A DNA stretch of 64,000 bases from Hydrogenophaga sp. (lineage in GTDB: Bacteria > Pseudomonadota > Gammaproteobacteria > Burkholderiales > Burkholderiaceae_C). The stretch lies in contig JAUXNG010000033.1 of assembly GCA_030682835.1 (NCBI GenBank), forward strand, positions 1-64,000, in the 5' to 3' direction. Shown one piece after another: positions 1 to 64,000 of the stretch; the stretch's first letter is position 1; every line of letters begins with the position of its first letter. A model generated the notes under the pieces. That model ran no database searches, was not told where the DNA came from, and saw nothing but the letters and a program-made list of their open reading frames with translations. The translations under genes and the position numbers were made by a program.

Positions 1-1601
<1,601 letters not shown>

Positions 1602-1624
1602 TCGCACTCGCGATACACAAAAGT

Positions 1625-1660
1625 AGGCCTGAGGGTGTGGACCACCTTCAGGCCTTTTTT
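1625..1660 (+). terminator. Rho-independent terminator of gyrB
   Basis: The arm AGGCCTGAGGGTG pairs with CACCTTCAGGCCT (one G-T pair) around a short loop and is followed by six T. It overlaps the last codons of the convergent HNH gene, so gyrB transcription should stop as it enters that gene. Confidence 0.85.
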
Positions 1661-2451
1661 GTTTGCTCCAGCATGCTAGACAAAACCGAATCGTTCAGCG
1701 TGCGCGTATAAAAACTCGGATCTGGCTTGAATCGCTCCGGCAACGCGATGCGTTGCCCGTGGTAATCCGATAGGGTCTGTTTGGTGAAGCCGTCAATGTC
1801 GATATTGATCAAGCGCTTGCACACGCGAATGGTGAAATCCGGCAGAACGGTGATCAACCCGGTGTCATAGGCTTTGTCATGCAGGGCAGACAAACACAGG
1901 CCGTTCTGGGGATTCAATCGATTCTTGGCATCCACGCTCCACGGGACGATGTGACTGGCAATCAACAACTGGGGCACCGCGAGCCCGCTGATACAGCAAC
2001 GCGCGTTGTAGCTCGCGAGCACGCCTCGACGGAAACGAGCTTGGTTGACGCGCACCTTGACCATTGCCGTGACCGTCTTTCCCTCTGCAATCTCGGGAAC
2101 ATCTTCCAGAACGTCCGAGCCGGGGGCCACGCCATGTTCGCTGGCGTAGCGCTTATATACACAGGCAGCCTCAACGGCAACACGATCCCAATCGGCGTTC
2201 AGTTCCTCCCAGAGTTGCTTGTCGAGTTGTGACGCGTTGCCCATGCCGGCCCGACCACTTTCCCGCACCTGCGGATCAAGGCTGGCGAGATTGACCAGCT
2301 TGAGGGCGACCGAACCCGGCGACCGACCTATCCACCCGGACAACTGACGGATCAGGGGGTTGCGCTGATGCAGTTGGCCGAAGGACAACTGGAAATAAAC
2401 GTGAAGCGCAGCGAGCGTCTGATCACGGGTCCAGTTGTTAGGTCTCGGCAT
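1648..2451 (-). CDS. HNH endonuclease (HNH_2 type, restriction-like)
   Basis: Predicted DNA endonuclease of 267 residues. The C-terminal half holds an HNH_2-type domain: RCCISGL, then ASHIVPWS (first His), NPQNGLCLSALHDKAYD (Asn and second His). The N-terminal half (WTRDQTLAALHVYFQLSFGQ, residues 8-27) looks like the helical region found in front of this domain in stand-alone putative restriction nucleases. No methyltransferase lies next to it, so it may be an orphan defence nuclease rather than half of an R-M pair. It starts 9 bases after an upstream reading frame on the same strand, and its AGGAAG ribosome site overlaps that frame's stop, suggesting co-transcription. It sits in a short accessory island right after gyrB. 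Confidence 0.82.
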   Translation of the reverse strand: MPRPNNWTRDQTLAALHVYFQLSFGQLHQRNPLIRQLSGWIGRSPGSVALKLVNLASLDPQVRESGRAGMGNASQLDKQLWEELNADWDRVAVEAACVYKRYASEHGVAPGSDVLEDVPEIAEGKTVTAMVKVRVNQARFRRGVLASYNARCCISGLAVPQLLIASHIVPWSVDAKNRLNPQNGLCLSALHDKAYDTGLITVLPDFTIRVCKRLINIDIDGFTKQTLSDYHGQRIALPERFKPDPSFYTRTLNDSVLSSMLEQTKKA

Positions 2452-2460
2452 TGATTCTTC

Positions 2461-2889
2461 CTACAGTTCGGGAGGCGGTGGAGCACTCTTCAAGTGATCG
2501 TGCCACTGGTACAGGTTGATCCGGGGCTTGTTCCGGAAAACGTCATCATGGCGACGGCAGTCTTCTAGCGTCACAAAAAACACCGTCCAATCGCCATAGT
2601 AAGCACCTTCGAAATGGATCATGTCTTCCACCACCGTCAGGTCCACCTCCAGATGAACTGAGTTGCAACAGATACGGGCATCCTGCCCGCGAATGAAGCG
2701 CAAGCGGACATACGCCATGTAAGTGGTGTGGCAGTAGCTCAACGGACCCAGCACGGGCCCCGCAAAGCCCCAATCGTCCATGTCCTCTTTGCGGCTGCGC
2801 CGTCCGTGGAAGAGGCCGAGATACATGCCAGCTTGTGAGGGTCGCTCGCCATACTGAAGACGTTGCGGGGTTAAATCTGTTGAATCCAT
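2461..2889 (-). CDS. Hypothetical protein, first gene of the HNH pair
   Basis: 142 residues, not recognised with confidence. Visible features: an aromatic, acidic protein without signal peptide or membrane segment, with MYLGLFHGRRS (near residue 22), DDWGFAGPVLGPL and YYGDWTVFFV. The pattern recalls small proteins carried by integrative elements of Burkholderiales, but I cannot name a family. A good GGAAGGAA ribosome site precedes the ATG. The stop is 9 bases before the HNH gene, so the two are probably one transcript. A partner or regulator role for the nuclease is a guess only. Confidence 0.6.
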   Translation of the reverse strand: MDSTDLTPQRLQYGERPSQAGMYLGLFHGRRSRKEDMDDWGFAGPVLGPLSYCHTTYMAYVRLRFIRGQDARICCNSVHLEVDLTVVEDMIHFEGAYYGDWTVFFVTLEDCRRHDDVFRNKPRINLYQWHDHLKSAPPPPEL

Positions 2890-2922
2890 GGCGTTCCTTC
2901 CGTATTGAGGAACGCAGACTAT

Positions 2923-3345
2923 TCAAAAAGCCCGTTTTCGACACCCAGGGAATCGCCTGGGGTGACCACCGACGGAAACCCATGCAGGATCGGAACGGGG
3001 GCCGCCTTCTTGGGTGTAAATGAAGGGTCGGCTCGCTTCAGGTAAGACCCGAGCCTGCTTGATGCTGACCTTTCCCTCCGAGGTATCGGCAGCCAACAGG
3101 GCGTCAACAGCGTCGCGCGCCAGCGCGAGGTCGGACGTGTTCTTGCCGGGCGCGTACTGGTACTGGAGGCAGGGCGGGAAGGCGAGGCGAACAAGCGCTT
3201 CGTGCCATTTGTTGGCCAGTGGGGTGTGGTTGCCGTAGCCGCGCCGCAGCACCACGCTCCCAAACTGAGCCGCGACACGCAGCGCGTATTCCAGGATTTC
3301 GGGGGTGGTGTTGTCGCAGCCGACCGGTGTCAGGCTTTCGTTTGC
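2923..3345 (-). pseudogene. Broken NYN-domain (PIN-like RNase, LabA/DUF88 type) gene
   Basis: Reading leftward from about base 3345, after an in-frame TAG, the frame gives VGCDNTTPEILEYALRVAA, then VVLRRGYGN, KWHEALVRLAF and QYQYAPGKNTSDLALARDAV. These match the N-terminal two thirds of the NYN domain (metal-binding Asp in DNTTP, then GKNTSD). The start of the domain (normally a run like VAVFID) is missing. After KNTSDLALARDAVDALL the expected SSDSDF strand motif is also missing: the frame runs into unrelated sequence ending at 2923. A short frame from GTG 3255 is open, but the domain is cut at both ends, so I call a remnant. It supports a decayed mobile segment here. Confidence 0.68.
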
Positions 3346-3471
3346 CTACACACCCCTCGGAACCATTCGGGACTCCGGTCCTCCCCGGTGGGCCCCCGTA
3401 TATCTGATTCACGCATGCCCCGGCTGCAGCAGCATCACACTCGCCCCAACCGTACCCCCTGACCTTACAAG

Positions 3472-3501
3472 CCCCCGGCTCACCCCCGGGGGTTTTCTTT
3501 T
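3472..3501 (+). terminator. Intrinsic terminator immediately before the phage-type gene
   Basis: CCCCCGG and CCGGGGG form a 7-bp stem around CTCACCC and are followed by TTTTCTTTT. The ribosome site of the next gene begins at the following base, so the terminator separates that gene from a transcript whose source gene is no longer intact. Confidence 0.7.
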
Positions 3502-3513
3502 AGGAGAACCTTC

Positions 3514-3873
3514 ATGACTCTCGCTGGACTCGTCGTCGGCCTGCATCTCTTCTCTTGGCACTCAGCCCCCGGCTTCAACGACATCAACCCCGGGGTATAC
3601 CTGAAGACCCCCACCGGCTACACGGCTGGTACTTACTTCAACAGCGAACGCAAGCAGAGCTTCTACGCGGGCCGGACCTTCAACGTCTATGACCCGCTGG
3701 ACGTGACGGTAGGCGGCATCACGGGCTATTCGCGCGCCCCTCTCCTGCCGATGGTCGTGCCCAGCATGTCGGTGCCGGTGGGCGGCACGACGAGCCTGCG
3801 CGTGATCTACCTCCCCAAGCTTGAACCGAAGGGCGCACACGTCTTCCATGGCACATGGGAGCGCAAGTTCTGA
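3514..3873 (+). CDS. Phage-type hypothetical protein
   Basis: 119 residues starting at ATG with AGGAGAA 5 bases upstream. The layout HLFSWHSAPGFNDINPGVY, TGYTAGTYFNSERKQSFYAG, then a hydrophobic stretch around LLPMVVPSMSVPVGG and a C-terminal GTWERKF resembles small proteins in tailed-phage genomes that begin with GLH and carry a PGFNxxNPG motif. The function is unknown. With the broken NYN gene and the preceding terminator it looks like a leftover of a prophage. No attachment repeat was found around it. Confidence 0.55.
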   Translation: MTLAGLVVGLHLFSWHSAPGFNDINPGVYLKTPTGYTAGTYFNSERKQSFYAGRTFNVYDPLDVTVGGITGYSRAPLLPMVVPSMSVPVGGTTSLRVIYLPKLEPKGAHVFHGTWERKF

Positions 3874-4088
3874 CTGGCCTGCCGAGCCCCAACCCCGGCG
3901 CCCGACAGAGACAGAAGCCGAGTCAGGATGGGCGCGCAGACCATCCACGCGGGAATCAGGCATACGACTCTTGCCCCTCGGCAACAGTCTGAACGAACCA
4001 TTGATCGCCTGCGCCCTGCAGCAATTTGAGCAAATTGCAGGTTTTCAGCATGTCGAGCAGGCTGGCCAAGGCCGCCAGTCGGACAACA

Positions 4089-4781
4089 TCACCCCGGCCG
4101 CGGTATGTCCCCCCGTTTGGGCAGCGTGTTCACGATGGGCAGGATCTTGGACTGGTACACGGCGAACAGGCGTTGCAGTTCGTCCAGCGGGGCTTCGTGG
4201 TCGTCGATGCGGATGTCGCACAGGGCGTATTCCTCGGTCGAGAACACGAGCACGTTGACCGAGCGCTCGCCCTTGAGGTCGCCGCCTGCCGCGTCGCCAG
4301 CCAGCAGGGCGAGCATGAGGCGTTCGGCCAGGTCGAGGTGTTCGGTGCTGTGCATCGATTCGAGCGTGCGCTCCAGCACCTGGGGGCCGGCGAGCCGGTT
4401 GCCTTGTACGTGGCAGTTGCGCCCGGGCTTGTGGCCGGCCCACGCAATGGCCTCAGTGCCGGTCCACCCTGCGGTGCGCCCTTGGTTGTCGATGACGCCG
4501 ACTTGCCGCGCGTGGGCCTCGGCGTCGGTGGCAAGGACGCGGCGCAAGGCATCTTCTGCCGATGCGCCTTGCTCCAGCAAGCGCAGGCCGTCGTAGGCGA
4601 GATAGGGGTTGGTCTGGGCCTGCGAAGCGATGGCGCCCACCTGGGCGATGGCATGGCACGCGAGCTTGCCGACCGCCTGAACGGCGGTGACGGCGCCCAC
4701 ACCGATCTGGTGGGTACGTGCGCAGCGGGCAACGATGGAGAAGGTCACGCTGGCATTCTGGTGAACCGGCTCACGGGCCAT
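4089..4781 (-). CDS. DUF1028 family protein (putative Ntn-hydrolase fold)
   Basis: About 230 residues. The family hallmark TFSIVAR comes near the N-terminus, followed by the small-residue rich core (HQIGVGAVTAVQAVGKLAC) and GRTAGWTGTEA, GHKPGRNCHVQGNRL and ALLAGDAAGGDLKGERS. DUF1028 proteins resemble Ntn hydrolases, in which a Thr right after the start Met would become the N-terminal nucleophile. That suggests the true start may be the GTG at 4748 (giving MTFSIVAR) rather than the ATG at 4781. Substrate unknown. It is convergent with nothing on its 3' side, and the next gene on the same strand lies about 40 bases upstream. Confidence 0.85.
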   Translation of the reverse strand: MAREPVHQNASVTFSIVARCARTHQIGVGAVTAVQAVGKLACHAIAQVGAIASQAQTNPYLAYDGLRLLEQGASAEDALRRVLATDAEAHARQVGVIDNQGRTAGWTGTEAIAWAGHKPGRNCHVQGNRLAGPQVLERTLESMHSTEHLDLAERLMLALLAGDAAGGDLKGERSVNVLVFSTEEYALCDIRIDDHEAPLDELQRLFAVYQSKILPIVNTLPKRGDIPRPG

Positions 4782-4821
4782 GTCACCAAACGTAGGCGGT
4801 AGCGGCTGGCCCGCGGGAAGC

Positions 4822-5151
4822 TCAGGGTCGGTCGGGTTTGTCTTGCGGATGGTAGGCGTCCGCCACGTAGGCGGGTCCTTTCATCAGCATGACGATGCCG
4901 CAACCCACAGCGAGGGCGAACACCAGGGTCCAGTGCAGCCCCACCAGGCCGACCATGACGTAAAAGAACTGCTCCACCGCGCGCTCACCTTCGGGGCTGG
5001 GGCCGCGCAGGTTCATGCCATAACGGACGGCGCTGGCTGCAAGCGGCAGCAGGGTGCCTGCCAGCCAGATCAGGGGCAGCCTGCGCAGGATGCGCCGCTC
5101 CAGCCCGGGCGGGGATCGCTCGTAGCCCGGGAGTTTGTTGAGCAATTTCAT
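4822..5151 (-). CDS. Small two-helix membrane protein, unknown function
   Basis: 109 residues from the ATG at 5151, chosen because AGGAGGAG sits 5 bases upstream; the open frame extends further but without coding character. Two hydrophobic stretches, around RLPLIWLAGTLLPLAASAV (about residues 25-43) and VMVGLVGLHWTLVFALAVG (about 66-84), predict an integral membrane protein. The N-terminus MKLLNKLPGYERSPPGLERR is basic and cytosolic by the positive-inside rule. I do not recognise the family. It may be co-transcribed with the DUF1028 gene 40 bases downstream. Confidence 0.65.
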   Translation of the reverse strand: MKLLNKLPGYERSPPGLERRILRRLPLIWLAGTLLPLAASAVRYGMNLRGPSPEGERAVEQFFYVMVGLVGLHWTLVFALAVGCGIVMLMKGPAYVADAYHPQDKPDRP

Positions 5152-5508
5152 GCTTCGCTCCTCCTGTAACGGTTGAAAGTCGCGAACGGCCGCGCAACGC
5201 TGCCGACTCGCACCCGTCAGTGGCAAATGATGGGCCTGGGGGACGTGGAGGACGCGAGCCGGACATCGCAGCGCAGGGCCAAGGGCGGCCACAAACGTCG
5301 ACCACAACCGTCGACCACGACCTGCGCCCATTCGTGCACACCGCCGGTGCATCAGGGTGGGCTGATCGCTGAGCAACGGGGCCGGGTTGCTAGCGTTGCG
5401 CAGTTGCTCCGCGGCCGGCTGCATTCTGGGATGCGCCGGACCCGCATGGAAACCAATCGTTGCGTCGATCCCTGCTAGCTCAGGGCGTTCGCGTCATGCC
5501 GTACAGGC
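5152..5508. other. Gene-free stretch
   Basis: About 357 bases without a supported gene. An open frame of 101 codons on the plus strand (5173-5478) is rich in Arg, Ser and Thr with no ribosome site and is rejected. The only structure seen is a short imperfect direct repeat of GTCGACCACAACC and GTCGACCACGACC near 5297-5323. It probably holds the promoter of the membrane protein gene, but no clear -35/-10 pair could be picked. Confidence 0.5.
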
Positions 5509-5727
5509 TCAACCGGCGGAGCGCACCTGGGCCTCGTAGCCCGCTTCCAGCAAGGCGGCGGCGATGTCTTCTGGGGCAATCATGCGGGTGTGGCTGACCC
5601 ACGCGGTCTGTTCGGCCAGGTTGACATCGGCCTGGTTGACGCAGGGCAGGTCCTGCAACTCGAACATGACGGCGTCGGCATCGTCTGGCGTGCGAAGCAT
5701 GGGAATGTGGAAGGTGGTTTCGGGCAT
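5509..5727 (-). CDS. HMA-fold protein lacking the CxxC metal motif
   Basis: 72 residues with the beta-alpha-beta pattern of heavy-metal-associated domains: IPMLRTPDDADAVMFELQDL, then VNQADVNLAEQTAWVSHT and DIAAALLEAGYEAQV. The position that carries GMTCxxC in copper chaperones here reads MLRTPDDAD, so no cysteine pair is present; the lone Cys is in LPCVNQ. It may bind no metal or serve as a protein interaction module. It is preceded on the same strand by the Rossmann-type gene, 80 bases away. Confidence 0.7.
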   Translation of the reverse strand: MPETTFHIPMLRTPDDADAVMFELQDLPCVNQADVNLAEQTAWVSHTRMIAPEDIAAALLEAGYEAQVRSAG

Positions 5728-5807
5728 GGGTGTGGGGCGTCAGCTAACGTGGATGCAGTATGGCGGCTGCCGCCGATTTCCGCGTGCCGCACCGATACCG
5801 ACCTGCT

Positions 5808-6713
5808 TCACGGCCCGATGCGGGGCGTCGGGCCGGCTTCGTGCTCGGGCGAAAGGCCGGCGTCAAACAGTGACTGGGTGGAACCCGTGGTGGCCAGGCG
5901 CCGAGCCAGCACGCTCATGGCCCGGTAGATCTCGCCGGCTTCGGGGTGCCACTGGCTGACCTGAGCGGCCTGGGCAGCGACGACTGCCGTGTCGCCGCGC
6001 GCGGCCGGCCCGGTGATGGCTTTGGGCGGGCCCAGGGTCAGCAGGTTGTCAACGCTTCCCCGCAGCAGGGCACCATGGATGCGCGGCATGAGCGCCGCGG
6101 GCACGCCCGCCGCGGCCCAGCCTTCTTGTGCAATGGCCTGCAGCACCGCCATGAAGTTGCTGGAAAACACGGCGGCTGCGTGGTACAGCGGCTTGGATTC
6201 GGTGGGAACCGAGAAGCACTCGCCGCCGATGGCTGACAAGAGCTCACGCAGCAGGGTGACGGCCTGCTCGTCACCTTCCAGGCCGCAAGGTGTGCCGCGG
6301 AATTGCGACACGCACTGGGCCGGGTTCGCAAAGTTCATCACCGGGTGGGCACTGGCTGCTTGCCAGCCAAGGGCCTGCAACGCACCGAGGGCCGTGGCCG
6401 GCAGGAAGCCGCTGCAGTGAAACACAGTGGGTGCGCGCCCGTTTGACGGCGGGAACAGGCCGGCGCTGCGAGACAGCTCGCCTGCCGCGGCGGCCACCTG
6501 GGTGTCGGGCACGCTCAGCATCCAGACCTCCGCTGGCCGCATGTCGGCCATGTGCGCCACAGCGGTTCCGGCGCCGACGAATTGCGCGGCCGCCTGCGCG
6601 GTGTCAAACGTTCTGGAAAACAGGTCTTGCACCTGGCACACGCCTGCACGCTGCAGCAGGGTGGCCAGGGTCGTGCCGACACGACCACAGCCGATGACAT
6701 TGAGGTGGATCAT
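5808..6713 (-). CDS. Rossmann-fold / DUF2520 oxidoreductase-like protein
   Basis: 301 residues from the ATG at 6713. MIHLNVIGCGRVGTTLATLL is a classic NAD(P)-binding GxGxxG turn at the N-terminus, followed by a domain with FHCSGFLPATALGAL, SAHPVMNFANP and, in the C-terminal helical half (DUF2520), HAAAVFSSNFMAVL. The family is related to 6-phosphogluconate dehydrogenase-type enzymes such as ketopantoate reductase and pyrroline-5-carboxylate reductase; the substrate is not known. Upstream sequence in frame (6714-6899) is low-complexity and not counted as coding. Confidence 0.82.
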   Translation of the reverse strand: MIHLNVIGCGRVGTTLATLLQRAGVCQVQDLFSRTFDTAQAAAQFVGAGTAVAHMADMRPAEVWMLSVPDTQVAAAAGELSRSAGLFPPSNGRAPTVFHCSGFLPATALGALQALGWQAASAHPVMNFANPAQCVSQFRGTPCGLEGDEQAVTLLRELLSAIGGECFSVPTESKPLYHAAAVFSSNFMAVLQAIAQEGWAAAGVPAALMPRIHGALLRGSVDNLLTLGPPKAITGPAARGDTAVVAAQAAQVSQWHPEAGEIYRAMSVLARRLATTGSTQSLFDAGLSPEHEAGPTPRIGP

Positions 6714-6944
6714 GGCGCTGGTGCGGGGAGTGGCGAGCGCCGCAGCGGCTGGCCGCGATGCACGTGGATCGCACCGGTGGTGGCGTGCGGGGGCATGGGT
6801 GGTGTGGGGCAGGTGGCGGCGTGCATGGCGGCTGAGCGGGAGCAGTGACGAGAGTATGGCAAGGCCGCGCGCTCGGAGCGGTCCTTTCGAATCAATCACT
6901 ATCGGCTTATATTCAAGGCGTTCCCCTCACCTTTGGAGACTTCT

Positions 6945-7892
6945 ATGGCTGCACGCCCCGCAATTTTGAGCCCGCTCGCCCGCCGGGCGCTGGTCGGCCT
7001 GGCCATGCTGCTGGCCTGGTCGGCCCACGCGGTGGAGGTGCGGTTCGAGAAGGTGGCGGACGGTGTGTTTGCGCATGTGGGCGATCTGGAGGGCCGTACG
7101 TATGAAAACGAGGCGCTGAACGCGAACATCGGACTGGTGGTCACGCCGGCGGGTGCGGTGCTGATCGACAGCGGGGCGAGCTTTCAGTCGGCGCGCCAGA
7201 TCGCCGCGGCGGCGCGCGCCGTCACACCCCAGCCGATCCGCTGGGTGATCAACACCGGCGGGCAGGACCACCGCTGGCTGGGCAACGGCTACTTTCAGGC
7301 GCAGGGGGCCGAGACGATGGCGCACGCCAGCGCCGAGGCCGACATGAAGGCGCGCGGCCCCGAGCAGCTGAAGGCGCTGGAACAGGTGCTGAAGGAGAAG
7401 CTGGAAGGCACGGTGCCCACGCTGCCCTTGCGCTGGCTTTCACACCCGGACACGCGGCTGGAGCTGGGCGGGGTGGTGCTCGAGGTGTTGCACCGCGGCG
7501 GGGGGCACACGCCTGGCGACGTTCTCGTGTGGCTGCCGCAGCAGCGGGTGGTGTTCAGCGGTGACGTGGTCTACGTGAACCGGGTACTGGGCCTGCACCC
7601 AGTGAGCAACACGAAACACTGGCTGGATTCGTTTGCCGCCCTGGAAGCCCTGCAGCCCGCGGTGATCGTGCCGGGACACGGCGCGGTGACGGACCTGCCC
7701 ACCGCGCAGCGCGACACGCGCAACCTGTTGCGAGCCCTGCGCGAACACATGGGGAAGGCGGTGGAGGCCGGTACCGACATGGCCACGGCGGTGCGCACGT
7801 TCAACGCGTCGCCGTTTGAAGGCCTGAAGCACGCCGATGTGTGGCTGCCGCAGCTGGCCAACCGCACCTACCTGGAAATGGAACGGGAGTGA
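6945..7892 (+). CDS. Secreted metallo-beta-lactamase-fold protein with altered metal site
   Basis: 315 residues from the ATG at 6945; GGAG lies 6 bases upstream. A signal peptide (positive MAARPAILSPLARR, hydrophobic core, cleavage near AHA) sends it to the periplasm. The MBL fold is clear: VLIDSGAS, IRWVINTGGQDHRWLGN, GGGHTPGDVLVWLP, VVFSGDVVY and VIVPGHGAV. The canonical HxHxDH is replaced by GGQDHR, so the two His of the first zinc site are absent, while the Asp-His pair and the later His, Asp and His are kept. It may bind one metal or act on another substrate. It is related to SoxH-like hydrolases by pattern, but the function is not known. Confidence 0.8.
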   Translation: MAARPAILSPLARRALVGLAMLLAWSAHAVEVRFEKVADGVFAHVGDLEGRTYENEALNANIGLVVTPAGAVLIDSGASFQSARQIAAAARAVTPQPIRWVINTGGQDHRWLGNGYFQAQGAETMAHASAEADMKARGPEQLKALEQVLKEKLEGTVPTLPLRWLSHPDTRLELGGVVLEVLHRGGGHTPGDVLVWLPQQRVVFSGDVVYVNRVLGLHPVSNTKHWLDSFAALEALQPAVIVPGHGAVTDLPTAQRDTRNLLRALREHMGKAVEAGTDMATAVRTFNASPFEGLKHADVWLPQLANRTYLEMERE

Positions 7893-7921
7893 GGCGCTGG
7901 CCGGATAGGACCGGCCCGGCA

Positions 7922-8269
7922 CTAAGCGCCCGGATCGAGGCGTAGCTGGGCGAGCAGAGGCGCCCATTGGGCAGACTCTTCTGCAGAAACCCGCAGCCCG
8001 CCGGCAGCAGCCGCGTCGCACAGTCGGAGCAAGGTAGCGGCTTGGGGCGTGACGGGACCGGCGAAACAAAGGCCCTGCCTGGTGTCGACGATAAGCAGCA
8101 TGGGGAAGGTGGTGATGTCCACGTCACCCAGCACGTCTTCAACGTCCTCCAGGTCCATCCACTGCGTGCGCACGGCGGGGCGCTGCGCGGGCAGGGCGTC
8201 GAACAGGGGCGCGTATTCGCGGCAGGTGCCGCACCACTGCGCGCACAGGCAGACCACGTGCAGGCTCAT
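7922..8269 (-). CDS. Thioredoxin-fold protein
   Basis: 115 residues from the ATG at 8269. The active-site motif WCGTCREY follows the first strand (MSLHVVCLCAQ), and the cis-Pro loop is at TTFPMLLIVD. Two redox cysteines are therefore in place. There is no signal peptide, so it is likely a cytoplasmic thiol-disulfide protein. It differs from housekeeping thioredoxin (WCGPCK), so a specialised partner is likely. It converges with the MBL-fold gene. Confidence 0.85.
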   Translation of the reverse strand: MSLHVVCLCAQWCGTCREYAPLFDALPAQRPAVRTQWMDLEDVEDVLGDVDITTFPMLLIVDTRQGLCFAGPVTPQAATLLRLCDAAAAGGLRVSAEESAQWAPLLAQLRLDPGA

Positions 8270-8474
8270 GGGCGCGCGCCGGCAGCTGCCGGCATTGGGC
8301 TCTCGGGAACGATGAGAAAAGGAAGGAACATCCACTGGCTCGCTAACCGGGCGGGCCAGACACGGCACGCCGAGGCCTGAGTGTGCACGAACTGCCCCGC
8401 GCCTGCGGCACCCGCGGCAGGACGCGGGCAACGGCCCGCGGGGGCAGGCGAGGGCAACCACCGCCTCAGGGCTC

Positions 8475-11400
8475 TCAGCGGGCGTTTTCCAGGTACCAGT
8501 AGCTGCGCTTGCGCACCGGAACGATGGTGGGCTTCACCTTGGAGCCCTCAATGCTGGAGCCCTTCGGATTTGGCGCTCCGATGATGAAGGGCACCTGCCG
8601 CTGCGTGGTGGTTTCGGTTCCGTCGGGGTTGGTCACTTTATAAGAGACCATCACTGTGCCCGTGACCGGGCTGGGGGGAAGACCTCCCCCGGTGAGCACC
8701 TGATCGGTGGGAGCCTTGCAGAACAGGGGGACGCCGTACACCTTGGCCTCGCCCAGGTTGGCGCTGCACATGGTGCCGCTGGCTGACACCGGCCGGTTGG
8801 TGCCGAAATAGGTGATACCCGCCACCGTCACTGGCGCGTTGACGATCTTTTCACCGGCGAGGTTCATGGGCAGGAAGCAGCCAGCCGTCTTGTCGTTTTC
8901 CAGTCCGATCTGGCCCAGGTTGGCGGCGGTGATGGGCGTGAACGAGGCGGGGGTTCCCTTGGTGGTGAGCGTGTCGTAGACCGTGAAAAAAGCGTCGGCG
9001 CTGGAGTTGGCCAGTGGCTTCTCCCGGTCGCCCGAGCCAGCCAGCACAGCGGCATAGTTGGGCGTCACGATCACGTCGGGCGGATAGAAGAACTTGCGCA
9101 CGCTGCTGCCCGCCAGCGATGCCAGCTTGAACATGCCCCAGTCGTTCATGGTGGACGAGGTGCCCTTCTCGAAATCGAGGCGGTAGATGGAGCCTCCCAG
9201 GTCGACCGCGTAGGCACGGTCCACCAGGCCGTCGAAGTCGGCGTCCACCAAAGCTACATCAGCCGGCACGCTGCGGTCGGTGTTGAACTGCCTGAGCAGC
9301 GTGCCATTCATCGCGTCTAGCACCAGCACGGCATTGCCCATGGTGGTCGTGCCCGGCGTGGCCAGGTCTTCTGCAGCGGCGTCATAGCCGGCGCCCATGA
9401 TGAGCACGGGGCCGGTATGGCCCTTGATTCGGGCCACCTTGGGCTCCGACCAGGTTTGCCCCAGCACCGCCATGTCGGCCTGCGATTTTTTCCACAGGAA
9501 GATGGGCTGCGCCGGATTGGTCACGTCCAGTGCATACAGCAGGCGCCCGCCACGGCGCATGGTGACGAAAATGACCACCTTCTCGCTGCTGCCATCGGCT
9601 GCCACCTTCTGGTAGACACTGATCGGGCCGTCCACGAAATAGTCGCGCGGTGTGGGCGAGCTGGCCGTGAGTGGCGTGCTCATCAACGTGGTCGACAGGC
9701 GGATCTCGGGATCGTTGTTGCGCAGGCGCTTGAGGCGGGGGAGGTGCTCAGCCGCAACAAAACTCCAGAGTTCGTTGCCCGCCCCGCTTCCACTGGTGTT
9801 GCCGTTGACGGCGCGCAACATGCCGTCGTTGGATCCGTAAAACACAACCACGCCGGTGGTGGTGCCGTAATTCACCACAGCAGGGCGCGAGTGCAGCACA
9901 TCACCGTGCACGCTGGGGCGGACGGTGACAGAGCCACCGGGGCCGGATTCGTCCCCGGCGTTGTCGGCTCCACGCACCCAGTTGATGAGCTGATCACGTT
10001 CGGTGGTCGTGCTCACACCCAGCATGGCGGCGGTGATGGCCGTGGTGGATGTGCTGAACTGGGTAGCGGTTGATGTGGCCAGGTTGGTGTTGCCCGAGCA
10101 GGCCACACAGGTGAACACCGATCGCGTGGTCTGGCCTGTGGCAAAGGCCGAGCGGATCTTTTGCGCCACCCCGCCTTTTTCCACCACCTCACCGTCGGGC
10201 GAGTCTGATGCCGTGGCCGGCGTCCCCATGGGCTCGTTGACCCAGAAGGTGCTGGTGCTCGACCAGAACGACACCGCCGACGGAGACAGGAAACCGGTAG
10301 CCGCCGTGATGGCCGGGTTGCCGTTGGCATCGGCCAGGAAGAGGGTATCGGTGCTGGGCTCGTAGCCAAACTTGTACTGTTTCAGGTTGCCACGCCAGCG
10401 CGGGTTGCCGTCGCCGTCGGGGCGGAACATGCCCATGAAAATCTGGTTGAGGTAGGTGCCACGGGCGCTCACGCTCACGGGCAGGCTGGCAGACGAAAAC
10501 ACGCTGTTGACGGACTGGATCTGGTTGAAGATTTCATTCAATGCTTCCACCAGCTGTGCACCACCGCCCACCGCCGGATCTACCGCAAAGTAATCGCCGC
10601 CGCTGCTGTTGGCCATGCTTTTGAGCAGCGCGGTCCAGCCAGGCCCCTGCCCGGTCTTGCCTGGGTTCACGTCCACGGTGTAGGTGGAGATGTTCAGTGG
10701 CGTCACCTTCATGAAGCGCGCCCACTCGTCCGACACGCCCGTTTGCGAGCCGCTGGGTGAAAGCGTCATGTCGGGTGGGCGGGGAACACCCAGTGCCGCA
10801 TAAGCAGCCGTCAGCTGCGCGGAGGCCTCGGCCGTGTCGGAGTTGTTGTCCTGCACAGGGCCGTTGCTGATGTAGATGATGTAATTGCGTTCGCAGGTGT
10901 TGGTCACCGGGCTGTTGTAAGGTGAGCCCCCTTTGGCTCCAAGCGCATTGCCGGACAAGGCATAGATGGCGTTCGACGCTGCCGTGCCGGAGGTGTTGCC
11001 CGAGAAGTCCGTCTTGTCCTTGTTGTTGCCCGAATAAGGCGCCTTGCCCGCCAGGTAGTAATACGCCTCAGCCATGGTCAGGCCCGCTTTGCCCCCGCTG
11101 CTTTTGTCAGCATTCGAGTCGAAGCTGTTGAGCAGTGCGGCCATGCGCGTCTTGTAGTTGGCATCGAGCAATCGTGAAGATGCCCGCAAATAGCCGCCAG
11201 CAGGACCCGAGTTGGCGCCGCCCGACTCGGTGAACATCATCAGTCCCACGCGAAACCGATCCACGGGCAGGTTGTTGAAGGTCGTCACCAGTGCCGCAAT
11301 TTCGTTCGTGAACGCCGAACTCCAGTTCGCCGTGTTGTCCAGCACGATCAGCACATTGGGCGCGTCGGCTGCCGACGGGTTGCCGCTGTAGATGTCGATG

Positions 11401-11495
11401 TCGCTGGTGAATTGGGCTTGGACTGGTAGCGCCCCAGCCAGGCCGAGCGCCACGGCGGCCAGGCCGAGGGTTCTGCGAATGATGCGCTTGATCAT
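8475..11495 (-). CDS. pilY1: Type IV pilus tip adhesin / assembly protein PilY1 (PilC)
   Basis: 1006 residues from the ATG at 11495 (AGGAAC upstream). A signal peptide ends near LPVQAQ. A von Willebrand A-like region starts at NVLIVLDNTANWSSAF and continues through VGLMMFTES to about residue 370. The C-terminal half is the PilY1 beta-propeller, with VVFYGSNDGMLRAVNG, LLYALDVTNP, GAGYDAAAEDLATPG and VALVDADFDGLVDRAYAVD. PilY1 sits at the pilus tip with the minor pilins, promotes extension and surface sensing and binds calcium. The MIDAS motif DxSxS reads DNTAN, so metal-dependent adhesion through that site may be altered. Last gene of the minor-pilin operon. Confidence 0.93.
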   Translation of the reverse strand: MIKRIIRRTLGLAAVALGLAGALPVQAQFTSDIDIYSGNPSAADAPNVLIVLDNTANWSSAFTNEIAALVTTFNNLPVDRFRVGLMMFTESGGANSGPAGGYLRASSRLLDANYKTRMAALLNSFDSNADKSSGGKAGLTMAEAYYYLAGKAPYSGNNKDKTDFSGNTSGTAASNAIYALSGNALGAKGGSPYNSPVTNTCERNYIIYISNGPVQDNNSDTAEASAQLTAAYAALGVPRPPDMTLSPSGSQTGVSDEWARFMKVTPLNISTYTVDVNPGKTGQGPGWTALLKSMANSSGGDYFAVDPAVGGGAQLVEALNEIFNQIQSVNSVFSSASLPVSVSARGTYLNQIFMGMFRPDGDGNPRWRGNLKQYKFGYEPSTDTLFLADANGNPAITAATGFLSPSAVSFWSSTSTFWVNEPMGTPATASDSPDGEVVEKGGVAQKIRSAFATGQTTRSVFTCVACSGNTNLATSTATQFSTSTTAITAAMLGVSTTTERDQLINWVRGADNAGDESGPGGSVTVRPSVHGDVLHSRPAVVNYGTTTGVVVFYGSNDGMLRAVNGNTSGSGAGNELWSFVAAEHLPRLKRLRNNDPEIRLSTTLMSTPLTASSPTPRDYFVDGPISVYQKVAADGSSEKVVIFVTMRRGGRLLYALDVTNPAQPIFLWKKSQADMAVLGQTWSEPKVARIKGHTGPVLIMGAGYDAAAEDLATPGTTTMGNAVLVLDAMNGTLLRQFNTDRSVPADVALVDADFDGLVDRAYAVDLGGSIYRLDFEKGTSSTMNDWGMFKLASLAGSSVRKFFYPPDVIVTPNYAAVLAGSGDREKPLANSSADAFFTVYDTLTTKGTPASFTPITAANLGQIGLENDKTAGCFLPMNLAGEKIVNAPVTVAGITYFGTNRPVSASGTMCSANLGEAKVYGVPLFCKAPTDQVLTGGGLPPSPVTGTVMVSYKVTNPDGTETTTQRQVPFIIGAPNPKGSSIEGSKVKPTIVPVRKRSYWYLENAR

Positions 11496-11512
11496 GGCTG
11501 GGTTCCTTTCTT

Positions 11513-12073
11513 TCACAGACACAGGTTTTCGGCGTCGGCTTCGAGCACACGCACCGCCACGCCCTGGTTGACCACCACCCGCGTGTCGGTCTTGGCGTCC
11601 ACCACCTCGGCGCTCACATTCCATTCGCTGTTCGCGCATAGAGAGTTGCCCGCGGTGCTGGAAGCGCCAGGCCCATCGATGCCGCCGAGCTGTACGGTGC
11701 CGGACTTCATGCAGGCGAGGTCAGCGTCCAGATCGGGGTTCAGGTCGGTGGATTTGATGGGCTTGGTGCGGTAGCAGGCGGGCGTGGGGTCCAGGCTGGC
11801 GGTGTAGTCGGTGACGCCATCGCCGTCAATGTCGACCTCCAGCGGGTTGGCGGCCACCTGCTCGGGGTTGGTGGTGAACAGGCTGGAGCTGATGGTGTCT
11901 TCGATGGCTTTCTGCGCCACCGCAATCGACTCCTGGCGCGACTGCATGTTGCCCACGATGCGCAGATTGCCGGTGGAGCTTTTGTAGGCGCTGATGGCAA
12001 AAAGGCTCATGAGCACCAGGAAGATCATGGCCACCAGCAGGGTGGCGCCGCGTTGTCGGTGCTGGGTGTTCAT
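11513..12073 (-). CDS. pilX: Minor pilin PilX
   Basis: 186 residues. RQRGATLLVAMIFLVLMSLF is the prepilin cleavage site and hydrophobic helix; the residue 5 after cleavage is Val or Leu rather than Glu, typical of PilX. IDGDGVTDY resembles a calcium-type loop. PilX is a core minor pilin that primes pilus assembly with PilVWE and PilY1. Its start overlaps the pilW stop by a few bases (12070-12073), a sign of translational coupling; pilY1 starts 17 bases after its stop. Confidence 0.9.
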   Translation of the reverse strand: MNTQHRQRGATLLVAMIFLVLMSLFAISAYKSSTGNLRIVGNMQSRQESIAVAQKAIEDTISSSLFTTNPEQVAANPLEVDIDGDGVTDYTASLDPTPACYRTKPIKSTDLNPDLDADLACMKSGTVQLGGIDGPGASSTAGNSLCANSEWNVSAEVVDAKTDTRVVVNQGVAVRVLEADAENLCL

Positions 12074-13107
12074 GGTGCTTCACGCGGACCGGCGATGTTG
12101 TTGAGGCGCGTGGTGGCGGTGTACACGCGGCGCTTGAAGTTGTCGTTGACAGGACCGACCGTGCCAGCCAGACCCAGCGAGTAGGTCTTCCCGTCCTGGA
12201 ACCCCGGGGTGGGTTCTGACGAACGCGAGAGCAGGTGTACCCGCACACCGACCACGTTGCTCCAGTCGTTGTCGGCGGCACCGGCCGTCCCGCTCAGACC
12301 GAGGCGGTACACATCGGGGCCACCGTTGCCATCGGTGTCGAAGCCGTACTCGAACGCGATGTCGTCCACGCCCTCTGCCAGGGGAGACACCACGAAGGAA
12401 CTGGTGAAAAGCTCGGCCCGCTTGAGGGTGGGAATGGTGTCCACACCGCATTCGTTGCAGGTCGCGACGAAATAGATCCGGGAGATGTAGCGCTGAACCA
12501 GATTGATGCCGGTGCAGTTCTGGTCTTTCAGGTTGAAATCGGCAGCGTTGGTGGAAAGCACGAAACGGATGTCCGGCGGGTCGGAAACGCAGCGGGACGT
12601 CTGAACGTGAAAACGGTCATTCGTGGCCACACCAGGGGACACCCTGTCGGTATCCAGGCGGCGCACGACCAGGGCCGGGGTTCCGGTCTTGCGGTTGGTG
12701 AGGCATTCCAGCCCGGTCGTTTCCGCCTTGGCCACCCCCGTGACCGGGAACGGCGCTTCGAACGGGGTGACGGGGGCCAGGGTGGGGTTCTTCCAGCCAA
12801 GACTGGCGCTGCCCGTTCCGCAAGGTGCCGCCGGCTTGAGAGCGGCGCCCTCCATGCTGACTTCACCGTAATAGCCGGCCACGCTCAGGTCTTCTGTCAG
12901 CAGCTCCAGACCGTAGCGACCGCTCTCCAGCTGGCGAATGGATTTCTCCAGTTCATTGCCGGTCTGGCTACTGTTGGCAAACAGGGTGACGAGGCCTGCC
13001 ACCAGAATTAGCCCCACCGTCATGGCCACGAGCAGTTCGATCAGCGAAAACCCGCGCTCGCTGCGAGGCAGCGGTCGTGTTCTCAGGGGTTTGCGGGCGT
13101 GCATCAT
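12070..13107 (-). CDS. pilW: Minor pilin PilW
   Basis: 345 residues from the ATG at 13107. ERGFSLIELLVAMTVGLILV is a perfect type IV prepilin motif (cleavage after Gly, then Phe, Glu at +5). The long C-terminal domain includes SGRYGLELLTEDLSVAGYYG, typical of PilW, and Cys pairs (TCNECG). The ATG overlaps the pilV stop as ATGA, so translation is coupled. An alternative start is the next ATG, one codon downstream. Confidence 0.92.
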   Translation of the reverse strand: MMHARKPLRTRPLPRSERGFSLIELLVAMTVGLILVAGLVTLFANSSQTGNELEKSIRQLESGRYGLELLTEDLSVAGYYGEVSMEGAALKPAAPCGTGSASLGWKNPTLAPVTPFEAPFPVTGVAKAETTGLECLTNRKTGTPALVVRRLDTDRVSPGVATNDRFHVQTSRCVSDPPDIRFVLSTNAADFNLKDQNCTGINLVQRYISRIYFVATCNECGVDTIPTLKRAELFTSSFVVSPLAEGVDDIAFEYGFDTDGNGGPDVYRLGLSGTAGAADNDWSNVVGVRVHLLSRSSEPTPGFQDGKTYSLGLAGTVGPVNDNFKRRVYTATTRLNNIAGPREAP

Positions 13108-13631
13108 GATGAGAGGTCGGCAATCTGCACCACGGTGGTGACGGCGCGGCGCGTGTCCTCGCTGGCGTAGGCATCTTTGCCGCACTCAGTGACAGGGGCA
13201 CCGGTGGACTGCACGCCTTGCCACACGAGGCTGATGAGGTACTGGTTGGGCGCCGGGCTGGAGATACAGGCGCGTGCACCCAGCATGGCACCCAGCTTGG
13301 CCGCGCCTTGTACCTCGGCCGCCCCCTGTATCAGCTGGCTCCATTCGCACAGGTCAATAGCTGCGCGCGTGACGGGCGCGGCGCAACTGGCCGGGTTGGT
13401 GACGCCGATGTCATCGGCCACATACGCCGCTGCATTGGTGCGGTTGAGCGCGATGCGCTCGGCCATGTCGTTGATCAGGATCAGTGCCTGGGTGCGCTGG
13501 TAACCCTCCACCTGGGAAACCGCAGTCTGTGCTTGCAGGCCGACAAAGCCCAGGATGCCAAAGGCGGTGATCAGGATGGCCACCAGCACTTCGATCATGG
13601 CGGCACCGGCCTGAGACTGCGGTGTTTTCAT
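13104..13631 (-). CDS. pilV: Minor pilin PilV
   Basis: 175 residues from the ATG at 13631, just after the fimT stop. The motif QAGAAMIEVLVAILITAFGI is a prepilin-like N-terminus with Glu at +5 but Ala rather than Phe at the cleavage position. ALILINDMAERIALNR is the typical PilV helix. It belongs to the PilVWX-FimT priming set at the pilus base or tip. An alternative start five codons upstream (MPRLAMK) is possible. Confidence 0.9.
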   Translation of the reverse strand: MKTPQSQAGAAMIEVLVAILITAFGILGFVGLQAQTAVSQVEGYQRTQALILINDMAERIALNRTNAAAYVADDIGVTNPASCAAPVTRAAIDLCEWSQLIQGAAEVQGAAKLGAMLGARACISSPAPNQYLISLVWQGVQSTGAPVTECGKDAYASEDTRRAVTTVVQIADLSS

Positions 13632-13633
13632 GG

Positions 13634-14110
13634 CTAGGCGGGGCATGCCGTGTTGGCGCTCTTGGGACGACCCGATGGATCGAGCGAGACACAACGCTTG
13701 GGGGTGTTCAGGTAGGCCAGCTGAAAGCGCACGGTGCTGGTGGTGCCACTGCGCCCGTTTCGGTCAAACACCACGCTGGCCGGTGCTCCGCTTGAAAACG
13801 CCACGCCGGTTCCCAGCGCGTTCTGCGCACTGAGGATGTCGGCATCAGCCCCGGCCGTGACCCGCCAGCCGTCTGCCCAATTGCCGGCCGTCGGCGTCAG
13901 GGTGACGCTGGCGCCCCGTTTCACCGCTTCGCTGCGCGCCAGCACGAGGTCACTCACAAGACTGTGGGCCGCAGCCCGGATGCGCTGAGCCGCGAGCAGG
14001 TCGCGAAAGGTCGGTGCAGCCAGCGACAGCAGAATGGCCAGCACGGCCACCGTCACGATGAGCTCGATCAAGGTGACTCCGGAATGATGGCGCCTGGTCA
14101 AAGTGGTCAT
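13634..14110 (-). CDS. fimT: Minor pseudopilin FimT / GspH type
   Basis: 158 residues. HHSGVTLIELIVTVAVLAIL carries the prepilin cleavage site and hydrophobic helix with Glu at +5. AQRIRAAAHSLVSDLVLARSEAVKRG is the GspH/FimT helix, split here by position rather than as one motif: it runs from about residue 40 to 66. The C-terminus RCVSLDPSGRP is typical. FimT in some species binds DNA during natural transformation. It follows pilE by 9 bases in the same operon. Confidence 0.9.
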   Translation of the reverse strand: MTTLTRRHHSGVTLIELIVTVAVLAILLSLAAPTFRDLLAAQRIRAAAHSLVSDLVLARSEAVKRGASVTLTPTAGNWADGWRVTAGADADILSAQNALGTGVAFSSGAPASVVFDRNGRSGTTSTVRFQLAYLNTPKRCVSLDPSGRPKSANTACPA

Positions 14111-14119
14111 GCCCTCACC

Positions 14120-14506
14120 TCACCAGCAGGTGGCAGGAGATTTGGCACCCCTGTGGGTCAACGTCAGGGTGCCGCAGCTATCGGCCGCCTGTGTGCCAAT
14201 GGGCGCGGCCGTGGCGGTGAACGCTGGGACGGTGGCCGTTCCCACCACGACGGTCAGGGAATACGTGAGTTGCACCGAGGCGGGCACGCTGACTTGCAGA
14301 TCCGCGATGCTGCTGCGGTAGCTGCGCATGTCCAGCAGGTTCTGCTGCTGTTTGGCGCCGATGTTCAGCAGCGTGGCCTGCGCCTCAGCCCGCCGGGCTT
14401 TGCGCACCTGATCAAGATACGACGGGTAGGCGACGGCCGCCAGAATGCCGATGACCGCGACAACGATCATCAATTCAATCAGGGTGAAACCGCGCTGGCG
14501 TGACAT
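14120..14506 (-). CDS. pilE: Type IV pilin PilE-like protein
   Basis: 128 residues from the ATG at 14506. [20 protein letters not shown] is a textbook prepilin N-terminus, followed by [17 protein letters not shown] and a short C-terminal domain with a Cys pair ([12 protein letters not shown]...CW). PilE in this position is a minor pilin; PilA is the usual major subunit. Here it is the first gene of the operon, whereas in Pseudomonas pilE is last. The promoter must lie between it and the divergent exonuclease gene. Confidence 0.88.
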
Positions 14507-14708
14507 GAAAGCGTGCAGCCTGAAGCCGCGAGTTAACTGCAAGGTTTACAAGAACCGCATTTTTTGGCGGACGCTTCCCGCTGAGGCGGCGGCGGCGACC
14601 GGTGGCACAATGCGCGAGACCAATGGCCACTCACTTCGCATAGTGAAACGCCGAATACCCCCACCCCCTTCGCATACGCCATTCACTGCCGCCTGCGGCG
14701 CCTTCTTC

Positions 14709-15323
14709 ATGAGCCGCATCGCCGTCATCGACTTTGAAACCACCGGCATTTCGCCCGCCATGGGCGATCGTGCTACCGAGGTGGCGATTGTGCTGACCGA
14801 ACGCGGACAGGTGGTGGACCGGTTTCAAAGCCTCATGAACGCGGGCGTCCGCATCCCGTCCTTCATCACGCAGCTCACCGGCATCACCAACGCCATGGTG
14901 GCGAGCGCACCATCGGCCGAGACGGTGATGGCAGACGCTGCGCGCTTTGTCGGCCCTGTACCGCTGGTGGCGCACAACGCGGCGTTTGACCGCAAGTTCT
15001 GGCAGGCCGAGCTGGCACGCGCTGGCATGGAGGCGGCGCACCCGTTTGCCTGCACCGTGCTGCTGTCGCGCCGCCTGTATCCCCACGCGCCCAACCACAA
15101 GCTGGGCACGCTGGTCGACTTTCACCGCCTGCCGCGCACGGGGCAGGCCCACCGCGCTCTGGCCGATGCTGAAATGGCCGCGGCACTGCTGGGCCAGATC
15201 CAGCACGATCTGCGCACCCGGCACGGCATGGCGGACCCGCACCATGCGGCGCTGATCAGCCTGCAGAAATGCACGCGCGCGGCCATCCCCGCCCTGTTGC
15301 AGCGCATGGCCTGCGCGGTCTGA
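14709..15323 (+). CDS. 3'-5' exonuclease, DnaQ-like (DEDDh)
   Basis: 204 residues from the ATG at 14709. The DEDDh motifs are complete: VIDFETTG (Exo I), VAHNAAFDRKF (Exo II) and HRALADAEMAA (Exo III with catalytic His). It is a stand-alone nuclease of DNA polymerase III epsilon / RNase T fold, without the polymerase-binding tail of a true DnaQ, so a repair or RNA-trimming role is as likely as proofreading. It is followed 36 bases later by the DAHP synthase gene. Confidence 0.88.
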   Translation: MSRIAVIDFETTGISPAMGDRATEVAIVLTERGQVVDRFQSLMNAGVRIPSFITQLTGITNAMVASAPSAETVMADAARFVGPVPLVAHNAAFDRKFWQAELARAGMEAAHPFACTVLLSRRLYPHAPNHKLGTLVDFHRLPRTGQAHRALADAEMAAALLGQIQHDLRTRHGMADPHHAALISLQKCTRAAIPALLQRMACAV

Positions 15324-15359
15324 TTGCCGCGTTTTCTCTCCACCGAAACACCCTGTCCC

Positions 15360-16466
15360 ATGCCGCACCGCATCCACCCCGCCTCGCCCCCCACCCGCGA
15401 CACGACACGCATCGACGACCTGCGCATTGAGGCGGTGCGCCCGCTCATCACGCCGGCCCTGCTGCAGGAATGGCTGCCCACGCCGGCGGCTGCACAGACG
15501 CTGGTGGAGCAAAGTCGCGCTGCCATCTCCCGCGTGCTGCAGGGGGCCGACGACCGGCTGGTGGTGGTCGTGGGGCCGTGCTCCATCCACGACCACGACC
15601 AGGCTATGGACTACGCCCGTCTGCTCAAGGAACAGGCCGATGCGCTGCAGGACGACCTGCTCGTGGTGATGCGCGTGTATTTCGAGAAGCCGCGCACCAC
15701 CGTGGGCTGGAAGGGCTACATCAACGACCCGCACCTGGACGGCAGCTTTGCCATCAACGAAGGGCTGGAACTGGCCCGCGCACTCTTGCTGGACGTGCTG
15801 GCGCTCGGGCTGCCGGTCGGCACCGAGTTTCTGGATCTGCTGAGCCCACAGTTCATCAGCGACCTGGTGAGCTGGGGCGCCATCGGCGCGCGCACCACTG
15901 AAAGTCAGAGCCACCGCCAGCTGGCCAGCGGCCTGAGCTGCCCGGTGGGATTCAAGAACGGCACCGACGGTGGGGTAAAAGTGGCGTCGGACGCGATCCA
16001 GGCGGCGCAGGCGGCCCACGCCTTCATGGGCATGACCAAGATGGGTCAGGCGGCGATTTTCGAGACACGCGGCAATCAGGACTGCCATGTGATCCTGCGC
16101 GGCGGCAAACAACCCAACTACAGCGCCGCCGATGTGGACGCGACCTGTGTCCAGCTGAGGGCGGCGGGTCTGCGCGAACAGGTGATGGTCGATGTGTCAC
16201 ACGCCAACAGCAGCAAGCAGCACCGCCGGCAGATCGACGTGGCGGCCGAGGTGGCGGCGCAGGTGGCGGGGGGAGACGCCCGCATCATGGGCGTGATGAT
16301 CGAGAGCCACCTGCAAGAAGGGCGGCAGGACATCGTGCCGGGTCAGCCGCTGACCCGTGGGGTGAGCGTGACCGACGCCTGCATCAGCTTTGAGCAGACC
16401 GTGCCGGTGCTGCAAACGCTGGCTGCCGCCGTGCAAGCACGGCGGCGGGGAATTGCTGATGCCTGA
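15360..16466 (+). CDS. aroG: 3-deoxy-7-phosphoheptulonate (DAHP) synthase, class I
   Basis: Condenses phosphoenolpyruvate and erythrose 4-phosphate in the first step of the shikimate pathway. 368 residues from the ATG at 15360. Motifs of class I-alpha enzymes: VVGPCSIHDHDQAMDYA, EKPRTTVGWKGYINDP, GTEFLDLLSPQ, GFKNGTDGG and the metal-binding Cys and His regions. The AroF/G/H isoenzyme (Tyr, Phe or Trp feedback) cannot be assigned by eye; aroG is a family-level symbol. It is in tandem with the exonuclease gene. Confidence 0.93.
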   Translation: MPHRIHPASPPTRDTTRIDDLRIEAVRPLITPALLQEWLPTPAAAQTLVEQSRAAISRVLQGADDRLVVVVGPCSIHDHDQAMDYARLLKEQADALQDDLLVVMRVYFEKPRTTVGWKGYINDPHLDGSFAINEGLELARALLLDVLALGLPVGTEFLDLLSPQFISDLVSWGAIGARTTESQSHRQLASGLSCPVGFKNGTDGGVKVASDAIQAAQAAHAFMGMTKMGQAAIFETRGNQDCHVILRGGKQPNYSAADVDATCVQLRAAGLREQVMVDVSHANSSKQHRRQIDVAAEVAAQVAGGDARIMGVMIESHLQEGRQDIVPGQPLTRGVSVTDACISFEQTVPVLQTLAAAVQARRRGIADA

Positions 16467-16526
16467 CCCGCAGGTATTGGCGCCAGCTGGTGGGCACGCA
16501 AGACGCGCGACCAGCGAGGGCCGGTT

Positions 16527-16781
16527 TCAGCGAGGGCGGCGCGGCACCATCGGGCCGCGGCCTTCAATGTGGCGAAAATTGATGCGCCCCTTGGTCAGGT
16601 CGTAGGGCGAGAGCTCCAGCGAGACGCGGTCACCCGCCAGAATGCGGATGTGGTTCTTGCGCATCTTGCCAGCGGAGTAAGCGATCAGCTGGTGACCGTT
16701 GTCCAGCGTCACGCGAAAACGGGTGTCGGGCAACACCTCGTTCACGACGCCCATCATGTCAATCAGGTCTTCCTTGGCCAT
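16527..16781 (-). CDS. infA: Translation initiation factor IF-1 paralogue
   Basis: 84 residues, an OB-fold IF-1: [20 protein letters not shown], then [49 protein letters not shown]-1 blocks the ribosomal A site during initiation. Usual IF-1 has 72 residues and ends near the KGRI strand; this one has a short basic tail ([13 protein letters not shown]). Burkholderiales often have two infA genes, the other in the ribosomal protein operon, so this is probably the second copy, possibly stress-linked. It lies alone between aroG and a small unknown gene. Confidence 0.9.
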
Positions 16782-16818
16782 GGTGTGTTCCTTTTCGTGA
16801 AGTATCGATCAGATCGGT

Positions 16819-17088
16819 TCAGTTCGGGCGTACCGACTGCCGTGCAAGCTCCTGCACCCAGTCAATGCCCTGAGCAATCGCGTAATCAGCCGCCGCGTCG
16901 TGCGTGGTGAACTCATTGGTGAAACGCATCACCCGCGCGGTGGAGGCGCTGCCGTGGCCGCTGGCGATGGACACCTGTGCGGCAAATCGTCCGCCCGGCA
17001 GCAGGCGGGGGCAGGCCGCAATGCGGTACCGGCCCATGGTGAGCGGAGAAACTGTCGAAATCGTTGTCGTTTTAAAGTTATGAATCAT
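16819..17088 (-). CDS. Small conserved protein, unknown function
   Basis: About 89 residues from the ATG at 17088; later ATG 17037 (MGRYRIAACPRLLPGG) is an equal alternative, and neither has a strong ribosome site. The core YRIAACPRLLPGGRFAAQVSI, RVMRFTNEFTTHDAA and ADYAIAQGIDWVQE resembles small soluble proteins with an N-terminal three-strand sheet and a C-terminal helix that often accompany cold-shock or translation genes in Burkholderiales. I cannot name a family. It lies just upstream of the IF-1 paralogue on the same strand. Confidence 0.55.
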   Translation of the reverse strand: MIHNFKTTTISTVSPLTMGRYRIAACPRLLPGGRFAAQVSIASGHGSASTARVMRFTNEFTTHDAAADYAIAQGIDWVQELARQSVRPN

Positions 17089-17097
17089 CAAATACAT

Positions 17098-17461
17098 CAG
17101 TGGGCGGGGTGAGGCGGCAACAGCCGCCAGCCAGAAACGCCCGAATAGCAAAGTGGCAGCCCCAAAGCGCCGGGGTGCCCAACTGGATCAACCGGCACCG
17201 GCAGGTGTTGAAAACACCACATCGGTACCAGTGCACGCGCCACGGCAGGGGCATCGCAACAGCAGGGAGAACATGTGTCACGCAGCGTACCTTGTCAGGA
17301 AAACAGCTGTGTGACCCGCCGTGGAGGGGCTGGACCGGCGACCCCTCTGCCAGGGGCGGTGCGACGTACCCCAGAGGGCTTGACGCGGCCAGTCGCCCAA
17401 GGCGAACCAGTTAATGTAGCACGTATGCAGGAAAGCTGCACGCGGACCGACGGGCAGAGCA
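17098..17461. other. Gene-free stretch between small protein and UbiB-family gene
   Basis: About 360 bases without a supported gene. It holds one perfect short hairpin (GGCGGC-AACA-GCCGCC near 17111-17126) without a T run, and GC-rich sequence. The short open frames here lack ribosome sites and coding character. The UbiB-family gene ends at 17462, so no promoter for it is expected here. Confidence 0.5.
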
Positions 17462-19159
17462 TCACTCCGACAAGTCCCGCCCCTTGCTGCTGCGCCACAT
17501 GGCGCGCACCAGCCACAGACCACCGACAAAGGCGCTCGCAAAACCCAGGAAGCCGAACGCGGGCAGGCCAAACAGGGTGGGGCCGCCCTGAACCGTCATG
17601 ACGATGGACGAGCCGATGATCAGCGCGGCGATCACCAGCGCCATGGTCAGGCGGTTGGCGGCGCGGTCGATCTGGTCGCCCACGCGCTTGAGGTGGGCCA
17701 GGTCGATGCCCACGTGCAGGCGACCCCGGCGGGCGTTGCGCAGCAGGCGCGACACGTCGTGCGGCAGCTGCTCGGCCACGGACAGCGTGCGACGCAGGGT
17801 GCTCCAGGCGCGATTGGCCACCAGCCGGGGCTGGTAGCGCGCGCGCACGACCTGGCGCAGCAGCGGCAAGGCTTCGGCGGTCATGTGAAAGTCCGGGTCG
17901 AGGCGCCGGCCCATGCCTTCCAGGGTGATGAAGGCTTTGATCAGCAAGGCCATGTCGGACGGCAGGCCCAGGTGGTGTTCTCGCAGGATGGTGGTGACGT
18001 CGGCCAGCATGTCGCCCAGGCTGAGCTGCGCCAGCGGCACGCCGTGGTACTGGTCCACGAAGGCTTCGATTTCCGTTTCCAGCAGCGCGAGGTTGACACC
18101 GTGTTCGTCGCCCGCCCAGTCGAGCAGCACGTCGGCCACGGTCTGGGGATGGCGTTCGACCAGCCCCAGCAGCAGCTGCAGCAGTTCCTCGCGGCGGCGC
18201 TCGGACAAGCGGCCAACCATGCCGAAGTCGATGAAGGCGATGCGGTTGCCTTCCAGGTAGAACACGTTGCCGGGGTGGGGGTCGGCGTGGAACAGGCCGT
18301 CCTGCACGATCATCTTCAGCACGGCCTGGCTGCCGCGCTGGGCCAGCAGGCTGCGGTCCAGCCCGCGGGCCTCGAGATCGCTGAGATCGTGTCCGGGGAC
18401 GCCCGCCACGAAGTCCTGCACGTTGACGCGTTCGCCGGTGTGGGCCCAGTGCACGCGCGGCACCACGATCCACGGCAGGCTGGCCAGATTGGCAGCGATG
18501 CGCTCCGCGTTTCGGCATTCACTGGCCAGATCGAGCTCCCGCTGGAGTGAACGGGCGAGTTCGCGCACCAGTTGCTGGGGCCGGTACGGCTTGAGACTGG
18601 GCACTTCGGCTTCCACCAGCGCGGCCAGCCGGGCGAGCAGGCGCAGGTCGGCGCTGATGGTCTCGGTGATGCCAGGGCGTCGGATCTTCACCACCACCTC
18701 GGTGCCATCGTGAAGTTGTGCCCGGTGCACCTGGGCGATGGAAGCCGCGGCCAGCGGCTCTGCATCGAAACGGGCAAACACCGCTTCGGGCTGGCCGCCA
18801 AGGTCTTCCGCCAGCTGAGGCCGCAGCTGCGACAGGGGCACGGGTGGCACGCGGCTGTGCAGTTTTTCGAATTCGGCGATCCACTCGGGGCCGAACAGAT
18901 CGGCACGGCCCGCCAGGATCTGGCCAAGCTTCACGAAGGCCGGGCCCAGTTCTTCGATGGCCAGGCGCACCTGCACCGGGGGCGCCAGCCGGGCCAGGTC
19001 GGCAGCATGGTCCCACTTCAAGGCATGGCCCGCGCGTTCGAGCGAATCGGCCAGGCCCAGCCGGCGCACGGTGTCGCCCAGTCCGTGGCGGATCAGCACA
19101 CCCAGGATGTGGTTGAGCCGCCCCATGTCGCGGGCAGCCCCCAGCGTTTCAATCAGCAT
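17462..19159 (-). CDS. ABC1/UbiB-family atypical kinase
   Basis: 565 residues from the ATG at 19159. Family motifs: FVKLGQILAGRADLF (KxGQ), PLAAASIAQVHRAQL (A-rich loop replacing the P-loop), FHADPHPGN (catalytic loop) and FIDFGMVGRLS (DFG). A C-terminal hydrophobic pair (LTMALVIAALIIGSSIVM and GFLGFASAFVGGLWLVRA) anchors it in the inner membrane. UbiB supports ubiquinone biosynthesis or lipid transport. The genome may hold another ubiB, and this divergent copy is not next to ubiE or ubiJ, so I give no gene symbol. Confidence 0.88.
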   Translation of the reverse strand: MLIETLGAARDMGRLNHILGVLIRHGLGDTVRRLGLADSLERAGHALKWDHAADLARLAPPVQVRLAIEELGPAFVKLGQILAGRADLFGPEWIAEFEKLHSRVPPVPLSQLRPQLAEDLGGQPEAVFARFDAEPLAAASIAQVHRAQLHDGTEVVVKIRRPGITETISADLRLLARLAALVEAEVPSLKPYRPQQLVRELARSLQRELDLASECRNAERIAANLASLPWIVVPRVHWAHTGERVNVQDFVAGVPGHDLSDLEARGLDRSLLAQRGSQAVLKMIVQDGLFHADPHPGNVFYLEGNRIAFIDFGMVGRLSERRREELLQLLLGLVERHPQTVADVLLDWAGDEHGVNLALLETEIEAFVDQYHGVPLAQLSLGDMLADVTTILREHHLGLPSDMALLIKAFITLEGMGRRLDPDFHMTAEALPLLRQVVRARYQPRLVANRAWSTLRRTLSVAEQLPHDVSRLLRNARRGRLHVGIDLAHLKRVGDQIDRAANRLTMALVIAALIIGSSIVMTVQGGPTLFGLPAFGFLGFASAFVGGLWLVRAMWRSSKGRDLSE

Positions 19160-19304
19160 GGGTAAATCATATGGGTACAAAAGCAGCGTCGGCCAGCGAC
19201 GGGGGCTTGCAAAACCAGAGTGGCGTGTCTGTGGTTTTTTGGCCCCACTCACGCCTTGTGACACAGAAATGGTATTGCACCCGCCAGATGGCACATAATG
19301 CCTG

Positions 19305-19340
19305 TGTGCAGATCAGGTGATCTGTGCAGATTGGTGATCG
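19305..19340 (+). repeat. Tandem 18-bp direct repeat upstream of RRM gene
   Basis: Two head-to-tail units, TGTGCAGATCAGGTGATC and TGTGCAGATTGGTGATCG, lie about 95 bases before the RRM start codon. They could be a regulator site or part of the mRNA leader. Confidence 0.6.
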
Positions 19341-19433
19341 GTCAGTTTCGCGCGCTACGGCGGTACTTCTTCAGGTTTGTTGTGCTTTCGGGACCCCATC
19401 GCTTTTGTTTTATGTGTTTTTGAGGAGTCCTCC

Positions 19434-19799
19434 ATGGGCAACAAACTTTACGTCGGCAACCTGCCTTACACCGTGCGCGACGACGACCTGCAACAGTCGT
19501 TCAGCGAATTCGGCTCTGTCAACAGCGCCAAGGTCATGATGGAGCGCGACACCGGCCGTTCCAAAGGCTTTGGCTTTGTGGAAATGGGCAGCGATGCCGA
19601 AGCACAAGCTGCCATCAACGGCATGAACGGCCAGTCGCTTGGCGGCCGCAGCATCACCGTGAACGAAGCCCGTCCGATGGAGGCACGTCCTCCCCGCACC
19701 GGCGGCTACGGCGGCGGTGACCGTTCGGGTGGTGGCGGCGGCTACGGCGGTGGCGGTGACCGCTCCGGCGGTGGTGGCTACGGCCGCGGCGGCTACTAA
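19434..19799 (+). CDS. Glycine-rich RRM RNA-binding protein
   Basis: 121 residues from ATG 19434. One RNA recognition motif fills residues 3-80: RNP2 is LYVGNL and RNP1 is KGFGFVEM. The tail (from about residue 90) is Gly-rich with RSGGGGGYGG and GYGRGGY repeats, like plant and cyanobacterial cold-inducible Rbp proteins. It likely binds single-stranded RNA as an RNA chaperone. The leader of more than 100 bases with a tandem repeat suggests post-transcriptional or cold control. A strong bidirectional terminator follows. Confidence 0.92.
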   Translation: MGNKLYVGNLPYTVRDDDLQQSFSEFGSVNSAKVMMERDTGRSKGFGFVEMGSDAEAQAAINGMNGQSLGGRSITVNEARPMEARPPRTGGYGGGDRSGGGGGYGGGGDRSGGGGYGRGGY

Positions 19800-19871
19800 G
19801 CCCTGCGCCAGCCCGACAGCAGCCTCGCGGCTGTTGTCTCGCCTCTGACCCGGCCTTGCGCTGGGTCAACA

Positions 19872-19906
19872 AAAAAGGCTTCAAACCATAGGTTTGAAGC
19901 CTTTTT
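19872..19906. terminator. Bidirectional intrinsic terminator between RRM gene and minE
   Basis: A perfect 16-bp inverted repeat (AAAAAGGCTTCAAACC and its complement) surrounds an ATA loop. It has T runs on both strands and serves the RRM gene and the convergent min operon. Confidence 0.92.
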
Positions 19907-19953
19907 GCATGGCGAATCCCCTGTGAGAGATGGCGGTCATCCGCCCCGGTGCA

Positions 19954-20214
19954 TCACTTGCGGTCGGGCAGCTCGATCTTGACTTCCAGCACTTCCAGGT
20001 TGTCCTGGCGCTCCAGCAGCACCTTGATGTCGTCCGGGTTGATCTTGATGTATTTGCCGATCACGGCCACCAGCTCGCGCTGCAGCGCCGGCAGGTAATC
20101 GGGCTCGGCCGCGTTGCGGCCGCTGCGCTCGTGCGCCAGGATGATCTGCAAGCGCTCTTTGGCGACGCTGGCTGTTTTCTTCTTTTCACCGAGCAGGAAG
20201 GAGAGAAGAGACAT
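19954..20214 (-). CDS. minE: Cell division topological specificity factor MinE
   Basis: 86 residues. [20 protein letters not shown] is the membrane-binding/MinD-contact helix, followed by [10 protein letters not shown] and the topological specificity domain ([16 protein letters not shown], then VKIELPD). MinE drives MinD off the membrane and sets the Min oscillation. Last gene of minC-minD-minE; only 3 bases separate it from minD. Confidence 0.97.
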
Positions 20215-20217
20215 GGG

Positions 20218-21033
20218 TCATTTCCCCCCGAACAGGCGCTTGAAGAAACCGGCCTTTTCGGCTTCGATGAAGCGCAGCGGCTTGTCGGCGCCCAGGAATC
20301 GGTCGATCACGTCACTGTAGGCCTCGGCCACGTCGGTGCCCTTGAGGTGGATCGCTGGTGTGCCCTGGTTGGATGCGGTGAGCACGTTCTCGCTTTCAGG
20401 AATGACACCGATCAGCTTGATGCGCAGGATGTCCTGGATGTCTTCGAGCGAAAGCATCTGGCCCTCGGCAACGCGGCCGGGGTTGTAGCGCGTGATCAGC
20501 AGGTGTTCCTTGATCGGCTCCTTGCCTTCAATGGCGCGCTGCGTCTTGCTGCCCAGCATTCCCAGGATGCGGTCGGAATCGCGCACGCTGGAGACTTCGG
20601 GGTTGGTGACGATGAGCGCCTCATCGGCGTAGTGCATGGCCATGAGCGCACCGGTCTCGATGCCGGCGGGTGAGTCGCACACGATGTACTCGAAGCCCAT
20701 TCCCGACAGATCGGTCAGCACCTTGTGCACGCCTTCCTGGCTGAGCGCGTCCTTGTCGCGCGTCTGGCTGGCGGCGAGCACGAACAGGTTGTCGCACTGC
20801 TTGTCCTTGATGAGCGCCTGGTTCAGGTTGGCCTCGCCCTGGATGACGTTGATCAGGTCGTACACCACGCGGCGCTCGCAACCCATGATCAGGTCCAGGT
20901 TGCGCAGGCCCACGTCGAAATCGATGACGGCGGTCTTGTGACCGCGCAGCGCGAGGCCGGTGGCGAAGCTGGCGCTGGTGGTGGTCTTGCCCACCCCGCC
21001 TTTGCCGGAAGTGACGACAACGATTTTGGTCAT
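20218..21033 (-). CDS. minD: Septum site-determining ATPase MinD
   Basis: 271 residues from ATG 21033. Deviant Walker A motif GKGGVGKTT, switch I VIDFDVGLRNLD, Walker B YIVCDSPAGIE, and the C-terminal amphipathic membrane-targeting helix AGFFKRLFGGK. It binds membrane as an ATP dimer, recruits MinC to block FtsZ at the poles and is released by MinE. Middle gene of the min operon. Confidence 0.98.
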   Translation of the reverse strand: MTKIVVVTSGKGGVGKTTTSASFATGLALRGHKTAVIDFDVGLRNLDLIMGCERRVVYDLINVIQGEANLNQALIKDKQCDNLFVLAASQTRDKDALSQEGVHKVLTDLSGMGFEYIVCDSPAGIETGALMAMHYADEALIVTNPEVSSVRDSDRILGMLGSKTQRAIEGKEPIKEHLLITRYNPGRVAEGQMLSLEDIQDILRIKLIGVIPESENVLTASNQGTPAIHLKGTDVAEAYSDVIDRFLGADKPLRFIEAEKAGFFKRLFGGK

Positions 21034-21088
21034 GGTGAGAGGTCTTTCAGGGATCAAATGAGAGGAGTCGGATGCTTCGGCGCGGAGA

Positions 21089-21862
21089 TCAGGCAGACAT
21101 GGGGTCGATCACCAGCTTGTCGCCGTCGGGCCCGGGCACCAGGCGCACCTGCGCGATCTTGCCCAGCACGGGGTCGGGCAGGGGCACCTCGCTGGTGCGG
21201 TAGATGCCGGCGATGGAGATCAGCTCGGGCGCCATCGACAGGGCGAAGATGCGCGCGTCAGCGTTGCCGCGCGCGCCGGCAATCGCTTTGCCGCGCAGCG
21301 GGGCGTACACATGGATGTGGCCATCGGCGATCACCTCGGCGCCGGGATTCACCATCGCCAGCACCACCAGGTCTCGACCGCGGGCATAGACCTGCTGCCC
21401 GGAGCGCAAGGGCTTGTCGATGACCAGCGCACCCAGGGGCGCCGGGGGAGGTGCCGCCTCGACCACCGGGGCCGCAGCAGTGGGTGCGACAGTGGGCGCG
21501 GCCACGGGGCTGTTGCGCTGGACGCTGGCGTCGGGCGCCGGAATCAGGCCCGCCGCGAGAGCCTGCGCCATCTGCTCGGGGTCGCCCCCCCGCACAGCCA
21601 GCGGAAGCAGGCGGTACTGGCGCAGCAACGCGATCAGGGCGGGGAAGTCGACCCGGGCGCCGGGCTCGGCCACCTGCAGCGGAAAACAGTCGATGACGAG
21701 CGGATCGTGGTCGAAGAAATCGGGCACGTCGCCAAAGCGCTGGGCGAACTCGGCGCTCAGTCGCGCAAGATCAGCCGACTTGAGCAGCAGGGCCACCAGC
21801 GGGAGGTTGGCGCTCTTGATCTCGAACGTGGTGGGCGCGTTGGCGGCCAGGGCAACGGACAT
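21089..21862 (-). CDS. minC: Septum site-determining protein MinC
   Basis: 257 residues from ATG 21862; an upstream in-frame ATG at 21928 is a possible alternative, and neither has a clear ribosome site. The N-terminal FtsZ-inhibiting domain (FEIKSANLPLVALLLKSADL) is joined by a Pro/Ala-rich linker (about residues 118-145) to the C-terminal beta-helix domain (VYARGRDLVVLAMVNPGAEV, then GHIHVYAPLRGKAIAG), which dimerises and binds MinD. First gene of the operon. Confidence 0.95.
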   Translation of the reverse strand: MSVALAANAPTTFEIKSANLPLVALLLKSADLARLSAEFAQRFGDVPDFFDHDPLVIDCFPLQVAEPGARVDFPALIALLRQYRLLPLAVRGGDPEQMAQALAAGLIPAPDASVQRNSPVAAPTVAPTAAAPVVEAAPPPAPLGALVIDKPLRSGQQVYARGRDLVVLAMVNPGAEVIADGHIHVYAPLRGKAIAGARGNADARIFALSMAPELISIAGIYRTSEVPLPDPVLGKIAQVRLVPGPDGDKLVIDPMSA

Positions 21863-22036
21863 GTCTGGGGGCGTTCTCGGGGTGCGGCCGAAGCCCGGCT
21901 GGGGCATCGGCTCGGGAATCTCGGCCATGCAAGAAGAAGGCCTGCTCGGCAATCCATCATCTTACCAGCGGGGTCCGGCGGCTCTGTGAGGAGCTGTAAA
22001 GCGGCTGCAAGCGCGCTGGCGCATACTGGGCAGTGT

Positions 22037-22987
22037 ATGCAACAAGACGCCGCGTCCCATACCGGGTGGCTCAGGCATGCGCGCCTCTGGGTGCGCATGA
22101 CCAGGCCTGCGTTCCTGTTGCTCACGCTGGTGGCTTGCGTGCTGGGCACGGCCACTGCAGCCGCCTGCGGCTGCGGTTTCGACCTGCCCCTGGCCGCGGG
22201 TGCTACCGCCCTGGCGGTGCTGCTGCACGCGATGGGCAATGTGCTGAACGACCTGCACGATGCCCGCAACGGCGCCGATGCCGCCAACCAGGCGGGTCTG
22301 CATCCCTTCACGGGCGGTTCGCGGCTGATCCAGACCGGCGCCACCAACGAATCGCAAACCGCCGAACTGGCCAAGGCGCTGCTGTTGTTCGTGGTTCCCG
22401 CGGGCCTGTTGCTGGCGGTAAAAGTGGGCGGCGGTGGCGTGCTGCTTCTGGGCACGGCGGGCATCGCGCTCGCCTGGGCGTATTCGGCTCCGCCCTTTCG
22501 ACTGATGTCGCGCGGCCTGGGCGAACTCACGGTGGGACTGGTCTGGTTTCTGGTCGTGATCGGAGCCGACTACGTGCAGCGCCGGCAGTTGTTCCCGATA
22601 CCGGCCGCTGTCGCCCTGAACTTCGCCTTGCTGGTGGCGGCCCTGCTGCTCGCCAACGGGTTCCCGGACCGGGCCGCCGACGCTCTGGTGAACAAACAGA
22701 CGCTGGTCGTGAAGCTGGGCCCGGGCGGCGCGGCTGCCTTGTACGGCGCCTGGGTGTTGCTGGCCCATGGCTGGCTGGCCCTGAGCGTGTGGCTGCTGGT
22801 TCCGCCCGTGCAGGCGTTGTGGGGCTTGCTGTCGCTGCCGATCTCGCTCGTGGCCTGGGGATGGCTCTGGCGGCACCGCCACCAGCCCGCCCGGCTGCGC
22901 CCGGCGCTGGCCCTGAGCGTGGCCGCGGTGCTGGTGCACGGCCTGGGCATGGCGTGGGGATTCTGGCAACTGGCCGCTGGCCGTTGA
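22037..22987 (+). CDS. UbiA-superfamily prenyltransferase (MenA-like)
   Basis: 316 residues from ATG 22037, an integral membrane protein with about eight to nine hydrophobic segments. The first Asp-rich motif is NVLNDLHDARNGADAAN and is followed by PFTGGSRLIQTG, as in MenA-type polyprenyltransferases. The second is less typical: GFPDRAADALVNKQTLVVKL. It attaches an isoprenoid chain to an aromatic acceptor; the acceptor cannot be told from sequence, and no men genes are nearby. It is divergent from minC and is followed by the first origin-like element. Confidence 0.8.
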   Translation: MQQDAASHTGWLRHARLWVRMTRPAFLLLTLVACVLGTATAAACGCGFDLPLAAGATALAVLLHAMGNVLNDLHDARNGADAANQAGLHPFTGGSRLIQTGATNESQTAELAKALLLFVVPAGLLLAVKVGGGGVLLLGTAGIALAWAYSAPPFRLMSRGLGELTVGLVWFLVVIGADYVQRRQLFPIPAAVALNFALLVAALLLANGFPDRAADALVNKQTLVVKLGPGGAAALYGAWVLLAHGWLALSVWLLVPPVQALWGLLSLPISLVAWGWLWRHRHQPARLRPALALSVAAVLVHGLGMAWGFWQLAAGR

Positions 22988-23010
22988 GCGCGGCGGCGTC
23001 TTTGCGCACA

Positions 23011-23222
23011 AGACTGTGCATAACTTTCTGACAAGTGCCGGGTTATCCACAGCCGCAACGGCATCGGGAGACTTGTCCCCTTTTCAAGCCGGGGGAAACA
23101 GGGCTGCACACACAGGCTTCTGCGCGACGCAAGTGCTTGTCGAGCTTGAAGAAAAGCCGGTTGTACACAAAAAAGTGCCTGCTCTACTACTGCTACTAAT
23201 TTGAAATAGAAGTATTAGAAGA
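23011..23222 (+). other. Origin-like element A: DnaA boxes, DnaA-trio-like repeat, AT-rich tail
   Basis: Intergenic. In order: a perfect reverse DnaA box TGTGCATAA (23015-23023), a perfect forward box TTATCCACA (23043-23051), CTTGTCCCC (23072-23080), a near box TTGTACACA (23161-23169), a GC-rich spacer, then TCTACTACTGCTACTAAT (23183-23200) and AT-rich sequence. Box, spacer and TAC/TAG triplets match the layout of the basal unwinding system (DnaA box, GC-rich spacer, DnaA-trio) known at bacterial oriC. A second copy with the same spacing is at 37.0 kb. Confidence 0.7.
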
Positions 23223-23295
23223 GTAGAAGGGGGACCCGAAAACCGGAGGTGCCGAGCACCGGGAAGGCACTTCAGCGAGCTGAAATAGCACCGGC

Positions 23296-23323
23296 GAAAA
23301 AAAACCGCCCTGTCAGGGCGGTT
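23296..23323 (-). terminator. Intrinsic terminator of the acetyltransferase gene
   Basis: AACCGCCCT and AGGGCGGTT form a 9-bp stem around GTC. On the minus strand it is followed by a run of eight T, placed about 40 bases past the stop codon. Confidence 0.88.
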
Positions 23324-23364
23324 CGAAGCAAGGCGAGGCGACTGATCAGCAGGCGCCGCGAGTG

Positions 23365-26043
23365 TCACAGCATGTGCGTGACCAGTTTGAAGTCCGGATC
23401 TTCTGCAAAGGTCTTGATCTGGAAGCCCAAGCCACGCATCAGCTTGAGCATGCCCGGGTTGTTGGCCAGCACCAGACCTTCGATTTCGGTGAGGCCCTTG
23501 TCGCGCGCCTCTTCCATGATGCTGAGCATCAGGCGCGAGCCCAGGCCTTTGCCATTGAAATCGTCGGCCACCACCAGAGAAAACTCGCAGCTCGACTTGT
23601 CGGGATTGGTGATGTAGCGCGAAACGCCCACGATGCGCTCCCGGTCCGCCATTTCGCCAGCGGCGTTGGCCCGGCGGTCGCGGTAGATGGCGACCAGGGC
23701 CATTTCGCGGTCGTAGTCGATCAGGGTCAGGCGCGACAGCATCGCCGGCGGCAACTCCTTGAGTGAGGAGACAAAACGGAAGTAACGGCTCTCGGGTGAG
23801 AGGTTCTGCACCAGATCTTGCAGCATCTGCGCGTCGTCTGGGTGGATCGGGCGGATGGTGTACTCGCCACCGCCCCGCAGCGGCCACACCTGCTCGTAAC
23901 GGGCCGGGTAGGGCAGGATGGCCAGGTGGGCGTAGTTGCGGGCCGTGGCGGGCGCGTTGTCGATGACGATGCGCGCGTCCACCGCCACCGCGCCGGACTC
24001 GTCCACGATGATGGGGTTGATGTCCATCTCGCGCAGCTGTGGCAGCTCGCACACCATCTCCGACACACGCAGCAGCACGTGTTCCAGCGCGTTGCGGTCC
24101 ACCGCGGTGGCGCCGCGCCAGTTGCCGAGGGTCTCGGCCACGCGCGAACGGTCGATGAGCCGGCGCGCCAGGAACTGGTTGAGCGGCGGCAGTTCCATGG
24201 CGCGGTCGTTGATCAGCTCGATCATGGTGCCACCGGCGCCAAACGCGATCACCGGTCCGAAGGGGTCGTCGGTGACCAGGCCGATATAGAGCTCGCGCCC
24301 GCGCTTGTTGCGCGCCATCTTCTGGATGGTGACGCCGTTGATGCGCGCGCCGGGCTGCAGCTTGGTCACCGTCTGGATCATGGTGTTGTAGACATCGCGC
24401 ACGCCCACGGCGTTGAGGATGTTCAGCGCCACGCCGTTCACGTCGCTCTTGTGGCTGATGTCAGGCGAGTCGATCTTGAGCGCCACCGGGTAGCCCAGCT
24501 GGGTGGCGATCATCATGGCTTCGTTGGCGCTGCGTGCCAGGATGGTCTGCGTGACCGGGATATGGAAGGCCGACAGCAGGGCCTTGGATTCCATCTCGGT
24601 GAGCACCTTGCGCCGTTCGGTCAGCACGTTCTCGATCAGCAGGCGAGCACCCTCGATATCGGGCTTGGCCAGGGTCGAGAGCGGGGGCGGCGTCTGCTGC
24701 AGCAGCTGCTGGTTCTGGTAGAAGCTGGCGATATTGCCGAAGGCGCCCACGGCCGCCTCGGGCGTGCGGAAGCTCGGAATGTTGGCCGTGGCCAGCACGT
24801 CGCGGGCTTCGCCCACCGAAGCATCGCCCATCCAGCAGCACAGCAGCGGTTTGCTGAGCTGGCTTTTCAGTTCGGCCATGGCGCGCGCCACATCGGCGGC
24901 GTCGGTACCGGCCTTGGGGGAGTGCACCACCAGCACGCCATCCACCGAGCGGTCGCGTGCGGCCGCTTCGATGGCCGCCCGGTAGTGGGCGGGGGTGGCG
25001 TCTTCCGACAGATCGATCAGGTCGCTCAGCGAGGCCAGGGCAGGCAGTTGCGGCTTGAGCGCGGTGGCCACGTCGGGCGCGAGCCGGCCGAGTTCCAGCT
25101 CGATCTCGCTCACCCAGTCGGCCGCCAGCACACCGGGGCCGCCGCCGTTGGTGACAATGGCCAGGCGCTTGCCCACCGGCCGGTAGCGCGAGGCCAGGCA
25201 CTTGGCGGCCGAAAAGAGTTCCACGAAGGAGCGCACGCGCACCGCGCCGGCGCGTCGCAGCGCGGCGTCAAACACGTCGTCGCTGCCCACGATGGCGCCG
25301 CTGTGCGTCTGGGCCGCCAGGTTGCCCGCATTCTTGCGGCCAGCCTTGAGCACCACCACCGGCTTGGCGTTGGCCGCGGCGCGCAGCGCGCTCATGAAGC
25401 GGCGCGCGCTGGAGATGCCCTCCATGTACACCACGATGCTGTGGGTGTGCTGGTCGGAGGCCAGGAAATCGAGCACCTGGGCGATGTCGACCGCCGTGTT
25501 GGGGCCGAGCGAGACCACGGTGGAGAAACCCACGGCGTTCAGGCTGGCCCAGTCGAGGATGGAGGCGGTGAGCGCCCCCGACTGGGAAATGAGGGCCAGC
25601 GGGCCGGCTGTCGTGAGCGGGCCGGCGACGCTGGCGTTGAGGCCGCTGCGCGGTCGCTGGAAGCCCATGCTGTTGGGTCCCAGCAGGTGCATGCCGTGGC
25701 GCCGCGCCACGCGGTGCATCTCGGCGGCCACGTCGGCGGGCGTGCCGCTGCCGATCACCAGCGCGGCGCGGCACTTGATGCGGCCAGCCACTTCCAGTGC
25801 CTCAATCGCTTCGGCCGGCGGCAGGGCGATGATGGCCAGATCGGCCCGGGTCTGGGCCAGGTCGGCCAGGGTGCCGGTGGTGTGAATGTCGAGGAACACC
25901 AGGTTCCCGGCGAAGCGCTGGGCCCGCAGCGACTGCCCGAGCACGCGCGCATGGGGCAGCTGGTGCTCCGGGTCGTCGGCCGAGCCGGCAAAGACGGCGA
26001 TGGTCTGGGGTTCGAACAGCGGAGTGAGGTAGTGTTTGTCCAT
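23365..26043 (-). CDS. Protein lysine acetyltransferase Pat: acyl-CoA synthetase (ADP-forming)-like plus GNAT
   Basis: 892 residues from ATG 26043. Order of domains: CoA-binding Rossmann domain (about 1-130, LFEPQTIAVFAGSADD), succinyl-CoA ligase-like domain (about 130-460, ALISQSGALTASILDWAS, IVTNGGGPGVLAADW), ATP-grasp domain (about 490-700, GYPVALKIDSPDISHKSDV, GAGGTMIELIND) and a C-terminal GNAT domain (about 735-892, YTIRPIHPDDA, GLGSRLMLSIMEEARDKG). This architecture is that of Pat/PatZ (YfiQ), which acetylates and inactivates acetyl-CoA synthetase and other proteins. It lies 16 bases after the deacetylase gene. Confidence 0.9.
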   Translation of the reverse strand: MDKHYLTPLFEPQTIAVFAGSADDPEHQLPHARVLGQSLRAQRFAGNLVFLDIHTTGTLADLAQTRADLAIIALPPAEAIEALEVAGRIKCRAALVIGSGTPADVAAEMHRVARRHGMHLLGPNSMGFQRPRSGLNASVAGPLTTAGPLALISQSGALTASILDWASLNAVGFSTVVSLGPNTAVDIAQVLDFLASDQHTHSIVVYMEGISSARRFMSALRAAANAKPVVVLKAGRKNAGNLAAQTHSGAIVGSDDVFDAALRRAGAVRVRSFVELFSAAKCLASRYRPVGKRLAIVTNGGGPGVLAADWVSEIELELGRLAPDVATALKPQLPALASLSDLIDLSEDATPAHYRAAIEAAARDRSVDGVLVVHSPKAGTDAADVARAMAELKSQLSKPLLCCWMGDASVGEARDVLATANIPSFRTPEAAVGAFGNIASFYQNQQLLQQTPPPLSTLAKPDIEGARLLIENVLTERRKVLTEMESKALLSAFHIPVTQTILARSANEAMMIATQLGYPVALKIDSPDISHKSDVNGVALNILNAVGVRDVYNTMIQTVTKLQPGARINGVTIQKMARNKRGRELYIGLVTDDPFGPVIAFGAGGTMIELINDRAMELPPLNQFLARRLIDRSRVAETLGNWRGATAVDRNALEHVLLRVSEMVCELPQLREMDINPIIVDESGAVAVDARIVIDNAPATARNYAHLAILPYPARYEQVWPLRGGGEYTIRPIHPDDAQMLQDLVQNLSPESRYFRFVSSLKELPPAMLSRLTLIDYDREMALVAIYRDRRANAAGEMADRERIVGVSRYITNPDKSSCEFSLVVADDFNGKGLGSRLMLSIMEEARDKGLTEIEGLVLANNPGMLKLMRGLGFQIKTFAEDPDFKLVTHML

Positions 26044-26059
26044 GAGACCTTTGGGTTGT

Positions 26060-26986
26060 TCAGTCGGCGCCGATGAGCACCCGCACATGGGCGGCGGCGC
26101 TGCGGGCCAGCGGGCTCAGCACATACCCGCCTTCCAGACAGGAAATGATGCGCCCTTTGCCGTGTTTTTGCGCAATCTTGAGCAATTGCTGGGTCACCCA
26201 CGCGTAGTCGGCTTCCACCAGACCGAGGTTGCCCATGTCGTCCTCGCGGTGCGCGTCGAACCCGGCGGATATGTAGATGAGTTCTGGCGCGAACGCGTCC
26301 AGCGCCGGCAGCCAGTGGTCGGTGACGGCTTCGCGGAAGGCGTCGCTCCCCGAGCGCGTGGGCAGGCCCACGTTGACCATGTTAGGTCCCGTGGCCTCGT
26401 CGCCGTTGAAGGGGTAGAGGCCTTTTTCGAAGATGGAACACATCAGCACGCGTTCGTCGCCCTGGAAGATGTCTTCGCTGCCGTTGCCGTGGTGCACGTC
26501 GAAGTCGATCAGGGCCACGCGCTGGATACCGTGCACATTGAGCGCGTGGCGGATGCCCACCGCCACGTTGTTGAAGAAGCAGAAACCCATGGCGGCCGAG
26601 CGTTCGGCGTGGTGGCCCGGCGGGCGCACGCAGCAAAAGGCGGTGGGCACGCTGCCGGACACCACCAGATCGGTGGCCTGCACCGCGGCGCCGGCCGCGC
26701 GCAGAGCGGCCGTGAGGGTGTGCGGGTTCATGTAGGTGTCGGGGTCGACCGGGTGCAGGCCTTCGGTGGGTGAAGCGGCCATGAGTTCGCTCACGTAGAG
26801 CGATGCGTGCGCCTGGCTCAGCTGCTCCATCGTGGCCAGCGGTGCGTCGTAGGGAACCATGTAATCGAGCAGGCCCTTGACCAGCAGGTGGTCGTTGATG
26901 GCGCCCAGGCGTTCGGGACACTCGGGGTGTTGCGGGCCCATTTCGTGGCGGGCGCAGTCGGGGTGGGTGATGTAGGCGGACAGCAC
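26060..26986 (-). CDS. Histone deacetylase family protein (AcuC/acetylpolyamine amidohydrolase type)
   Basis: 308 residues, zinc-dependent deacetylase fold. Catalytic motifs: VRPPGHHAERSAAMGFC (His pair), IDFDVHHGNGSED (zinc Asp and His), SAGFDAHREDDMG (second zinc Asp) and CLEGGYV. Substrates of bacterial relatives include acetylated acetyl-CoA synthetase (AcuC) and acetylpolyamines; both fit here, since the next gene is a Pat-type acetyltransferase and a polyamine island lies 10 kb on. The 16-base gap to the acetyltransferase gene implies an operon. Confidence 0.9.
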   Translation of the reverse strand: MLSAYITHPDCARHEMGPQHPECPERLGAINDHLLVKGLLDYMVPYDAPLATMEQLSQAHASLYVSELMAASPTEGLHPVDPDTYMNPHTLTAALRAAGAAVQATDLVVSGSVPTAFCCVRPPGHHAERSAAMGFCFFNNVAVGIRHALNVHGIQRVALIDFDVHHGNGSEDIFQGDERVLMCSIFEKGLYPFNGDEATGPNMVNVGLPTRSGSDAFREAVTDHWLPALDAFAPELIYISAGFDAHREDDMGNLGLVEADYAWVTQQLLKIAQKHGKGRIISCLEGGYVLSPLARSAAAHVRVLIGAD

Positions 26987-27116
26987 GGTTTTCCTCGGGT
27001 CGGGGTGGTCTTGCGGGCTTGGAGCTGCCCGTCGGATGGGTTCTGCACCAATCTAGACCTTTTCCCTTACCCGTGGCTTGACATGCCGCAAGTTCTGGCC
27101 GGGCGCGCCGCCACGC

Positions 27117-28340
27117 TCAGTGCAGGCCGGTGAGGCTGCCCGCGAGCACGCGCTTGAACGGCACCAGCCGCTCACCCAGCTGCACCAGCGTGTGGCGCAG
27201 CCAGCGCGCCGGCGCCTGCTCCTGCGTGTACAGGCTGGCGAGCGCGTGCGTGGCCATGTAAAGCCCCCGGCTGGCGCGCTGGTGGGTCTGCTGGTAGCGC
27301 TCCAGCAGGGCAGGGGAGGCGATGTCATGCCCGCTGCGCCGGGCCTCGATCAGCAGGCGCGACAAGGTTTCGATGCTGCGCAGGCCCAGGTTGAAACCGT
27401 GCGCCGTGACCGGGTGCATGCCCACGGCGGCGTCGCCCACCGCGGCGAAGCGCTGCGCCACCAGCCGGCGCGGCCACACGCCCACCAGCGGGTAGGCGTG
27501 CCGCGTGCTGGCCAGCTGCATGGTTCCCAGGCGTTCGTCGAAGCGCCGGGTCATGCCGGCGCCAAAGGCCTCGTCCGGCAGGTCGAGCAGGGGCTGCAGC
27601 TCGTGGCTGGGCAGGGTCAGCACCACCGAAGACCGGTGCTGCCCGGTGAGCGGGCAGGGGTTCATGGGCAGCAGGGCCAGGGTCTGCCCGTGGTCGAACC
27701 ATTCCCAGGCGGTATCAAAGTGCGCCTGCTGGTGCGTCATCTGGCAGACCAGCATGCTGCGACCATAGTCGTGCAGGTCGGCCGCGATGCCCATGGCGCG
27801 GCGGGTGGATGAATGCCGGCTGTCCGCAGCCACGGCCAGGCGGGCGGTGAGGGTGGTGCCACTGGCCAGCACCAGGCGGGCGCCGCTGGCGCCGGTGTGG
27901 ATCTGGCTCACCTGTTCACCGCTGAACAGCGTGGGCGTGGCGCCAGCCGCCGCGTCATCGAAGTTCGCCAGCCAGGCCCCGCGGCGGATGTGGTGGTTGC
28001 CCACCAGGTGCCCCAGCTCGGGCAGCGCATGGCGCGGCGGGCTGTGCGTGTGGCTGATGTGCATGCGCGCCTGGCCCGGGCCGTGGGCTCCGTCCATCAC
28101 CAGCGCCACTTTCAGCGGCGCGATGTTGTCTTCCCCCAGGTGCTGCCACAGGCCCAGCTGGCGCAGCAGCTGCGCGCTGTGCTGGGTGAGCGCGATTTCG
28201 CGGCCGTCGAAGGCGGGTGCCTGCAGCGCCGCGGCGGTCTGCTGTTCGACCAGCGCCAGGCGCAGGCCGCTGTCGCGCAACGCGCGTGCCAGGCACAGGC
28301 CGGCGGGCCCTGCGCCGACGATGATGAGGTCAAAGTCCAT
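27117..28340 (-). CDS. ubiM: FAD-dependent ubiquinone biosynthesis hydroxylase (UbiH/UbiM family)
   Basis: 407 residues. The N-terminal dinucleotide fold is DFDLIIVGAGPAGLCLARAL, the second FAD motif is AAVGDAAVGMHPVTAHGFNL, and the DG-type motif appears in AVAADSRHSSTRR. These define UbiH/UbiF/UbiM-type aromatic hydroxylases. The HPVTAHGFN form (rather than HPIAGQGLN) fits UbiM, the 5-demethoxyubiquinol hydroxylase of Neisseria and some betaproteobacteria, but assignment among paralogues is by pattern only. No other ubi gene adjoins it. Confidence 0.72.
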   Translation of the reverse strand: MDFDLIIVGAGPAGLCLARALRDSGLRLALVEQQTAAALQAPAFDGREIALTQHSAQLLRQLGLWQHLGEDNIAPLKVALVMDGAHGPGQARMHISHTHSPPRHALPELGHLVGNHHIRRGAWLANFDDAAAGATPTLFSGEQVSQIHTGASGARLVLASGTTLTARLAVAADSRHSSTRRAMGIAADLHDYGRSMLVCQMTHQQAHFDTAWEWFDHGQTLALLPMNPCPLTGQHRSSVVLTLPSHELQPLLDLPDEAFGAGMTRRFDERLGTMQLASTRHAYPLVGVWPRRLVAQRFAAVGDAAVGMHPVTAHGFNLGLRSIETLSRLLIEARRSGHDIASPALLERYQQTHQRASRGLYMATHALASLYTQEQAPARWLRHTLVQLGERLVPFKRVLAGSLTGLH

Positions 28341-28486
28341 GGCGCGGCAGCTTAAGCGGCCGGGCCGCCGGCCGGCTTGACTCAGGTCAAGCGCCAGCCG
28401 GGTGGTGGATGACGTGGCACGGCCCCGGGCAGGCAGGCTGCCCGGGGCCGTGCGGAAAAGACGAAAGCGGCGTCGCCAGCGCGGGA

Positions 28487-29122
28487 TCAGCCCTGGGGTT
28501 TGGCCATGGCTTCGCAGCCCATGCCACCCATCATGCCGCCCATTTTTCCGCCGGACATGCCAGCGCCGTGGTGCATGCCGTGATGGGCGCCGTGCCCGCC
28601 CTTCGAGCCGGTGCGCTGCATGCCGCCGTGGCTCTGGGTATCGAACACCTGCTGCTGCTCGGGGGTGAGGGCGGCGTAGAAGCTCTTCGTGGCGTCGATG
28701 CGCTTGGCCATCTCGGCTTGGCGCTCGGCTTGCATGGCCTGCATCTTGTCCAGGCGCTGTGGCGTGGTCAGCTTGGACCAGTCTTCAGCGGGGGCTGCGG
28801 CCGGGCGGGCGGCCGGTGCTGTGCGCGCCAGGAAGGCGTTCCACGCAGGCTCTTGCTCGGGCTTCAGATTCAGTGCGGCCTTCAGCTGCGCCTGGTGCTC
28901 GGCGCGCATTTTTTCCATGCGCTCCATGCGCTGGGCGTGGTGCTGCGCATACGACTGGGCTTTGTCGCCCTGGGTGGCGCCCGCTGCCGGCTGGCCCTGG
29001 TGTTGCTGGTGCATGCCGTGCGGCATGCCGCCCATGCCTTGTGCGACGGCGGTGGCCGATACGCCCACAAAAGCGGTGGCGAGGGCGGCGGCGATGAGAG
29101 CGCGCTTGGAAGACAGTTTCAT
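28487..29122 (-). CDS. Spy/CpxP-like periplasmic LTxxQ protein, Met/His-rich
   Basis: 211 residues from ATG 29122 (AGGAG 5 bases upstream). Signal peptide MKLSSKRALIAAALATAF ending near AVAQ. Two LTxxQ-type repeats (LTTPQRLDKMQ and LTPEQQQVFD) place it with Spy/CpxP periplasmic chaperones. Both ends are rich in Met, His and Gly (MGGMPHGMHQQHQ; HGAHHGMHHGAGMSGGK), suggesting copper or other soft-metal binding. Its place next to cueR, copZ and copA supports a role in copper stress. Probably induced by metal (inference). Confidence 0.85.
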   Translation of the reverse strand: MKLSSKRALIAAALATAFVGVSATAVAQGMGGMPHGMHQQHQGQPAAGATQGDKAQSYAQHHAQRMERMEKMRAEHQAQLKAALNLKPEQEPAWNAFLARTAPAARPAAAPAEDWSKLTTPQRLDKMQAMQAERQAEMAKRIDATKSFYAALTPEQQQVFDTQSHGGMQRTGSKGGHGAHHGMHHGAGMSGGKMGGMMGGMGCEAMAKPQG

Positions 29123-29283
29123 GATCACTCCTGAGTAGTTGATGAAGACCCGTCCGGACAGCTGAGGTGTCTCAGCGCTAGCGGGTTGCTGCCAGTGTGC
29201 AGACCACCTGTATCGGCTTCATGGTGGATTGAGTCTGTTCTGTAAACTTTTGTTCCGCTTCCCCGCGCGGGGCTTGCGCTGGG

Positions 29284-29763
29284 TCAAGGATGCGCCAGGT
29301 CGTCCAGGATCGGGCAATCGGGCCTTCCGTCGCCGGGGCACAGCTGCAGCAGGCTGGAGAGCGTGCGCTGCATGGCCTGCAGCGCTTCGATGCGCAGGTC
29401 CAGTTCGTCCAGGTGTTTCTGCGCGATGCGCTTGACGCTGGCGCTGCTGCGCCGGCGGTTGTGCCACAGGCTCACCAGCTCGGCGATGGCGTCCAGCCCG
29501 AAGCCCATGTCGCGCGATCGGCGGATGAAACGCAGCGTGTGCACGTCGGCCAGGCTGTACTGGCGGTAGTTGCCTTCGGTGCGCGTGACGGCGCCGAGCA
29601 GACCCAGCGATTCGTAGTGGCGCAGCATCTTGGGCGAGATGCCACTCAGGTGCGCCGCCACGCCGATGCTGACCGGCCAGGCAGCAACGGCCCGCAGCTC
29701 GGCATCATCGTCGGTGGCCGCTGGCGCAGAGGGCGCGGCATTGCCTCGGCGCTTGTGATTCAT
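29284..29763 (-). CDS. cueR: CueR-type MerR family copper-responsive regulator
   Basis: 159 residues. The N-terminal winged helix (IGVAAHLSGISPKMLRHYES, then GNYRQYSLADVHTLRFI) and coiled-coil dimer helix are MerR type. The C-terminal metal loop is CPGDGRPDCPIL, with the two Cys seven residues apart that bind Cu(I), Ag(I) or Au(I) in CueR. An N-terminal extension of about 28 residues is unusual. It lies 6 bases after copZ and is co-transcribed. It should act on the two 19-bp-spacer promoters between copZ and copA. Confidence 0.93.
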   Translation of the reverse strand: MNHKRRGNAAPSAPAATDDDAELRAVAAWPVSIGVAAHLSGISPKMLRHYESLGLLGAVTRTEGNYRQYSLADVHTLRFIRRSRDMGFGLDAIAELVSLWHNRRRSSASVKRIAQKHLDELDLRIEALQAMQRTLSSLLQLCPGDGRPDCPILDDLAHP

Positions 29764-29769
29764 GGGAAG

Positions 29770-29976
29770 TCAGGCGGCGACCTGATAGCCCTCTTCGCGG
29801 ATGGCGGCGGCGATCGTCTCGCGCGGCTGTGAGGAACTGACCTCGACGCGGTTCTGGCTGCGCTCGATGCGCACCTCAGCCTGCGGGTCGAGCTGGCGAA
29901 TGGCGGTGGTGACGGCTTTTTCGCAGTGGCCGCAGGTCATGCCTTGCACGTCGAAGGTCTGGGGGGTCTGGCTCAT
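29770..29976 (-). CDS. copZ: Copper chaperone CopZ
   Basis: 68 residues from ATG 29976 (GGAG upstream). One HMA domain: FDVQGMTCGHCEKAVTTAI with the Cu-binding CxxC, ending REEGYQVAA. It delivers Cu(I) to CopA or to CueR in the cytoplasm. First gene of copZ-cueR, divergent from copA across a CueR-regulated control region. Confidence 0.95.
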   Translation of the reverse strand: MSQTPQTFDVQGMTCGHCEKAVTTAIRQLDPQAEVRIERSQNRVEVSSSQPRETIAAAIREEGYQVAA

Positions 29977-30016
29977 GGTGGGCTCCTGATGGTCGCGTGG
30001 GTGAATCGAGGACTGC

Positions 30017-30047
30017 ATTGTCAGGCTTCACACGGTGTCAAGGTCAA
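30017..30047 (-). promoter_or_regulatory. CueR-type promoter of copZ-cueR
   Basis: On the minus strand TTGACC (-35) and GACAAT (-10) are 19 bases apart, the long spacer typical of MerR-family promoters. The spacer holds CTTGACAC-C-GTGTGAAG, a near-perfect dyad fit for CueR. Confidence 0.8.
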
Positions 30048-30119
30048 GCCGGCCTGTCAAGGCAGTCCCGTCGGGTGGTTTCACGCGGGCGGCCTGTCAC
30101 ACCTCGGTACACGACGTGC

Positions 30120-30150
30120 TTGACCTTCCCATCGGGGTAAAGCTTATGCT
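30120..30150 (+). promoter_or_regulatory. CueR-type promoter of copA
   Basis: TTGACC (-35, 30120-30125), a 19-base spacer and TATGCT (-10, 30145-30150). The spacer dyad CTTCCC-ATC-GGGGTAAAG resembles E. coli PcopA. The ATG of copA begins 7 bases after the -10, so transcription should start at or next to the start codon. Confidence 0.8.
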
Positions 30151-30156
30151 GCACGC

Positions 30157-32493
30157 ATGAACACCGCTGCCCTGAACCCTTCCACACCAGACCCTGCGCA
30201 CGCGCCGGGTGCGGCCACACAGATCGACATTGGCATCGGGGGCATGACCTGTGCCTCCTGCGTTTCGCGGGTCGAGAAGACACTGAAGAAGCAGGCGGGC
30301 GTCACGGCGGCCACCGTCAACCTGGCCACCGAATCGGCACGCGTGACGCTCGACGGCACGGGCGATGACGCCGAGGCACTGGCCCGCCTGAAGCGCGCCG
30401 TGCGCGACGCGGGCTACGAGCCGCGCAGCGTGGAGGCGCTGGATGAGGCCGCGAATGCGCGCTGGCTGGGCCTGCCGCGCGACCTGTGGCCGGTGCTCAT
30501 TGCCGTGCTGCTGTCGGCGCCGCTGGTGGTGCCCATGGTGGGCGATCTGTTCGGGCGGCACTGGATGCTGCCGGCCTGGATCCAGTTCCTGCTGGCCACG
30601 CCGGTGCAGTTCGTGCTGGGCGCGCGCTTCTACAAGGCCGGCTGGCACGCGCTGAAGGCGCGCACCGGCAACATGGAACTGCTGGTGGCCATCGGCACCA
30701 CCGCGGGCTGGGCCTTGTCCACCTGGCTGTGGTGGCGGGGCGAGCCGGGCGAGATGGTGCACCTGTACTACGAGGCCTCGGCCGTGGTGATCACCCTGGT
30801 GCTGCTGGGCAAGTGGCTGGAGGCACGCGCCAAACGGCAGACCACCAGCGCCATCCGGGCCCTGCAGGCGCTGCGGCCGGAGCGTGCCCATCTGCTGCCC
30901 GATGGCGTGCGGCGGCTGGAGCTGACCGACGTGGGTGTGGACGAGCTGCTGCCGGGCGACGTCATCCGCGTGCTGCCGGGTGAGCGCTTCGCCGCCGACG
31001 GCGAGGTGCTGCTGGGCCACACGCAGGCCGACGAATCCATGCTCACCGGCGAGTCCATGCCGGTGACCAAGCAGGCCGGCGACGGCGTGACGGGCGGGTC
31101 GCTCAACGGAGAAGGCGCGGTCGAGGTGCGGGTGCGCGCGGTGGGCGCGCAGAGCGTGCTGGCCCAGATCATCGGCATGGTGCAGGACGCCCAGGCGGCC
31201 AAGGCGCCGGTGCAGCGGATGGTGGACCAGGTGGCTGCGGTGTTCGTGCCCGTCGTGCTGGTGATCGCGGTGCTCACGCTGGCGGTCTGGCTCTACCTGG
31301 GAACACCCATCGAAGAAGCCATGCTCCACGCCGTGGCGGTGCTGGTGATCGCCTGCCCGTGCGCACTCGGACTGGCCACACCCGCGGCCATCATGGCCGG
31401 CACCGGCGTGGCCGCGCAGCACGGCATTCTCATCAAGGACGCGCAGGCGCTGGAGCTGGCGCACCGGGTGGACACGGTGGCGTTTGACAAGACCGGCACC
31501 CTTACCGAAGGTCACCCACGGCTGCGCCTGATCGAGGCCGCGCCCGGTGTGGACGAACTGGCGGTGCTGGAAGCCGCTGGTGCCCTGCAGGCGCAGAGCG
31601 CGCACCCGCTGGCCCGGGCCGTGCTGGAGGCCGCCGCCGCGCGCGGGCTGGTGGTGGCGCCGGACGCAGCGCAGGACGTGCAGGCGATCGCAGGCCGCGG
31701 GAGCCAGGGTGTCGTGAAGGGTGTGAGCCTGGCACTGGGCAGCCTGCGCTGGATGGACGAGCTGGGCGCCGCGCTGGGCTCGCTGGCACCTCGGGCGCAG
31801 GCCATGCAGACCGATGGCTCCACCGTGTCGGCACTGGCCGCCCAGGGGACCGACGGGCAGTGGACACCGATGGCCCTGCTGGCTTTTGGCGACGAGCCCA
31901 AGCCAGGCGCGGCCGCTGCCATTGCGCGGCTGCGGGCGCAGGGCCTGCGGGTCTTCATGGTCTCGGGCGACAACCAGGGCGCTGCGCTGGCCATGGCCCG
32001 CACGCTGGGCCTGCGCGCCGAAGACGGCGAGGTTATCGCCGAGGTGCTGCCGGGCGACAAGGCCGCGGTGGTGGAAGCGCTGCGCCACGGTCGCCCGGGC
32101 TCGATACCGCAGGGAAGCAGCGGGCCTGTGCACCGGGTGGCCATGGTGGGCGATGGCGTGAACGATGCCCCGGCACTGGCCGCGGCCGACGTCGGCATGG
32201 CCATGAGCCACAGCCAGGGCGGCAGTTCGGACGTGGCGATGCACGCCGCCGGCATCACCCTCATGCGGGGCGATCCGGCGCTGGTGGCCGCTGCGCTCGA
32301 CATTTCACGGCGCACCGTGTCCAAGATCCGGCAGAACCTCTTCTGGGCCTTCGCCTACAACGTGGCGGGCATCCCGCTTGCTGCGCTGGGCTTCCTGAGC
32401 CCGGTGGTGGCCGGCGCGGCGATGGCGCTCAGCTCGGTCAGCGTGGTCAGCAATGCCTTGCTGCTCAAGCGCTGGAAGCCGCCGGTGAAGTGA
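30157..32493 (+). CDS. copA: Cu(I)-exporting P-type ATPase CopA
   Basis: 778 residues. One N-terminal HMA domain (IGGMTCASCVSRVEK), eight membrane segments, TGES actuator motif, CPCALGLATP in helix 6 (metal site), DKTGTLTEGH phosphorylation site, the HP dipeptide in QSAHPLARA and GDGVNDAPAL hinge. It pumps Cu(I) from cytoplasm to periplasm. No ribosome site is present, because the CueR promoter places the start of transcription at the ATG. A short G/Q/S insertion precedes the GDGVNDAP motif (RPGSIPQGSSGPVHRV). Confidence 0.97.
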   Translation: MNTAALNPSTPDPAHAPGAATQIDIGIGGMTCASCVSRVEKTLKKQAGVTAATVNLATESARVTLDGTGDDAEALARLKRAVRDAGYEPRSVEALDEAANARWLGLPRDLWPVLIAVLLSAPLVVPMVGDLFGRHWMLPAWIQFLLATPVQFVLGARFYKAGWHALKARTGNMELLVAIGTTAGWALSTWLWWRGEPGEMVHLYYEASAVVITLVLLGKWLEARAKRQTTSAIRALQALRPERAHLLPDGVRRLELTDVGVDELLPGDVIRVLPGERFAADGEVLLGHTQADESMLTGESMPVTKQAGDGVTGGSLNGEGAVEVRVRAVGAQSVLAQIIGMVQDAQAAKAPVQRMVDQVAAVFVPVVLVIAVLTLAVWLYLGTPIEEAMLHAVAVLVIACPCALGLATPAAIMAGTGVAAQHGILIKDAQALELAHRVDTVAFDKTGTLTEGHPRLRLIEAAPGVDELAVLEAAGALQAQSAHPLARAVLEAAAARGLVVAPDAAQDVQAIAGRGSQGVVKGVSLALGSLRWMDELGAALGSLAPRAQAMQTDGSTVSALAAQGTDGQWTPMALLAFGDEPKPGAAAAIARLRAQGLRVFMVSGDNQGAALAMARTLGLRAEDGEVIAEVLPGDKAAVVEALRHGRPGSIPQGSSGPVHRVAMVGDGVNDAPALAAADVGMAMSHSQGGSSDVAMHAAGITLMRGDPALVAAALDISRRTVSKIRQNLFWAFAYNVAGIPLAALGFLSPVVAGAAMALSSVSVVSNALLLKRWKPPVK

Positions 32494-32661
32494 ACGAGGC
32501 ATCTGCCTCGCGCGGACGGGTGGCTACACCGAAAACCCCGCGGGCGTGGCGCGGCGGGTTACCACCCGCAAACCTGCGCAGTGCTACTGTCGAGCCCTTC
32601 CTTGAAGCGTGCCGCTGCCCGACGGGCCGGCCGCTTCATGTCATTTCCGAAAGCGATTCCC

Positions 32662-33717
32662 ATGCTGTTCTCCCCTCTGCAAGCCGGTGCCTTCACGCTG
32701 CCCAACCGTGTGCTGATGGCGCCGCTGACCCGTGCCCGCGCCAGTGACGGCCACCTGCCCAACGCCCTCATGGCCGAGTACTACGCCCAGCGCGCCAGCG
32801 CTGGCCTGATCGTGACCGAGTGCACCATGATCAGCCCCGCCACCTCGGCCTTCGTGGCTGAGCCGGGCATCTACAACGACGAGCAGGTCCAGGCCTGGCG
32901 GCAGGTGACCGACGCGGTGCACGCCAGGGGCGGGCGCATCGTGCTGCAGATCTGGCACGCGGGGCGTGCGGCGCACCCGGCCCTCAATGGCGGGGCACCC
33001 ACCGTGTCGGCCAGCGCCCTGGTGGCCGAGGGCGAGACCCAGACACCCGACGGCAAGCTGCCCAATGCCGTGCCGCATGCCCTGCGCACCGATGAAATTT
33101 CCGCCATCGTGGAAGCCTTCGCCGAGGCCGCTCGCCAGGCCGTGAAAGCCGGCTTCGACGGTGTCGAGGTGCACGGCGCCAACGGTTACCTGATCGACCA
33201 GTTCCTGCGCGACGGCTCCAACCGGCGCGCCGATGCCTACGGCGGTTCGCTGGAGAACCGGGCGCGTTTCCTGTTCGAGGTGCTCGCTGCCGTGAGCGCG
33301 GCGATCGGGTCTGACCGGGTGGGCCTGCGACTGTCGCCGCTGAACAGCTACAACAGCATGAAAGACAGCGATCCGGTGGGCCTGGTCTCGTTCCTGGCCG
33401 AGCACCTGAACCGCTTCAACCTGGCCTACCTGCACCTGATGCGGGCCGACTTCTTCCAGGCCCAGACCGGCGATGTGGTGACGCCGGCCCGTGCCCTCTA
33501 CAAGGGCGTGCTGGTGGGCAACATGGGCTACAGCGGCGAGGAGGCCACCCGGGCCATCGAAGCCGGTCAGCTGGACGCCGTGGCCTTTGGCACCGCCTTC
33601 CTGGCCAACCCGGACCTGCCCGCGCGGCTGCAGGGCGGCGCCCCGCTCAATGCACCGGACGCCAGCACCTTCTACACGCCCGGGCCCAGGGGCTACACCG
33701 ATTACCCGTCGCTCTGA
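32662..33717 (+). CDS. Old yellow enzyme family flavin oxidoreductase (NemA-like)
   Basis: 351 residues from ATG 32662. TIM-barrel FMN enzyme: NRVLMAPLTRARA (FMN-contact Thr), LQIWHAGRAAHP (HAGR; substrate binding), GFDGVEVHGANGYLIDQFL, NRRADAYGGSLENRARF and VAFGTAFLANPDLPARL. It reduces activated alkenes, nitro compounds or N-ethylmaleimide-type electrophiles with NADPH. The gene stands alone; a neighbouring TetR regulator, common for nemA, is absent. Confidence 0.92.
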   Translation: MLFSPLQAGAFTLPNRVLMAPLTRARASDGHLPNALMAEYYAQRASAGLIVTECTMISPATSAFVAEPGIYNDEQVQAWRQVTDAVHARGGRIVLQIWHAGRAAHPALNGGAPTVSASALVAEGETQTPDGKLPNAVPHALRTDEISAIVEAFAEAARQAVKAGFDGVEVHGANGYLIDQFLRDGSNRRADAYGGSLENRARFLFEVLAAVSAAIGSDRVGLRLSPLNSYNSMKDSDPVGLVSFLAEHLNRFNLAYLHLMRADFFQAQTGDVVTPARALYKGVLVGNMGYSGEEATRAIEAGQLDAVAFGTAFLANPDLPARLQGGAPLNAPDASTFYTPGPRGYTDYPSL

Positions 33718-33726
33718 GACGACGCC

Positions 33727-33761
33727 GCCGGCCGCACAGGCGGCCCGGCGCCCCGTTTTTT
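33727..33761 (+). terminator. Probable terminator of the old yellow enzyme gene
   Basis: GCCGGCCGC pairs with GCGGCCCGGC (one bulged C) around ACAG. Six T follow after GCCCCG, about 10 bases past the stop. The distance to the T run is longer than usual. Confidence 0.45.
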
Positions 33762-33851
33762 GACATGGGTCAACGCCGTGCACAAGGTTCTCGGGGATGC
33801 TAGGGGCAGACAGCTGTTGAACAGCCGCCCCCACCCGACGGAGACAAACCC

Positions 33852-34442
33852 ATGACACACGAAGCCCTGCGCGTGATACGCGACGAACACGCCACCCTGG
33901 CCGCCATGCTGCAGTCGCTCATGCAGATGGTGAAGCGCGGCCCCGACCCCGATGGCTCTGGCCAGCACGAGCTGTACTTCGATGTGCTGCGGGCCATGCT
34001 GTTCTACATCGACGAGTTCCCCGAGCAGCTGCACCACCCGAAAGAATCGGACCTGCTGTTCCCGCGCGTTGCGCGGGCGGCTCCGAAACTGATGCCGGTG
34101 ATCGACCAGCTGGAGCGCGACCACCACAGTGGCGAGCCCCGCGTGCGCGAACTCATGCACCTGCTGATGGCCTGGGAATACCTGGGCGATGGGCGGCGCA
34201 AAGTCTTCGAGGACGAGGTGACCCGCTATGTGGAGTTCTACCTGCAGCACATGCGGCTGGAAGAAACCGAGATCCTGCCCGCGGCCGAGCAGCACCTCAC
34301 CGATGAAGACTGGCATGCGCTCAACGCCGCCTTTGCCACCAACCGCGACCCGCTGAACGGCCGCGTGCCGCGCGACCCCCAGTTCGACCGCCTGTTCACG
34401 CGCATCGTGATGCGCGCACCCTCGCCCGTCGGCCTGGGCTGA
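33852..34442 (+). CDS. Hemerythrin HHE-domain protein
   Basis: 196 residues. Iron-ligand pattern of HHE domains: IRDEHATLAAML, QLHHPKESDLLFP, ERDHHSGEPRVREL and YLQHMRLEETEILP. It would bind a di-iron centre and could sense or carry O2 or NO, or help repair Fe-S clusters. Four-helix bundle, no signal peptide. Monocistronic, with a GGAGAC ribosome site. Confidence 0.9.
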   Translation: MTHEALRVIRDEHATLAAMLQSLMQMVKRGPDPDGSGQHELYFDVLRAMLFYIDEFPEQLHHPKESDLLFPRVARAAPKLMPVIDQLERDHHSGEPRVRELMHLLMAWEYLGDGRRKVFEDEVTRYVEFYLQHMRLEETEILPAAEQHLTDEDWHALNAAFATNRDPLNGRVPRDPQFDRLFTRIVMRAPSPVGLG

Positions 34443-34521
34443 TCCCGCGACACGTCCGCCGCATCCCGCGGAATACGGGCGCGACCGCGTCGGCCACCCG
34501 CTAGCGCCACAATGGCCGGTC

Positions 34522-35766
34522 ATGCCCGACCGCCACCCTGCCGCCTCACCGTCAGCACCCGATCCGGGCGCGGACCGCACGCCTTATGTGCGCCTGGCGC
34601 TCGCGCTCTCGCTGGGCGCAGCGGTGTCGCTGGGCATCACCCGGTTTGCCTACGGCCTGTTGCTGCCCACCATGCGCGAAGACCTCGGCTGGAGCTACAC
34701 GCTGGCCGGGGCCATGAACACCTTCAACGCCGTGGGCTACCTGCTGGGTGCCCTGGCCACACCCTGGCTGCTGCGCCGCACAGCGCCCACCGCGCTGCTG
34801 CTCTGGGGTTCGGCGCTGGCCACACTCTTCATGGCGCTCAGCGGTTTTTTCACCACGGCGGGACCCTTGTTGGCGCAGCGGCTGCTGGCGGGCGTGGCCA
34901 GCGCGCTGGTGTTCATCGCAGGCGGGCTGCTGGCGGCACGCCTGGGCGCACGGCAGCCGCAGCGCAGCGGCTTCCTGCTCGGCATCTACTACGGCGGCAC
35001 CGGCCTGGGCATCGTGCTCTCGGCCGTGGGCGTGCCCTGGGTGCTGGGACGGGCCGCCGGTGTGCCCCACGCGTGGGCCTGGGCCTGGTGGGGGCTGGCC
35101 CTGCTGTGTGCACTGGCCACCGTGCTGCTGGCATGGCCGGCGCGGGTGCTCGGTGGCCACGCGGCGCCCGTACCCGCGGCAGCCCGCACCGGTAGCGCGG
35201 CCCATGCCGAACGCGTATTCCGACCCCGCGATTTCGCGTTTGCGCTCGCGGGCTACACCGGCTTTGGCGTGGGTTACATCGGCTACATGACCTTCGTGAT
35301 CGCGCTGCTGCGCGAGCAAGGCAGCACGCCCGGTGACATCACGCTGTACTACGCGCTGCTGGGTGTGGCGGTGATGGCGTCGTCGCGCATCTGGGCGGGC
35401 CTGCTGGACCGGCACCGCAGCGGGCAGGCGCTGGCGCGGCTCAACGCCCTGCTGGGCGTGGCGGCCATCGTGCCGGCGCTCACCAGCGCCTGGCCGCTGG
35501 TGCTGGCCTCGGGCCTGCTGTTTGGCGCCGTGTTCCTGTCGGTGGTGGCATCCACCACAGCGCTGGTGCGGCACAACCTGCCGCCCGCCCAGTGGGCGGC
35601 GGGCATCAGCGCTTTCACCATCGTGTTCGCCGCCGGGCAGATCGTCGGCCCCACGGTGGTGGGCTTCATTGCCGACGGGCCGGGCGGCCTGGCGCGCGGC
35701 CTGGTGTTCTCGGCCGTGGCGCTGTGGCTGGGTGCTGCGCTGGCCTCGCGGCAGCGCGCGCTCTGA
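34522..35766 (+). CDS. MFS transporter, YbfB/YjiJ family
   Basis: 414 residues with about twelve membrane helices. The N-terminus [20 protein letters not shown] and [20 protein letters not shown] match the YbfB/YjiJ branch ([11 protein letters not shown] motif). The central loop between helices 6 and 7 is at about residues 205-235. Substrate unknown; the family is thought to export small molecules. Single gene, between hemerythrin and yebC. Confidence 0.85.
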
Positions 35767-35858
35767 GCCGGCGGCCCGCGTGCGACCTTGCCCTAAACTG
35801 GGCACCCCTTTTTCGCCACACACAACGGCCCGCAGGAGCCACACAAAGGAACACCGCC

Positions 35859-36572
35859 ATGGGCGCGCAGTGGAAAGCAAAACACAAAGACCTGGCCGCC
35901 AACGCCAAAGGCCGGCTGTTCGGCAAGCTGGCCAAAGACATCATGATCGCCGCCCGCCACGGCGCCGACCCGGCGGCCAACGCCCGCCTGCGGCTGGTGG
36001 TGGAACAGGCCCGCAAGGTGTCCATGCCCAAGGACACGCTGGACCGCGCCATCAAGAAAGGCGCCGGCCTCACCGGTGAAGCCGTGCATTTCGACCACGT
36101 GGTCTACGAAGGTTTTGCGCCCCATCGCGTGCCGGTGATGGTGGAATGCCTGACCGACAACGTGAACCGCGCCGCGTCTGAAATGCGGGTGCTGTTCCGC
36201 AAGGGCCAGCTCGGCACGTCCGGCTCGGTGGCCTGGGACTTCGACCACCTGGGCATCATCGAAGCCGAGGCCAGCCAGCCCGGCGTCGATCCCGAGCTGG
36301 CCGCCATCGAAGCCGGCGCGCAAGATCTGGAGCCGGGTGAGGACGGTGGTGCCACCGTGTTCTACACCGCGCCCACCGAACTGGATCTGGTGAGCCGCGC
36401 GCTGCCCGCGCAGGGCTTCACGGTGCAATCGGCCAAGCTGGGCTACCGGCCGAAGAACCCGGTGGACCCGGCCAGCCTGAGCGCCGAGCAGCTGGCCGAG
36501 GTGGAAGCCTTCCTGGCAGCGCTGGACGACAACGAAGACGTGCAGAACGTGTTCGCCGGCCTGGGCGGCTGA
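35859..36572 (+). CDS. YebC/PmpR family translation/transcription factor
   Basis: 237 residues from ATG 35859 (AAAGGA upstream). [20 protein letters not shown] and [17 protein letters not shown] are the family N-terminus, followed by [20 protein letters not shown] and [19 protein letters not shown]. YebC proteins relieve ribosome stalling at proline-rich runs, and some act as regulators. The WKAKHKD form (not HSKWANIKHRK) is typical of the YeeN-like YebC2 subgroup. Confidence 0.92.
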
Positions 36573-36646
36573 ACGCGGCCTGCCGCCATTCCCTTGCGCC
36601 ACCTGTCGCAGAATGCAGGCTTTTGAACCTTGAAGATCGCCACCCG

Positions 36647-36904
36647 ATGAACGACGCCACCCACACCCCCGCCCAGCCTCCCCTGCCCGACCACCTGTCC
36701 ATCGACCCGCGCAGCCCGCACCACGTGGCCGCCGTGTTCGAGCACGACATCGGCATCCGCTTCAACGGCCAGGAACGCGTGGACGTGGAGGAGTACTGCA
36801 TCAGCGAAGGCTGGATCAAGGTGCCCGCCGGCAAGACGCTGGACCGCAAGGGCCGCCCGCTGCTGCTCAAGCTCAAGGGCACGGTCGAGGTGTTCTACAA
36901 GTGA
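36647..36904 (+). CDS. DUF3297 family protein
   Basis: 85 residues from ATG 36647. LPDHLSIDPRSPHHVAAVFE, HDIGIRFNGQERVDVEEYCI and EGWIKVPAGKTLDRKGRPL fill the conserved DUF3297 region and leave almost no extra sequence. Function unknown; small, soluble, common in Proteobacteria. It follows yebC by 75 bases and ends at a strong terminator. Confidence 0.88.
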   Translation: MNDATHTPAQPPLPDHLSIDPRSPHHVAAVFEHDIGIRFNGQERVDVEEYCISEGWIKVPAGKTLDRKGRPLLLKLKGTVEVFYK

Positions 36905-36950
36905 GGCGCCGACGTGCGGGCCGGTGATTCCGGCCCTGAAATCTCCCACC

Positions 36951-36972
36951 AGGCGCTTCGGCGCCTTTTTTG
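36951..36972 (+). terminator. Intrinsic terminator of the DUF3297 gene
   Basis: AGGCGC-TTCG-GCGCCT with a UUCG tetraloop, followed by TTTTTTG. It shields the origin-like element just downstream from transcription. Confidence 0.93.
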
Positions 36973-37000
36973 TTTTTGAACGTCTAGCGCCTCCGGCACA

Positions 37001-37215
37001 AGCCTGTGCATATCTCCAGAACAAGTGACCGGTTATCCACAGCAATGTGGACAGTTCAGGTCTTATCCCCGATCCGGTCCGCCAGCAAAGGGGTGCTTTT
37101 CACAGGGCTGTGCGCTCGGCAAGTCCTTGTCAGGTCAGTAGAAACGCGGGTTGTGCACAGAAAAAGCCGCCCTCTACTACTGCTACTAATTTGTATTAAA
37201 GCTATAGAGAGATAA
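37001..37215 (+). other. Origin-like element B: DnaA boxes, DnaA-trio-like repeat, AT-rich tail
   Basis: Same layout as element A: TGTGCATAT (37005-37013, one mismatch to a reverse box), perfect TTATCCACA (37033-37041), CTTATCCCC (37062-37070), TTGTGCACA (37151-37159), GC-rich spacer, TCTACTACTGCTACTAAT (37173-37190) and an AT-rich tail. All landmarks lie exactly 13,990 bases from their counterparts in element A, with no insertion or deletion between them. By hand count about 127 of 193 positions agree, concentrated in the boxes and the triplet block. Confidence 0.7.
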
Positions 37216-37396
37216 CAAAGGCCGGGCCCCGGAACCCCTCAGACCCCGTCAAACGGGCCTCCAGACGACCCCGTCCGGCGATGGCTGTGGCCGGCGGCGG
37301 CGGATTGGATCCATGGTTGGGCCGCTGTCGCGCTATCTTTTGAGGCCAATTCGGCCGCCGGTGCGCGCCACGACTTCACATGCAAAGGTCCACGCC

Positions 37397-38341
37397 ATGT
37401 CCATGGGACAGTTCGCCTACGCCAGCAACACCAACCGTTTTCTTGCCGCCGAGCCGCTGGTAAACCAGCCCTTTGCCATCGCGGGCGTGCCGTTTGACGG
37501 CGTGGTGACGAACCGGCCGGGCGCGCGCTTTGGCCCGCAGGCCATTCGCGCCGCCAGCCTGATGCTGTGTGACGGTATTCACCCGCATTTCGACGTGTCA
37601 CCGCTGGCCCATCTGGGCGATGCGCTGGACATGCGCCTGCCCAACGCCTCGCCGTTGAGCGAGGTGCGCCAGCACATCCAGGCGCAGGCCGCTGCGCTCA
37701 TGGCGCGCCACCACTGCGTGTTCCTGGGCGGCGACCATTCGGTGACGCTGGCGCTGCTGCGCGCCGCGCGCGAGCAGCACGGCGAGGCGCTGGCCTGCGT
37801 GCACTTCGACGCGCACTGCGACACCTGGAGCGACCACTTTGGCGAGCCCTCGGGCCACGGCACCTGGACGTATGAAGCCATTCAGGAAGGTCTGATCAGC
37901 CCGGCGCACACGGTGCAGATCGGCATACGCTCCAGCGGCGAACGCGCGGCGCGCGAGTACGTGGCCGAGCAGGGCGGGCAGATTTTCTCGGCGCGTGCCC
38001 TGCGCGGTCTGGATGGTGCCGGGCTGCAGCCGGCTATTGAGGCCATCCGCTCGCGCATGGGTGAGCGGCCCTGCTACCTGACACTGGACATCGACGTGCT
38101 CGACCCGGCTTTCGCCCCCGGCACGGGCACGCCCGAGCCGGGCGGCCTCACCAGCTCGCAGGTGCTCACCTTCCTGGAAGAATTGGCCGGCCTGAACTGG
38201 GTGGGCATGGACTGCGTGGAAGTGGCGCCCGCCTACGACCACGCCGAGCTGACCAGCAACGCCGCGGCCACCTTTGTGTGGACTTACCTGAGCGGCCAGG
38301 TGGCACGCCAGCTGGGCCGCCTGCCCCGGCCAGGAGCCTGA
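37397..38341 (+). CDS. speB: Agmatinase (ureohydrolase family)
   Basis: 314 residues from ATG 37397. Binuclear manganese site: FLGGDHSVTLALL (His), VHFDAHCDTW (Asp-His-Asp) and TLDIDVLDPAFAPG (Asp-Asp), plus the GVPFDGVVTNRPGARFGPQA start and GTPEPGG. It should hydrolyse agmatine to putrescine and urea. Its place 2 bases before a puuB-like oxidase gene and near the polyamine island supports agmatinase over guanidinobutyrase, though the latter cannot be excluded. Confidence 0.88.
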   Translation: MSMGQFAYASNTNRFLAAEPLVNQPFAIAGVPFDGVVTNRPGARFGPQAIRAASLMLCDGIHPHFDVSPLAHLGDALDMRLPNASPLSEVRQHIQAQAAALMARHHCVFLGGDHSVTLALLRAAREQHGEALACVHFDAHCDTWSDHFGEPSGHGTWTYEAIQEGLISPAHTVQIGIRSSGERAAREYVAEQGGQIFSARALRGLDGAGLQPAIEAIRSRMGERPCYLTLDIDVLDPAFAPGTGTPEPGGLTSSQVLTFLEELAGLNWVGMDCVEVAPAYDHAELTSNAAATFVWTYLSGQVARQLGRLPRPGA

Positions 38342-38343
38342 GC

Positions 38344-39657
38344 ATGTGGCCACAATCGTTGCTGAGTTCGGACACCCAGCTCAACCAGCAGAGCTACTAC
38401 GAGGCCAGCGTGCAGCGTCCCGCCCCCGCTGCGCCCCTGCAGGGCACGGTGCAGGCCGACGTGGTGGTGGTGGGTGGTGGCTTTGCCGGCCTGAGCGCCG
38501 CCCTGGAAATGGCACAGAAGGGGCTGAGCGTGGTGCTGCTGGAGGCCGAGCATATCGGCAGCGGTGCCAGCGGGCGCAATGGCGGCCAGGCCATCGTGGG
38601 TTATGCCAGCGGGCAGGGGCCGTTCGAGCAGCAGCTGGGCGTGCAGGACGCGCAGCGCGCGTGGGACATGTCGCTGCAGGCGGTGGACCTGATCGGCCAG
38701 CGCATCGCGGCCCATGGCATCGCCTGCGACTGGCAGCGGGGCTACACCTATGTGGCGGATTCGCCGAAGAAGGCGCGGGCGCTGCGCGCCGAATGCGAGG
38801 ACCACCAGCGGCGCGGGGTGGCCAGCACCTGGGCCGAAGGTGCCGATGTGGCGCGCTTCATCGACAGCCCGCGCTACCTGGCCGCGTTCCGTGAAAACAC
38901 CTCGGGCCACCTGCATCCGCTGAAATACGCGCTGGGCTTGGCTCAGGCAGCGCAGGCGGCCGGCGTGCGCATCTTCGAGCACACACCCGTGACCGACCTG
39001 CAGCGGGGCGCCACGCTGGTGGCCCGCACCGCCCAGGGCGAGGTGCGGGCCCGCTACGGCGTGCTGGCGGGCAACTGCATGCTGCCGGCTTTCGGCCCGC
39101 GCGTGGCGCCCGAGATCGCGCCGCGCATCATGCCGGTGGGCACCTACATCATCGGCACCGCGTCGCTGGAGCCTGCGCTGTGCGAGCGCCTGATTCCGGG
39201 CAACGCGGCGGTGTGCGACAACAACTTCGTGCTCGACTATTTCCGCTTCAGTGCCGACCATCGCATGCTCTTCGGTGGCCGCGTGAGCTACACCACCATG
39301 ACGCCGCCCGACCTGAAGGGCGTGATGGCGCGGCGCATGGGGGCGGTGTATCCGGAGCTGCAATCGGTGCCGGTCGAGTTCGTCTGGGGCGGCTTCGTGG
39401 ACATCAGCATGAACCGCGCGCCCGACTTCGGCCGCCTGGGCGCCAACCTGTACTACCTGCAGGGCTTCAGCGGCCACGGCGTGGCGCTCACCGGCCTGGC
39501 CGGGCAGCTGGTGGCCGAGGCGGTGGCGGGACAGGCCGGGCGCTTTGATGTGTTTGCCCGTCTGCAGCACCGTGCCTTCCCCGGTGGCGCGCTGCTGCGC
39601 ACCCCCAGCCTGGCGCTGGGCATGCTCTGGTACCGGCTGCGCGACGCGCTGGGGTGA
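38344..39657 (+). CDS. puuB: Gamma-glutamylputrescine oxidase-like FAD oxidoreductase
   Basis: 437 residues from ATG 38344, just after the speB stop. A DAO-type flavoenzyme: ADVVVVGGGFAGLSAALEMA (Rossmann), EAEHIGSGASGRNGGQAIVG and, near the C-terminus, YYLQGFSGHGVALTGLAGQL. The FAD amine oxidase PuuB oxidises gamma-glutamylputrescine to its aldehyde with release of ammonia and H2O2. The operon with speB and the nearby puuA, puuC and puuD genes supports this over other DAO-type oxidases. Confidence 0.87.
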   Translation: MWPQSLLSSDTQLNQQSYYEASVQRPAPAAPLQGTVQADVVVVGGGFAGLSAALEMAQKGLSVVLLEAEHIGSGASGRNGGQAIVGYASGQGPFEQQLGVQDAQRAWDMSLQAVDLIGQRIAAHGIACDWQRGYTYVADSPKKARALRAECEDHQRRGVASTWAEGADVARFIDSPRYLAAFRENTSGHLHPLKYALGLAQAAQAAGVRIFEHTPVTDLQRGATLVARTAQGEVRARYGVLAGNCMLPAFGPRVAPEIAPRIMPVGTYIIGTASLEPALCERLIPGNAAVCDNNFVLDYFRFSADHRMLFGGRVSYTTMTPPDLKGVMARRMGAVYPELQSVPVEFVWGGFVDISMNRAPDFGRLGANLYYLQGFSGHGVALTGLAGQLVAEAVAGQAGRFDVFARLQHRAFPGGALLRTPSLALGMLWYRLRDALG

Positions 39658-39819
39658 GCCGTGTAGCGGCCTGCCGCAGGGCCGCGGTTTGCGCCAGATC
39701 AAACACCATAGCGTTGGGCGCCGAAAGAGGTGGGCAATGCCGGGATGGGGCAACTTTGCGGGGTGAGGCCGGTCCATCATCGGTGACCGTTTTCAAATCC
39801 CTCATTTCCGGAGTGCCCC

Positions 39820-40254
39820 ATGACCCCTCTGTATTCCGCTGTTCGTTCGATGGCGCTGCGTCGCGCGGCCGTGCTGGGCTTTGCCGCCTCGGCGCTGGCG
39901 CTGGGTGTGTCATCGGCCCACGCCCAGGCCATGCCGCACGGCGGTGGCCACATGGGCCACGGCGCCGCTGCACCCGCCGCGGCTGCTACTGAGAACGCAT
40001 CGACCAAGGCTTACCAGGCCGTGAACGAGAAAATGCACCGCGACATGGGCATCCGCTTCACGGGAGATGCCGATCGCGATTTCCTCGCCGGCATGATTCC
40101 GCACCACCAGGGTGCCATCGACATGGCGCAGGTGGCGCTGCAGCACGGCAAGGACCCGCGCGTGCGCAAGCTGGCGCAGGAGGTGATCGAGGCGCAGCAG
40201 CGTGAGATCGCCGAGATGCGGTCCTGGCTGCGTGAGATGGACGCGAAGCGCTGA
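39820..40254 (+). CDS. DUF305 family secreted protein, His/Met-rich
   Basis: 144 residues. Signal peptide (basic [15 protein letters not shown], hydrophobic core, cleavage near SAHA), then [11 protein letters not shown] and the DUF305 core [37 protein letters not shown] and [16 protein letters not shown]305 proteins such as CopM bind copper in the periplasm. It lies between puuB and the MocR regulator, but no functional link to polyamines is evident. Confidence 0.88.
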
Positions 40255-40269
40255 ACCGGGTTCGCTGGC

Positions 40270-41808
40270 CTAGTCGTGTGAGGCGGTCTGGGCGCTGGCC
40301 GCCTGATCGGAGCCGCTCAGCAGGGCGTGGCGTACCGCCGCGGCCAGCAGCGTGCCGCAGCGCTGGATGTCGGCCAGTGGCGCATAGCCGTAGCCGATCA
40401 CCAGCCCGCGCAGATCGGTGCGCGCCAGGCAATAGGCCGAGAGCGGGCGCACGGTGAGGCCGTGGCGCGCCAGGCGCCTGGCCAGCGCGCCGTCGTCCAC
40501 CCGGGCGGGGAGGCGCAGGCACAGGTGCAGGCCCTGTTCGGCGCCGCTGATGAAGGGACCGTCGGGCCCCTGGCCGAGCACCGGCTTCAAGACCTCCAGC
40601 AGGCACTGCCGCCGCTCGCCGTAAATCTGGCGGGCGCGGCGCAGCGTGCTGCTGAAATGGCCCATCTCGATGAACTCGGCCAGCGCGGCCTGCAGCGGCA
40701 TCTGGCCCGGGCGGTTGAGGTCGTAGTGCGCCTGTTTGAAGGACGCGGCCAGCGCTTTGGGCACCACCAGGTAGCCCAGCTTGATGCCGGGGTAGAGCAC
40801 CTTGGAGAACGTGCCCATGTAGAGCACGCGGCCATCGGTGTCCAGGCCCTCCAGGCTGGAGATGGGCGGGCCGCTGAAGCGGTATTCGCTGTCGTAGTCG
40901 TCTTCCAGCACCCAGGCGCCGTGGGCGCGGGCCGTGGCCAGCAGCTGGTGGCGCCGCGGCAGGCTCATGACCGCGCCGGTGGGGTCCTGGTGCGAGGGCG
41001 TGAGGTAGATCAGCTTCGGCGGATGCGGGTCGTCGGCCGGGCCGGGCGCGATGCCTTCTTCGTCCACCGGCACCGGGTGCATCACCAGGCCGGTGGCCAT
41101 GAAGGCCTTGGCCGCGCCCCAGTAGGCCGGGTCTTCCACCCACACCGTGTCGCCGTGGTCGGCCAGCAGGCGGGCGCAGAGTTCGAGCGACTGCTGCGTG
41201 CCGGTTGTGATGATCACCTGGTCGGCGTCGAGCTGCACGCTGCGGAACACGCGCAGGTAGTCGGCCACGGCGCGGCGCAGCGGCGCGTAGCCGCCCGAGT
41301 CGTTGTAGTCGAGCATGTCCGGGTAGGTCATGCGCCAGTGCTTGTTCTGCAGGCGTTGCCAGAGCAGCAGCGGGAAGGCGCTGAAGTCGACGATGCCCGG
41401 CGTGAAGGGCTGCACCTGCAGTTCGGCGGCGCAGAAGCTGGTGGACAGCGCCCGCCCCCGCACGGAGAGTTCGCCGCCGGCGCTCTGCCCGGGTGTCTGG
41501 GGGCCCGGCGTGCGGCGGTGCGACTGGCCGGGCAGGGCGCGTGGCACATGGTCGCTCACAAAGGTGCCGCTGCCCACCCGGCTGCTCAGGTAGCCCTCGA
41601 CCGTGAGCTGGTTGATGGCGGCCACCACCGTGTTGCGCGAGAGGTTCAGGTCGTGCGCCAGGTCGCGGCTCGACGCCAGCCGTTCGCCGGGGCCGAGCAT
41701 GCCGTCGAGCATGGCCCGGCGCAGCGCCTCGTACAGCTGGCGGTGCAGCGGCAGGGCGTCTTGGGCGCCCAGGCGGGTCATTTCACTGAGCAGGAATTCG
41801 GACAGCAT
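40270..41808 (-). CDS. MocR/PdxR-type GntR regulator with aminotransferase domain
   Basis: 512 residues from ATG 41808. N-terminal GntR helix-turn-helix (PLHRQLYEALRRAMLDGMLG, SSRDLAHDLNLSRNTVVAA, then VGSGTFVSD) and a long class I aminotransferase-fold domain (YNDSGGYAPLRRAVADYLRV, IITTGTQQSLELCARLLAD). The PLP lysine is in MGTFSKVLYPGIKLGYL. MocR proteins use PLP, alone or with an amine, to control transport and catabolism genes. It is divergent from puuD and the polyamine operon, so it is the likely local regulator. Confidence 0.9.
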   Translation of the reverse strand: MLSEFLLSEMTRLGAQDALPLHRQLYEALRRAMLDGMLGPGERLASSRDLAHDLNLSRNTVVAAINQLTVEGYLSSRVGSGTFVSDHVPRALPGQSHRRTPGPQTPGQSAGGELSVRGRALSTSFCAAELQVQPFTPGIVDFSAFPLLLWQRLQNKHWRMTYPDMLDYNDSGGYAPLRRAVADYLRVFRSVQLDADQVIITTGTQQSLELCARLLADHGDTVWVEDPAYWGAAKAFMATGLVMHPVPVDEEGIAPGPADDPHPPKLIYLTPSHQDPTGAVMSLPRRHQLLATARAHGAWVLEDDYDSEYRFSGPPISSLEGLDTDGRVLYMGTFSKVLYPGIKLGYLVVPKALAASFKQAHYDLNRPGQMPLQAALAEFIEMGHFSSTLRRARQIYGERRQCLLEVLKPVLGQGPDGPFISGAEQGLHLCLRLPARVDDGALARRLARHGLTVRPLSAYCLARTDLRGLVIGYGYAPLADIQRCGTLLAAAVRHALLSGSDQAASAQTASHD

Positions 41809-41837
41809 GGCAAGTGGCACCAGCGGATGGCTTTAAA

Positions 41838-41856
41838 TGGTTCTGATTGTGAGCCA
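41838..41856. promoter_or_regulatory. Candidate operator in the MocR-puuD divergent region
   Basis: TGGTTC and GAGCCA flank seven bases, an imperfect inverted repeat (5 of 6 pairs) midway between the two divergent start codons. It is a guess at the regulator site; no -35/-10 pair could be picked with confidence. Confidence 0.3.
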
Positions 41857-41895
41857 ATTCGCGCGGCAGAATGGACACCCATCAATGGAGATGCC

Positions 41896-42705
41896 ATGAA
41901 TACCACCCCATGCATGGTCTGGCTGCCCGCTGACCACCGGCTCATGGGCGACCACGGCCACCAGATGCCTTTTCTGGTGCTGGGCGACAAATACGCCCGC
42001 GCCGTGAAGCTGGGCGCGCAGGCACAGCCGGTGATGTTCCCGCTGGCCGACACCGGGCAGATCAGCGAGCTGCTGGCGCTGGTGGACGGCGTGATGCTCA
42101 CCGGCTCGCCGTCCAACGTGCATCCCTCGCACTTCCAGGAAGAGGTGGCCGACGCCAGCCTGCCGCTGGACGCCGAGCGCGACCTGCTCACGCTGGCGCT
42201 GGTGAAAGCCTGCGTGCACGAAGGGGTGCCGCTGCTGGGCATCTGCCGTGGTTTCCAGGAAATCAACGTGGCGCTGGGTGGCACGCTGCACCAGCGCGTG
42301 CAGGAAGTGCCCGGCCTGGCCGACCACCGCGAGCCCAAGACCGCGCCGTTTGACGAACAGTACGCGCCGCGCCACCCGATCAGCCTGGCACCCGGCAGCG
42401 TGTTCGAAACCTGGGCCGGCGGACCGCAGGCCATGGTGAATTCGCTGCATGGACAGGGCATCAACCGCCTGGCCAGTGGCCTGGAGCCGCTGGCCCACGC
42501 GCCCGACGGCCTGGTGGAAGCCTTTGGCGTGAAAGGCGCGCACACCTTTGCTTATGCGGTGCAGTGGCACCCCGAGTGGCGCTGCACCGAGACGCCTTTT
42601 TACGCCGCCATTTTTGAAGAGTTTGGCCGCGCCTGCCGTTCGCGCCACAGCCTGCGCCTGCAGGCCGCCGACCTCAACCGCAGCCGCGCCAGCAGCGGCG
42701 CCTGA
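41896..42705 (+). CDS. puuD: Gamma-glutamyl-gamma-aminobutyrate hydrolase
   Basis: 269 residues from ATG 41896 (GGAG 5 bases upstream). Class I glutamine amidotransferase-like fold: MLTGSPSNVHPSHF, PLLGICRGFQEINVALGG with the nucleophile Cys, and AVQWHPEW with the catalytic His-Glu. It releases GABA and glutamate in the last Puu step. First gene of the rightward arm; puuA follows 51 bases later. Confidence 0.93.
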   Translation: MNTTPCMVWLPADHRLMGDHGHQMPFLVLGDKYARAVKLGAQAQPVMFPLADTGQISELLALVDGVMLTGSPSNVHPSHFQEEVADASLPLDAERDLLTLALVKACVHEGVPLLGICRGFQEINVALGGTLHQRVQEVPGLADHREPKTAPFDEQYAPRHPISLAPGSVFETWAGGPQAMVNSLHGQGINRLASGLEPLAHAPDGLVEAFGVKGAHTFAYAVQWHPEWRCTETPFYAAIFEEFGRACRSRHSLRLQAADLNRSRASSGA

Positions 42706-42756
42706 TCCCCTTTCTTTCGACCCGGCAACACAACAACCCAGCAAGGACACCGGCCC

Positions 42757-44127
42757 ATGAGTGCTACGCCCAAAGTCACTACCTTCAACGACCTCGAAAA
42801 CTGGCTCAACGAGCGCCGCGTCACCGAGGTGGAATGCCTCGTGCCCGACCTGACCGGCGTGGCACGCGGCAAGATCCTGCCGCGCGGCAAGTTCACCGAA
42901 GACCGCGGCATGCGCCTGCCCCAGGCCATCGTCGGCATGGGCGTGACGGGCGAGTTCCCCGAGAGCGGGCCCTACTACGACGTGATCGACCCGACCGACC
43001 GCGACATGCAGCTGCGCCCCGACCCGACCACGGTGCGCATCGTGCCCTGGGCCACCGACCCCACGGCGCAGGTGATCCACGACTGCTTCGACCACGCAGG
43101 CAAGCTGGTGCCTTTTGCGCCGCGCAGCGTGCTGCGCAAGATCTGCGACCTGTACGACGCCGAGGGCTGGGACCCGGTGGTGGCACCCGAGCTGGAGTTC
43201 TACCTGACGGCCCGCAACACCGACCCGAACACGCTGCTGAAGCCGCCGATCGGCCGCAGCGGCCGCGCTGAAACCTCGCGCCAGGCCTACAGCATCGACG
43301 CGGTGAACGAGTTCGACCCGCTGTTCGAAGAGATCTACGACTACTGCGACAAGATGCAGCTCAACGTGGACACGCTGATCCACGAAGTGGGCGCCGGGCA
43401 GATGGAGATCAACTTCTTTCACGCCCACCCGCTGGGGCTGGCCGACGAGGTGTTCTTCTTCAAGCGCTCCGTGCGCGAAGCCGCGCTGCGCCACGACATG
43501 TACGCCACCTTCATGGCCAAGCCCATCGCCGGCGAGCCCGGCAGCGCCATGCACGTGCACCAGAGCATCGTGGACAAGGCCACGGGCAAGAACATCTTCA
43601 GCAACCCCGACGGCTCGGCCTCCGAGGCCTTCTACCACTACATCGGCGGCCTGCAGCGCTACATACCGGCGGCCATGGTGCTGGTGGCACCTTACGTGAA
43701 CAGCTACCGGCGGCTCTCCCGCCACACGGCCGCGCCCATCAACATCGAATGGGGCCACGACAACCGCACGGTGGGCATCCGCTCGCCCATTTCCAGCCCC
43801 GCGGCACGCCGCGTGGAGAACCGCGTGATCGGTGCCGACGCCAACCCTTATGTGGCCATGGCCATGACGCTGGCCTGCGGCTACCTGGGCATGAAGAACA
43901 AGATCAAGCCCAAGCCCGAGATGAAGGGCGACGCCTACCTGGCGCCGTACTCGCTGCCGCGCTCGCTGGGCGAGGCACTCGACTGGCTGCGCCGCGAGAC
44001 CGACCTGCACGACATCCTGGGCAAGGAATTCATCACGATCTACACCGAGATCAAGGAACTCGAGTTCGACGAGTTCATGAAGGTGATCTCGCCTTGGGAG
44101 CGTGAGCATCTGCTGTTGCATGTTTGA
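42757..44127 (+). CDS. puuA: Glutamate-putrescine ligase (glutamine synthetase family)
   Basis: 456 residues. GS-fold: VECLVPDLTGVARGKILPRG, VAPELEFYLTARNTDPN, GAGQMEINFFHAHPL, SAMHVHQSIVDKATGKN and the ATP site around NIEWGHDNRTVGIR. Short N-terminal region and the APELEFYL and RSPISSPAARRVENR motifs fit PuuA-type ligases rather than GlnA. It joins glutamate to putrescine (or another amine) with ATP. Its neighbours puuD and spuC support the role. Confidence 0.92.
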   Translation: MSATPKVTTFNDLENWLNERRVTEVECLVPDLTGVARGKILPRGKFTEDRGMRLPQAIVGMGVTGEFPESGPYYDVIDPTDRDMQLRPDPTTVRIVPWATDPTAQVIHDCFDHAGKLVPFAPRSVLRKICDLYDAEGWDPVVAPELEFYLTARNTDPNTLLKPPIGRSGRAETSRQAYSIDAVNEFDPLFEEIYDYCDKMQLNVDTLIHEVGAGQMEINFFHAHPLGLADEVFFFKRSVREAALRHDMYATFMAKPIAGEPGSAMHVHQSIVDKATGKNIFSNPDGSASEAFYHYIGGLQRYIPAAMVLVAPYVNSYRRLSRHTAAPINIEWGHDNRTVGIRSPISSPAARRVENRVIGADANPYVAMAMTLACGYLGMKNKIKPKPEMKGDAYLAPYSLPRSLGEALDWLRRETDLHDILGKEFITIYTEIKELEFDEFMKVISPWEREHLLLHV

Positions 44128-44131
44128 TCCA

Positions 44132-44210
44132 CCCCCGCGCCGCACCTGCGGTGCGTCACCCCCTCAAGGGGGCACACCCTGCGGCCCGGCAAAGCCGGTT
44201 CCGCGGGTGT
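44132..44210 (+). repeat. Dispersed hairpin repeat, copy R1
   Basis: Intergenic copy between puuA and spuC. It begins CCCCCGCGCCGC, has a CCCCCTCAAGGGGG stem, and ends in the hairpin ACACCCTGCGGCCCGGC-AAA-GCCGG-TTCCGCGGGTGT. The same plan recurs at 48.2, 49.2, 55.2/56.4 and 59.4 kb. Confidence 0.85.
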
Positions 44211-44244
44211 ACTGAATCTGCTTCCCCTCTTTCGGAGATTGCCT

Positions 44245-45684
44245 GTGAACACCTCGACCCTGATTGCTCCGCCCGCACTCGTTCGCCGTGCCGAGCAGCA
44301 CGACACCCAGGCCATTCAGGCGCTGGACAGTGCGCATTTCATGCATCCGTTCACCGACCACGACGGACTGGCGGGCAAGGGGGCGCGGGTGATCACGCGG
44401 GCGGACAACATCTATGTGTGGGATTCGGAAGGGCACAAGATCCTGGACGCGATGAGCGGGCTGTGGTGTGTGAACGCGGGCTACGGGCGCAAGGAGCTGG
44501 CGGACGCGGCGTACCAGCAGATGATGACGCTGCCGTTCTACAACAGCTTCTTCAACACCACCAACGTGCCGGCCGTGCAGCTGGCGACCAAGCTGGCCTC
44601 GCTGGCGCCGAAGGTGGCGGGCTGGGGTTTCGAGCATGTGTTCTTCAGCAGCAGTGGCAGCGAGAGCAACGACACGAACGTGCGCATGGTGCGCCGCTAC
44701 TGGGACCTGCTGGGCCAGCCGCAGCGCAAGGTGATCATCAGCCGGCAGAACGCGTACCACGGCTCCACCATGGCCGGTGCGTCGCTGGGTGGCATGAGCG
44801 GCATGCACGCCCAGGGCGACCTGCCGATTCCGAACATCACGCACATCGAGCAGCCCTACTTTCTGGAAAACGCGCGCCCTGGCGAGAGCCGGGCCGACTT
44901 TGGCCGGCGCGCCGCCGGCTGGCTGGAGGCCGAGATCCTGGCGATTGGTCCGGAAAAGGTAGCCGCCTTCATTGCCGAGCCGGTGCAGGGCGCGGGCGGC
45001 GTGATCATCCCGCCCGAGACCTACTGGCCCGAGATCCAGCGCATCGTCGACCAGTACGGCATCCTGCTGATCTCCGATGAGGTGATCTGCGCCTTTGGCC
45101 GCCTGGGCCACTGGTTCGCTTATGAAAAGTTCGGCTACCGGCCTGACCTGGTGACCTTTGCCAAGGGCGTGACCAGCGGCTACATCCCGCTGGGCGGTGT
45201 GATGGTGGGTGGGCGCGTGGCCCAGGTGCTGATCGAGCAGGGTGGCGAGTTCAACCACGGCTATACCTACAGCGGCCACCCGGTGGCCTGCGCGGTGGCG
45301 CTGGCCAACATCGAGCTGATGGAGCGCGAGCAGCTGGTGGAGCGCGTGCGCGACGACACCGGCCCCTACCTGGCCCAGCGTTTTGCCGAACTCAACGAGC
45401 ACCCGCTGGTGATGGAAGCCGAGACCTGCGGGCTGGTGGCCGGCCTGGTGCTGGTGAAGAACAAGGCGACGCGGCAGATGTTCGACGCGGACCTGGCCGT
45501 GGGCATGATCTGCCGCGGCCACTGCTTCCGCAACGGCCTGATCATGCGCGCCGTGGGCGACCGGATGATCATCGCGCCGCCGCTGGTGATGACCCGCGCG
45601 CAGATCGACGAGATGATGGATCTCATCCGCCGCTGCCTCGACGCCACGCTGGACGACCTGCGGGCCGATGGCCAGCTGGCATGA
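44245..45684 (+). CDS. spuC: Putrescine/polyamine-pyruvate aminotransferase (class III)
   Basis: 479 residues. The GTG at 44245 is chosen because GGAG lies 7 bases upstream. Fold-type I PLP enzyme: DAMSGLWCVNAGYGR, FFSSSGSESNDTNVRM, NAYHGSTMAGASLGG, LLISDEVICAFGRLG and TFAKGVTSGYIPLGG with the PLP Lys. It matches the SpuC-type enzymes that transaminate putrescine or related amines to pyruvate. Two routes (Puu and transamination) therefore coexist in one operon. Confidence 0.92.
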   Translation: MNTSTLIAPPALVRRAEQHDTQAIQALDSAHFMHPFTDHDGLAGKGARVITRADNIYVWDSEGHKILDAMSGLWCVNAGYGRKELADAAYQQMMTLPFYNSFFNTTNVPAVQLATKLASLAPKVAGWGFEHVFFSSSGSESNDTNVRMVRRYWDLLGQPQRKVIISRQNAYHGSTMAGASLGGMSGMHAQGDLPIPNITHIEQPYFLENARPGESRADFGRRAAGWLEAEILAIGPEKVAAFIAEPVQGAGGVIIPPETYWPEIQRIVDQYGILLISDEVICAFGRLGHWFAYEKFGYRPDLVTFAKGVTSGYIPLGGVMVGGRVAQVLIEQGGEFNHGYTYSGHPVACAVALANIELMEREQLVERVRDDTGPYLAQRFAELNEHPLVMEAETCGLVAGLVLVKNKATRQMFDADLAVGMICRGHCFRNGLIMRAVGDRMIIAPPLVMTRAQIDEMMDLIRRCLDATLDDLRADGQLA

Positions 45685-45826
45685 ATAGAATGGTGGTTTT
45701 TCCGATTCCATGCCCCATTCTGGGGACGGATGTGGTCTGCTAATTGCTTGCCTCATCGGCAAGCGGCGGCCCTGCCGGACTCCCGGGTTGACCGGTCTCA
45801 TCCACTTTTCAGGAGTGTTGTTCACC

Positions 45827-46993
45827 ATGAAGAAGCAAGTTCTGGTTCTGGCCATTTCGGCTGTGTTGCTGGCCGCCTGCGGCAAGAAAGAGGAGCCCGT
45901 GGCAGCACCCGCCGCGCCTGCGCCGGCCGCGGCCCCCGCTGCGGCTGCCGGCCCGGTGCTGGACGATGAGAAGGTCCTGAACATCTACAACTGGCCCGAC
46001 TACATCACCGAAACCATGATTGCCGACTTCGAGAAGGAGTTCGGCATCAAGGTGAACTACGACACCTTCGAGAACAACGAGGCCCTGCACGCCAAGCTGG
46101 TGGCCGGCAATTCCGGTTACGACATCGTGGTGCCCACCGCCGGCTTCGGCAAGAAGCAGATCGATGGCGGCCTGTACCAGCCGATCGACCGCAGCAAGAT
46201 CCCCAACTACGCCAACCTGGACCCCGAGTTCATGGAAAAGATCGCCGGCGTGGACCCCGAGAACAAGCACTTCGTGCCCTGGGGCTGGGGCTTCACGACC
46301 GTGGGCATCAACAAGCAGAAGGTCGAGAAGGCGCTGGGCGGCATGCCCATGCCCGAGAACGCCTGGGACCTGGTGTTCAAGCCCGAGTACTCGAGCAAGC
46401 TGCGCTCGTGCGGCATCATCTACCTGGATTCGCCCAGCGAGATCCTGCCGCTGGCCCTGCACTACGTGGGCAAGCCGGCCTACAGCGAGAACCCCGAAGA
46501 CTTCAAGGCCGCCGGCGAGATGCTCGCCAAGGTGCGCAAGGACATCCGCCTGTTCTCGAGCACCATGATCGACGACATCGCCGGCGGCAAGGGCTGCGCC
46601 TTCGTGGGCTGGTCGGGTGACATCAACATCGCCGCCGACCGCGTGAAGGAAACCGGTGGCCAGGACGAGATCGTGCCCCTGCTGCCCACCGGCGGCGGTC
46701 TGGTGTTCATCGACACCATGGCGATCCCGAAGGACGCCAAGCGCGTGAACAATGCGCACGCGTTCATCGACTTCTTCCTGCGTGCCGAAAACGGTGCTGC
46801 CATGGCCAACGAGATGAACTACCCCACCGGCAACAAGGCCGCGCTGCCCATGATCAAGGACGAGGTCAAGGACAACAAGACCATCTTCCTGAGCGATGAA
46901 GACACGGCGCGCCTGATCCCCACGGGCGGCTTCTCCACCGAGATCAGCAGCGTGCTCAACGCCACCTACAACACCTTCAAGCGCGGCCGGTAA
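45827..46993 (+). CDS. potF: Polyamine ABC transporter substrate-binding lipoprotein
   Basis: 388 residues from ATG 45827. Lipobox LLAAC in MKKQVLVLAISAVLLAACGK, then an Ala/Pro-rich linker and the PotF/PotD fold: VLNIYNWPDYITETMIADFE, GYDIVVPTAGFGKKQI, FVPWGWGFTTVGIN and CAFVGWSGDINIAADRV. It captures putrescine, possibly spermidine, in the periplasm while anchored to a lipid. A terminator follows it, so the binding protein should be made in excess over the other Pot proteins. Confidence 0.93.
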   Translation: MKKQVLVLAISAVLLAACGKKEEPVAAPAAPAPAAAPAAAAGPVLDDEKVLNIYNWPDYITETMIADFEKEFGIKVNYDTFENNEALHAKLVAGNSGYDIVVPTAGFGKKQIDGGLYQPIDRSKIPNYANLDPEFMEKIAGVDPENKHFVPWGWGFTTVGINKQKVEKALGGMPMPENAWDLVFKPEYSSKLRSCGIIYLDSPSEILPLALHYVGKPAYSENPEDFKAAGEMLAKVRKDIRLFSSTMIDDIAGGKGCAFVGWSGDINIAADRVKETGGQDEIVPLLPTGGGLVFIDTMAIPKDAKRVNNAHAFIDFFLRAENGAAMANEMNYPTGNKAALPMIKDEVKDNKTIFLSDEDTARLIPTGGFSTEISSVLNATYNTFKRGR

Positions 46994-47016
46994 AACCGGC
47001 GCCTGAAGCAGGCACG

Positions 47017-47050
47017 GGGCTGTTCGTCTGTAGGCGCAACAGCCCTTTTT
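47017..47050 (+). terminator. Intrinsic (partial) terminator between potF and potG
   Basis: GGGCTGTT and AACAGCCC form an 8-bp stem with a 13-base loop followed by five T. It is placed inside the pot operon 24 bases past potF and likely lowers transcription of the downstream genes. Confidence 0.82.
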
Positions 47051-47090
47051 CTTTGTCTGACGATCCATCCACCACGCACGGGACCTTCCC

Positions 47091-48185
47091 ATGGCTGACA
47101 ACGACGGTTTCCTGGTCACCGAAAAGCTGGTCAAGCGCTTTGACGAGGCGCTGGCTGTCGACGAGGTGTCGCTCTCCATCGGCAAGGGCGAAATCTTCGC
47201 GCTGCTGGGCAGCTCGGGCTGTGGCAAGTCCACCCTGCTGCGCATGCTGGCCGGCTTCGAGAAGCCCACCTCGGGGCGCATCCTGCTGGGGGGGCAGAAC
47301 GTGGCGGCCATGCCGCCCTACGAGCGGCCGGTGAACATGATGTTCCAGAGCTATGCGCTGTTCCCGCACCTGAACATCTGGGAGAACGTGGCCTTTGGCC
47401 TGAAGCGCGAGGGCCTGCCCAAGGCCGAGGTCCGCCAGCGCACCGACGAGATGCTGGCCCTGGTGCAGCTCACGCCCTACGCCCAGCGCAAGCCGCACCA
47501 GCTCTCGGGCGGGCAGCAGCAGCGCGTGGCGCTGGCCCGCAGCCTGGCCAAGCGGCCCAAGCTGCTGCTGCTGGACGAACCCCTGGGCGCGCTGGACAAG
47601 AAGCTGCGCGAGCAGACGCAGTTCGAGCTGGTCAACATCATCGAGAAGGTGGGCGTGACCGTGGTGATGGTCACGCACGACCAGGAAGAGGCCATGACCA
47701 TGGCCAGCCGCATCGCCATCATGAGCAAGGGCCGCGTGCTGCAAGTGGGCACGCCCAAGCAGATCTACGAGTACCCGGCCAACCGGTTCGTGGCCGACTT
47801 CATCGGCAACGTCAACCTGTTCGATGGCAAGCTGGTGGTGGACCAGCCCGACCACTGCGCGGTGGACACGTCCATCGGCCGCGTGCAGGTAGGCCACGGC
47901 ATCAGCGGCACGCTGGACATGCCGGTTTCGGTGGCCGTGCGGCCCGAAAAGATCGACATCGCCAAGGAGCGCCCCGCCGGGGTGGACCACAACCTGTTCA
48001 CCGGCCGGGTCAAGGAAATCGCGTACTTCGGCTCCTACAACACCTTCATCGTCGTCACGCCGCAGGGCCACAAGGTCAAGATCACCGAGCCCAACGGATC
48101 GCGGCACGGCTTGCTGGACATCACCTGGGAAGACGACGTGTTCTTCTGGTGGGATGACCGGGATGCTGTGGTGTTAAGGGATTAA
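47091..48185 (+). CDS. potG: Polyamine ABC transporter ATP-binding protein
   Basis: 364 residues. Walker A GSSGCGKST, Q-loop QSYALFPHLN, signature LSGGQQQRVALARSL, Walker B LLLLDEPLGALD, H-loop VTHDQEEA, and a C-terminal TOBE region (from about residue 280). Powers the PotFGHI putrescine importer. It is the PotG/PotA type; the four-gene order fits PotFGHI. Confidence 0.94.
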   Translation: MADNDGFLVTEKLVKRFDEALAVDEVSLSIGKGEIFALLGSSGCGKSTLLRMLAGFEKPTSGRILLGGQNVAAMPPYERPVNMMFQSYALFPHLNIWENVAFGLKREGLPKAEVRQRTDEMLALVQLTPYAQRKPHQLSGGQQQRVALARSLAKRPKLLLLDEPLGALDKKLREQTQFELVNIIEKVGVTVVMVTHDQEEAMTMASRIAIMSKGRVLQVGTPKQIYEYPANRFVADFIGNVNLFDGKLVVDQPDHCAVDTSIGRVQVGHGISGTLDMPVSVAVRPEKIDIAKERPAGVDHNLFTGRVKEIAYFGSYNTFIVVTPQGHKVKITEPNGSRHGLLDITWEDDVFFWWDDRDAVVLRD

Positions 48186-48262
48186 CCCCCGCGCCGCCTT
48201 CGGCGTCACCCCCTTGAAGGGGGCGATGCGAGTGGCCCGGCGGAGCCGGTTCCACCGCATCC
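48186..48262 (+). repeat. Dispersed hairpin repeat, copy R2
   Basis: Between potG and potH. CCCCCGCGCCGC start, CCCCCTTGAAGGGGG stem, and terminal hairpin GATGCGAGTGGCCCGGC-GGA-GCCGG-TTCCACCGCATC. Its distal stem (GATGCG..CGCATC, TGG..CCA) differs from R1 but pairs fully. Confidence 0.85.
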
Positions 48263-48310
48263 TGAGTTCCAGTCCCTTCCCGGCCACATTTTTTCGTTAA
48301 GGAGCAGGAC

Positions 48311-49216
48311 GTGTCTTCTTCCTCTCTACCGGTTCCAGGCAAGCGGTTCGTCATTGGCGTGCCGTACGCCTGGCTGCTGGTCTTTTTCTTCCTGCCTTTC
48401 CTGATCCTGCTGTACATCAGCTTCGTGGATATGGGCAGCGACATCCACCCGTTCAAGCCGCTGTGGGACCCGGACACCGGGGTGCTCAAGCTCAAGTACG
48501 AGAACTACCTGTCCATTTTCCGGGCCGGTGAGGGCGCGCCGCTCTTCAAGACGCTCTACATCGACGCCTACCTGCGCTCCATCTGGTACGCGCTGCTCAC
48601 CGCGCTGCTGTGCCTGGTGGTGGGCTACCCGTTTGCGTATTTCATTGCCCGTTCGCCGGCCAGTGTGCGCCCGGCGCTGCTGCTGATGGTGATGCTGCCG
48701 TTCTGGACGTCCTTCCTGCTGCGCGTGTACGCCTGGAAGGGCCTGCTGTCGGACAACGGGGTCATCAACCGCTTCATGATGGCGGTGGGGCTGACGGCCG
48801 AGCCGGTGCAGATGCTCTACACCAACGTGTCCATGCTGGTGGGCATGACCTATGTGTACCTGCCCTTCATGGTGCTGCCGCTCTACGCCACCCTGGTGAA
48901 GATGGACTTTCGCCTGCTGGAGGCCGCCTACGACCTCGGCGCCCCGCCCTTCAAGGCCTTCTGGCTCATCACCGTGCCGCTGTCGCGCGCCGGCATCATC
49001 GCCGGCTTCATGCTGGTGTTCATTCCCAGCGTGGGCGAGTTCGTGATTCCTTCGCTGCTGGGCGGCCCCGAGAACGTGATGATCGGCCGCGTGGTCTGGG
49101 ACGAGATGTTCACCGCCAACGACTGGCCGAGGGCCACGGCGCTGGCGGTGTCGATGATCGCGCTGATCGTCATTCCGCTGGCCATCTACTACCACTACAC
49201 CGCAGAGGACAAGTGA
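48311..49216 (+). CDS. potH: Polyamine ABC transporter permease
   Basis: 301 residues with six membrane helices. N-terminal FVIGVPYAWLLVFFFLPFLI, ABC permease EAA-type motif EAAYDLGAPPFKAFWLITVP and GFMLVFIPSVGEFVIPSLLG. One half of the heterodimeric channel with PotI. Confidence 0.93.
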   Translation: MSSSSLPVPGKRFVIGVPYAWLLVFFFLPFLILLYISFVDMGSDIHPFKPLWDPDTGVLKLKYENYLSIFRAGEGAPLFKTLYIDAYLRSIWYALLTALLCLVVGYPFAYFIARSPASVRPALLLMVMLPFWTSFLLRVYAWKGLLSDNGVINRFMMAVGLTAEPVQMLYTNVSMLVGMTYVYLPFMVLPLYATLVKMDFRLLEAAYDLGAPPFKAFWLITVPLSRAGIIAGFMLVFIPSVGEFVIPSLLGGPENVMIGRVVWDEMFTANDWPRATALAVSMIALIVIPLAIYYHYTAEDK

Positions 49217-49290
49217 CCCCCCCGCGCCGCTTCGCGTCACCCCCCAGGGGGCGATGCGAGTGGCCCGGCAGAGCCGGTTCCACCGCATCC
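49217..49290 (+). repeat. Dispersed hairpin repeat, copy R3
   Basis: Between potH and potI, starting right at the potH stop. CCCCCCCGCGCCGC start, ACCCCCCAGGGGGC stem, and the same terminal hairpin as R2 except A for G in CCCGGCAGAGCCGG. Confidence 0.85.
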
Positions 49291-49338
49291 TCGCAAAGGA
49301 CACGTCGGACCTCACAGGTATTTGGCAAAGGATAGGCA

Positions 49339-50199
49339 ATGAAGCATCTTCTCGAAAAACACTTCGGCAAGGCCTGGATGGCGCTGGTGTTCGCCTTCCT
49401 GTACCTGCCGCTGCTGTTCATGATCGTGTTCAGCTTCAACAGCACGCGGCAGGACGCCCGCTTCACCGGCTTTTCGACCCGCTGGTACGAGGCCCTGCTC
49501 AACGACACCAAGATCATCGATGGCTTCTGGCTGTCGCTGAAGGTGGCCACGGTCACCGGGCTGCTGTCGGCCACGCTGGCCACGTTTGCCGCCTTCGTGC
49601 TGGTGCGCTACCGCAAGTTCCTCGGCCGCACGGTGTTCTCGGGCATGGTCAACGCGCCGCTGGTGATGCCCGAGGTGATCATCGGCCTGTCGCTGCTGCT
49701 GCTGTTCGTGGGTGCCCAGAACGCCTTTGGCTGGCCGCAGCGCGGCATGCTCACCATCATCCTGGGCCACACCCTGCTGGGCATGGCCTACGGCATGGTG
49801 GTGATCCAGAGCCGCCTGCTGGAGATGGACCGCTCCATCGAGGAGGCCGCGATGGACCTGGGGGCCCGCCCGCACCAGGTGTTCTTCCTGGTGACGCTGC
49901 CCAACATCTTCCAGGCCATTCTGGCGGCCTTCCTGCTGGCCTTCACGCTGAGCTTCGATGACGTGGTGATTTCCGAATTCCTGTCCGGGCCGGGTGTGAA
50001 CACGCTACCGCAGGTGATCTTCGGCTACGCGCGGCGCGGCATCAACCCGACCATCTACGCCGCAGCCACCATCCTCATCACGACCGTGACCATCGTCATC
50101 GTCAGCTATGCGGTGTGGGTGGCGCGCTCCACGCGCCGGCGCGAACGCGAGATCGCGGCGGCGGCCCGCGCCGAGCAGACCGCCCTGGCATCGGCCTGA
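49339..50199 (+). CDS. potI: Polyamine ABC transporter permease
   Basis: 286 residues with six membrane helices. YLPLLFMIVFSFNSTRQDA at the N-terminus and the EAA loop EEAAMDLGARPHQVFFLVTL, then TLSFDDVVISEFLSGPGVNT. Partner permease of PotH in the putrescine importer. The R3 repeat lies in the gap before it. Confidence 0.93.
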   Translation: MKHLLEKHFGKAWMALVFAFLYLPLLFMIVFSFNSTRQDARFTGFSTRWYEALLNDTKIIDGFWLSLKVATVTGLLSATLATFAAFVLVRYRKFLGRTVFSGMVNAPLVMPEVIIGLSLLLLFVGAQNAFGWPQRGMLTIILGHTLLGMAYGMVVIQSRLLEMDRSIEEAAMDLGARPHQVFFLVTLPNIFQAILAAFLLAFTLSFDDVVISEFLSGPGVNTLPQVIFGYARRGINPTIYAAATILITTVTIVIVSYAVWVARSTRRREREIAAAARAEQTALASA

Positions 50200-50303
50200 G
50201 GACCGCCTTCGTCCCCGCCGCCGGCGGGGTCATTCGGCCTTGGGCGGGTAGGCACGCGGGAGCGGGGCACACTGGGTTTTGACCGCTTTCTGCCCCCACG
50301 CCC

Positions 50304-51839
50304 GTGAAACCCACCGATCCCACCCCTTCCGCCGCCGAGCCCGCGCTCGGTTTTGACAACACCTACGCCCGGGAACTGGGCGGTCTCTATGCCGCCTGGC
50401 AGCCAGCCCAGGTGCCCGCGCCCGTGCTGCTGCGCTTCAACCATGCACTGGCCGACGAACTGGGGTGGCCCGCCGATGTGCTGGCCGGGCCCGCCGGGGC
50501 GGACTGGTTCGGCGGCAAGCGCCTGCTGCCCGGCGCCGAACCACTGGCGCAGGCGTATGCCGGCCACCAGTTTGGCGGGTATTCGCCGCAGCTGGGCGAC
50601 GGGCGCGCCCTGCTGCTGGGCGAGGTGATGGACCGCCACGACCAGCGGCGCGACGTTGCGTTCAAAGGTTCCGGCCGCACGCCTTTTTCGCGCGGCGGCG
50701 ACGGCAAGGCCGCGCTCGGCCCGGTGCTGCGCGAGTACCTGATCGGCGAGGCCATGCACGCGCTCGGCATTCCGACCACGCGAGCACTGGCCGCGGTGGC
50801 CACCGGGGAGTCGGTCCGGCGTGAAGCCGGCGCCCTGCCGGGCGCGGTGCTCACCCGTGTGGCCGCCAGCCACCTGCGCGTGGGCACCTTCCAGTGGGCC
50901 TCGGCCAGCGCCGACCCGGACCTGCTGCGTCGTCTGGCGGACTACAGCATCGCGAGACACGATCCCGAGCTCAGCGGGCAGCCCGGTCGCTACCTGGGCC
51001 TGCTGGAAGCGGTGGGGAAGCGGCAGGCCGCGCTGGTGGCGCGCTGGATGGGCGTGGGCTTCATCCACGGCGTGATGAACACCGACAACATGACCATCTC
51101 GGGCGAGACCATCGACTACGGCCCCTGCGCCTTCATGGACGCCTACGACCCTGCCACCGTGTTCAGTTCCATCGACCGCAACGGCCGCTACGCCTACGGC
51201 AACCAGCCGCACATGGCGCGCTGGAACCTGGCCCGGCTGGCCGAGGCGCTGCTGCCGCTGATGGTGCAGACGCCGGACGCCGAGGACCAGGTGCAGGCCG
51301 CCATTGCTGAGGCCACCGCGGTGATCGACGCCTTCCCCGGCTGGTACCAGGCGGCCTGGCTGGGCGTCATGCGGGCCAAGCTCGGCCTTGAGGGCGAGGA
51401 GGCTGGCGATGAGGCCCTGGCCCAGGACTGGCTGGCCTTGCTGGCCGAGCAGTCGGCCGACTTCACCTTGTCTTTTCGCCGGCTGGCCGACGTGGCCGAT
51501 CACCCGCCACCGCAAGAGGCGGCATCTGCCCTCGGGCTGGCGCCTGGTGGCGCCTGGGCCGACTGGTGGGCGCGCTGGATGCGGCGCACCGGGCTGGCTG
51601 ATGCGCCCCGCCCGGCGCTGGCGGCGACCCTGCGGGCGGTCAATCCCCGCTTCGTTCCGCGCAACCTGCGGGTGGAGGAGGCGCTGGACGCCGCCACCGA
51701 GAGCGGCGACCTGGCGCCCTTCGAGCGCCTGCTGGCCGTGCTGCAGCGTCCCTTTGACGAACAGCCGGACGCAGCGGCCTACGCCGAGCCGCCGGCGCCG
51801 GCCCAGATGGCGGGCTACCGCACCTTCTGCGGCACCTGA
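50304..51839 (+). CDS. selO: Protein adenylyltransferase SelO (YdiU)
   Basis: 511 residues, a kinase-fold enzyme that transfers AMP to Ser/Thr/Tyr of proteins. Motifs: AQAYAGHQFGGYSPQLGDGR, AFKGSGRTPFSRGGDGKAAL, REYLIGEAMHALGIPTTRAL and HGVMNTDNMTISGETIDYGP with metal-binding Asp and Asn. Ends RTFCGT; eukaryotic SelO has Sec near the C-terminus, and here Cys is at that point. Role: redox stress response of target proteins. It lies between the pot genes and puuC. Confidence 0.93.
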   Translation: MKPTDPTPSAAEPALGFDNTYARELGGLYAAWQPAQVPAPVLLRFNHALADELGWPADVLAGPAGADWFGGKRLLPGAEPLAQAYAGHQFGGYSPQLGDGRALLLGEVMDRHDQRRDVAFKGSGRTPFSRGGDGKAALGPVLREYLIGEAMHALGIPTTRALAAVATGESVRREAGALPGAVLTRVAASHLRVGTFQWASASADPDLLRRLADYSIARHDPELSGQPGRYLGLLEAVGKRQAALVARWMGVGFIHGVMNTDNMTISGETIDYGPCAFMDAYDPATVFSSIDRNGRYAYGNQPHMARWNLARLAEALLPLMVQTPDAEDQVQAAIAEATAVIDAFPGWYQAAWLGVMRAKLGLEGEEAGDEALAQDWLALLAEQSADFTLSFRRLADVADHPPPQEAASALGLAPGGAWADWWARWMRRTGLADAPRPALAATLRAVNPRFVPRNLRVEEALDAATESGDLAPFERLLAVLQRPFDEQPDAAAYAEPPAPAQMAGYRTFCGT

Positions 51840-51948
51840 ACCGCGCGCGCAATGGATGGCTGGGCGGTGGGGCAAGTGGATGCCTCACAGGCCCGGAAAC
51901 CGTCGTAGCATGGTGCCATTAAGAACTCTGGACGACCTGAAAGCCACC

Positions 51949-53427
51949 ATGACCGAGACCCCTATGCCCACATTCGACGGCCGCGCCCTGATCAATGGCG
52001 AGCGTGTCGCCGCCCGCGACGGCCAGACCTTCGACTGCATCTCTCCGGTGGACGGCCGCGTGCTCACGCAGGTGGCGCGCTGCGCCGGGGCCGATGTGGA
52101 CACCGCGGTGAGCGCAGCCCGCGCGGCCTTTGAAGACCGCCGCTGGGTGGGCAAGGCGCCGGCGCAGCGCAAGCGCATCATGATCCGCTTCGCCGAGCTG
52201 ATCCAGGCCAACGCCGATGCGCTGGCGCTGACCGAAGCGCTCGACATGGGCAAGCCCATCAAGTACGCCAAGGGCGTGGACGTGAACAGCGCGGCCAACT
52301 GCATCCGCTGGTACGGCGAGGCGGTGGACAAGATCTACGACGAGATCGCGCCCACGCCACAGACCGCGCTGGCTCTGATCACCCGCGAACCGGTGGGCGT
52401 GGTCGGCGTGATCGTGCCCTGGAACTACCCCATGATCATGGCGGCCTGGAAGATCGCGCCGGCGCTGGCCGTGGGCAACTCGGTGGTGCTCAAGCCCTCC
52501 GAGAAAAGCCCGCTGACCGCGCTGCGCCTGGCCGAGCTGGCGCTGGAGGCCGGCATTCCGCCCGGCGTGTTCAACGTGGTGCCCGGCTACGGCCCCGAGG
52601 CCGGCAGCCCGCTGGCGCTGCACATGGACGTGGACTGCATCGCCTTCACCGGCAGCACGCGCGTGGGCAAGCAGATCCATGTGATGGCCGGGCAGAGCAA
52701 CCTCAAACGGGCCTGGACCGAGCTGGGCGGCAAGTCGCCCAACATCGTGTTCGCCGACTGCCCCGACCTGGACAAGGCCGTGGACGCGGCGGTGGGCAGC
52801 ATCTTCTTCAACCAGGGCGAGAGCTGCAACGCACCCTCGCGCCTGTTTGTCGAGGCCAGCATCAAGGAGGCCTTTCTGGAAAAGGCGCTCGCCAAGGTGC
52901 CCGGTTACCAGCCGGGCAACCCGCTGGACCGCAACACGGTGATGGGCGCCATCGTCGACGAAACGCAGCTCTCGACCGTGCTGCGCTACATCGAATCGGG
53001 CAAGAGCGAAGGCGCGAAGCTGCTGGCCGGCGGCGAACGGGTGTCGCCCGTGGCAGGCGGCTGCTATGTGCAGCCGACCATCTTCGACGGCGTGACCAAC
53101 GACATGACGATCGCGCGCGAGGAAATCTTCGGCCCGGTGCTCTCGGTGCTGAGCTTCAGCGACGCGGCCGATGTGGTGCGTCAGGCCAACAGCAACGTCT
53201 ACGGCCTGCAGGCGGCGGTGTGGACGCGCGACATCAACAAGGCGCACGGTGTGGCGCGTGCGCTGCGGGCCGGCACGGTGCACGTGAATTCCTACGACGA
53301 GGACGACATCACCGTGCCCTTCGGCGGCTTCAAGCAAAGCGGGGTGGGGCGCGACAAGTCGCTGCACGCCTTCGACAAGTACACCGAGACCAAGACCACC
53401 TGGATCCGCATCGACTCGCCGGTGTGA
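51949..53427 (+). CDS. puuC: Gamma-glutamyl-gamma-aminobutyraldehyde dehydrogenase
   Basis: 492 residues from ATG 51949 (second candidate 51964). Aldehyde dehydrogenase fold: VVGVIVPWNYPMIMAAWKIA, LKPSEKSPLTALRLAELAL, FTGSTRVGKQIHVMA, WTELGGKSPNIVFADC (catalytic Glu), NQGESCNAPSR (catalytic Cys) and EEIFGPVLSVLSF. Oxidises gamma-glutamyl-GABA aldehyde with NAD(P). It completes the Puu pathway; paralogues using other aldehydes cannot be excluded. Confidence 0.9.
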   Translation: MTETPMPTFDGRALINGERVAARDGQTFDCISPVDGRVLTQVARCAGADVDTAVSAARAAFEDRRWVGKAPAQRKRIMIRFAELIQANADALALTEALDMGKPIKYAKGVDVNSAANCIRWYGEAVDKIYDEIAPTPQTALALITREPVGVVGVIVPWNYPMIMAAWKIAPALAVGNSVVLKPSEKSPLTALRLAELALEAGIPPGVFNVVPGYGPEAGSPLALHMDVDCIAFTGSTRVGKQIHVMAGQSNLKRAWTELGGKSPNIVFADCPDLDKAVDAAVGSIFFNQGESCNAPSRLFVEASIKEAFLEKALAKVPGYQPGNPLDRNTVMGAIVDETQLSTVLRYIESGKSEGAKLLAGGERVSPVAGGCYVQPTIFDGVTNDMTIAREEIFGPVLSVLSFSDAADVVRQANSNVYGLQAAVWTRDINKAHGVARALRAGTVHVNSYDEDDITVPFGGFKQSGVGRDKSLHAFDKYTETKTTWIRIDSPV

Positions 53428-53474
53428 TCGGGGGCCGGGCGGGGGTGGCTGCGGATTGGGGATAATCCACAGCC

Positions 53475-54242
53475 TTGAGCACCCCCACCCCCCACAAAAC
53501 CTGGATCAAGACGGCCGAGCGGCCCTTGCGCAGCGCGCGCAAGTCGCTCGGTGTCTGGCTGTTCGCCCATTTCATCGGCGTGCCGGTGCCGTGGCACGCG
53601 GTGCGGCAGACCGACGGGCAGGCCCTGCTGGCCTTTGAACACGAGCGGCTGCAGGCCCTGCTGGCGGCGGGCGAGCGGGTTCCGCCGGTGCTCGCCTTCG
53701 ACGGCCAGCGCCTGGAAACCGGCGACATCGGCGCCACGCTGGACCACTGGCTGCACCGCACGCCCGACACCGGGCGCCTGGCGCTGATGTGCGCGGCCAG
53801 TGCCGACCTGGCGGCGTTTCACGCCCGGGGCCAATGGCACGGCGGCGCGCAGGCGCGCAACCTCACCTGGGACGGCGAGCAGTTCGCCCGGCTCGATTTT
53901 GAAGAGCGCCTGCTGCCCGGCATGGCCTTGCCCACGGTGCAGATCTACGATGCGCTGCAGCTGGTGCTGTCGCTGGCGCGCCATCTGCAACCGCTCGGCC
54001 CGCAGGCGGTGCGCGCGGTGCTGGAGGCCTACGCGGTGGCCGCCGCCCAGGCCGCCAGCGACGCCGGCCCGGCATCTGCCACGCAGGCCCCCGACCTGCG
54101 CGCCTTCATCGCCCGGCTGCTGCCGCGCCTGCAGTGGGTGTCGCGCCTGGCCACCTGGTCGGACCGGCTCGACGGCTCGCGCGAACTCATGCGGCTGCGC
54201 ACCGTGCTCGACGGCATGGCGGCCTTCGCGCAGGCGCGCTGA
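53475..54242 (+). CDS. Kinase-fold protein (serine/threonine- or KdkA-like)
   Basis: 255 residues. No ATG is available near the start; TTG 53475 is the only fitting codon and no clear ribosome site is seen. The catalytic loop HARGQWHGGAQARNLTWDG followed by FARLDFEERLLP resembles the HxD...N and DFE motifs of small bacterial kinases of the KdkA/Rio type, with HGGAQARN for HGDLxxxN, so the catalytic Asp is replaced. Substrate unknown. It overlaps no neighbour and starts 47 bases after puuC. Confidence 0.6.
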   Translation: MSTPTPHKTWIKTAERPLRSARKSLGVWLFAHFIGVPVPWHAVRQTDGQALLAFEHERLQALLAAGERVPPVLAFDGQRLETGDIGATLDHWLHRTPDTGRLALMCAASADLAAFHARGQWHGGAQARNLTWDGEQFARLDFEERLLPGMALPTVQIYDALQLVLSLARHLQPLGPQAVRAVLEAYAVAAAQAASDAGPASATQAPDLRAFIARLLPRLQWVSRLATWSDRLDGSRELMRLRTVLDGMAAFAQAR

Positions 54243-54273
54243 AGCCGCGGGCGGTTCGCGCGCCCTCAGCCGC

Positions 54274-55047
54274 TCAGATCTTGTAAGACGGGTCCATCCG
54301 CTCCACCTTGCGCAGCAGGGCGGGCCAGGCGATCTGCGCGCCCTGGCCCGCGGTGGCGATGCGCATCACGTCGGCCATGCCGGCGAGGATGGCCGGGTTC
54401 ACCTGCGTCAGCTCAGCGCCTCCGGCGAGCGCGTCAATCTGGATGCGGCAGGTGGCCTCCAGCGTGTACATCGACAGGAAGGCGTCGGCAATGGTGCGGC
54501 CCACGGTCAGCATGCCGTGGTTGCGCAGCACGAGGTAATTGGCCTTGCCCAGGTCGGCCTGCAGGCGCGGCTTCTCGTCGGGGCGGAAGGCCACGCCTTC
54601 GTAGTCGTGGTACGCCAGCGAGGCCAGCACGAAGGTGCTCTGCTGGCTGATGGGCAGGATGCCGTGTTTTTGCGCGCTCACGCCCACGCCGGCGCGGGTG
54701 TGGGTGTGCAGCACACAGCCCGCCTCAGGGCGCGCTTCATGCACCGCGCTGTGGATCACGAAGCCGGCCGGGTTGACCGGGAAGGGGGTGTCGTGCAGCT
54801 TGTTGCAGGCGGCGTCCACCTTCACCAGGCTGGACGCCGTGATCTCGTCGAACATCAGCCCGTCGGGGTTGATGAGGAACAGGTGTTCGCCACCGGTGAC
54901 GCTGTCGGGCAGTTTGGCACTGATGTGGGTGAACACCAGGTCGGCCCAGCCATAGGCCGCCACCAGCCGGTAGCAGGCCGCGAGGTCGCAGCGCAGCGCC
55001 CATTCTTCGGCACTGACGCTGTCTTGAAGCGAAGGGATGTTGAGCAT
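54274..55047 (-). CDS. Class II aldolase/adducin family protein
   Basis: 257 residues from ATG 55047 (AGGAG upstream). Zinc-binding residues in THISAKLP, HTHTRAGVGV and LRNHGMLTVGRTIADAF are those of class II (fuculose-1-phosphate aldolase-like) enzymes; the proton donor Glu is not clear by eye. Substrate unknown; related genes occur in amine and sugar catabolism. The IS110 element is inserted about 160 bases before its start, and may have cut its original upstream region. Confidence 0.88.
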   Translation of the reverse strand: MLNIPSLQDSVSAEEWALRCDLAACYRLVAAYGWADLVFTHISAKLPDSVTGGEHLFLINPDGLMFDEITASSLVKVDAACNKLHDTPFPVNPAGFVIHSAVHEARPEAGCVLHTHTRAGVGVSAQKHGILPISQQSTFVLASLAYHDYEGVAFRPDEKPRLQADLGKANYLVLRNHGMLTVGRTIADAFLSMYTLEATCRIQIDALAGGAELTQVNPAILAGMADVMRIATAGQGAQIAWPALLRKVERMDPSYKI

Positions 55048-55194
55048 GCCGTGTCTCCTGCGCCGCGTCGGGATGCGCGGCTGTGTCGACATGGTCGCGC
55101 GCAGAGGTCAGGCGGGCTGTCGCAGGATGGACAAGTGCCGAAGCGGCAGGCGCTACGCCCCCTCTCCGGCGCGAGGGGTTTCAAGCCCAGGATG

Positions 55195-55208
55195 CCGCGG
55201 AACTGGCT
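55195..55208 (-). repeat. Left fragment of the IS-split hairpin repeat R5
   Basis: CCGCGGAACTGGCT, read on the other strand, is the distal end of the hairpin repeat family (AGCCAGTTCCGCGG). It joins the fragment at 56379-56435 to rebuild a full repeat when the IS is removed. Confidence 0.8.
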
Positions 55209-55224
55209 TGTATGGTTGAGGGTG

Positions 55225-55365
55225 TTGGGGTGGAGGGTCTGAACTACCGGCTTTCGGCATAGACCGACTGGCGAAGATAGCCCCCACCCCGCCTTCCAGC
55301 GTCGATAAGGAACTGAGCGGCACCCACAGCGCCGATCTTTGAGCAAGCCAACGCGGCTGGCGGGA
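55225..55365 (+). ncRNA. Candidate bridge RNA of the IS110 element
   Basis: The left end folds on paper into two loops. Loop 1: stem GGGGTGGAGGG (55227-55237) with CCCCCACCCC (55281-55290), inner hairpin TCGG-CATAGA-CCGA (55254-55267), flanked by ACCGGCTT (55246-55253) and CTGGCGAAG (55268-55276). The second segment pairs with target CTTTGCCAG (8 Watson-Crick and one G-T); the first resembles target ACTGGCTT. Loop 2: stem CCAGC (55296-55300) with GCTGG (55356-55360), inner hairpin CGGC..GCCG (55318-55334), flanked by GGAACT and GAGCAAG, which partly match the donor ends. This is the known bridge-RNA plan, by inference. Confidence 0.55.
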
Positions 55366-55409
55366 ATATCCACCCCAACATTCATCATTCTTTCTTGGAG
55401 GAGTCTTCC

Positions 55410-56363
55410 ATGCAAGTACCCATGATGTTTGTCGGTGCCGACGTGGCCAAAGCCGAACTGGTGGTAGCTGTCCATGGTCAGGCGCAGTGCCGCAGTCTTG
55501 CGAACGATATCCACGCCATCAGCGCCTGGCTGCGTGAGCTGCCAGCTCACACCTGTCTGGCCATGGAGTCCACCGGGCGCTATCACCAGTTGCTGGCCCA
55601 GCTCGCCAGCGCCGCCGGCCTGCAGGTCTACGTGCTCAATGCCCGGGACGTTCACTTCTACGCCAAGGCCTTGGGCGCACGCGCCAAGACCGATCGGGTT
55701 GATGCACACATCATTGCCCGCTACCTGGCTGAGCAGCACAGCCGCTTGCGCCCGTGGCGTGCGCCCAGCGTGCTGCTCGGCCAGGTGCAGCAGCTGCTGG
55801 GACAACGCTGGACAATCGTGACCAAGCGCACCGCGCTGCGCGAGTCCTTGCACGGCAGTGACACCACCATTGCCAGTGCAGTGACCCAGCTCGATGAGGC
55901 CTTTACCGCGCTGCTCACGGCCATTGACCGCCGCATCGCCGAGTTGCTGGATACCGAGGAGCTGTTGAGTCACCAGCGCAAGTTGCTGCAGAGCATCGTG
56001 GGGGTGGGGCCGCAGACCAGTGCGCTGCTCACCAGCTTGCTCGCGCAGCTGGAATTCGCGAGTGCCGATGCCTTGGTGGCCTACAGCGGCCTGGACCCGC
56101 GCGCGTGTGACTCGGGTCGAAGCAGGGGGCGCAGGCGGCTGTCCAAGAGAGGGCAGCCGGCGCTCAGGCGGCAGATGTATCTGGCGGCGATGTCGGCTTG
56201 TCACACGAAGACCTTCAAGACGACGTACCGCAAGCTGCGGGACCGCGGCCTCCAAACGACGGAGGCTTTGGTGGTTTTGGCGCGCAAGCTGTTGCACATT
56301 GCCTTTGCGGTGTGGCGCACGGGCAAGCCCTTTGACCCCTCGCGGGTGACCGCCTGCGCTTGA
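55410..56363 (+). CDS. IS110-family transposase (DEDD, serine at C-terminus)
   Basis: 317 residues from ATG 55410 (GGAGGAG upstream). N-terminal RuvC-like DEDD domain: FVGADVAKAELVVAVHG, LAMESTGRYHQLLAQLA and AKTDRVDAHIIARYL. C-terminal transposase domain: IVGVGPQTSALLTSLLAQ, YSGLDPRACDSG and RGQPALRRQMYLAAMSAC, which carries the catalytic Ser. It cuts and joins the donor and target cores guided by a bridge RNA. The gene is intact, so the element may be active. Confidence 0.95.
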   Translation: MQVPMMFVGADVAKAELVVAVHGQAQCRSLANDIHAISAWLRELPAHTCLAMESTGRYHQLLAQLASAAGLQVYVLNARDVHFYAKALGARAKTDRVDAHIIARYLAEQHSRLRPWRAPSVLLGQVQQLLGQRWTIVTKRTALRESLHGSDTTIASAVTQLDEAFTALLTAIDRRIAELLDTEELLSHQRKLLQSIVGVGPQTSALLTSLLAQLEFASADALVAYSGLDPRACDSGRSRGRRRLSKRGQPALRRQMYLAAMSACHTKTFKTTYRKLRDRGLQTTEALVVLARKLLHIAFAVWRTGKPFDPSRVTACA

Positions 56364-56378
56364 CACAAAGCATAGAAC

Positions 56379-56435
56379 CTTTGCCAGGCCGCAGGCATCG
56401 CCCCTAGGGGGATGACGCCGCAGGCGGCGCGGGGG
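56379..56435 (-). repeat. Right fragment of the IS-split hairpin repeat R5
   Basis: Read on the minus strand: CCCCCGCGCCGCC, TGCGGCGTCATCCCCCT, AGGGGCGATGCCTGCGGCC, TGGCAAAG. It matches R1 closely until the IS junction and is completed by the fragment at 55195-55208. Confidence 0.82.
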
Positions 56436-56459
56436 TGTCAATTCCCGCGGCGCGGGGGG

Positions 56460-56648
56460 TTACTTGGTCCTGCAGGTATTGAAGCCCAGCAGCGCGTAGG
56501 GCGGGCACCAGCCCATCAGGCCCGTGAGCAGCGGCACGACGCCGATGTATCCCCAGAGGCCTACGGTTCCCGTGGCGGCGGCCGCGATGAGGGCGAGGCC
56601 GGCGACGATGCGCAGGGTGCGGTCGATGCCGCCAACGTTCTTGGTCAT
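56460..56648 (-). CDS. DUF2892 family inner membrane protein (YgaP-like)
   Basis: 62 residues from ATG 56648 (GGAG 7 bases upstream). MTKNVGGIDRTLRIVAGLAL then two hydrophobic segments separated by a turn at GLWGYIGV, and the C-terminal motif CPPYALLGFNTC. This matches DUF2892, which is also the membrane domain of YgaP-like rhodanese proteins. Function unknown; often near sulfur or oxygen-response genes. A CRP/FNR-type palindrome sits about 110 bases upstream. Confidence 0.87.
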   Translation of the reverse strand: MTKNVGGIDRTLRIVAGLALIAAAATGTVGLWGYIGVVPLLTGLMGWCPPYALLGFNTCRTK

Positions 56649-56758
56649 GTGAATGCTCCAGTTCATAACGGGTGTGCGCCCGATCCCGGGAGCGGTGGGC
56701 GGGATTGCCGGATACCGCGGGGAGTGCTCGTATTGAACCCGCTGGGGCGCCGGCGGTA

Positions 56759-56774
56759 TGTGACCTGAGTCACA
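56759..56774. promoter_or_regulatory. CRP/FNR-type palindrome
   Basis: TGTGACCTGAGTCACA is a perfect dyad and fits TGTGA-N6-TCACA, the CRP-type consensus. It lies between the Crp/Fnr regulator stop and the DUF2892 gene, so it likely controls the latter. Confidence 0.6.
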
Positions 56775-56807
56775 AAGCATTCGCCCTCGCTGAGGGGCAT
56801 CGTGCTG

Positions 56808-57461
56808 TCAGCGGTGCGTGGAACTGGCCAGCAGGCGCAGCGCGGCGCTGTCGCGAATGGTGATGCATTCGCGCGAGAGCTCCACCAGCCCGTCGCGTTC
56901 GAAGCGGTGCAGCAGGCGCGTGACGATCTCGCGCACGGTGCCCAGCTCATCGGCCAGCGCCTGGTGGGTGGCGCGCACCTGCTGGCCATGGCCGAGCAGC
57001 GTGCCGGCGAGCCGGCTGTCCAGGCGCTGGAACGCGATGGCCTCGATCAGCGCCGTGAGGTCGGCCATGCGCGTGGCGAACAGGCCGAGCACGAAGCCGC
57101 GGAAGGTCGGGTCGGCCAGGGCCGCCTGGAAGTCGGGTGGCGACAGCAGGCTCAGGCGGGTGGCGGTGGTGGCCACACCGCGCGCGCTCAGGGGTTGTCC
57201 GGCAAACAGGCCGGCCGACGACACCAGGCACATTTCGCCCGGCAGCACCCGGTAGAGCTCCAGTTCCCGCCCGTTGGCCGCGCTGCGGGACACGCGCACC
57301 TCGCCGCTCATCACCAGCGGAAAACCCTGGCAGGGGTCGTTTTCGCGGAACAGGACGGTACCGGGCGGCACATCCATCACCGGCAGGCCGGGCAACAGCG
57401 CCTGCAGGCCCGACAGGCCGGGGTACAGCTGGAGCAGGGCGAGAGCGGGCTGGGCGTCCAT
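56808..57461 (-). CDS. Crp/Fnr family transcriptional regulator
   Basis: 217 residues from ATG 57461 (a start at 57470 is equal). N-terminal cyclic-nucleotide-type sensor fold (GTVLFRENDPCQGFPLVMSG, ELELYRVLPGEMCLVSSAGL) and C-terminal winged helix ATHQALADELGTVREIVTRL then LHRFERDGLVEL. Cys residues at DPCQ and EMCL do not form the N-terminal Fe-S cluster pattern of FNR, so the sensed signal is not clear. It is divergent from the cytochrome b561 gene. Confidence 0.9.
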   Translation of the reverse strand: MDAQPALALLQLYPGLSGLQALLPGLPVMDVPPGTVLFRENDPCQGFPLVMSGEVRVSRSAANGRELELYRVLPGEMCLVSSAGLFAGQPLSARGVATTATRLSLLSPPDFQAALADPTFRGFVLGLFATRMADLTALIEAIAFQRLDSRLAGTLLGHGQQVRATHQALADELGTVREIVTRLLHRFERDGLVELSRECITIRDSAALRLLASSTHR

Positions 57462-57594
57462 GGCTGGCATTGTAGGGCGCCGCACCCGTGTGGCTGCTGA
57501 TCCGAATGAGCGGGCTTGGTTCATTCGATTTTTTCGAATGAAAGCTTCAAGCCCTTTCACATGGATGGCCGCGTGCCATCCCTACACTTTCGCC

Positions 57595-58167
57595 ATGTCA
57601 TCTTCCGCGCTGCCTCGGCAGATATCTTTGCGTTATCACCCGGTGGCCATCGTGCTCCATTGGGTGCTCGGGCTTGCCCTGATCGGGATGTTCGCCGTCG
57701 GTCTCTACATGACCGGCTTGCCGTTCTCGCCCGAGCGACTGAAGCTCTACAACTGGCACAAGTGGGCCGGCGTGGTGGTGCTGAGTCTGTCGTTCCTGCG
57801 CCTGATGTGGCGCCTGACGCACCGCCCCCCGGCACTGCCCATGGCGGTGGAGGCAGCCATGCCCGCCTGGCAGCGCACCGCCCACCACGCCACCCATGTC
57901 GGCCTGTACGCGCTCTTCTTTGCGGTGCCTCTGCTGGGCTGGGCCTACAGCTCAGCGGCGGGCTTTCCCATCGTGCTGTTCGGCGTCTGGCCCTTGCCCG
58001 ACTTCGTGCCCGTGAACGAGTCGCTGGCCGACGTTCTCAAACCGCTGCACCAGTGGGGCGCGTATGCCATGGCGGCGCTGGTGGTGCTGCACGTGGCCGG
58101 CGCCCTCAAGCACCAGTTTATCGAGCGCGACGGCCTGCTCCGCCGCATGGCCTTCGGCCGCCCCTGA
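57595..58167 (+). CDS. Cytochrome b561 family protein
   Basis: 190 residues from ATG 57595. Four hydrophobic segments with conserved His: RYHPVAIVLHWVLGLALIG, LYNWHKWAGVVVLSLSFLRL, AHHATHVGLYALFFAVPLLG and LHQWGAYAMAALVVLHVAGA. The His pairs would bind two heme b groups. It passes electrons from quinol across the inner membrane. It starts a run with two YceI genes, spaced 21 and 65 bases apart, that looks like one operon. Confidence 0.9.
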   Translation: MSSSALPRQISLRYHPVAIVLHWVLGLALIGMFAVGLYMTGLPFSPERLKLYNWHKWAGVVVLSLSFLRLMWRLTHRPPALPMAVEAAMPAWQRTAHHATHVGLYALFFAVPLLGWAYSSAAGFPIVLFGVWPLPDFVPVNESLADVLKPLHQWGAYAMAALVVLHVAGALKHQFIERDGLLRRMAFGRP

Positions 58168-58188
58168 TTCTTCGTTAGGAATGTCTTC

Positions 58189-58752
58189 ATGAAATCCGCT
58201 GTTGTGTCCCTGTGTCTGCTGGCCGCCAGTACCGCCCCCCTGCTGGCCCAGGCCCAGCAGGCCATCGTGCCGGCCCAGAGCGAGATCGCGTTTGTGAGCC
58301 GCCAGATGGGTGTGCCGGTCGAAGGCAAGTTCAAGTCGTTCAGCGCCCAGGTGGCGTTTGACCCGGCCCAGCTGGCCACCAGCCGCATCACGTTCACGGT
58401 GGACACCGGCAGCGCCGACATCAGCCGCGAAGCCAACGCCGAACTCCCCAAGCCCACCTGGTTCAACGTGGCAGCTTTTCCTCAGGCCACCTTCACGTCC
58501 AGCAGCATCAAGCGTGTGGACGCCACCCGCTATGAAGTGGCTGGCAAGCTGGCCATCAAGGGCGTCAGCAGCGACGTGGTGGTGCCCGTGACGCTGGCCC
58601 AGAACGGTGCCACCACCGTGGCCTCGGGCGCCTTCCCCATCAAGCGCCTCACCTTCCGCATCGGCGAGAAGGAGTGGGCCGACACCTCGATGGTGGCGGA
58701 CGAGGTGCAGGTGAAGTTCAAGATCGCCTTGTCCGGCGTCCCCAGGCTCTGA
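58189..58752 (+). CDS. YceI family periplasmic protein (first copy)
   Basis: 187 residues. Signal peptide MKSAVVSLCLLAAS, cleavage near AQAQ. YceI lipocalin-like barrel: FVSRQMGVPVEGKFKSFSAQ, DTGSADISREANAELPKPTW and KGVSSDVVVPVTL. YceI binds isoprenoid (ubiquinone-like) chains in its barrel. It differs from the next copy in the conserved SAEILN region (replaced by EANAELPKPTWF), so it may use a different ligand. Linked to cytochrome b561. Confidence 0.88.
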   Translation: MKSAVVSLCLLAASTAPLLAQAQQAIVPAQSEIAFVSRQMGVPVEGKFKSFSAQVAFDPAQLATSRITFTVDTGSADISREANAELPKPTWFNVAAFPQATFTSSSIKRVDATRYEVAGKLAIKGVSSDVVVPVTLAQNGATTVASGAFPIKRLTFRIGEKEWADTSMVADEVQVKFKIALSGVPRL

Positions 58753-58817
58753 CCCGTTTTCCCGTTCTGATCTTTCCGTTTCTTTCGTTTTTCTCTTCCT
58801 TCAATCAGGAGTCTTTC

Positions 58818-59390
58818 ATGCGCAAATCCCTGTCCCTGCTGGCCGCTGCGGCCGTTCTGTCCACCGCCGGCTTCGCTCAGGCGGCCGACTACGCGATCGA
58901 CCCGACGCACACCTTCGCCACCTTCGAGATCGGCCACTTTGGCGCGACCACGAACCGCGGCCGCTTCGACAAGAAGGAAGGCAAGATCAGCTTTGACAAG
59001 GCAGCCAAGACCGGCAGCGTGGACATCAGCTTCGACGTTGCGTCGGTGAACACCGGCACCCCCATGTTCGACAAGCACCTGCTGAGCGCCGAGATCCTGA
59101 ACGCCGAGAAATTTCCCAAGGCCCGCTTTGTGTCCACCAAGTTCCAGTTCAACGGCGACAAGGTCAGCTCGGTGGACGGCAACCTGACGATCATGGGCAA
59201 GACCCAGCCCGTGACGCTCAAGGCCACCCAGTTCGCCTGCTACGACAACCCCATGGTCAAGCGCGAAGTCTGCGGTGGGGACTTTGAGGCCACCATCGAC
59301 CGCACCGCCTTTGGCGCAAACTACGGCGTGAACTGGGGTTTCCCGAAGAACGTGCGTCTGGTGCTGCAGATCGAGGCCGTCAAGCAGTAA
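58818..59390 (+). CDS. YceI family periplasmic protein (second copy)
   Basis: 190 residues from ATG 58818. Signal peptide MRKSLSLLAAAAVLS, cleavage near AQAA. Canonical YceI: YAIDPTHTFATFEIGHFGAT, FDKHLLSAEILNAEKFPKAR and GNLTIMGKTQPVTLKATQF. A CYDNPMVKREVCGGDF pair of Cys is typical. Likely exported quinone-chain or lipid-binding protein. Tandem with the first YceI gene and cytochrome b561. Confidence 0.93.
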   Translation: MRKSLSLLAAAAVLSTAGFAQAADYAIDPTHTFATFEIGHFGATTNRGRFDKKEGKISFDKAAKTGSVDISFDVASVNTGTPMFDKHLLSAEILNAEKFPKARFVSTKFQFNGDKVSSVDGNLTIMGKTQPVTLKATQFACYDNPMVKREVCGGDFEATIDRTAFGANYGVNWGFPKNVRLVLQIEAVKQ

Positions 59391-59392
59391 TC

Positions 59393-59474
59393 TCCCCCCC
59401 CTGCGCCGCTGCGCGGCTTCCCCCCGGAGGGGGGACCGCACCAGCGGCCTGGCGGAGCCAGTTCCGCGGTGCGC
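59393..59474 (+). repeat. Dispersed hairpin repeat, copy R4
   Basis: After the second YceI gene. CCCCCCCTGCGCCGC start, CCCCCCGGAGGGGGG stem, terminal hairpin CGCACCAGCGGCC, TGGCGGAGCCA, GTTCCGCGGTGCG. The distal stem sequence differs from R1 and R2 yet still pairs. Confidence 0.85.
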
Positions 59475-59519
59475 CTGGGTTCTGGCACGCGCTTCGGAAA
59501 CGCCTCGGTTTGTTTGACA

Positions 59520-59541
59520 AGGCCCGCTTGTGCGGGCCTTT
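59520..59541 (+). terminator. Intrinsic terminator after the YceI operon
   Basis: AGGCCCGC-TTGT-GCGGGCCT, an 8-bp stem with a four-base loop followed by TTGT. The U run is short, but the stem is strong. Confidence 0.6.
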
Positions 59542-59542
59542 G

Positions 59543-59797
59543 TCATGGGCGGGTGGCTTGTTGGAGTTGCTTGAGGAAGTGCATGGCGTGTTCGCGGGAG
59601 TCGCCGCACATCTCGGTGCTGGGCTGCAGCGAGCCGCACACGGCCGGGCGCTCTGGCTGGCCGAACAGCTGGCAGCGCAGGTCGGTGTCCAGATGCGGGC
59701 ATCGCACACCCGCCGCCTTGCCTAAGGGCAGGCCAGGCATGGGGCTGCTGATCGAGGGCGCGATGCAGCAGGCCGCGCAGCCTGGGCGGCAGTTCAC
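59543..59797 (-). CDS. YkgJ family cysteine cluster protein
   Basis: 84 residues from GTG 59797, which overlaps the TGA of the FMN reductase gene (GTGA), a coupled start; the open frame upstream of it is not protein-like. NCRPGCAACCIAPSISSP then GVRCPHLDTDLRCQLFGQ and ERPAVCGSL hold the eight-Cys pattern of the family (CxxCCxxC...). The protein is thought to bind zinc or an Fe-S cluster. Function unknown. Confidence 0.85.
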   Translation of the reverse strand: MNCRPGCAACCIAPSISSPMPGLPLGKAAGVRCPHLDTDLRCQLFGQPERPAVCGSLQPSTEMCGDSREHAMHFLKQLQQATRP

Positions 59798-60384
59798 CCC
59801 TGGAAGCGGCGCGCAGCCCACAGCACCTGGTCGACCACGCCGTGCAGGGCCATGCGACTGGTTTCCAGGGCCAAGCCACCGTTCGGGTCGAAGGCTTCGC
59901 CGGCCTTGGCCAGTGCGAACTGACGCGGCGACACCCAGCACTGCAGGTTCATCAGCAGCGGCGTCAGGTGCGAGAGGCTGCGCAGACCGCCCAGAGCGCC
60001 GGGAGAGGCACTCATCAGCCCGACCACCTTGCCCGCGAATGGCTTAGTGCCGCTGGACCACAGGGGGTCGCCTTTGATGGGGCTGGACACCCAGTCGATG
60101 GTGTTCTTCAGCAGGGCGGTATAGCTGCCGTTGTACTCCGGCGAGCAGACGAGCCACGCTGGGTGGGCATGGAAGATTTCCTTCAGACGCACCACGTCGC
60201 GCGGGGTGCCGCCGGCTTCCAGATCGGCGTTGTACATCGGCACGTCGAAGTCGGCCAGATCCAGGCGCGTGACCTGCGCGCCCTCGGCCTCGGCCATGGC
60301 GGATGCTGCATTGGCCAGCTGACGGTTGAAGGAATGGGCGCGGGTGCTGCCCGCGAAAACGAGGAGGGGGATGGGGGTGCTCAT
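59794..60384 (-). CDS. NADPH-dependent FMN reductase
   Basis: 196 residues from ATG 60384. Flavodoxin-like fold of the ArsH/YieF type: VFAGSTRAHSFNRQLANAA (phosphate loop), VCSPEYNGSYTALLKNTIDW and GKVVGLMSASPGALGG. Reduces quinones, azo dyes or metals with FMN and NADPH; the physiological substrate is unknown. Translationally coupled with the YkgJ-like gene. Confidence 0.9.
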   Translation of the reverse strand: MSTPIPLLVFAGSTRAHSFNRQLANAASAMAEAEGAQVTRLDLADFDVPMYNADLEAGGTPRDVVRLKEIFHAHPAWLVCSPEYNGSYTALLKNTIDWVSSPIKGDPLWSSGTKPFAGKVVGLMSASPGALGGLRSLSHLTPLLMNLQCWVSPRQFALAKAGEAFDPNGGLALETSRMALHGVVDQVLWAARRFQG

Positions 60385-60514
60385 GGCGCCATTGTGGCAG
60401 CGCGGCCCGCAGGAATCCTGCACGGAAGGTCAAGGCCGTCCCCCCGCAAGGGTGCAGGCTCAGGGGCTTGATGGGACAATACCCGCTTCGCAGGCCGGGG
60501 CCGGCCTGCCCCGT

Positions 60515-60530
60515 TGTTTCACGTGAAACA
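60515..60530. other. parS site 1
   Basis: TGTTTCACGTGAAACA is a perfect 16-bp palindrome and the consensus ParB-binding parS. It lies 54 bases before the mnmG start. Confidence 0.93.
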
Positions 60531-60583
60531 CCTTTTGCATGGTCGGGCGCGCCGCAATGGCGACCGCCCTGGAGCGCTCTCAT

Positions 60584-62557
60584 ATGTTGTACCCACAGGA
60601 ATTTGACGTCATCGTCGTCGGCGGCGGTCATGCCGGCACGGAAGCGGCGCTGGCCGCTGCGCGCATGGGCTGCACCACGCTGCTGCTCACGCACAACATC
60701 GAGACGCTGGGCCAGATGAGCTGCAACCCGAGCATCGGCGGTATCGGCAAAGGTCACTTGGTGAAGGAGGTCGACGCGCTGGGCGGCGCCATGGCGCTGG
60801 CCACGGACGAAGGTGGCATCCAGTTCCGCATCCTCAACAGCAGCAAGGGCCCAGCCGTGCGCGCCACACGCGCGCAGGCCGACCGCATCCTGTACAAGGC
60901 CGCCATCCGCCGCATGCTGGAGAACCAGCCGAACCTGTGGCTGTTCCAGCAGGCGGTGGACGATCTGATGGTGGAAGGCGACCGTGTGGCGGGCGCGGTG
61001 ACGCAGGTGGGCATCCGGTTCCGCAGCCGCACGGTTGTGCTGACGGCTGGCACCTTCCTCGACGGCAAGATTCATGTGGGCCTGAACAACTACGCCGCTG
61101 GCCGGGCAGGGGACCCGCCCGCCGTGAGCCTCTCGGCACGGCTGAAAGAGCTGAAGCTGCCGCAGGGTCGCCTGAAGACGGGCACGCCGCCACGGCTGGA
61201 CGGCCGCAGCATCGACTGGTCCAGATGCACCGAGCAGCCCGGCGACGGCGTGCCCGGCGGCATGAACGCCGACCGCCCGGTGCCGGTGTTCAGCTTCATG
61301 GGCGGCACCGTGGTGCACCCGCGGCAGGTGCCCTGCTGGATCACGCACACCAATCCGCAGACGCACGACATCATCCGTTCGGGCTTTGACCGCAGTCCCA
61401 TGTTCACCGGGAAGATCGAAGGCGTGGGCCCGCGCTACTGCCCGAGCGTGGAAGACAAGATCAACCGCTTCGCCGACAAGGACAGCCACCAGATCTTCCT
61501 CGAGCCCGAGGGCCTGACCACGCACGAGGTCTATCCCAACGGCATCAGCACCAGCCTGCCGTTCGACATCCAGTACGCGCTGGTGCGCAGCATGCAGGGT
61601 CTGGAGAACGCACACATCCTGCGCCCGGGCTACGCCATCGAGTACGACTACTTTGACCCGCGCTCGCTGAAGAACAGCTTCGAGACCAAGCAGATCCAGG
61701 GTCTGTTCTTTGCAGGCCAGATCAACGGCACCACCGGCTATGAGGAGGCGGCCGCCCAGGGTCTGTTTGCCGGACTCAATGCCGCGCTGCAGTGCCGGGG
61801 CAAGGACGCCTGGCTGCCACGCCGGGACGAGGCCTACCTGGGCGTGCTGGTGGACGATCTCGTCACGCAGGGCGTGACCGAGCCTTACCGCATGTTCACC
61901 AGCCGGGCCGAGTTCCGCCTGCAGCTGCGCGAAGACAACGCCGACATGCGCCTGACCGAACAGGGCAGGGCGCTGGGCTTGGTGGACGATGCCCGCTGGG
62001 ACGCGTTCAGCCGCAAGCGCGACGCTGTTTCACGTGAAACAGAACGCCTGAAATCCACTTGGGTGAACCCGCGCAACCTGCCGGCCAGTGAGAGCGAGCG
62101 GGTTCTGGGCAAGGCCATCGAGCATGAGCACAACCTGCTGGATCTGCTGCGCCGCCCCGGCGTGGGCTATTCCGCGCTGATGGGCATGGCCGAAGCCCGG
62201 CACGCCAGCGCCGACGTGACGCCCCAGACACTGGCCGAGCTGTTCGAGCCGGTGGTGGAGCAGATCGAAATCGCGGCCAAGTACTCGGGCTACATCGACC
62301 GACAGAAGAATGAGGTGGAGCGGGCATCGCATTACGAAGGCCTGAAGCTGCCGCCCGATCTGGATTACCTGCAGGTGACGGCGCTGTCATTCGAGGCCCG
62401 ACAGAAGCTGGCCAAGCACCGCCCCGAGACGCTGGGGCAGGCGGCACGCATCTCCGGCATCACGCCCGCCAGCATTTCGCTCCTGCTCATTCACCTGAAG
62501 AAGGGCGGTTTCAAGGGGTTTGCCACACTGGCCGCTGAGCCGGGAGTGCCGGCATGA
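60584..62557 (+). CDS. mnmG: tRNA uridine-5-carboxymethylaminomethyl(34) synthesis enzyme MnmG
   Basis: 657 residues from ATG 60584; an upstream in-frame ATG at 60539 is a weaker candidate. With MnmE, MnmG modifies wobble U34 of tRNAs with tetrahydrofolate and FAD. Motifs: [87 protein letters not shown] and the C-terminal helical domain ([15 protein letters not shown]). It overlaps rsmG by 4 bases. A parS site is inside its coding sequence. Confidence 0.97.
62026..62041. other. parS site 2 (inside mnmG)
   Basis: TGTTTCACGTGAAACA again, a perfect match within the mnmG coding region. Its presence in coding sequence suggests selection for the site as well as for the protein. Confidence 0.93.
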
Positions 62558-63225
62558 GCGGCGCGGGCGATGTGCGTCAGACGCTTGAGAACGGTCTGGC
62601 CACCCTGGGGCTGGCGCTGAGCCCGGCCCAGGTGAGCCAACTCACCGACTACCTGGCCCTGCTGCAGAAATGGAACAAGGTCTACAACCTCACCGCCGTG
62701 CGCGACCCGGCCGAGATGGTGACGCACCACCTATTGGACAGCCTGGCCGCCATCGGCCCGCTGCAGCGCCACACCGGTGGTGGGGCGGCTCGTCTGCTCG
62801 ACGTGGGCGCGGGTGGCGGCCTGCCGGGCGTGGTGATCGCCATTGCCTGCCCCGAAATTGACGTGAGCTGTGTGGACACCGTGGGCAAGAAGGCCGCCTT
62901 CATCCAGCAGGCGGCGGCCGCATTGAAGCTGCCCAACCTGCGTGGCCTCCACGCGCGCGTGGAGAGTCTGAAGGCGGCAGAAGGCAGTGGCTTCGATGTC
63001 GTCTGCTCCCGTGCTTTCGCCTCGCTGCCGGATTTCACCGCCTGGTCGGTCGCGGCCCTGAAGCCTGATGCCGTGTGGATGGCCATGAAGGGCAAGCATC
63101 CCGACGAGGAAATGGCCGCGCTGCCAGCGTCGGTGGAGGTGTTTCACGTGGAACAACTGGTGGTGCCGGGTCTGGACGGCGAGCGTTGCATCGTCTGGAT
63201 GCGGCCGCACCACGTGCCCGGCTGA
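62554..63225 (+). CDS. rsmG: 16S rRNA (guanine527-N7)-methyltransferase RsmG
   Basis: 223 residues; start ATG overlaps the mnmG stop (ATGA), so translation is coupled. SAM fold: [40 protein letters not shown] and [18 protein letters not shown]. It methylates G527 in the 530 loop of 16S rRNA with SAM. The usual mnmG-rsmG-parA-parB order suggests par genes beyond the window. Confidence 0.96.
63140..63155. other. parS-like site 3 (one change, inside rsmG)
   Basis: TGTTTCACGTGGAACA differs from parS at one base; its complement TGTTCCACGTGAAACA is a known functional variant in other bacteria. Coding region of rsmG. Confidence 0.75.
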
Positions 63226-63376
63226 ACCTGCTGGCGGGCGCCGTGCGACTGCTACTGGCTGGAGTTGTGGCGTTTCTGCGCGTGCAGGCCCGGGCTTGTC
63301 ACGCCCGTCGCCAGTGCTGGCACGAGAAGTTGAAACGCCTCACGTAAACTCAAGCCCTCAACTTCCAGGGTTTCGC

Positions 63377-63991
63377 ATGTTCGGCATCGCAGATTACGGC
63401 GCTTTCGTGGTGGCCATCGTCCTGTTCCTGGCCATACCGGGCCCTGGCAATCTGGCGCTGATCACCTCCACGAGCAAGGGCGGTCTGCGGGGCGGGCTGG
63501 CAGCCACCTTGGGCGTGATGGCGGGCGACCAGGTGCTGATGTGGCTGGCGGTGGCCGGTGTGGCGGCCCTGCTGGCGGCTTACCCGGCCGCGTTCAGCGC
63601 CGTGCAGTGGCTGGGCGCCGGCTACTTGGCCTGGCTGGGCTGGAAGATGCTCACGGCCAAGCCCGGCGACAAGCCGGTGTTGAACATCCGCCCGCGCCAG
63701 TACTTCCAGCAGGCGCTCGCCATCACGCTGCTCAATCCCAAGGCCATCGTGTTCTACATGGCCTTCTTCCCACTGTTTGTCGATCCGGCCCGCCATCAGG
63801 GATTGCTCACCTTTGGCGTCATGGCCGCCACGATCGCCGCGCTCACCTTTCTCTACGGCCTGGTCGTGGTGTTGCTCACCCACTTTCTGGCCGAGCGCAT
63901 GCGCGCCACTCCTCTCATTGCCCGCACGCTCGAAAAGCTGGCCGGCGTGTTCCTGATCGGCTTCGGTGTGAAGCTGGCCATCTCCAAGTAA
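63377..63991 (+). CDS. LysE family exporter (RhtB/LysE type)
   Basis: 204 residues from ATG 63377, about six hydrophobic segments. LFLAIPGPGNLALITSTSKG is the family hallmark, followed by GLAATLGVMAGDQVLMWLAV, KMLTAKPGDKP and LLNPKAIVFYMAFFPLFVDP. LysE/RhtB proteins export amino acids such as lysine or homoserine; substrate not known here. It ends 9 bases before the window end. Confidence 0.9.
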   Translation: MFGIADYGAFVVAIVLFLAIPGPGNLALITSTSKGGLRGGLAATLGVMAGDQVLMWLAVAGVAALLAAYPAAFSAVQWLGAGYLAWLGWKMLTAKPGDKPVLNIRPRQYFQQALAITLLNPKAIVFYMAFFPLFVDPARHQGLLTFGVMAATIAALTFLYGLVVVLLTHFLAERMRATPLIARTLEKLAGVFLIGFGVKLAISK

Positions 63992-64000
63992 ACCGACACA

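Follow-up and report, generated by a model that had tools for sequence, protein, structure and literature searches.

Two probable copies of the family chromosome-origin core, 14 kb apart, in a Hydrogenophaga draft genome

A Hydrogenophaga draft genome carries two oriC-like elements, A and B, which are probably two paralogous, preserved copies of the family's chromosome-origin core, with A lying at the usual origin site of the genus. The question of whether several origins on one chromosome are in natural use among bacteria was raised as open in 2015 (PMC4403523). With A and B, a harmless environmental genus offers a recurrent case, to all appearances maintained, which bears on the one-origin-per-chromosome rule. 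Both elements lie in a window of 64,000 nucleotides, the whole stretch of DNA that was analysed; dnaA was not found in the draft assembly that carries them.

Results

Element A (23001..23218, plus strand) and element B, a second full module (36995..37208, plus strand), were matched by two profiles, the training sets of which both include A and B, at 2.1e-53 and 8.7e-42 for A and at 2.1e-52 and 4.7e-41 for B. The two hold the same ordered parts, as the initial annotation had claimed, at a constant offset of exactly 13,990. The reverse DnaA box that it described is present in both (minus strand) but imperfect, as TGTGCATAA on the plus strand of A (23015..23023) is 1 mismatch, and TGTGCATAT of B (37005..37013) 2 mismatches, from TTATCCACA. 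The remaining parts, all on the plus strand, are a DnaA box TTATCCACA (23043..23051 in A, 37033..37041 in B), a box read from the sequence as CTTGTCCCC in A (23072..23080, its column conserved) and as CTTATCCCC in B (37062..37070), a trio-proximal DnaA box (TTGTACACA, 23161..23169 in A; TTGTGCACA, 37151..37159 in B), a 14-bp spacer (23170..23183; 37160..37173), DnaA-trios of the same sequence in both (23184..23200; 37174..37190), for which the complementary strand reads 3'-GAT GAT GAC GAT GAT-5', and an AT-rich tail (23201..23228 in A, a probable unwinding stretch; 37191..37219 in B). The tail type of B is common to G079, G088 and some G089 copies.

The available passages on the basal unwinding system (BUS) of oriC place a DnaA box no more than 16 bp from the trios and call for at least three DnaA-trios, 3'-NAN-5' (PMC8287927); in both A and B the trios given above lie 14 bp from the DnaA box. 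The order of parts, the 14-bp spacer and trios that are mostly 3'-GAT-5' with a conserved middle A are the same as in those passages, unlike which the parts of A and B sit in a rigid, family-specific module of ~215 bp, with extra boxes and in two copies (PMC8287927).

Alignment of A with B was gap-free with 143/221 positions identical, in agreement with the roughly two-thirds identity without indels noted earlier, and conservation was indeed focused in the functional columns, the two being equal at 64/67 core, 34/55 intermediate and 42/97 variable columns. Chance likeness was ruled out, as CTACTACTGCTACTAAT, with as many as 3 mismatches tolerated, has exactly two occurrences where none would be expected, and B scores 135 over the 206-base core, against 79 for the next best site in the window on either strand. 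When A was searched by blastn against its own 3.6-Mb assembly, A and B were the only matches at E <= 0.001.

The window opens with gyrB and carries mnmG at 60,539-62,557, with perfect parS-type sites at 60,515-60,530 and 62,026-62,041 of the sequence TGTTTCACGTGAAACA, which we take to be the parS consensus, in line with the position between gyrB and the parS-mnmG region given in the initial annotation. Element A is found where the genus usually has it, between the minC/prenyltransferase side and an acyl-CoA ligase-like gene; minC itself (21,089-21,952, minus strand; Pfam MinC_N/MinC_C) adjoins a gene for a ParA-type ATPase (20,218-21,057, minus strand; Pfam CbiA/ParA-type) that is probably minD. 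Element B is flanked by a gene ending near 36,904, as read from the sequence, and by an agmatinase gene downstream (37313..38341, plus strand; NCBIfam, start codon not refined). Positions 23,364-35,766 of the window are collinear with 60,800-75,176 of G005, a genome without B whose single profile match is the A site. The addition was therefore B and not the stretch between the elements, and insertion of a foreign 14-kb block was rejected. A plasmid source of A or B was also rejected, with no blastn match at E <= 0.001 among 72,556 plasmid records.

Presence in close relatives had been set as a test of the elements, and profile matches were obtained in 63/67 Hydrogenophaga genomes and in 250/260 sampled genomes of the family (112/115 genera), as against 6/138 sampled genomes of the class outside the family (a count that leaves out G000 and G001), which gave one match each, the best at 3.2e-10. 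The training set of profile R1 comprised 38 elements, among them A, B and elements from about one third of the genus genomes counted; of the family sample far fewer genomes had contributed to it. Stricter filters, by which weak matches were lost, were applied whenever a search covered over 40 genomes. Such near-universal presence within a lineage is expected of a chromosomal oriC, and very probably the element represents the oriC core of the family.

Both elements are preserved in the sister species G079, without gaps, at 169/213 identical positions for A and 161/213 for B, and from the start of the trios 42/47 positions are equal for A and 49 bases are identical for B; aligned blocks of the two genomes are 82-90% identical. 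The flanks of B agree at only 36/90 and 50/110 positions. Around A, agreement was 44/55 in the upstream flank, which is partly coding, 31/70 directly past the tail and 47/71 in the terminator-like stretch ahead of the following gene; the 52/130 positions found downstream of A were aligned across a decayed copy and are not a clean control. This decayed copy, one of three matches in G079, has lost the main box and the trio. Because A and B are both ungapped in G079 while the flanks of B have diverged and the third copy has decayed, both appear, by sequence comparison, to be under selection. The possibility of a duplicated origin, raised in the initial annotation, is supported by two preserved copies in the source genome and in its sister. 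Core match was 0.970 for A, 0.955 for B and 0.66 for the decayed copy, compared with a mean of 0.963 and a minimum of 0.866 for 30 single-copy elements; 35/68 second copies reached this lowest single-copy score, a standard that leans to the genus since its 30 loci are mostly top-scoring.

In a tree built from 219 columns, A grouped with A of G079 and B with B of G079, the decayed copy being nearest to the B copies. For 55/68 multi-copy entries neither copy was nearest to its own-genome twin, 53 of the 73 planned paired loci having been taken in and the two G079 contigs entered separately in both the core-match and the tree sets. The short shared tail, together with a weak placement in the tree, suggests that B probably descends from an older pair of adjacent elements, the downstream one of which was copied to a position about 14 kb away; the original downstream copy would then have decayed in G079 and disappeared in the source genome.

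Titration needs DnaA boxes alone, and a control site of the datA/DARS type has DnaA boxes without an unwinding element. It is conceivable, if on balance unlikely, that one copy (probably A) initiates while the other is a DnaA control site for titration or reactivation, as datA/DARS are, with its geometry owed to descent. B keeps both a trio and an AT-rich tail, which would be superfluous for titration and yet are unchanged over the 49 bases shared with G079. In favour of a control site, B is ectopic when compared with the majority of the genus and is missing from G005, and of the two autonomous origins cited for P. aeruginosa only one is essential (PMC4403523).

A neutral duplication caught in turnover, with B a passenger heading for loss, would be in keeping with the decaying copy of G079 and with a copy number that varies within the genus, where at least two matches were listed in 16/67 genomes (15 after dropping G073, whose second match is weak, overlapping and on the other strand). 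Against it, B is ungapped in two species although its flanks have diverged as above, and matching copies cluster across species in other genera, which makes this an improbable account.

Raw cumulative skew was too noisy to single out A or B, and therefore fourfold-site GC skew by gene strand was used, corrected by taking the mean of both gene strands and compared over the 20 kb before and after the element. Across four complete Hydrogenophaga chromosomes the corrected step was sharp in two, G005 (-0.008 to +0.231, 1st of 11) and G007 (-0.011 to +0.202, 1st of 17), and weak in the other two, G024 (+0.046 to +0.097, 6th of 19) and G023 (+0.037 to +0.093, 7th of 19), with the low side near zero rather than negative. 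The claim of an oriC unwinding geometry is supported by this top step in 2/4 chromosomes, along with the DnaA boxes, 14-bp spacer and DnaA-trios of the family-wide module. Within the window no skew switch was seen at A or B, raw or corrected, the corrected skew being uninformative there. Raw cumulative GC minima lay 47 kb (G005), 43 kb (G007), 130 kb (G023) and about 198 kb (G024, close to the transect edge) from the element; nearer minima were those of TA in G005 (3.4 kb) and of GC+TA and TA in G007 (7-8 kb). Exact TTATCCACA was confined to the elements plus one occurrence by dnaA in three transects of 400 kb and one of 240 kb.

The raw GC-skew minimum of G005 is nearer to dnaA (13 kb) than to the element, and DnaA boxes lie upstream of dnaA as well, as would be expected if the element were some other conserved DnaA-regulated site and the true origin lay beside dnaA. 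We consider this very improbable, since in both G005 and G007 the top corrected step coincides with the element, the element is the sole profile match of G005, and the module is itself no more than 0.5 kb from dnaA in 10/40 complete genomes of the family. In up to 30/40 the nearest element is 13-300 kb from dnaA, where distances for G304, G186 and G307 come from rounded genome lengths and the 12.9 kb of G304 may be far smaller. For such genomes, where the position of dnaA is of little guidance, the profile gives a precise candidate origin.

At least two matches were present in 88/260 family genomes, a count tallied by hand (86 rescanned, the remaining two being G000 and G034) that includes some partial second matches, such as those of G124 and G245, and the pairs are often orthologous and common to several species. 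A bipartite oriC has two sub-regions with a single shared unwinding site, as in B. subtilis and H. pylori, and A and B each have their own. That A and B are two parts of one origin that have to act jointly, as the initial annotation also proposed, is most improbable, for although two DnaA-box clusters lie close by, as in the origin regions of B. subtilis and H. pylori that are named as bipartite (PMC4403523), and pairs are common in the family with 75/84 neighbouring pairs in the same orientation, a separate trio and AT-rich tail are present in either copy, exactly one match is found in 162/260 family genomes, the members of a pair lie anywhere between 0.27 and 102 kb apart (40 kb in G088 and 46 kb in G222, for instance) and 9/84 pairs are in opposite orientation. 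A duplicated oriC fits A and B; a bipartite origin does not.

Discussion

By analogy with the known DnaA-trio system, DnaA would bind the boxes of a duplicated origin core and extend from TTGTNCACA over the spacer onto the trios, where it would open the AT-rich tail so that the helicase could then be loaded. Either module, A or B, could carry out opening and helicase loading. A fork from one copy would soon cross the other, and because they are just 14 kb apart the pair may amount to one redundant origin zone. As a tentative generalisation, it is possible that much of the family stably keeps two complete, working origins of the same type, both lying in an 'origin zone' that spans about 0.3-100 kb, under selection for two, such that when one moves, as B would have done, the redundant copy decays and two are restored. 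Were two working origins kept by selection, the one-origin rule would fail for up to one third of the family. Relatives with single, paired and widely separated copies exist side by side, which makes the multi-origin question directly testable.

Two-origin strains of V. cholerae arose by fusion. In the available passages these single-chromosome strains have two functional origins (PMC6284228, PMC10225481), and so, like the two origins proposed for A and B, occur naturally on one chromosome, but these are of different types where A and B are of one type (PMC6284228). Putative double origins, with two oriC-like regions on one chromosome, were tabulated by Gao in 2015 as four representative cases identified from their DnaA boxes, gene neighbourhoods and Z-curves, and include Ralstonia pickettii 12D, in which 291 kb separate the two regions, one at dnaA and the other at hemE (PMC4403523). 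The likeness to A and B is in the two oriC-like regions, which here are homologous modules recurring family-wide.

No description of paired homologous oriC modules in the family was found in the titles and openings of abstracts covered, supplements and most subscription journals being outside the search. We take B. cenocepacia to be a member of the same family. For its chromosome 1, the available passages report the exact origin as unclear, with dispersed DnaA boxes and another cluster of boxes close to nucleotide 1; neither a module of this kind nor a pair is defined in them (PMC4948915). The origin region described there also contains CTGTGCA repeats, a sequence that is present in both A and B (PMC4948915).

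Two copies of one oriC-like module in the window genome

Elements A (23,001-23,218, forward strand) and B (36,995-37,208, forward strand) were both found at the exact offset of 13,990 reported in the initial annotation, and its hand count of about two-thirds agreement held, with 143/221 positions equal in an ungapped alignment. When compared with A over a 206-base core, B scored 135 and the runner-up site anywhere in the window 79; the DnaA-trio block CTACTACTGCTACTAAT was found twice in the window against an expected count of none, and A used as a blastn query against its own 3.6-Mb assembly matched only A and B. CTGTGCA is found in A at 23,014-23,020 and in B at 37,004-37,010; passages of a B. 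cenocepacia study describe this 7-mer in all replication origins of that species, overlapping the methylated CACAG motif (PMC7364216).

The window is the beginning of an 85-kb contig from a draft genome that is 87% complete, and gyrB lies at the start of that contig, in agreement with the context first claimed. Two sites in the window, at 60.5 and 62.0 kb, we take to be of parS type. No DnaA-domain match was found in this incomplete draft assembly. A adjoins minC and a ParA-type ATPase gene that is probably minD (the two together at 20,218-21,952), an agmatinase gene lies directly downstream of B, and Hydrogenophaga-named records have the module and adjoining genes in common with the window. 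minC and the probable minD also adjoin the module in the relatives' loci L285, L288, L292 and L321.

The module throughout the family

The component parts of the module are already known. A profile built from sequence only, on 38 elements, had conserved columns taking in the DnaA boxes, a CTTRTCC-type box, CACA, AAGT-CTTG, a TTGTNCACA-type box and the trio. The trio-proximal box stands 14 bp from the trios, which read 3'-GAT GAT GAC GAT GAT-5' on the complementary strand; the published rule asks for a box no more than 16 bp from three or more trios whose middle A is conserved (PMC8287927). Profile matches were found in 63/67 Hydrogenophaga genomes, in 250/260 genomes and 112/115 genera of the family, and, one each, in 6/138 genomes of the class (G000 and G001 left out; best E 3.2e-10). 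Among 40 complete genomes the module lay within 0.5 kb of a dnaA match in 10, 10-150 kb away in 27 (G304 uncertain) and farther in 3.

The literature searched (titles and abstract starts; passages or full text of cited papers) yielded no description of homologous modules occurring as pairs in the family. A 2015 article presents four representative double-origin cases, R. pickettii among them (PMC4403523), and passages of a report on B. cenocepacia chromosome 1 describe a second box cluster, with the exact origin unclear to its authors (PMC4948915).

Strand skew and proposed working of the module

Skew was measured at fourfold sites as the mean over genes of both strands, to lessen the effect of transcription, in four of the five single-contig Hydrogenophaga chromosomes (G022 left out). 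Corrected skew at the module rose from -0.008 to +0.231 in G005 and from -0.011 to +0.202 in G007, the largest of 11 and of 17 bin-to-bin steps respectively, and from +0.046 to +0.097 in G024 (6th of 19) and +0.037 to +0.093 in G023 (7th of 19). Minima within 8 kb of the module were those of GC+TA and TA in G007 and of TA in G005. We consider the module very probably the chromosome origin, and grade this no higher because the skew picture was mixed: the low-skew side was near zero and not negative, raw cumulative GC minima were far from the module in all four chromosomes, and the window had no switch in corrected skew at A or B.

If the module works like the DnaA-trio system, as is probable, its boxes would be filled by DnaA, which would then extend onto the trios and open the AT-rich tail. 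Spacing is rigid throughout the module, which points to a single ordered complex of DnaA on each copy. A fork from one copy would soon run past the other, 14 kb away, and the copies therefore need not clash.

Preservation of both copies and age of the pairs

Whether selection keeps both copies was examined by comparison with the sister species G079, in which A and B occupy the same two sites, each on its own contig. A was equal to its counterpart at 169/213 positions and B at 161/213, both without gaps, and the 49 bases from the trio start of B were identical. The flanks of B (36/90 and 50/110 equal) were near the level of unrelated sequence; of the 70 bases that follow the tail of A, 31 were equal, and of the 55 that precede A, which are partly coding, 44.

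A third copy in G079, adjoining A, no longer has the main box or the trio; its match to the 67 core columns was 0.66, where A reached 0.970, B 0.955 and 30 single-copy elements 0.963 on average. As this decayed copy lies closest to the B copies in the tree and shares with B the tail start TTTGTATT, a side-by-side pair probably came before the present A/B arrangement. Such pairs, with starts 319-586 bp apart, are present today in G015, G030, G034, G060, G066, G069, G024, G067, G080 and G002.

Paired arrangements look long-lived from sequence comparison. In 55/68 multi-copy entries the own-genome twin was nearest to neither copy in the tree, and corresponding copies of different species often clustered (for example in genera g48, g84, g86, g92, g120 and g79). 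In 17/53 paired loci from 9 genera (L267, L269-L275, L280, L282-L284, L287 and L299-L302) the copies enclose a PTPS-family gene together with a 214-aa protein, at times with further genes, and in 11/53 (6 genera) they enclose genes of another shared block. Counting against long-lived arrangements, only 35/68 second copies reached the lowest single-copy core score, in a single-copy set that leans toward the genus. The one 214-aa protein scanned, from L271, matched no Pfam family.

Number and arrangement of copies

At least two copies were present in 15/67 Hydrogenophaga genomes (one artefact left out), and at least two profile matches in 88/260 family genomes. In G073 a weak match on the opposite strand (contig C1, 211,326-211,389) overlaps the main element and was treated as an artefact of the paired boxes. 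Among 84 neighbouring pairs on the same contig and up to 102 kb apart, spacing was below 1 kb in 25, 1-5 kb in 36, 5-20 kb in 15 and beyond in 8; 75/84 had the same orientation (binomial p 4e-14, with related genomes counted as independent).

In G088 the copies are 40 kb apart at the A site with other DNA between (contig C64, 39,177-79,347; L215-L217), and in G071 they are 12.4 kb apart and inverted. G089 has three copies and an inverted segment with copies at its ends, as if the module copies had recombined; this segment, on contig C94 (L222, 178-7,050), is the ABC1 kinase to prenyltransferase region. In three species of genus g66 (G226, G297 and G131) one contig carries two copies, separated by about 98-102 kb, and another contig a third. 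In Variovorax boronicumulans (L117, 1,540-4,265) five tandem matches lie within 2.7 kb, and two of the five lack the trio end of the profile.
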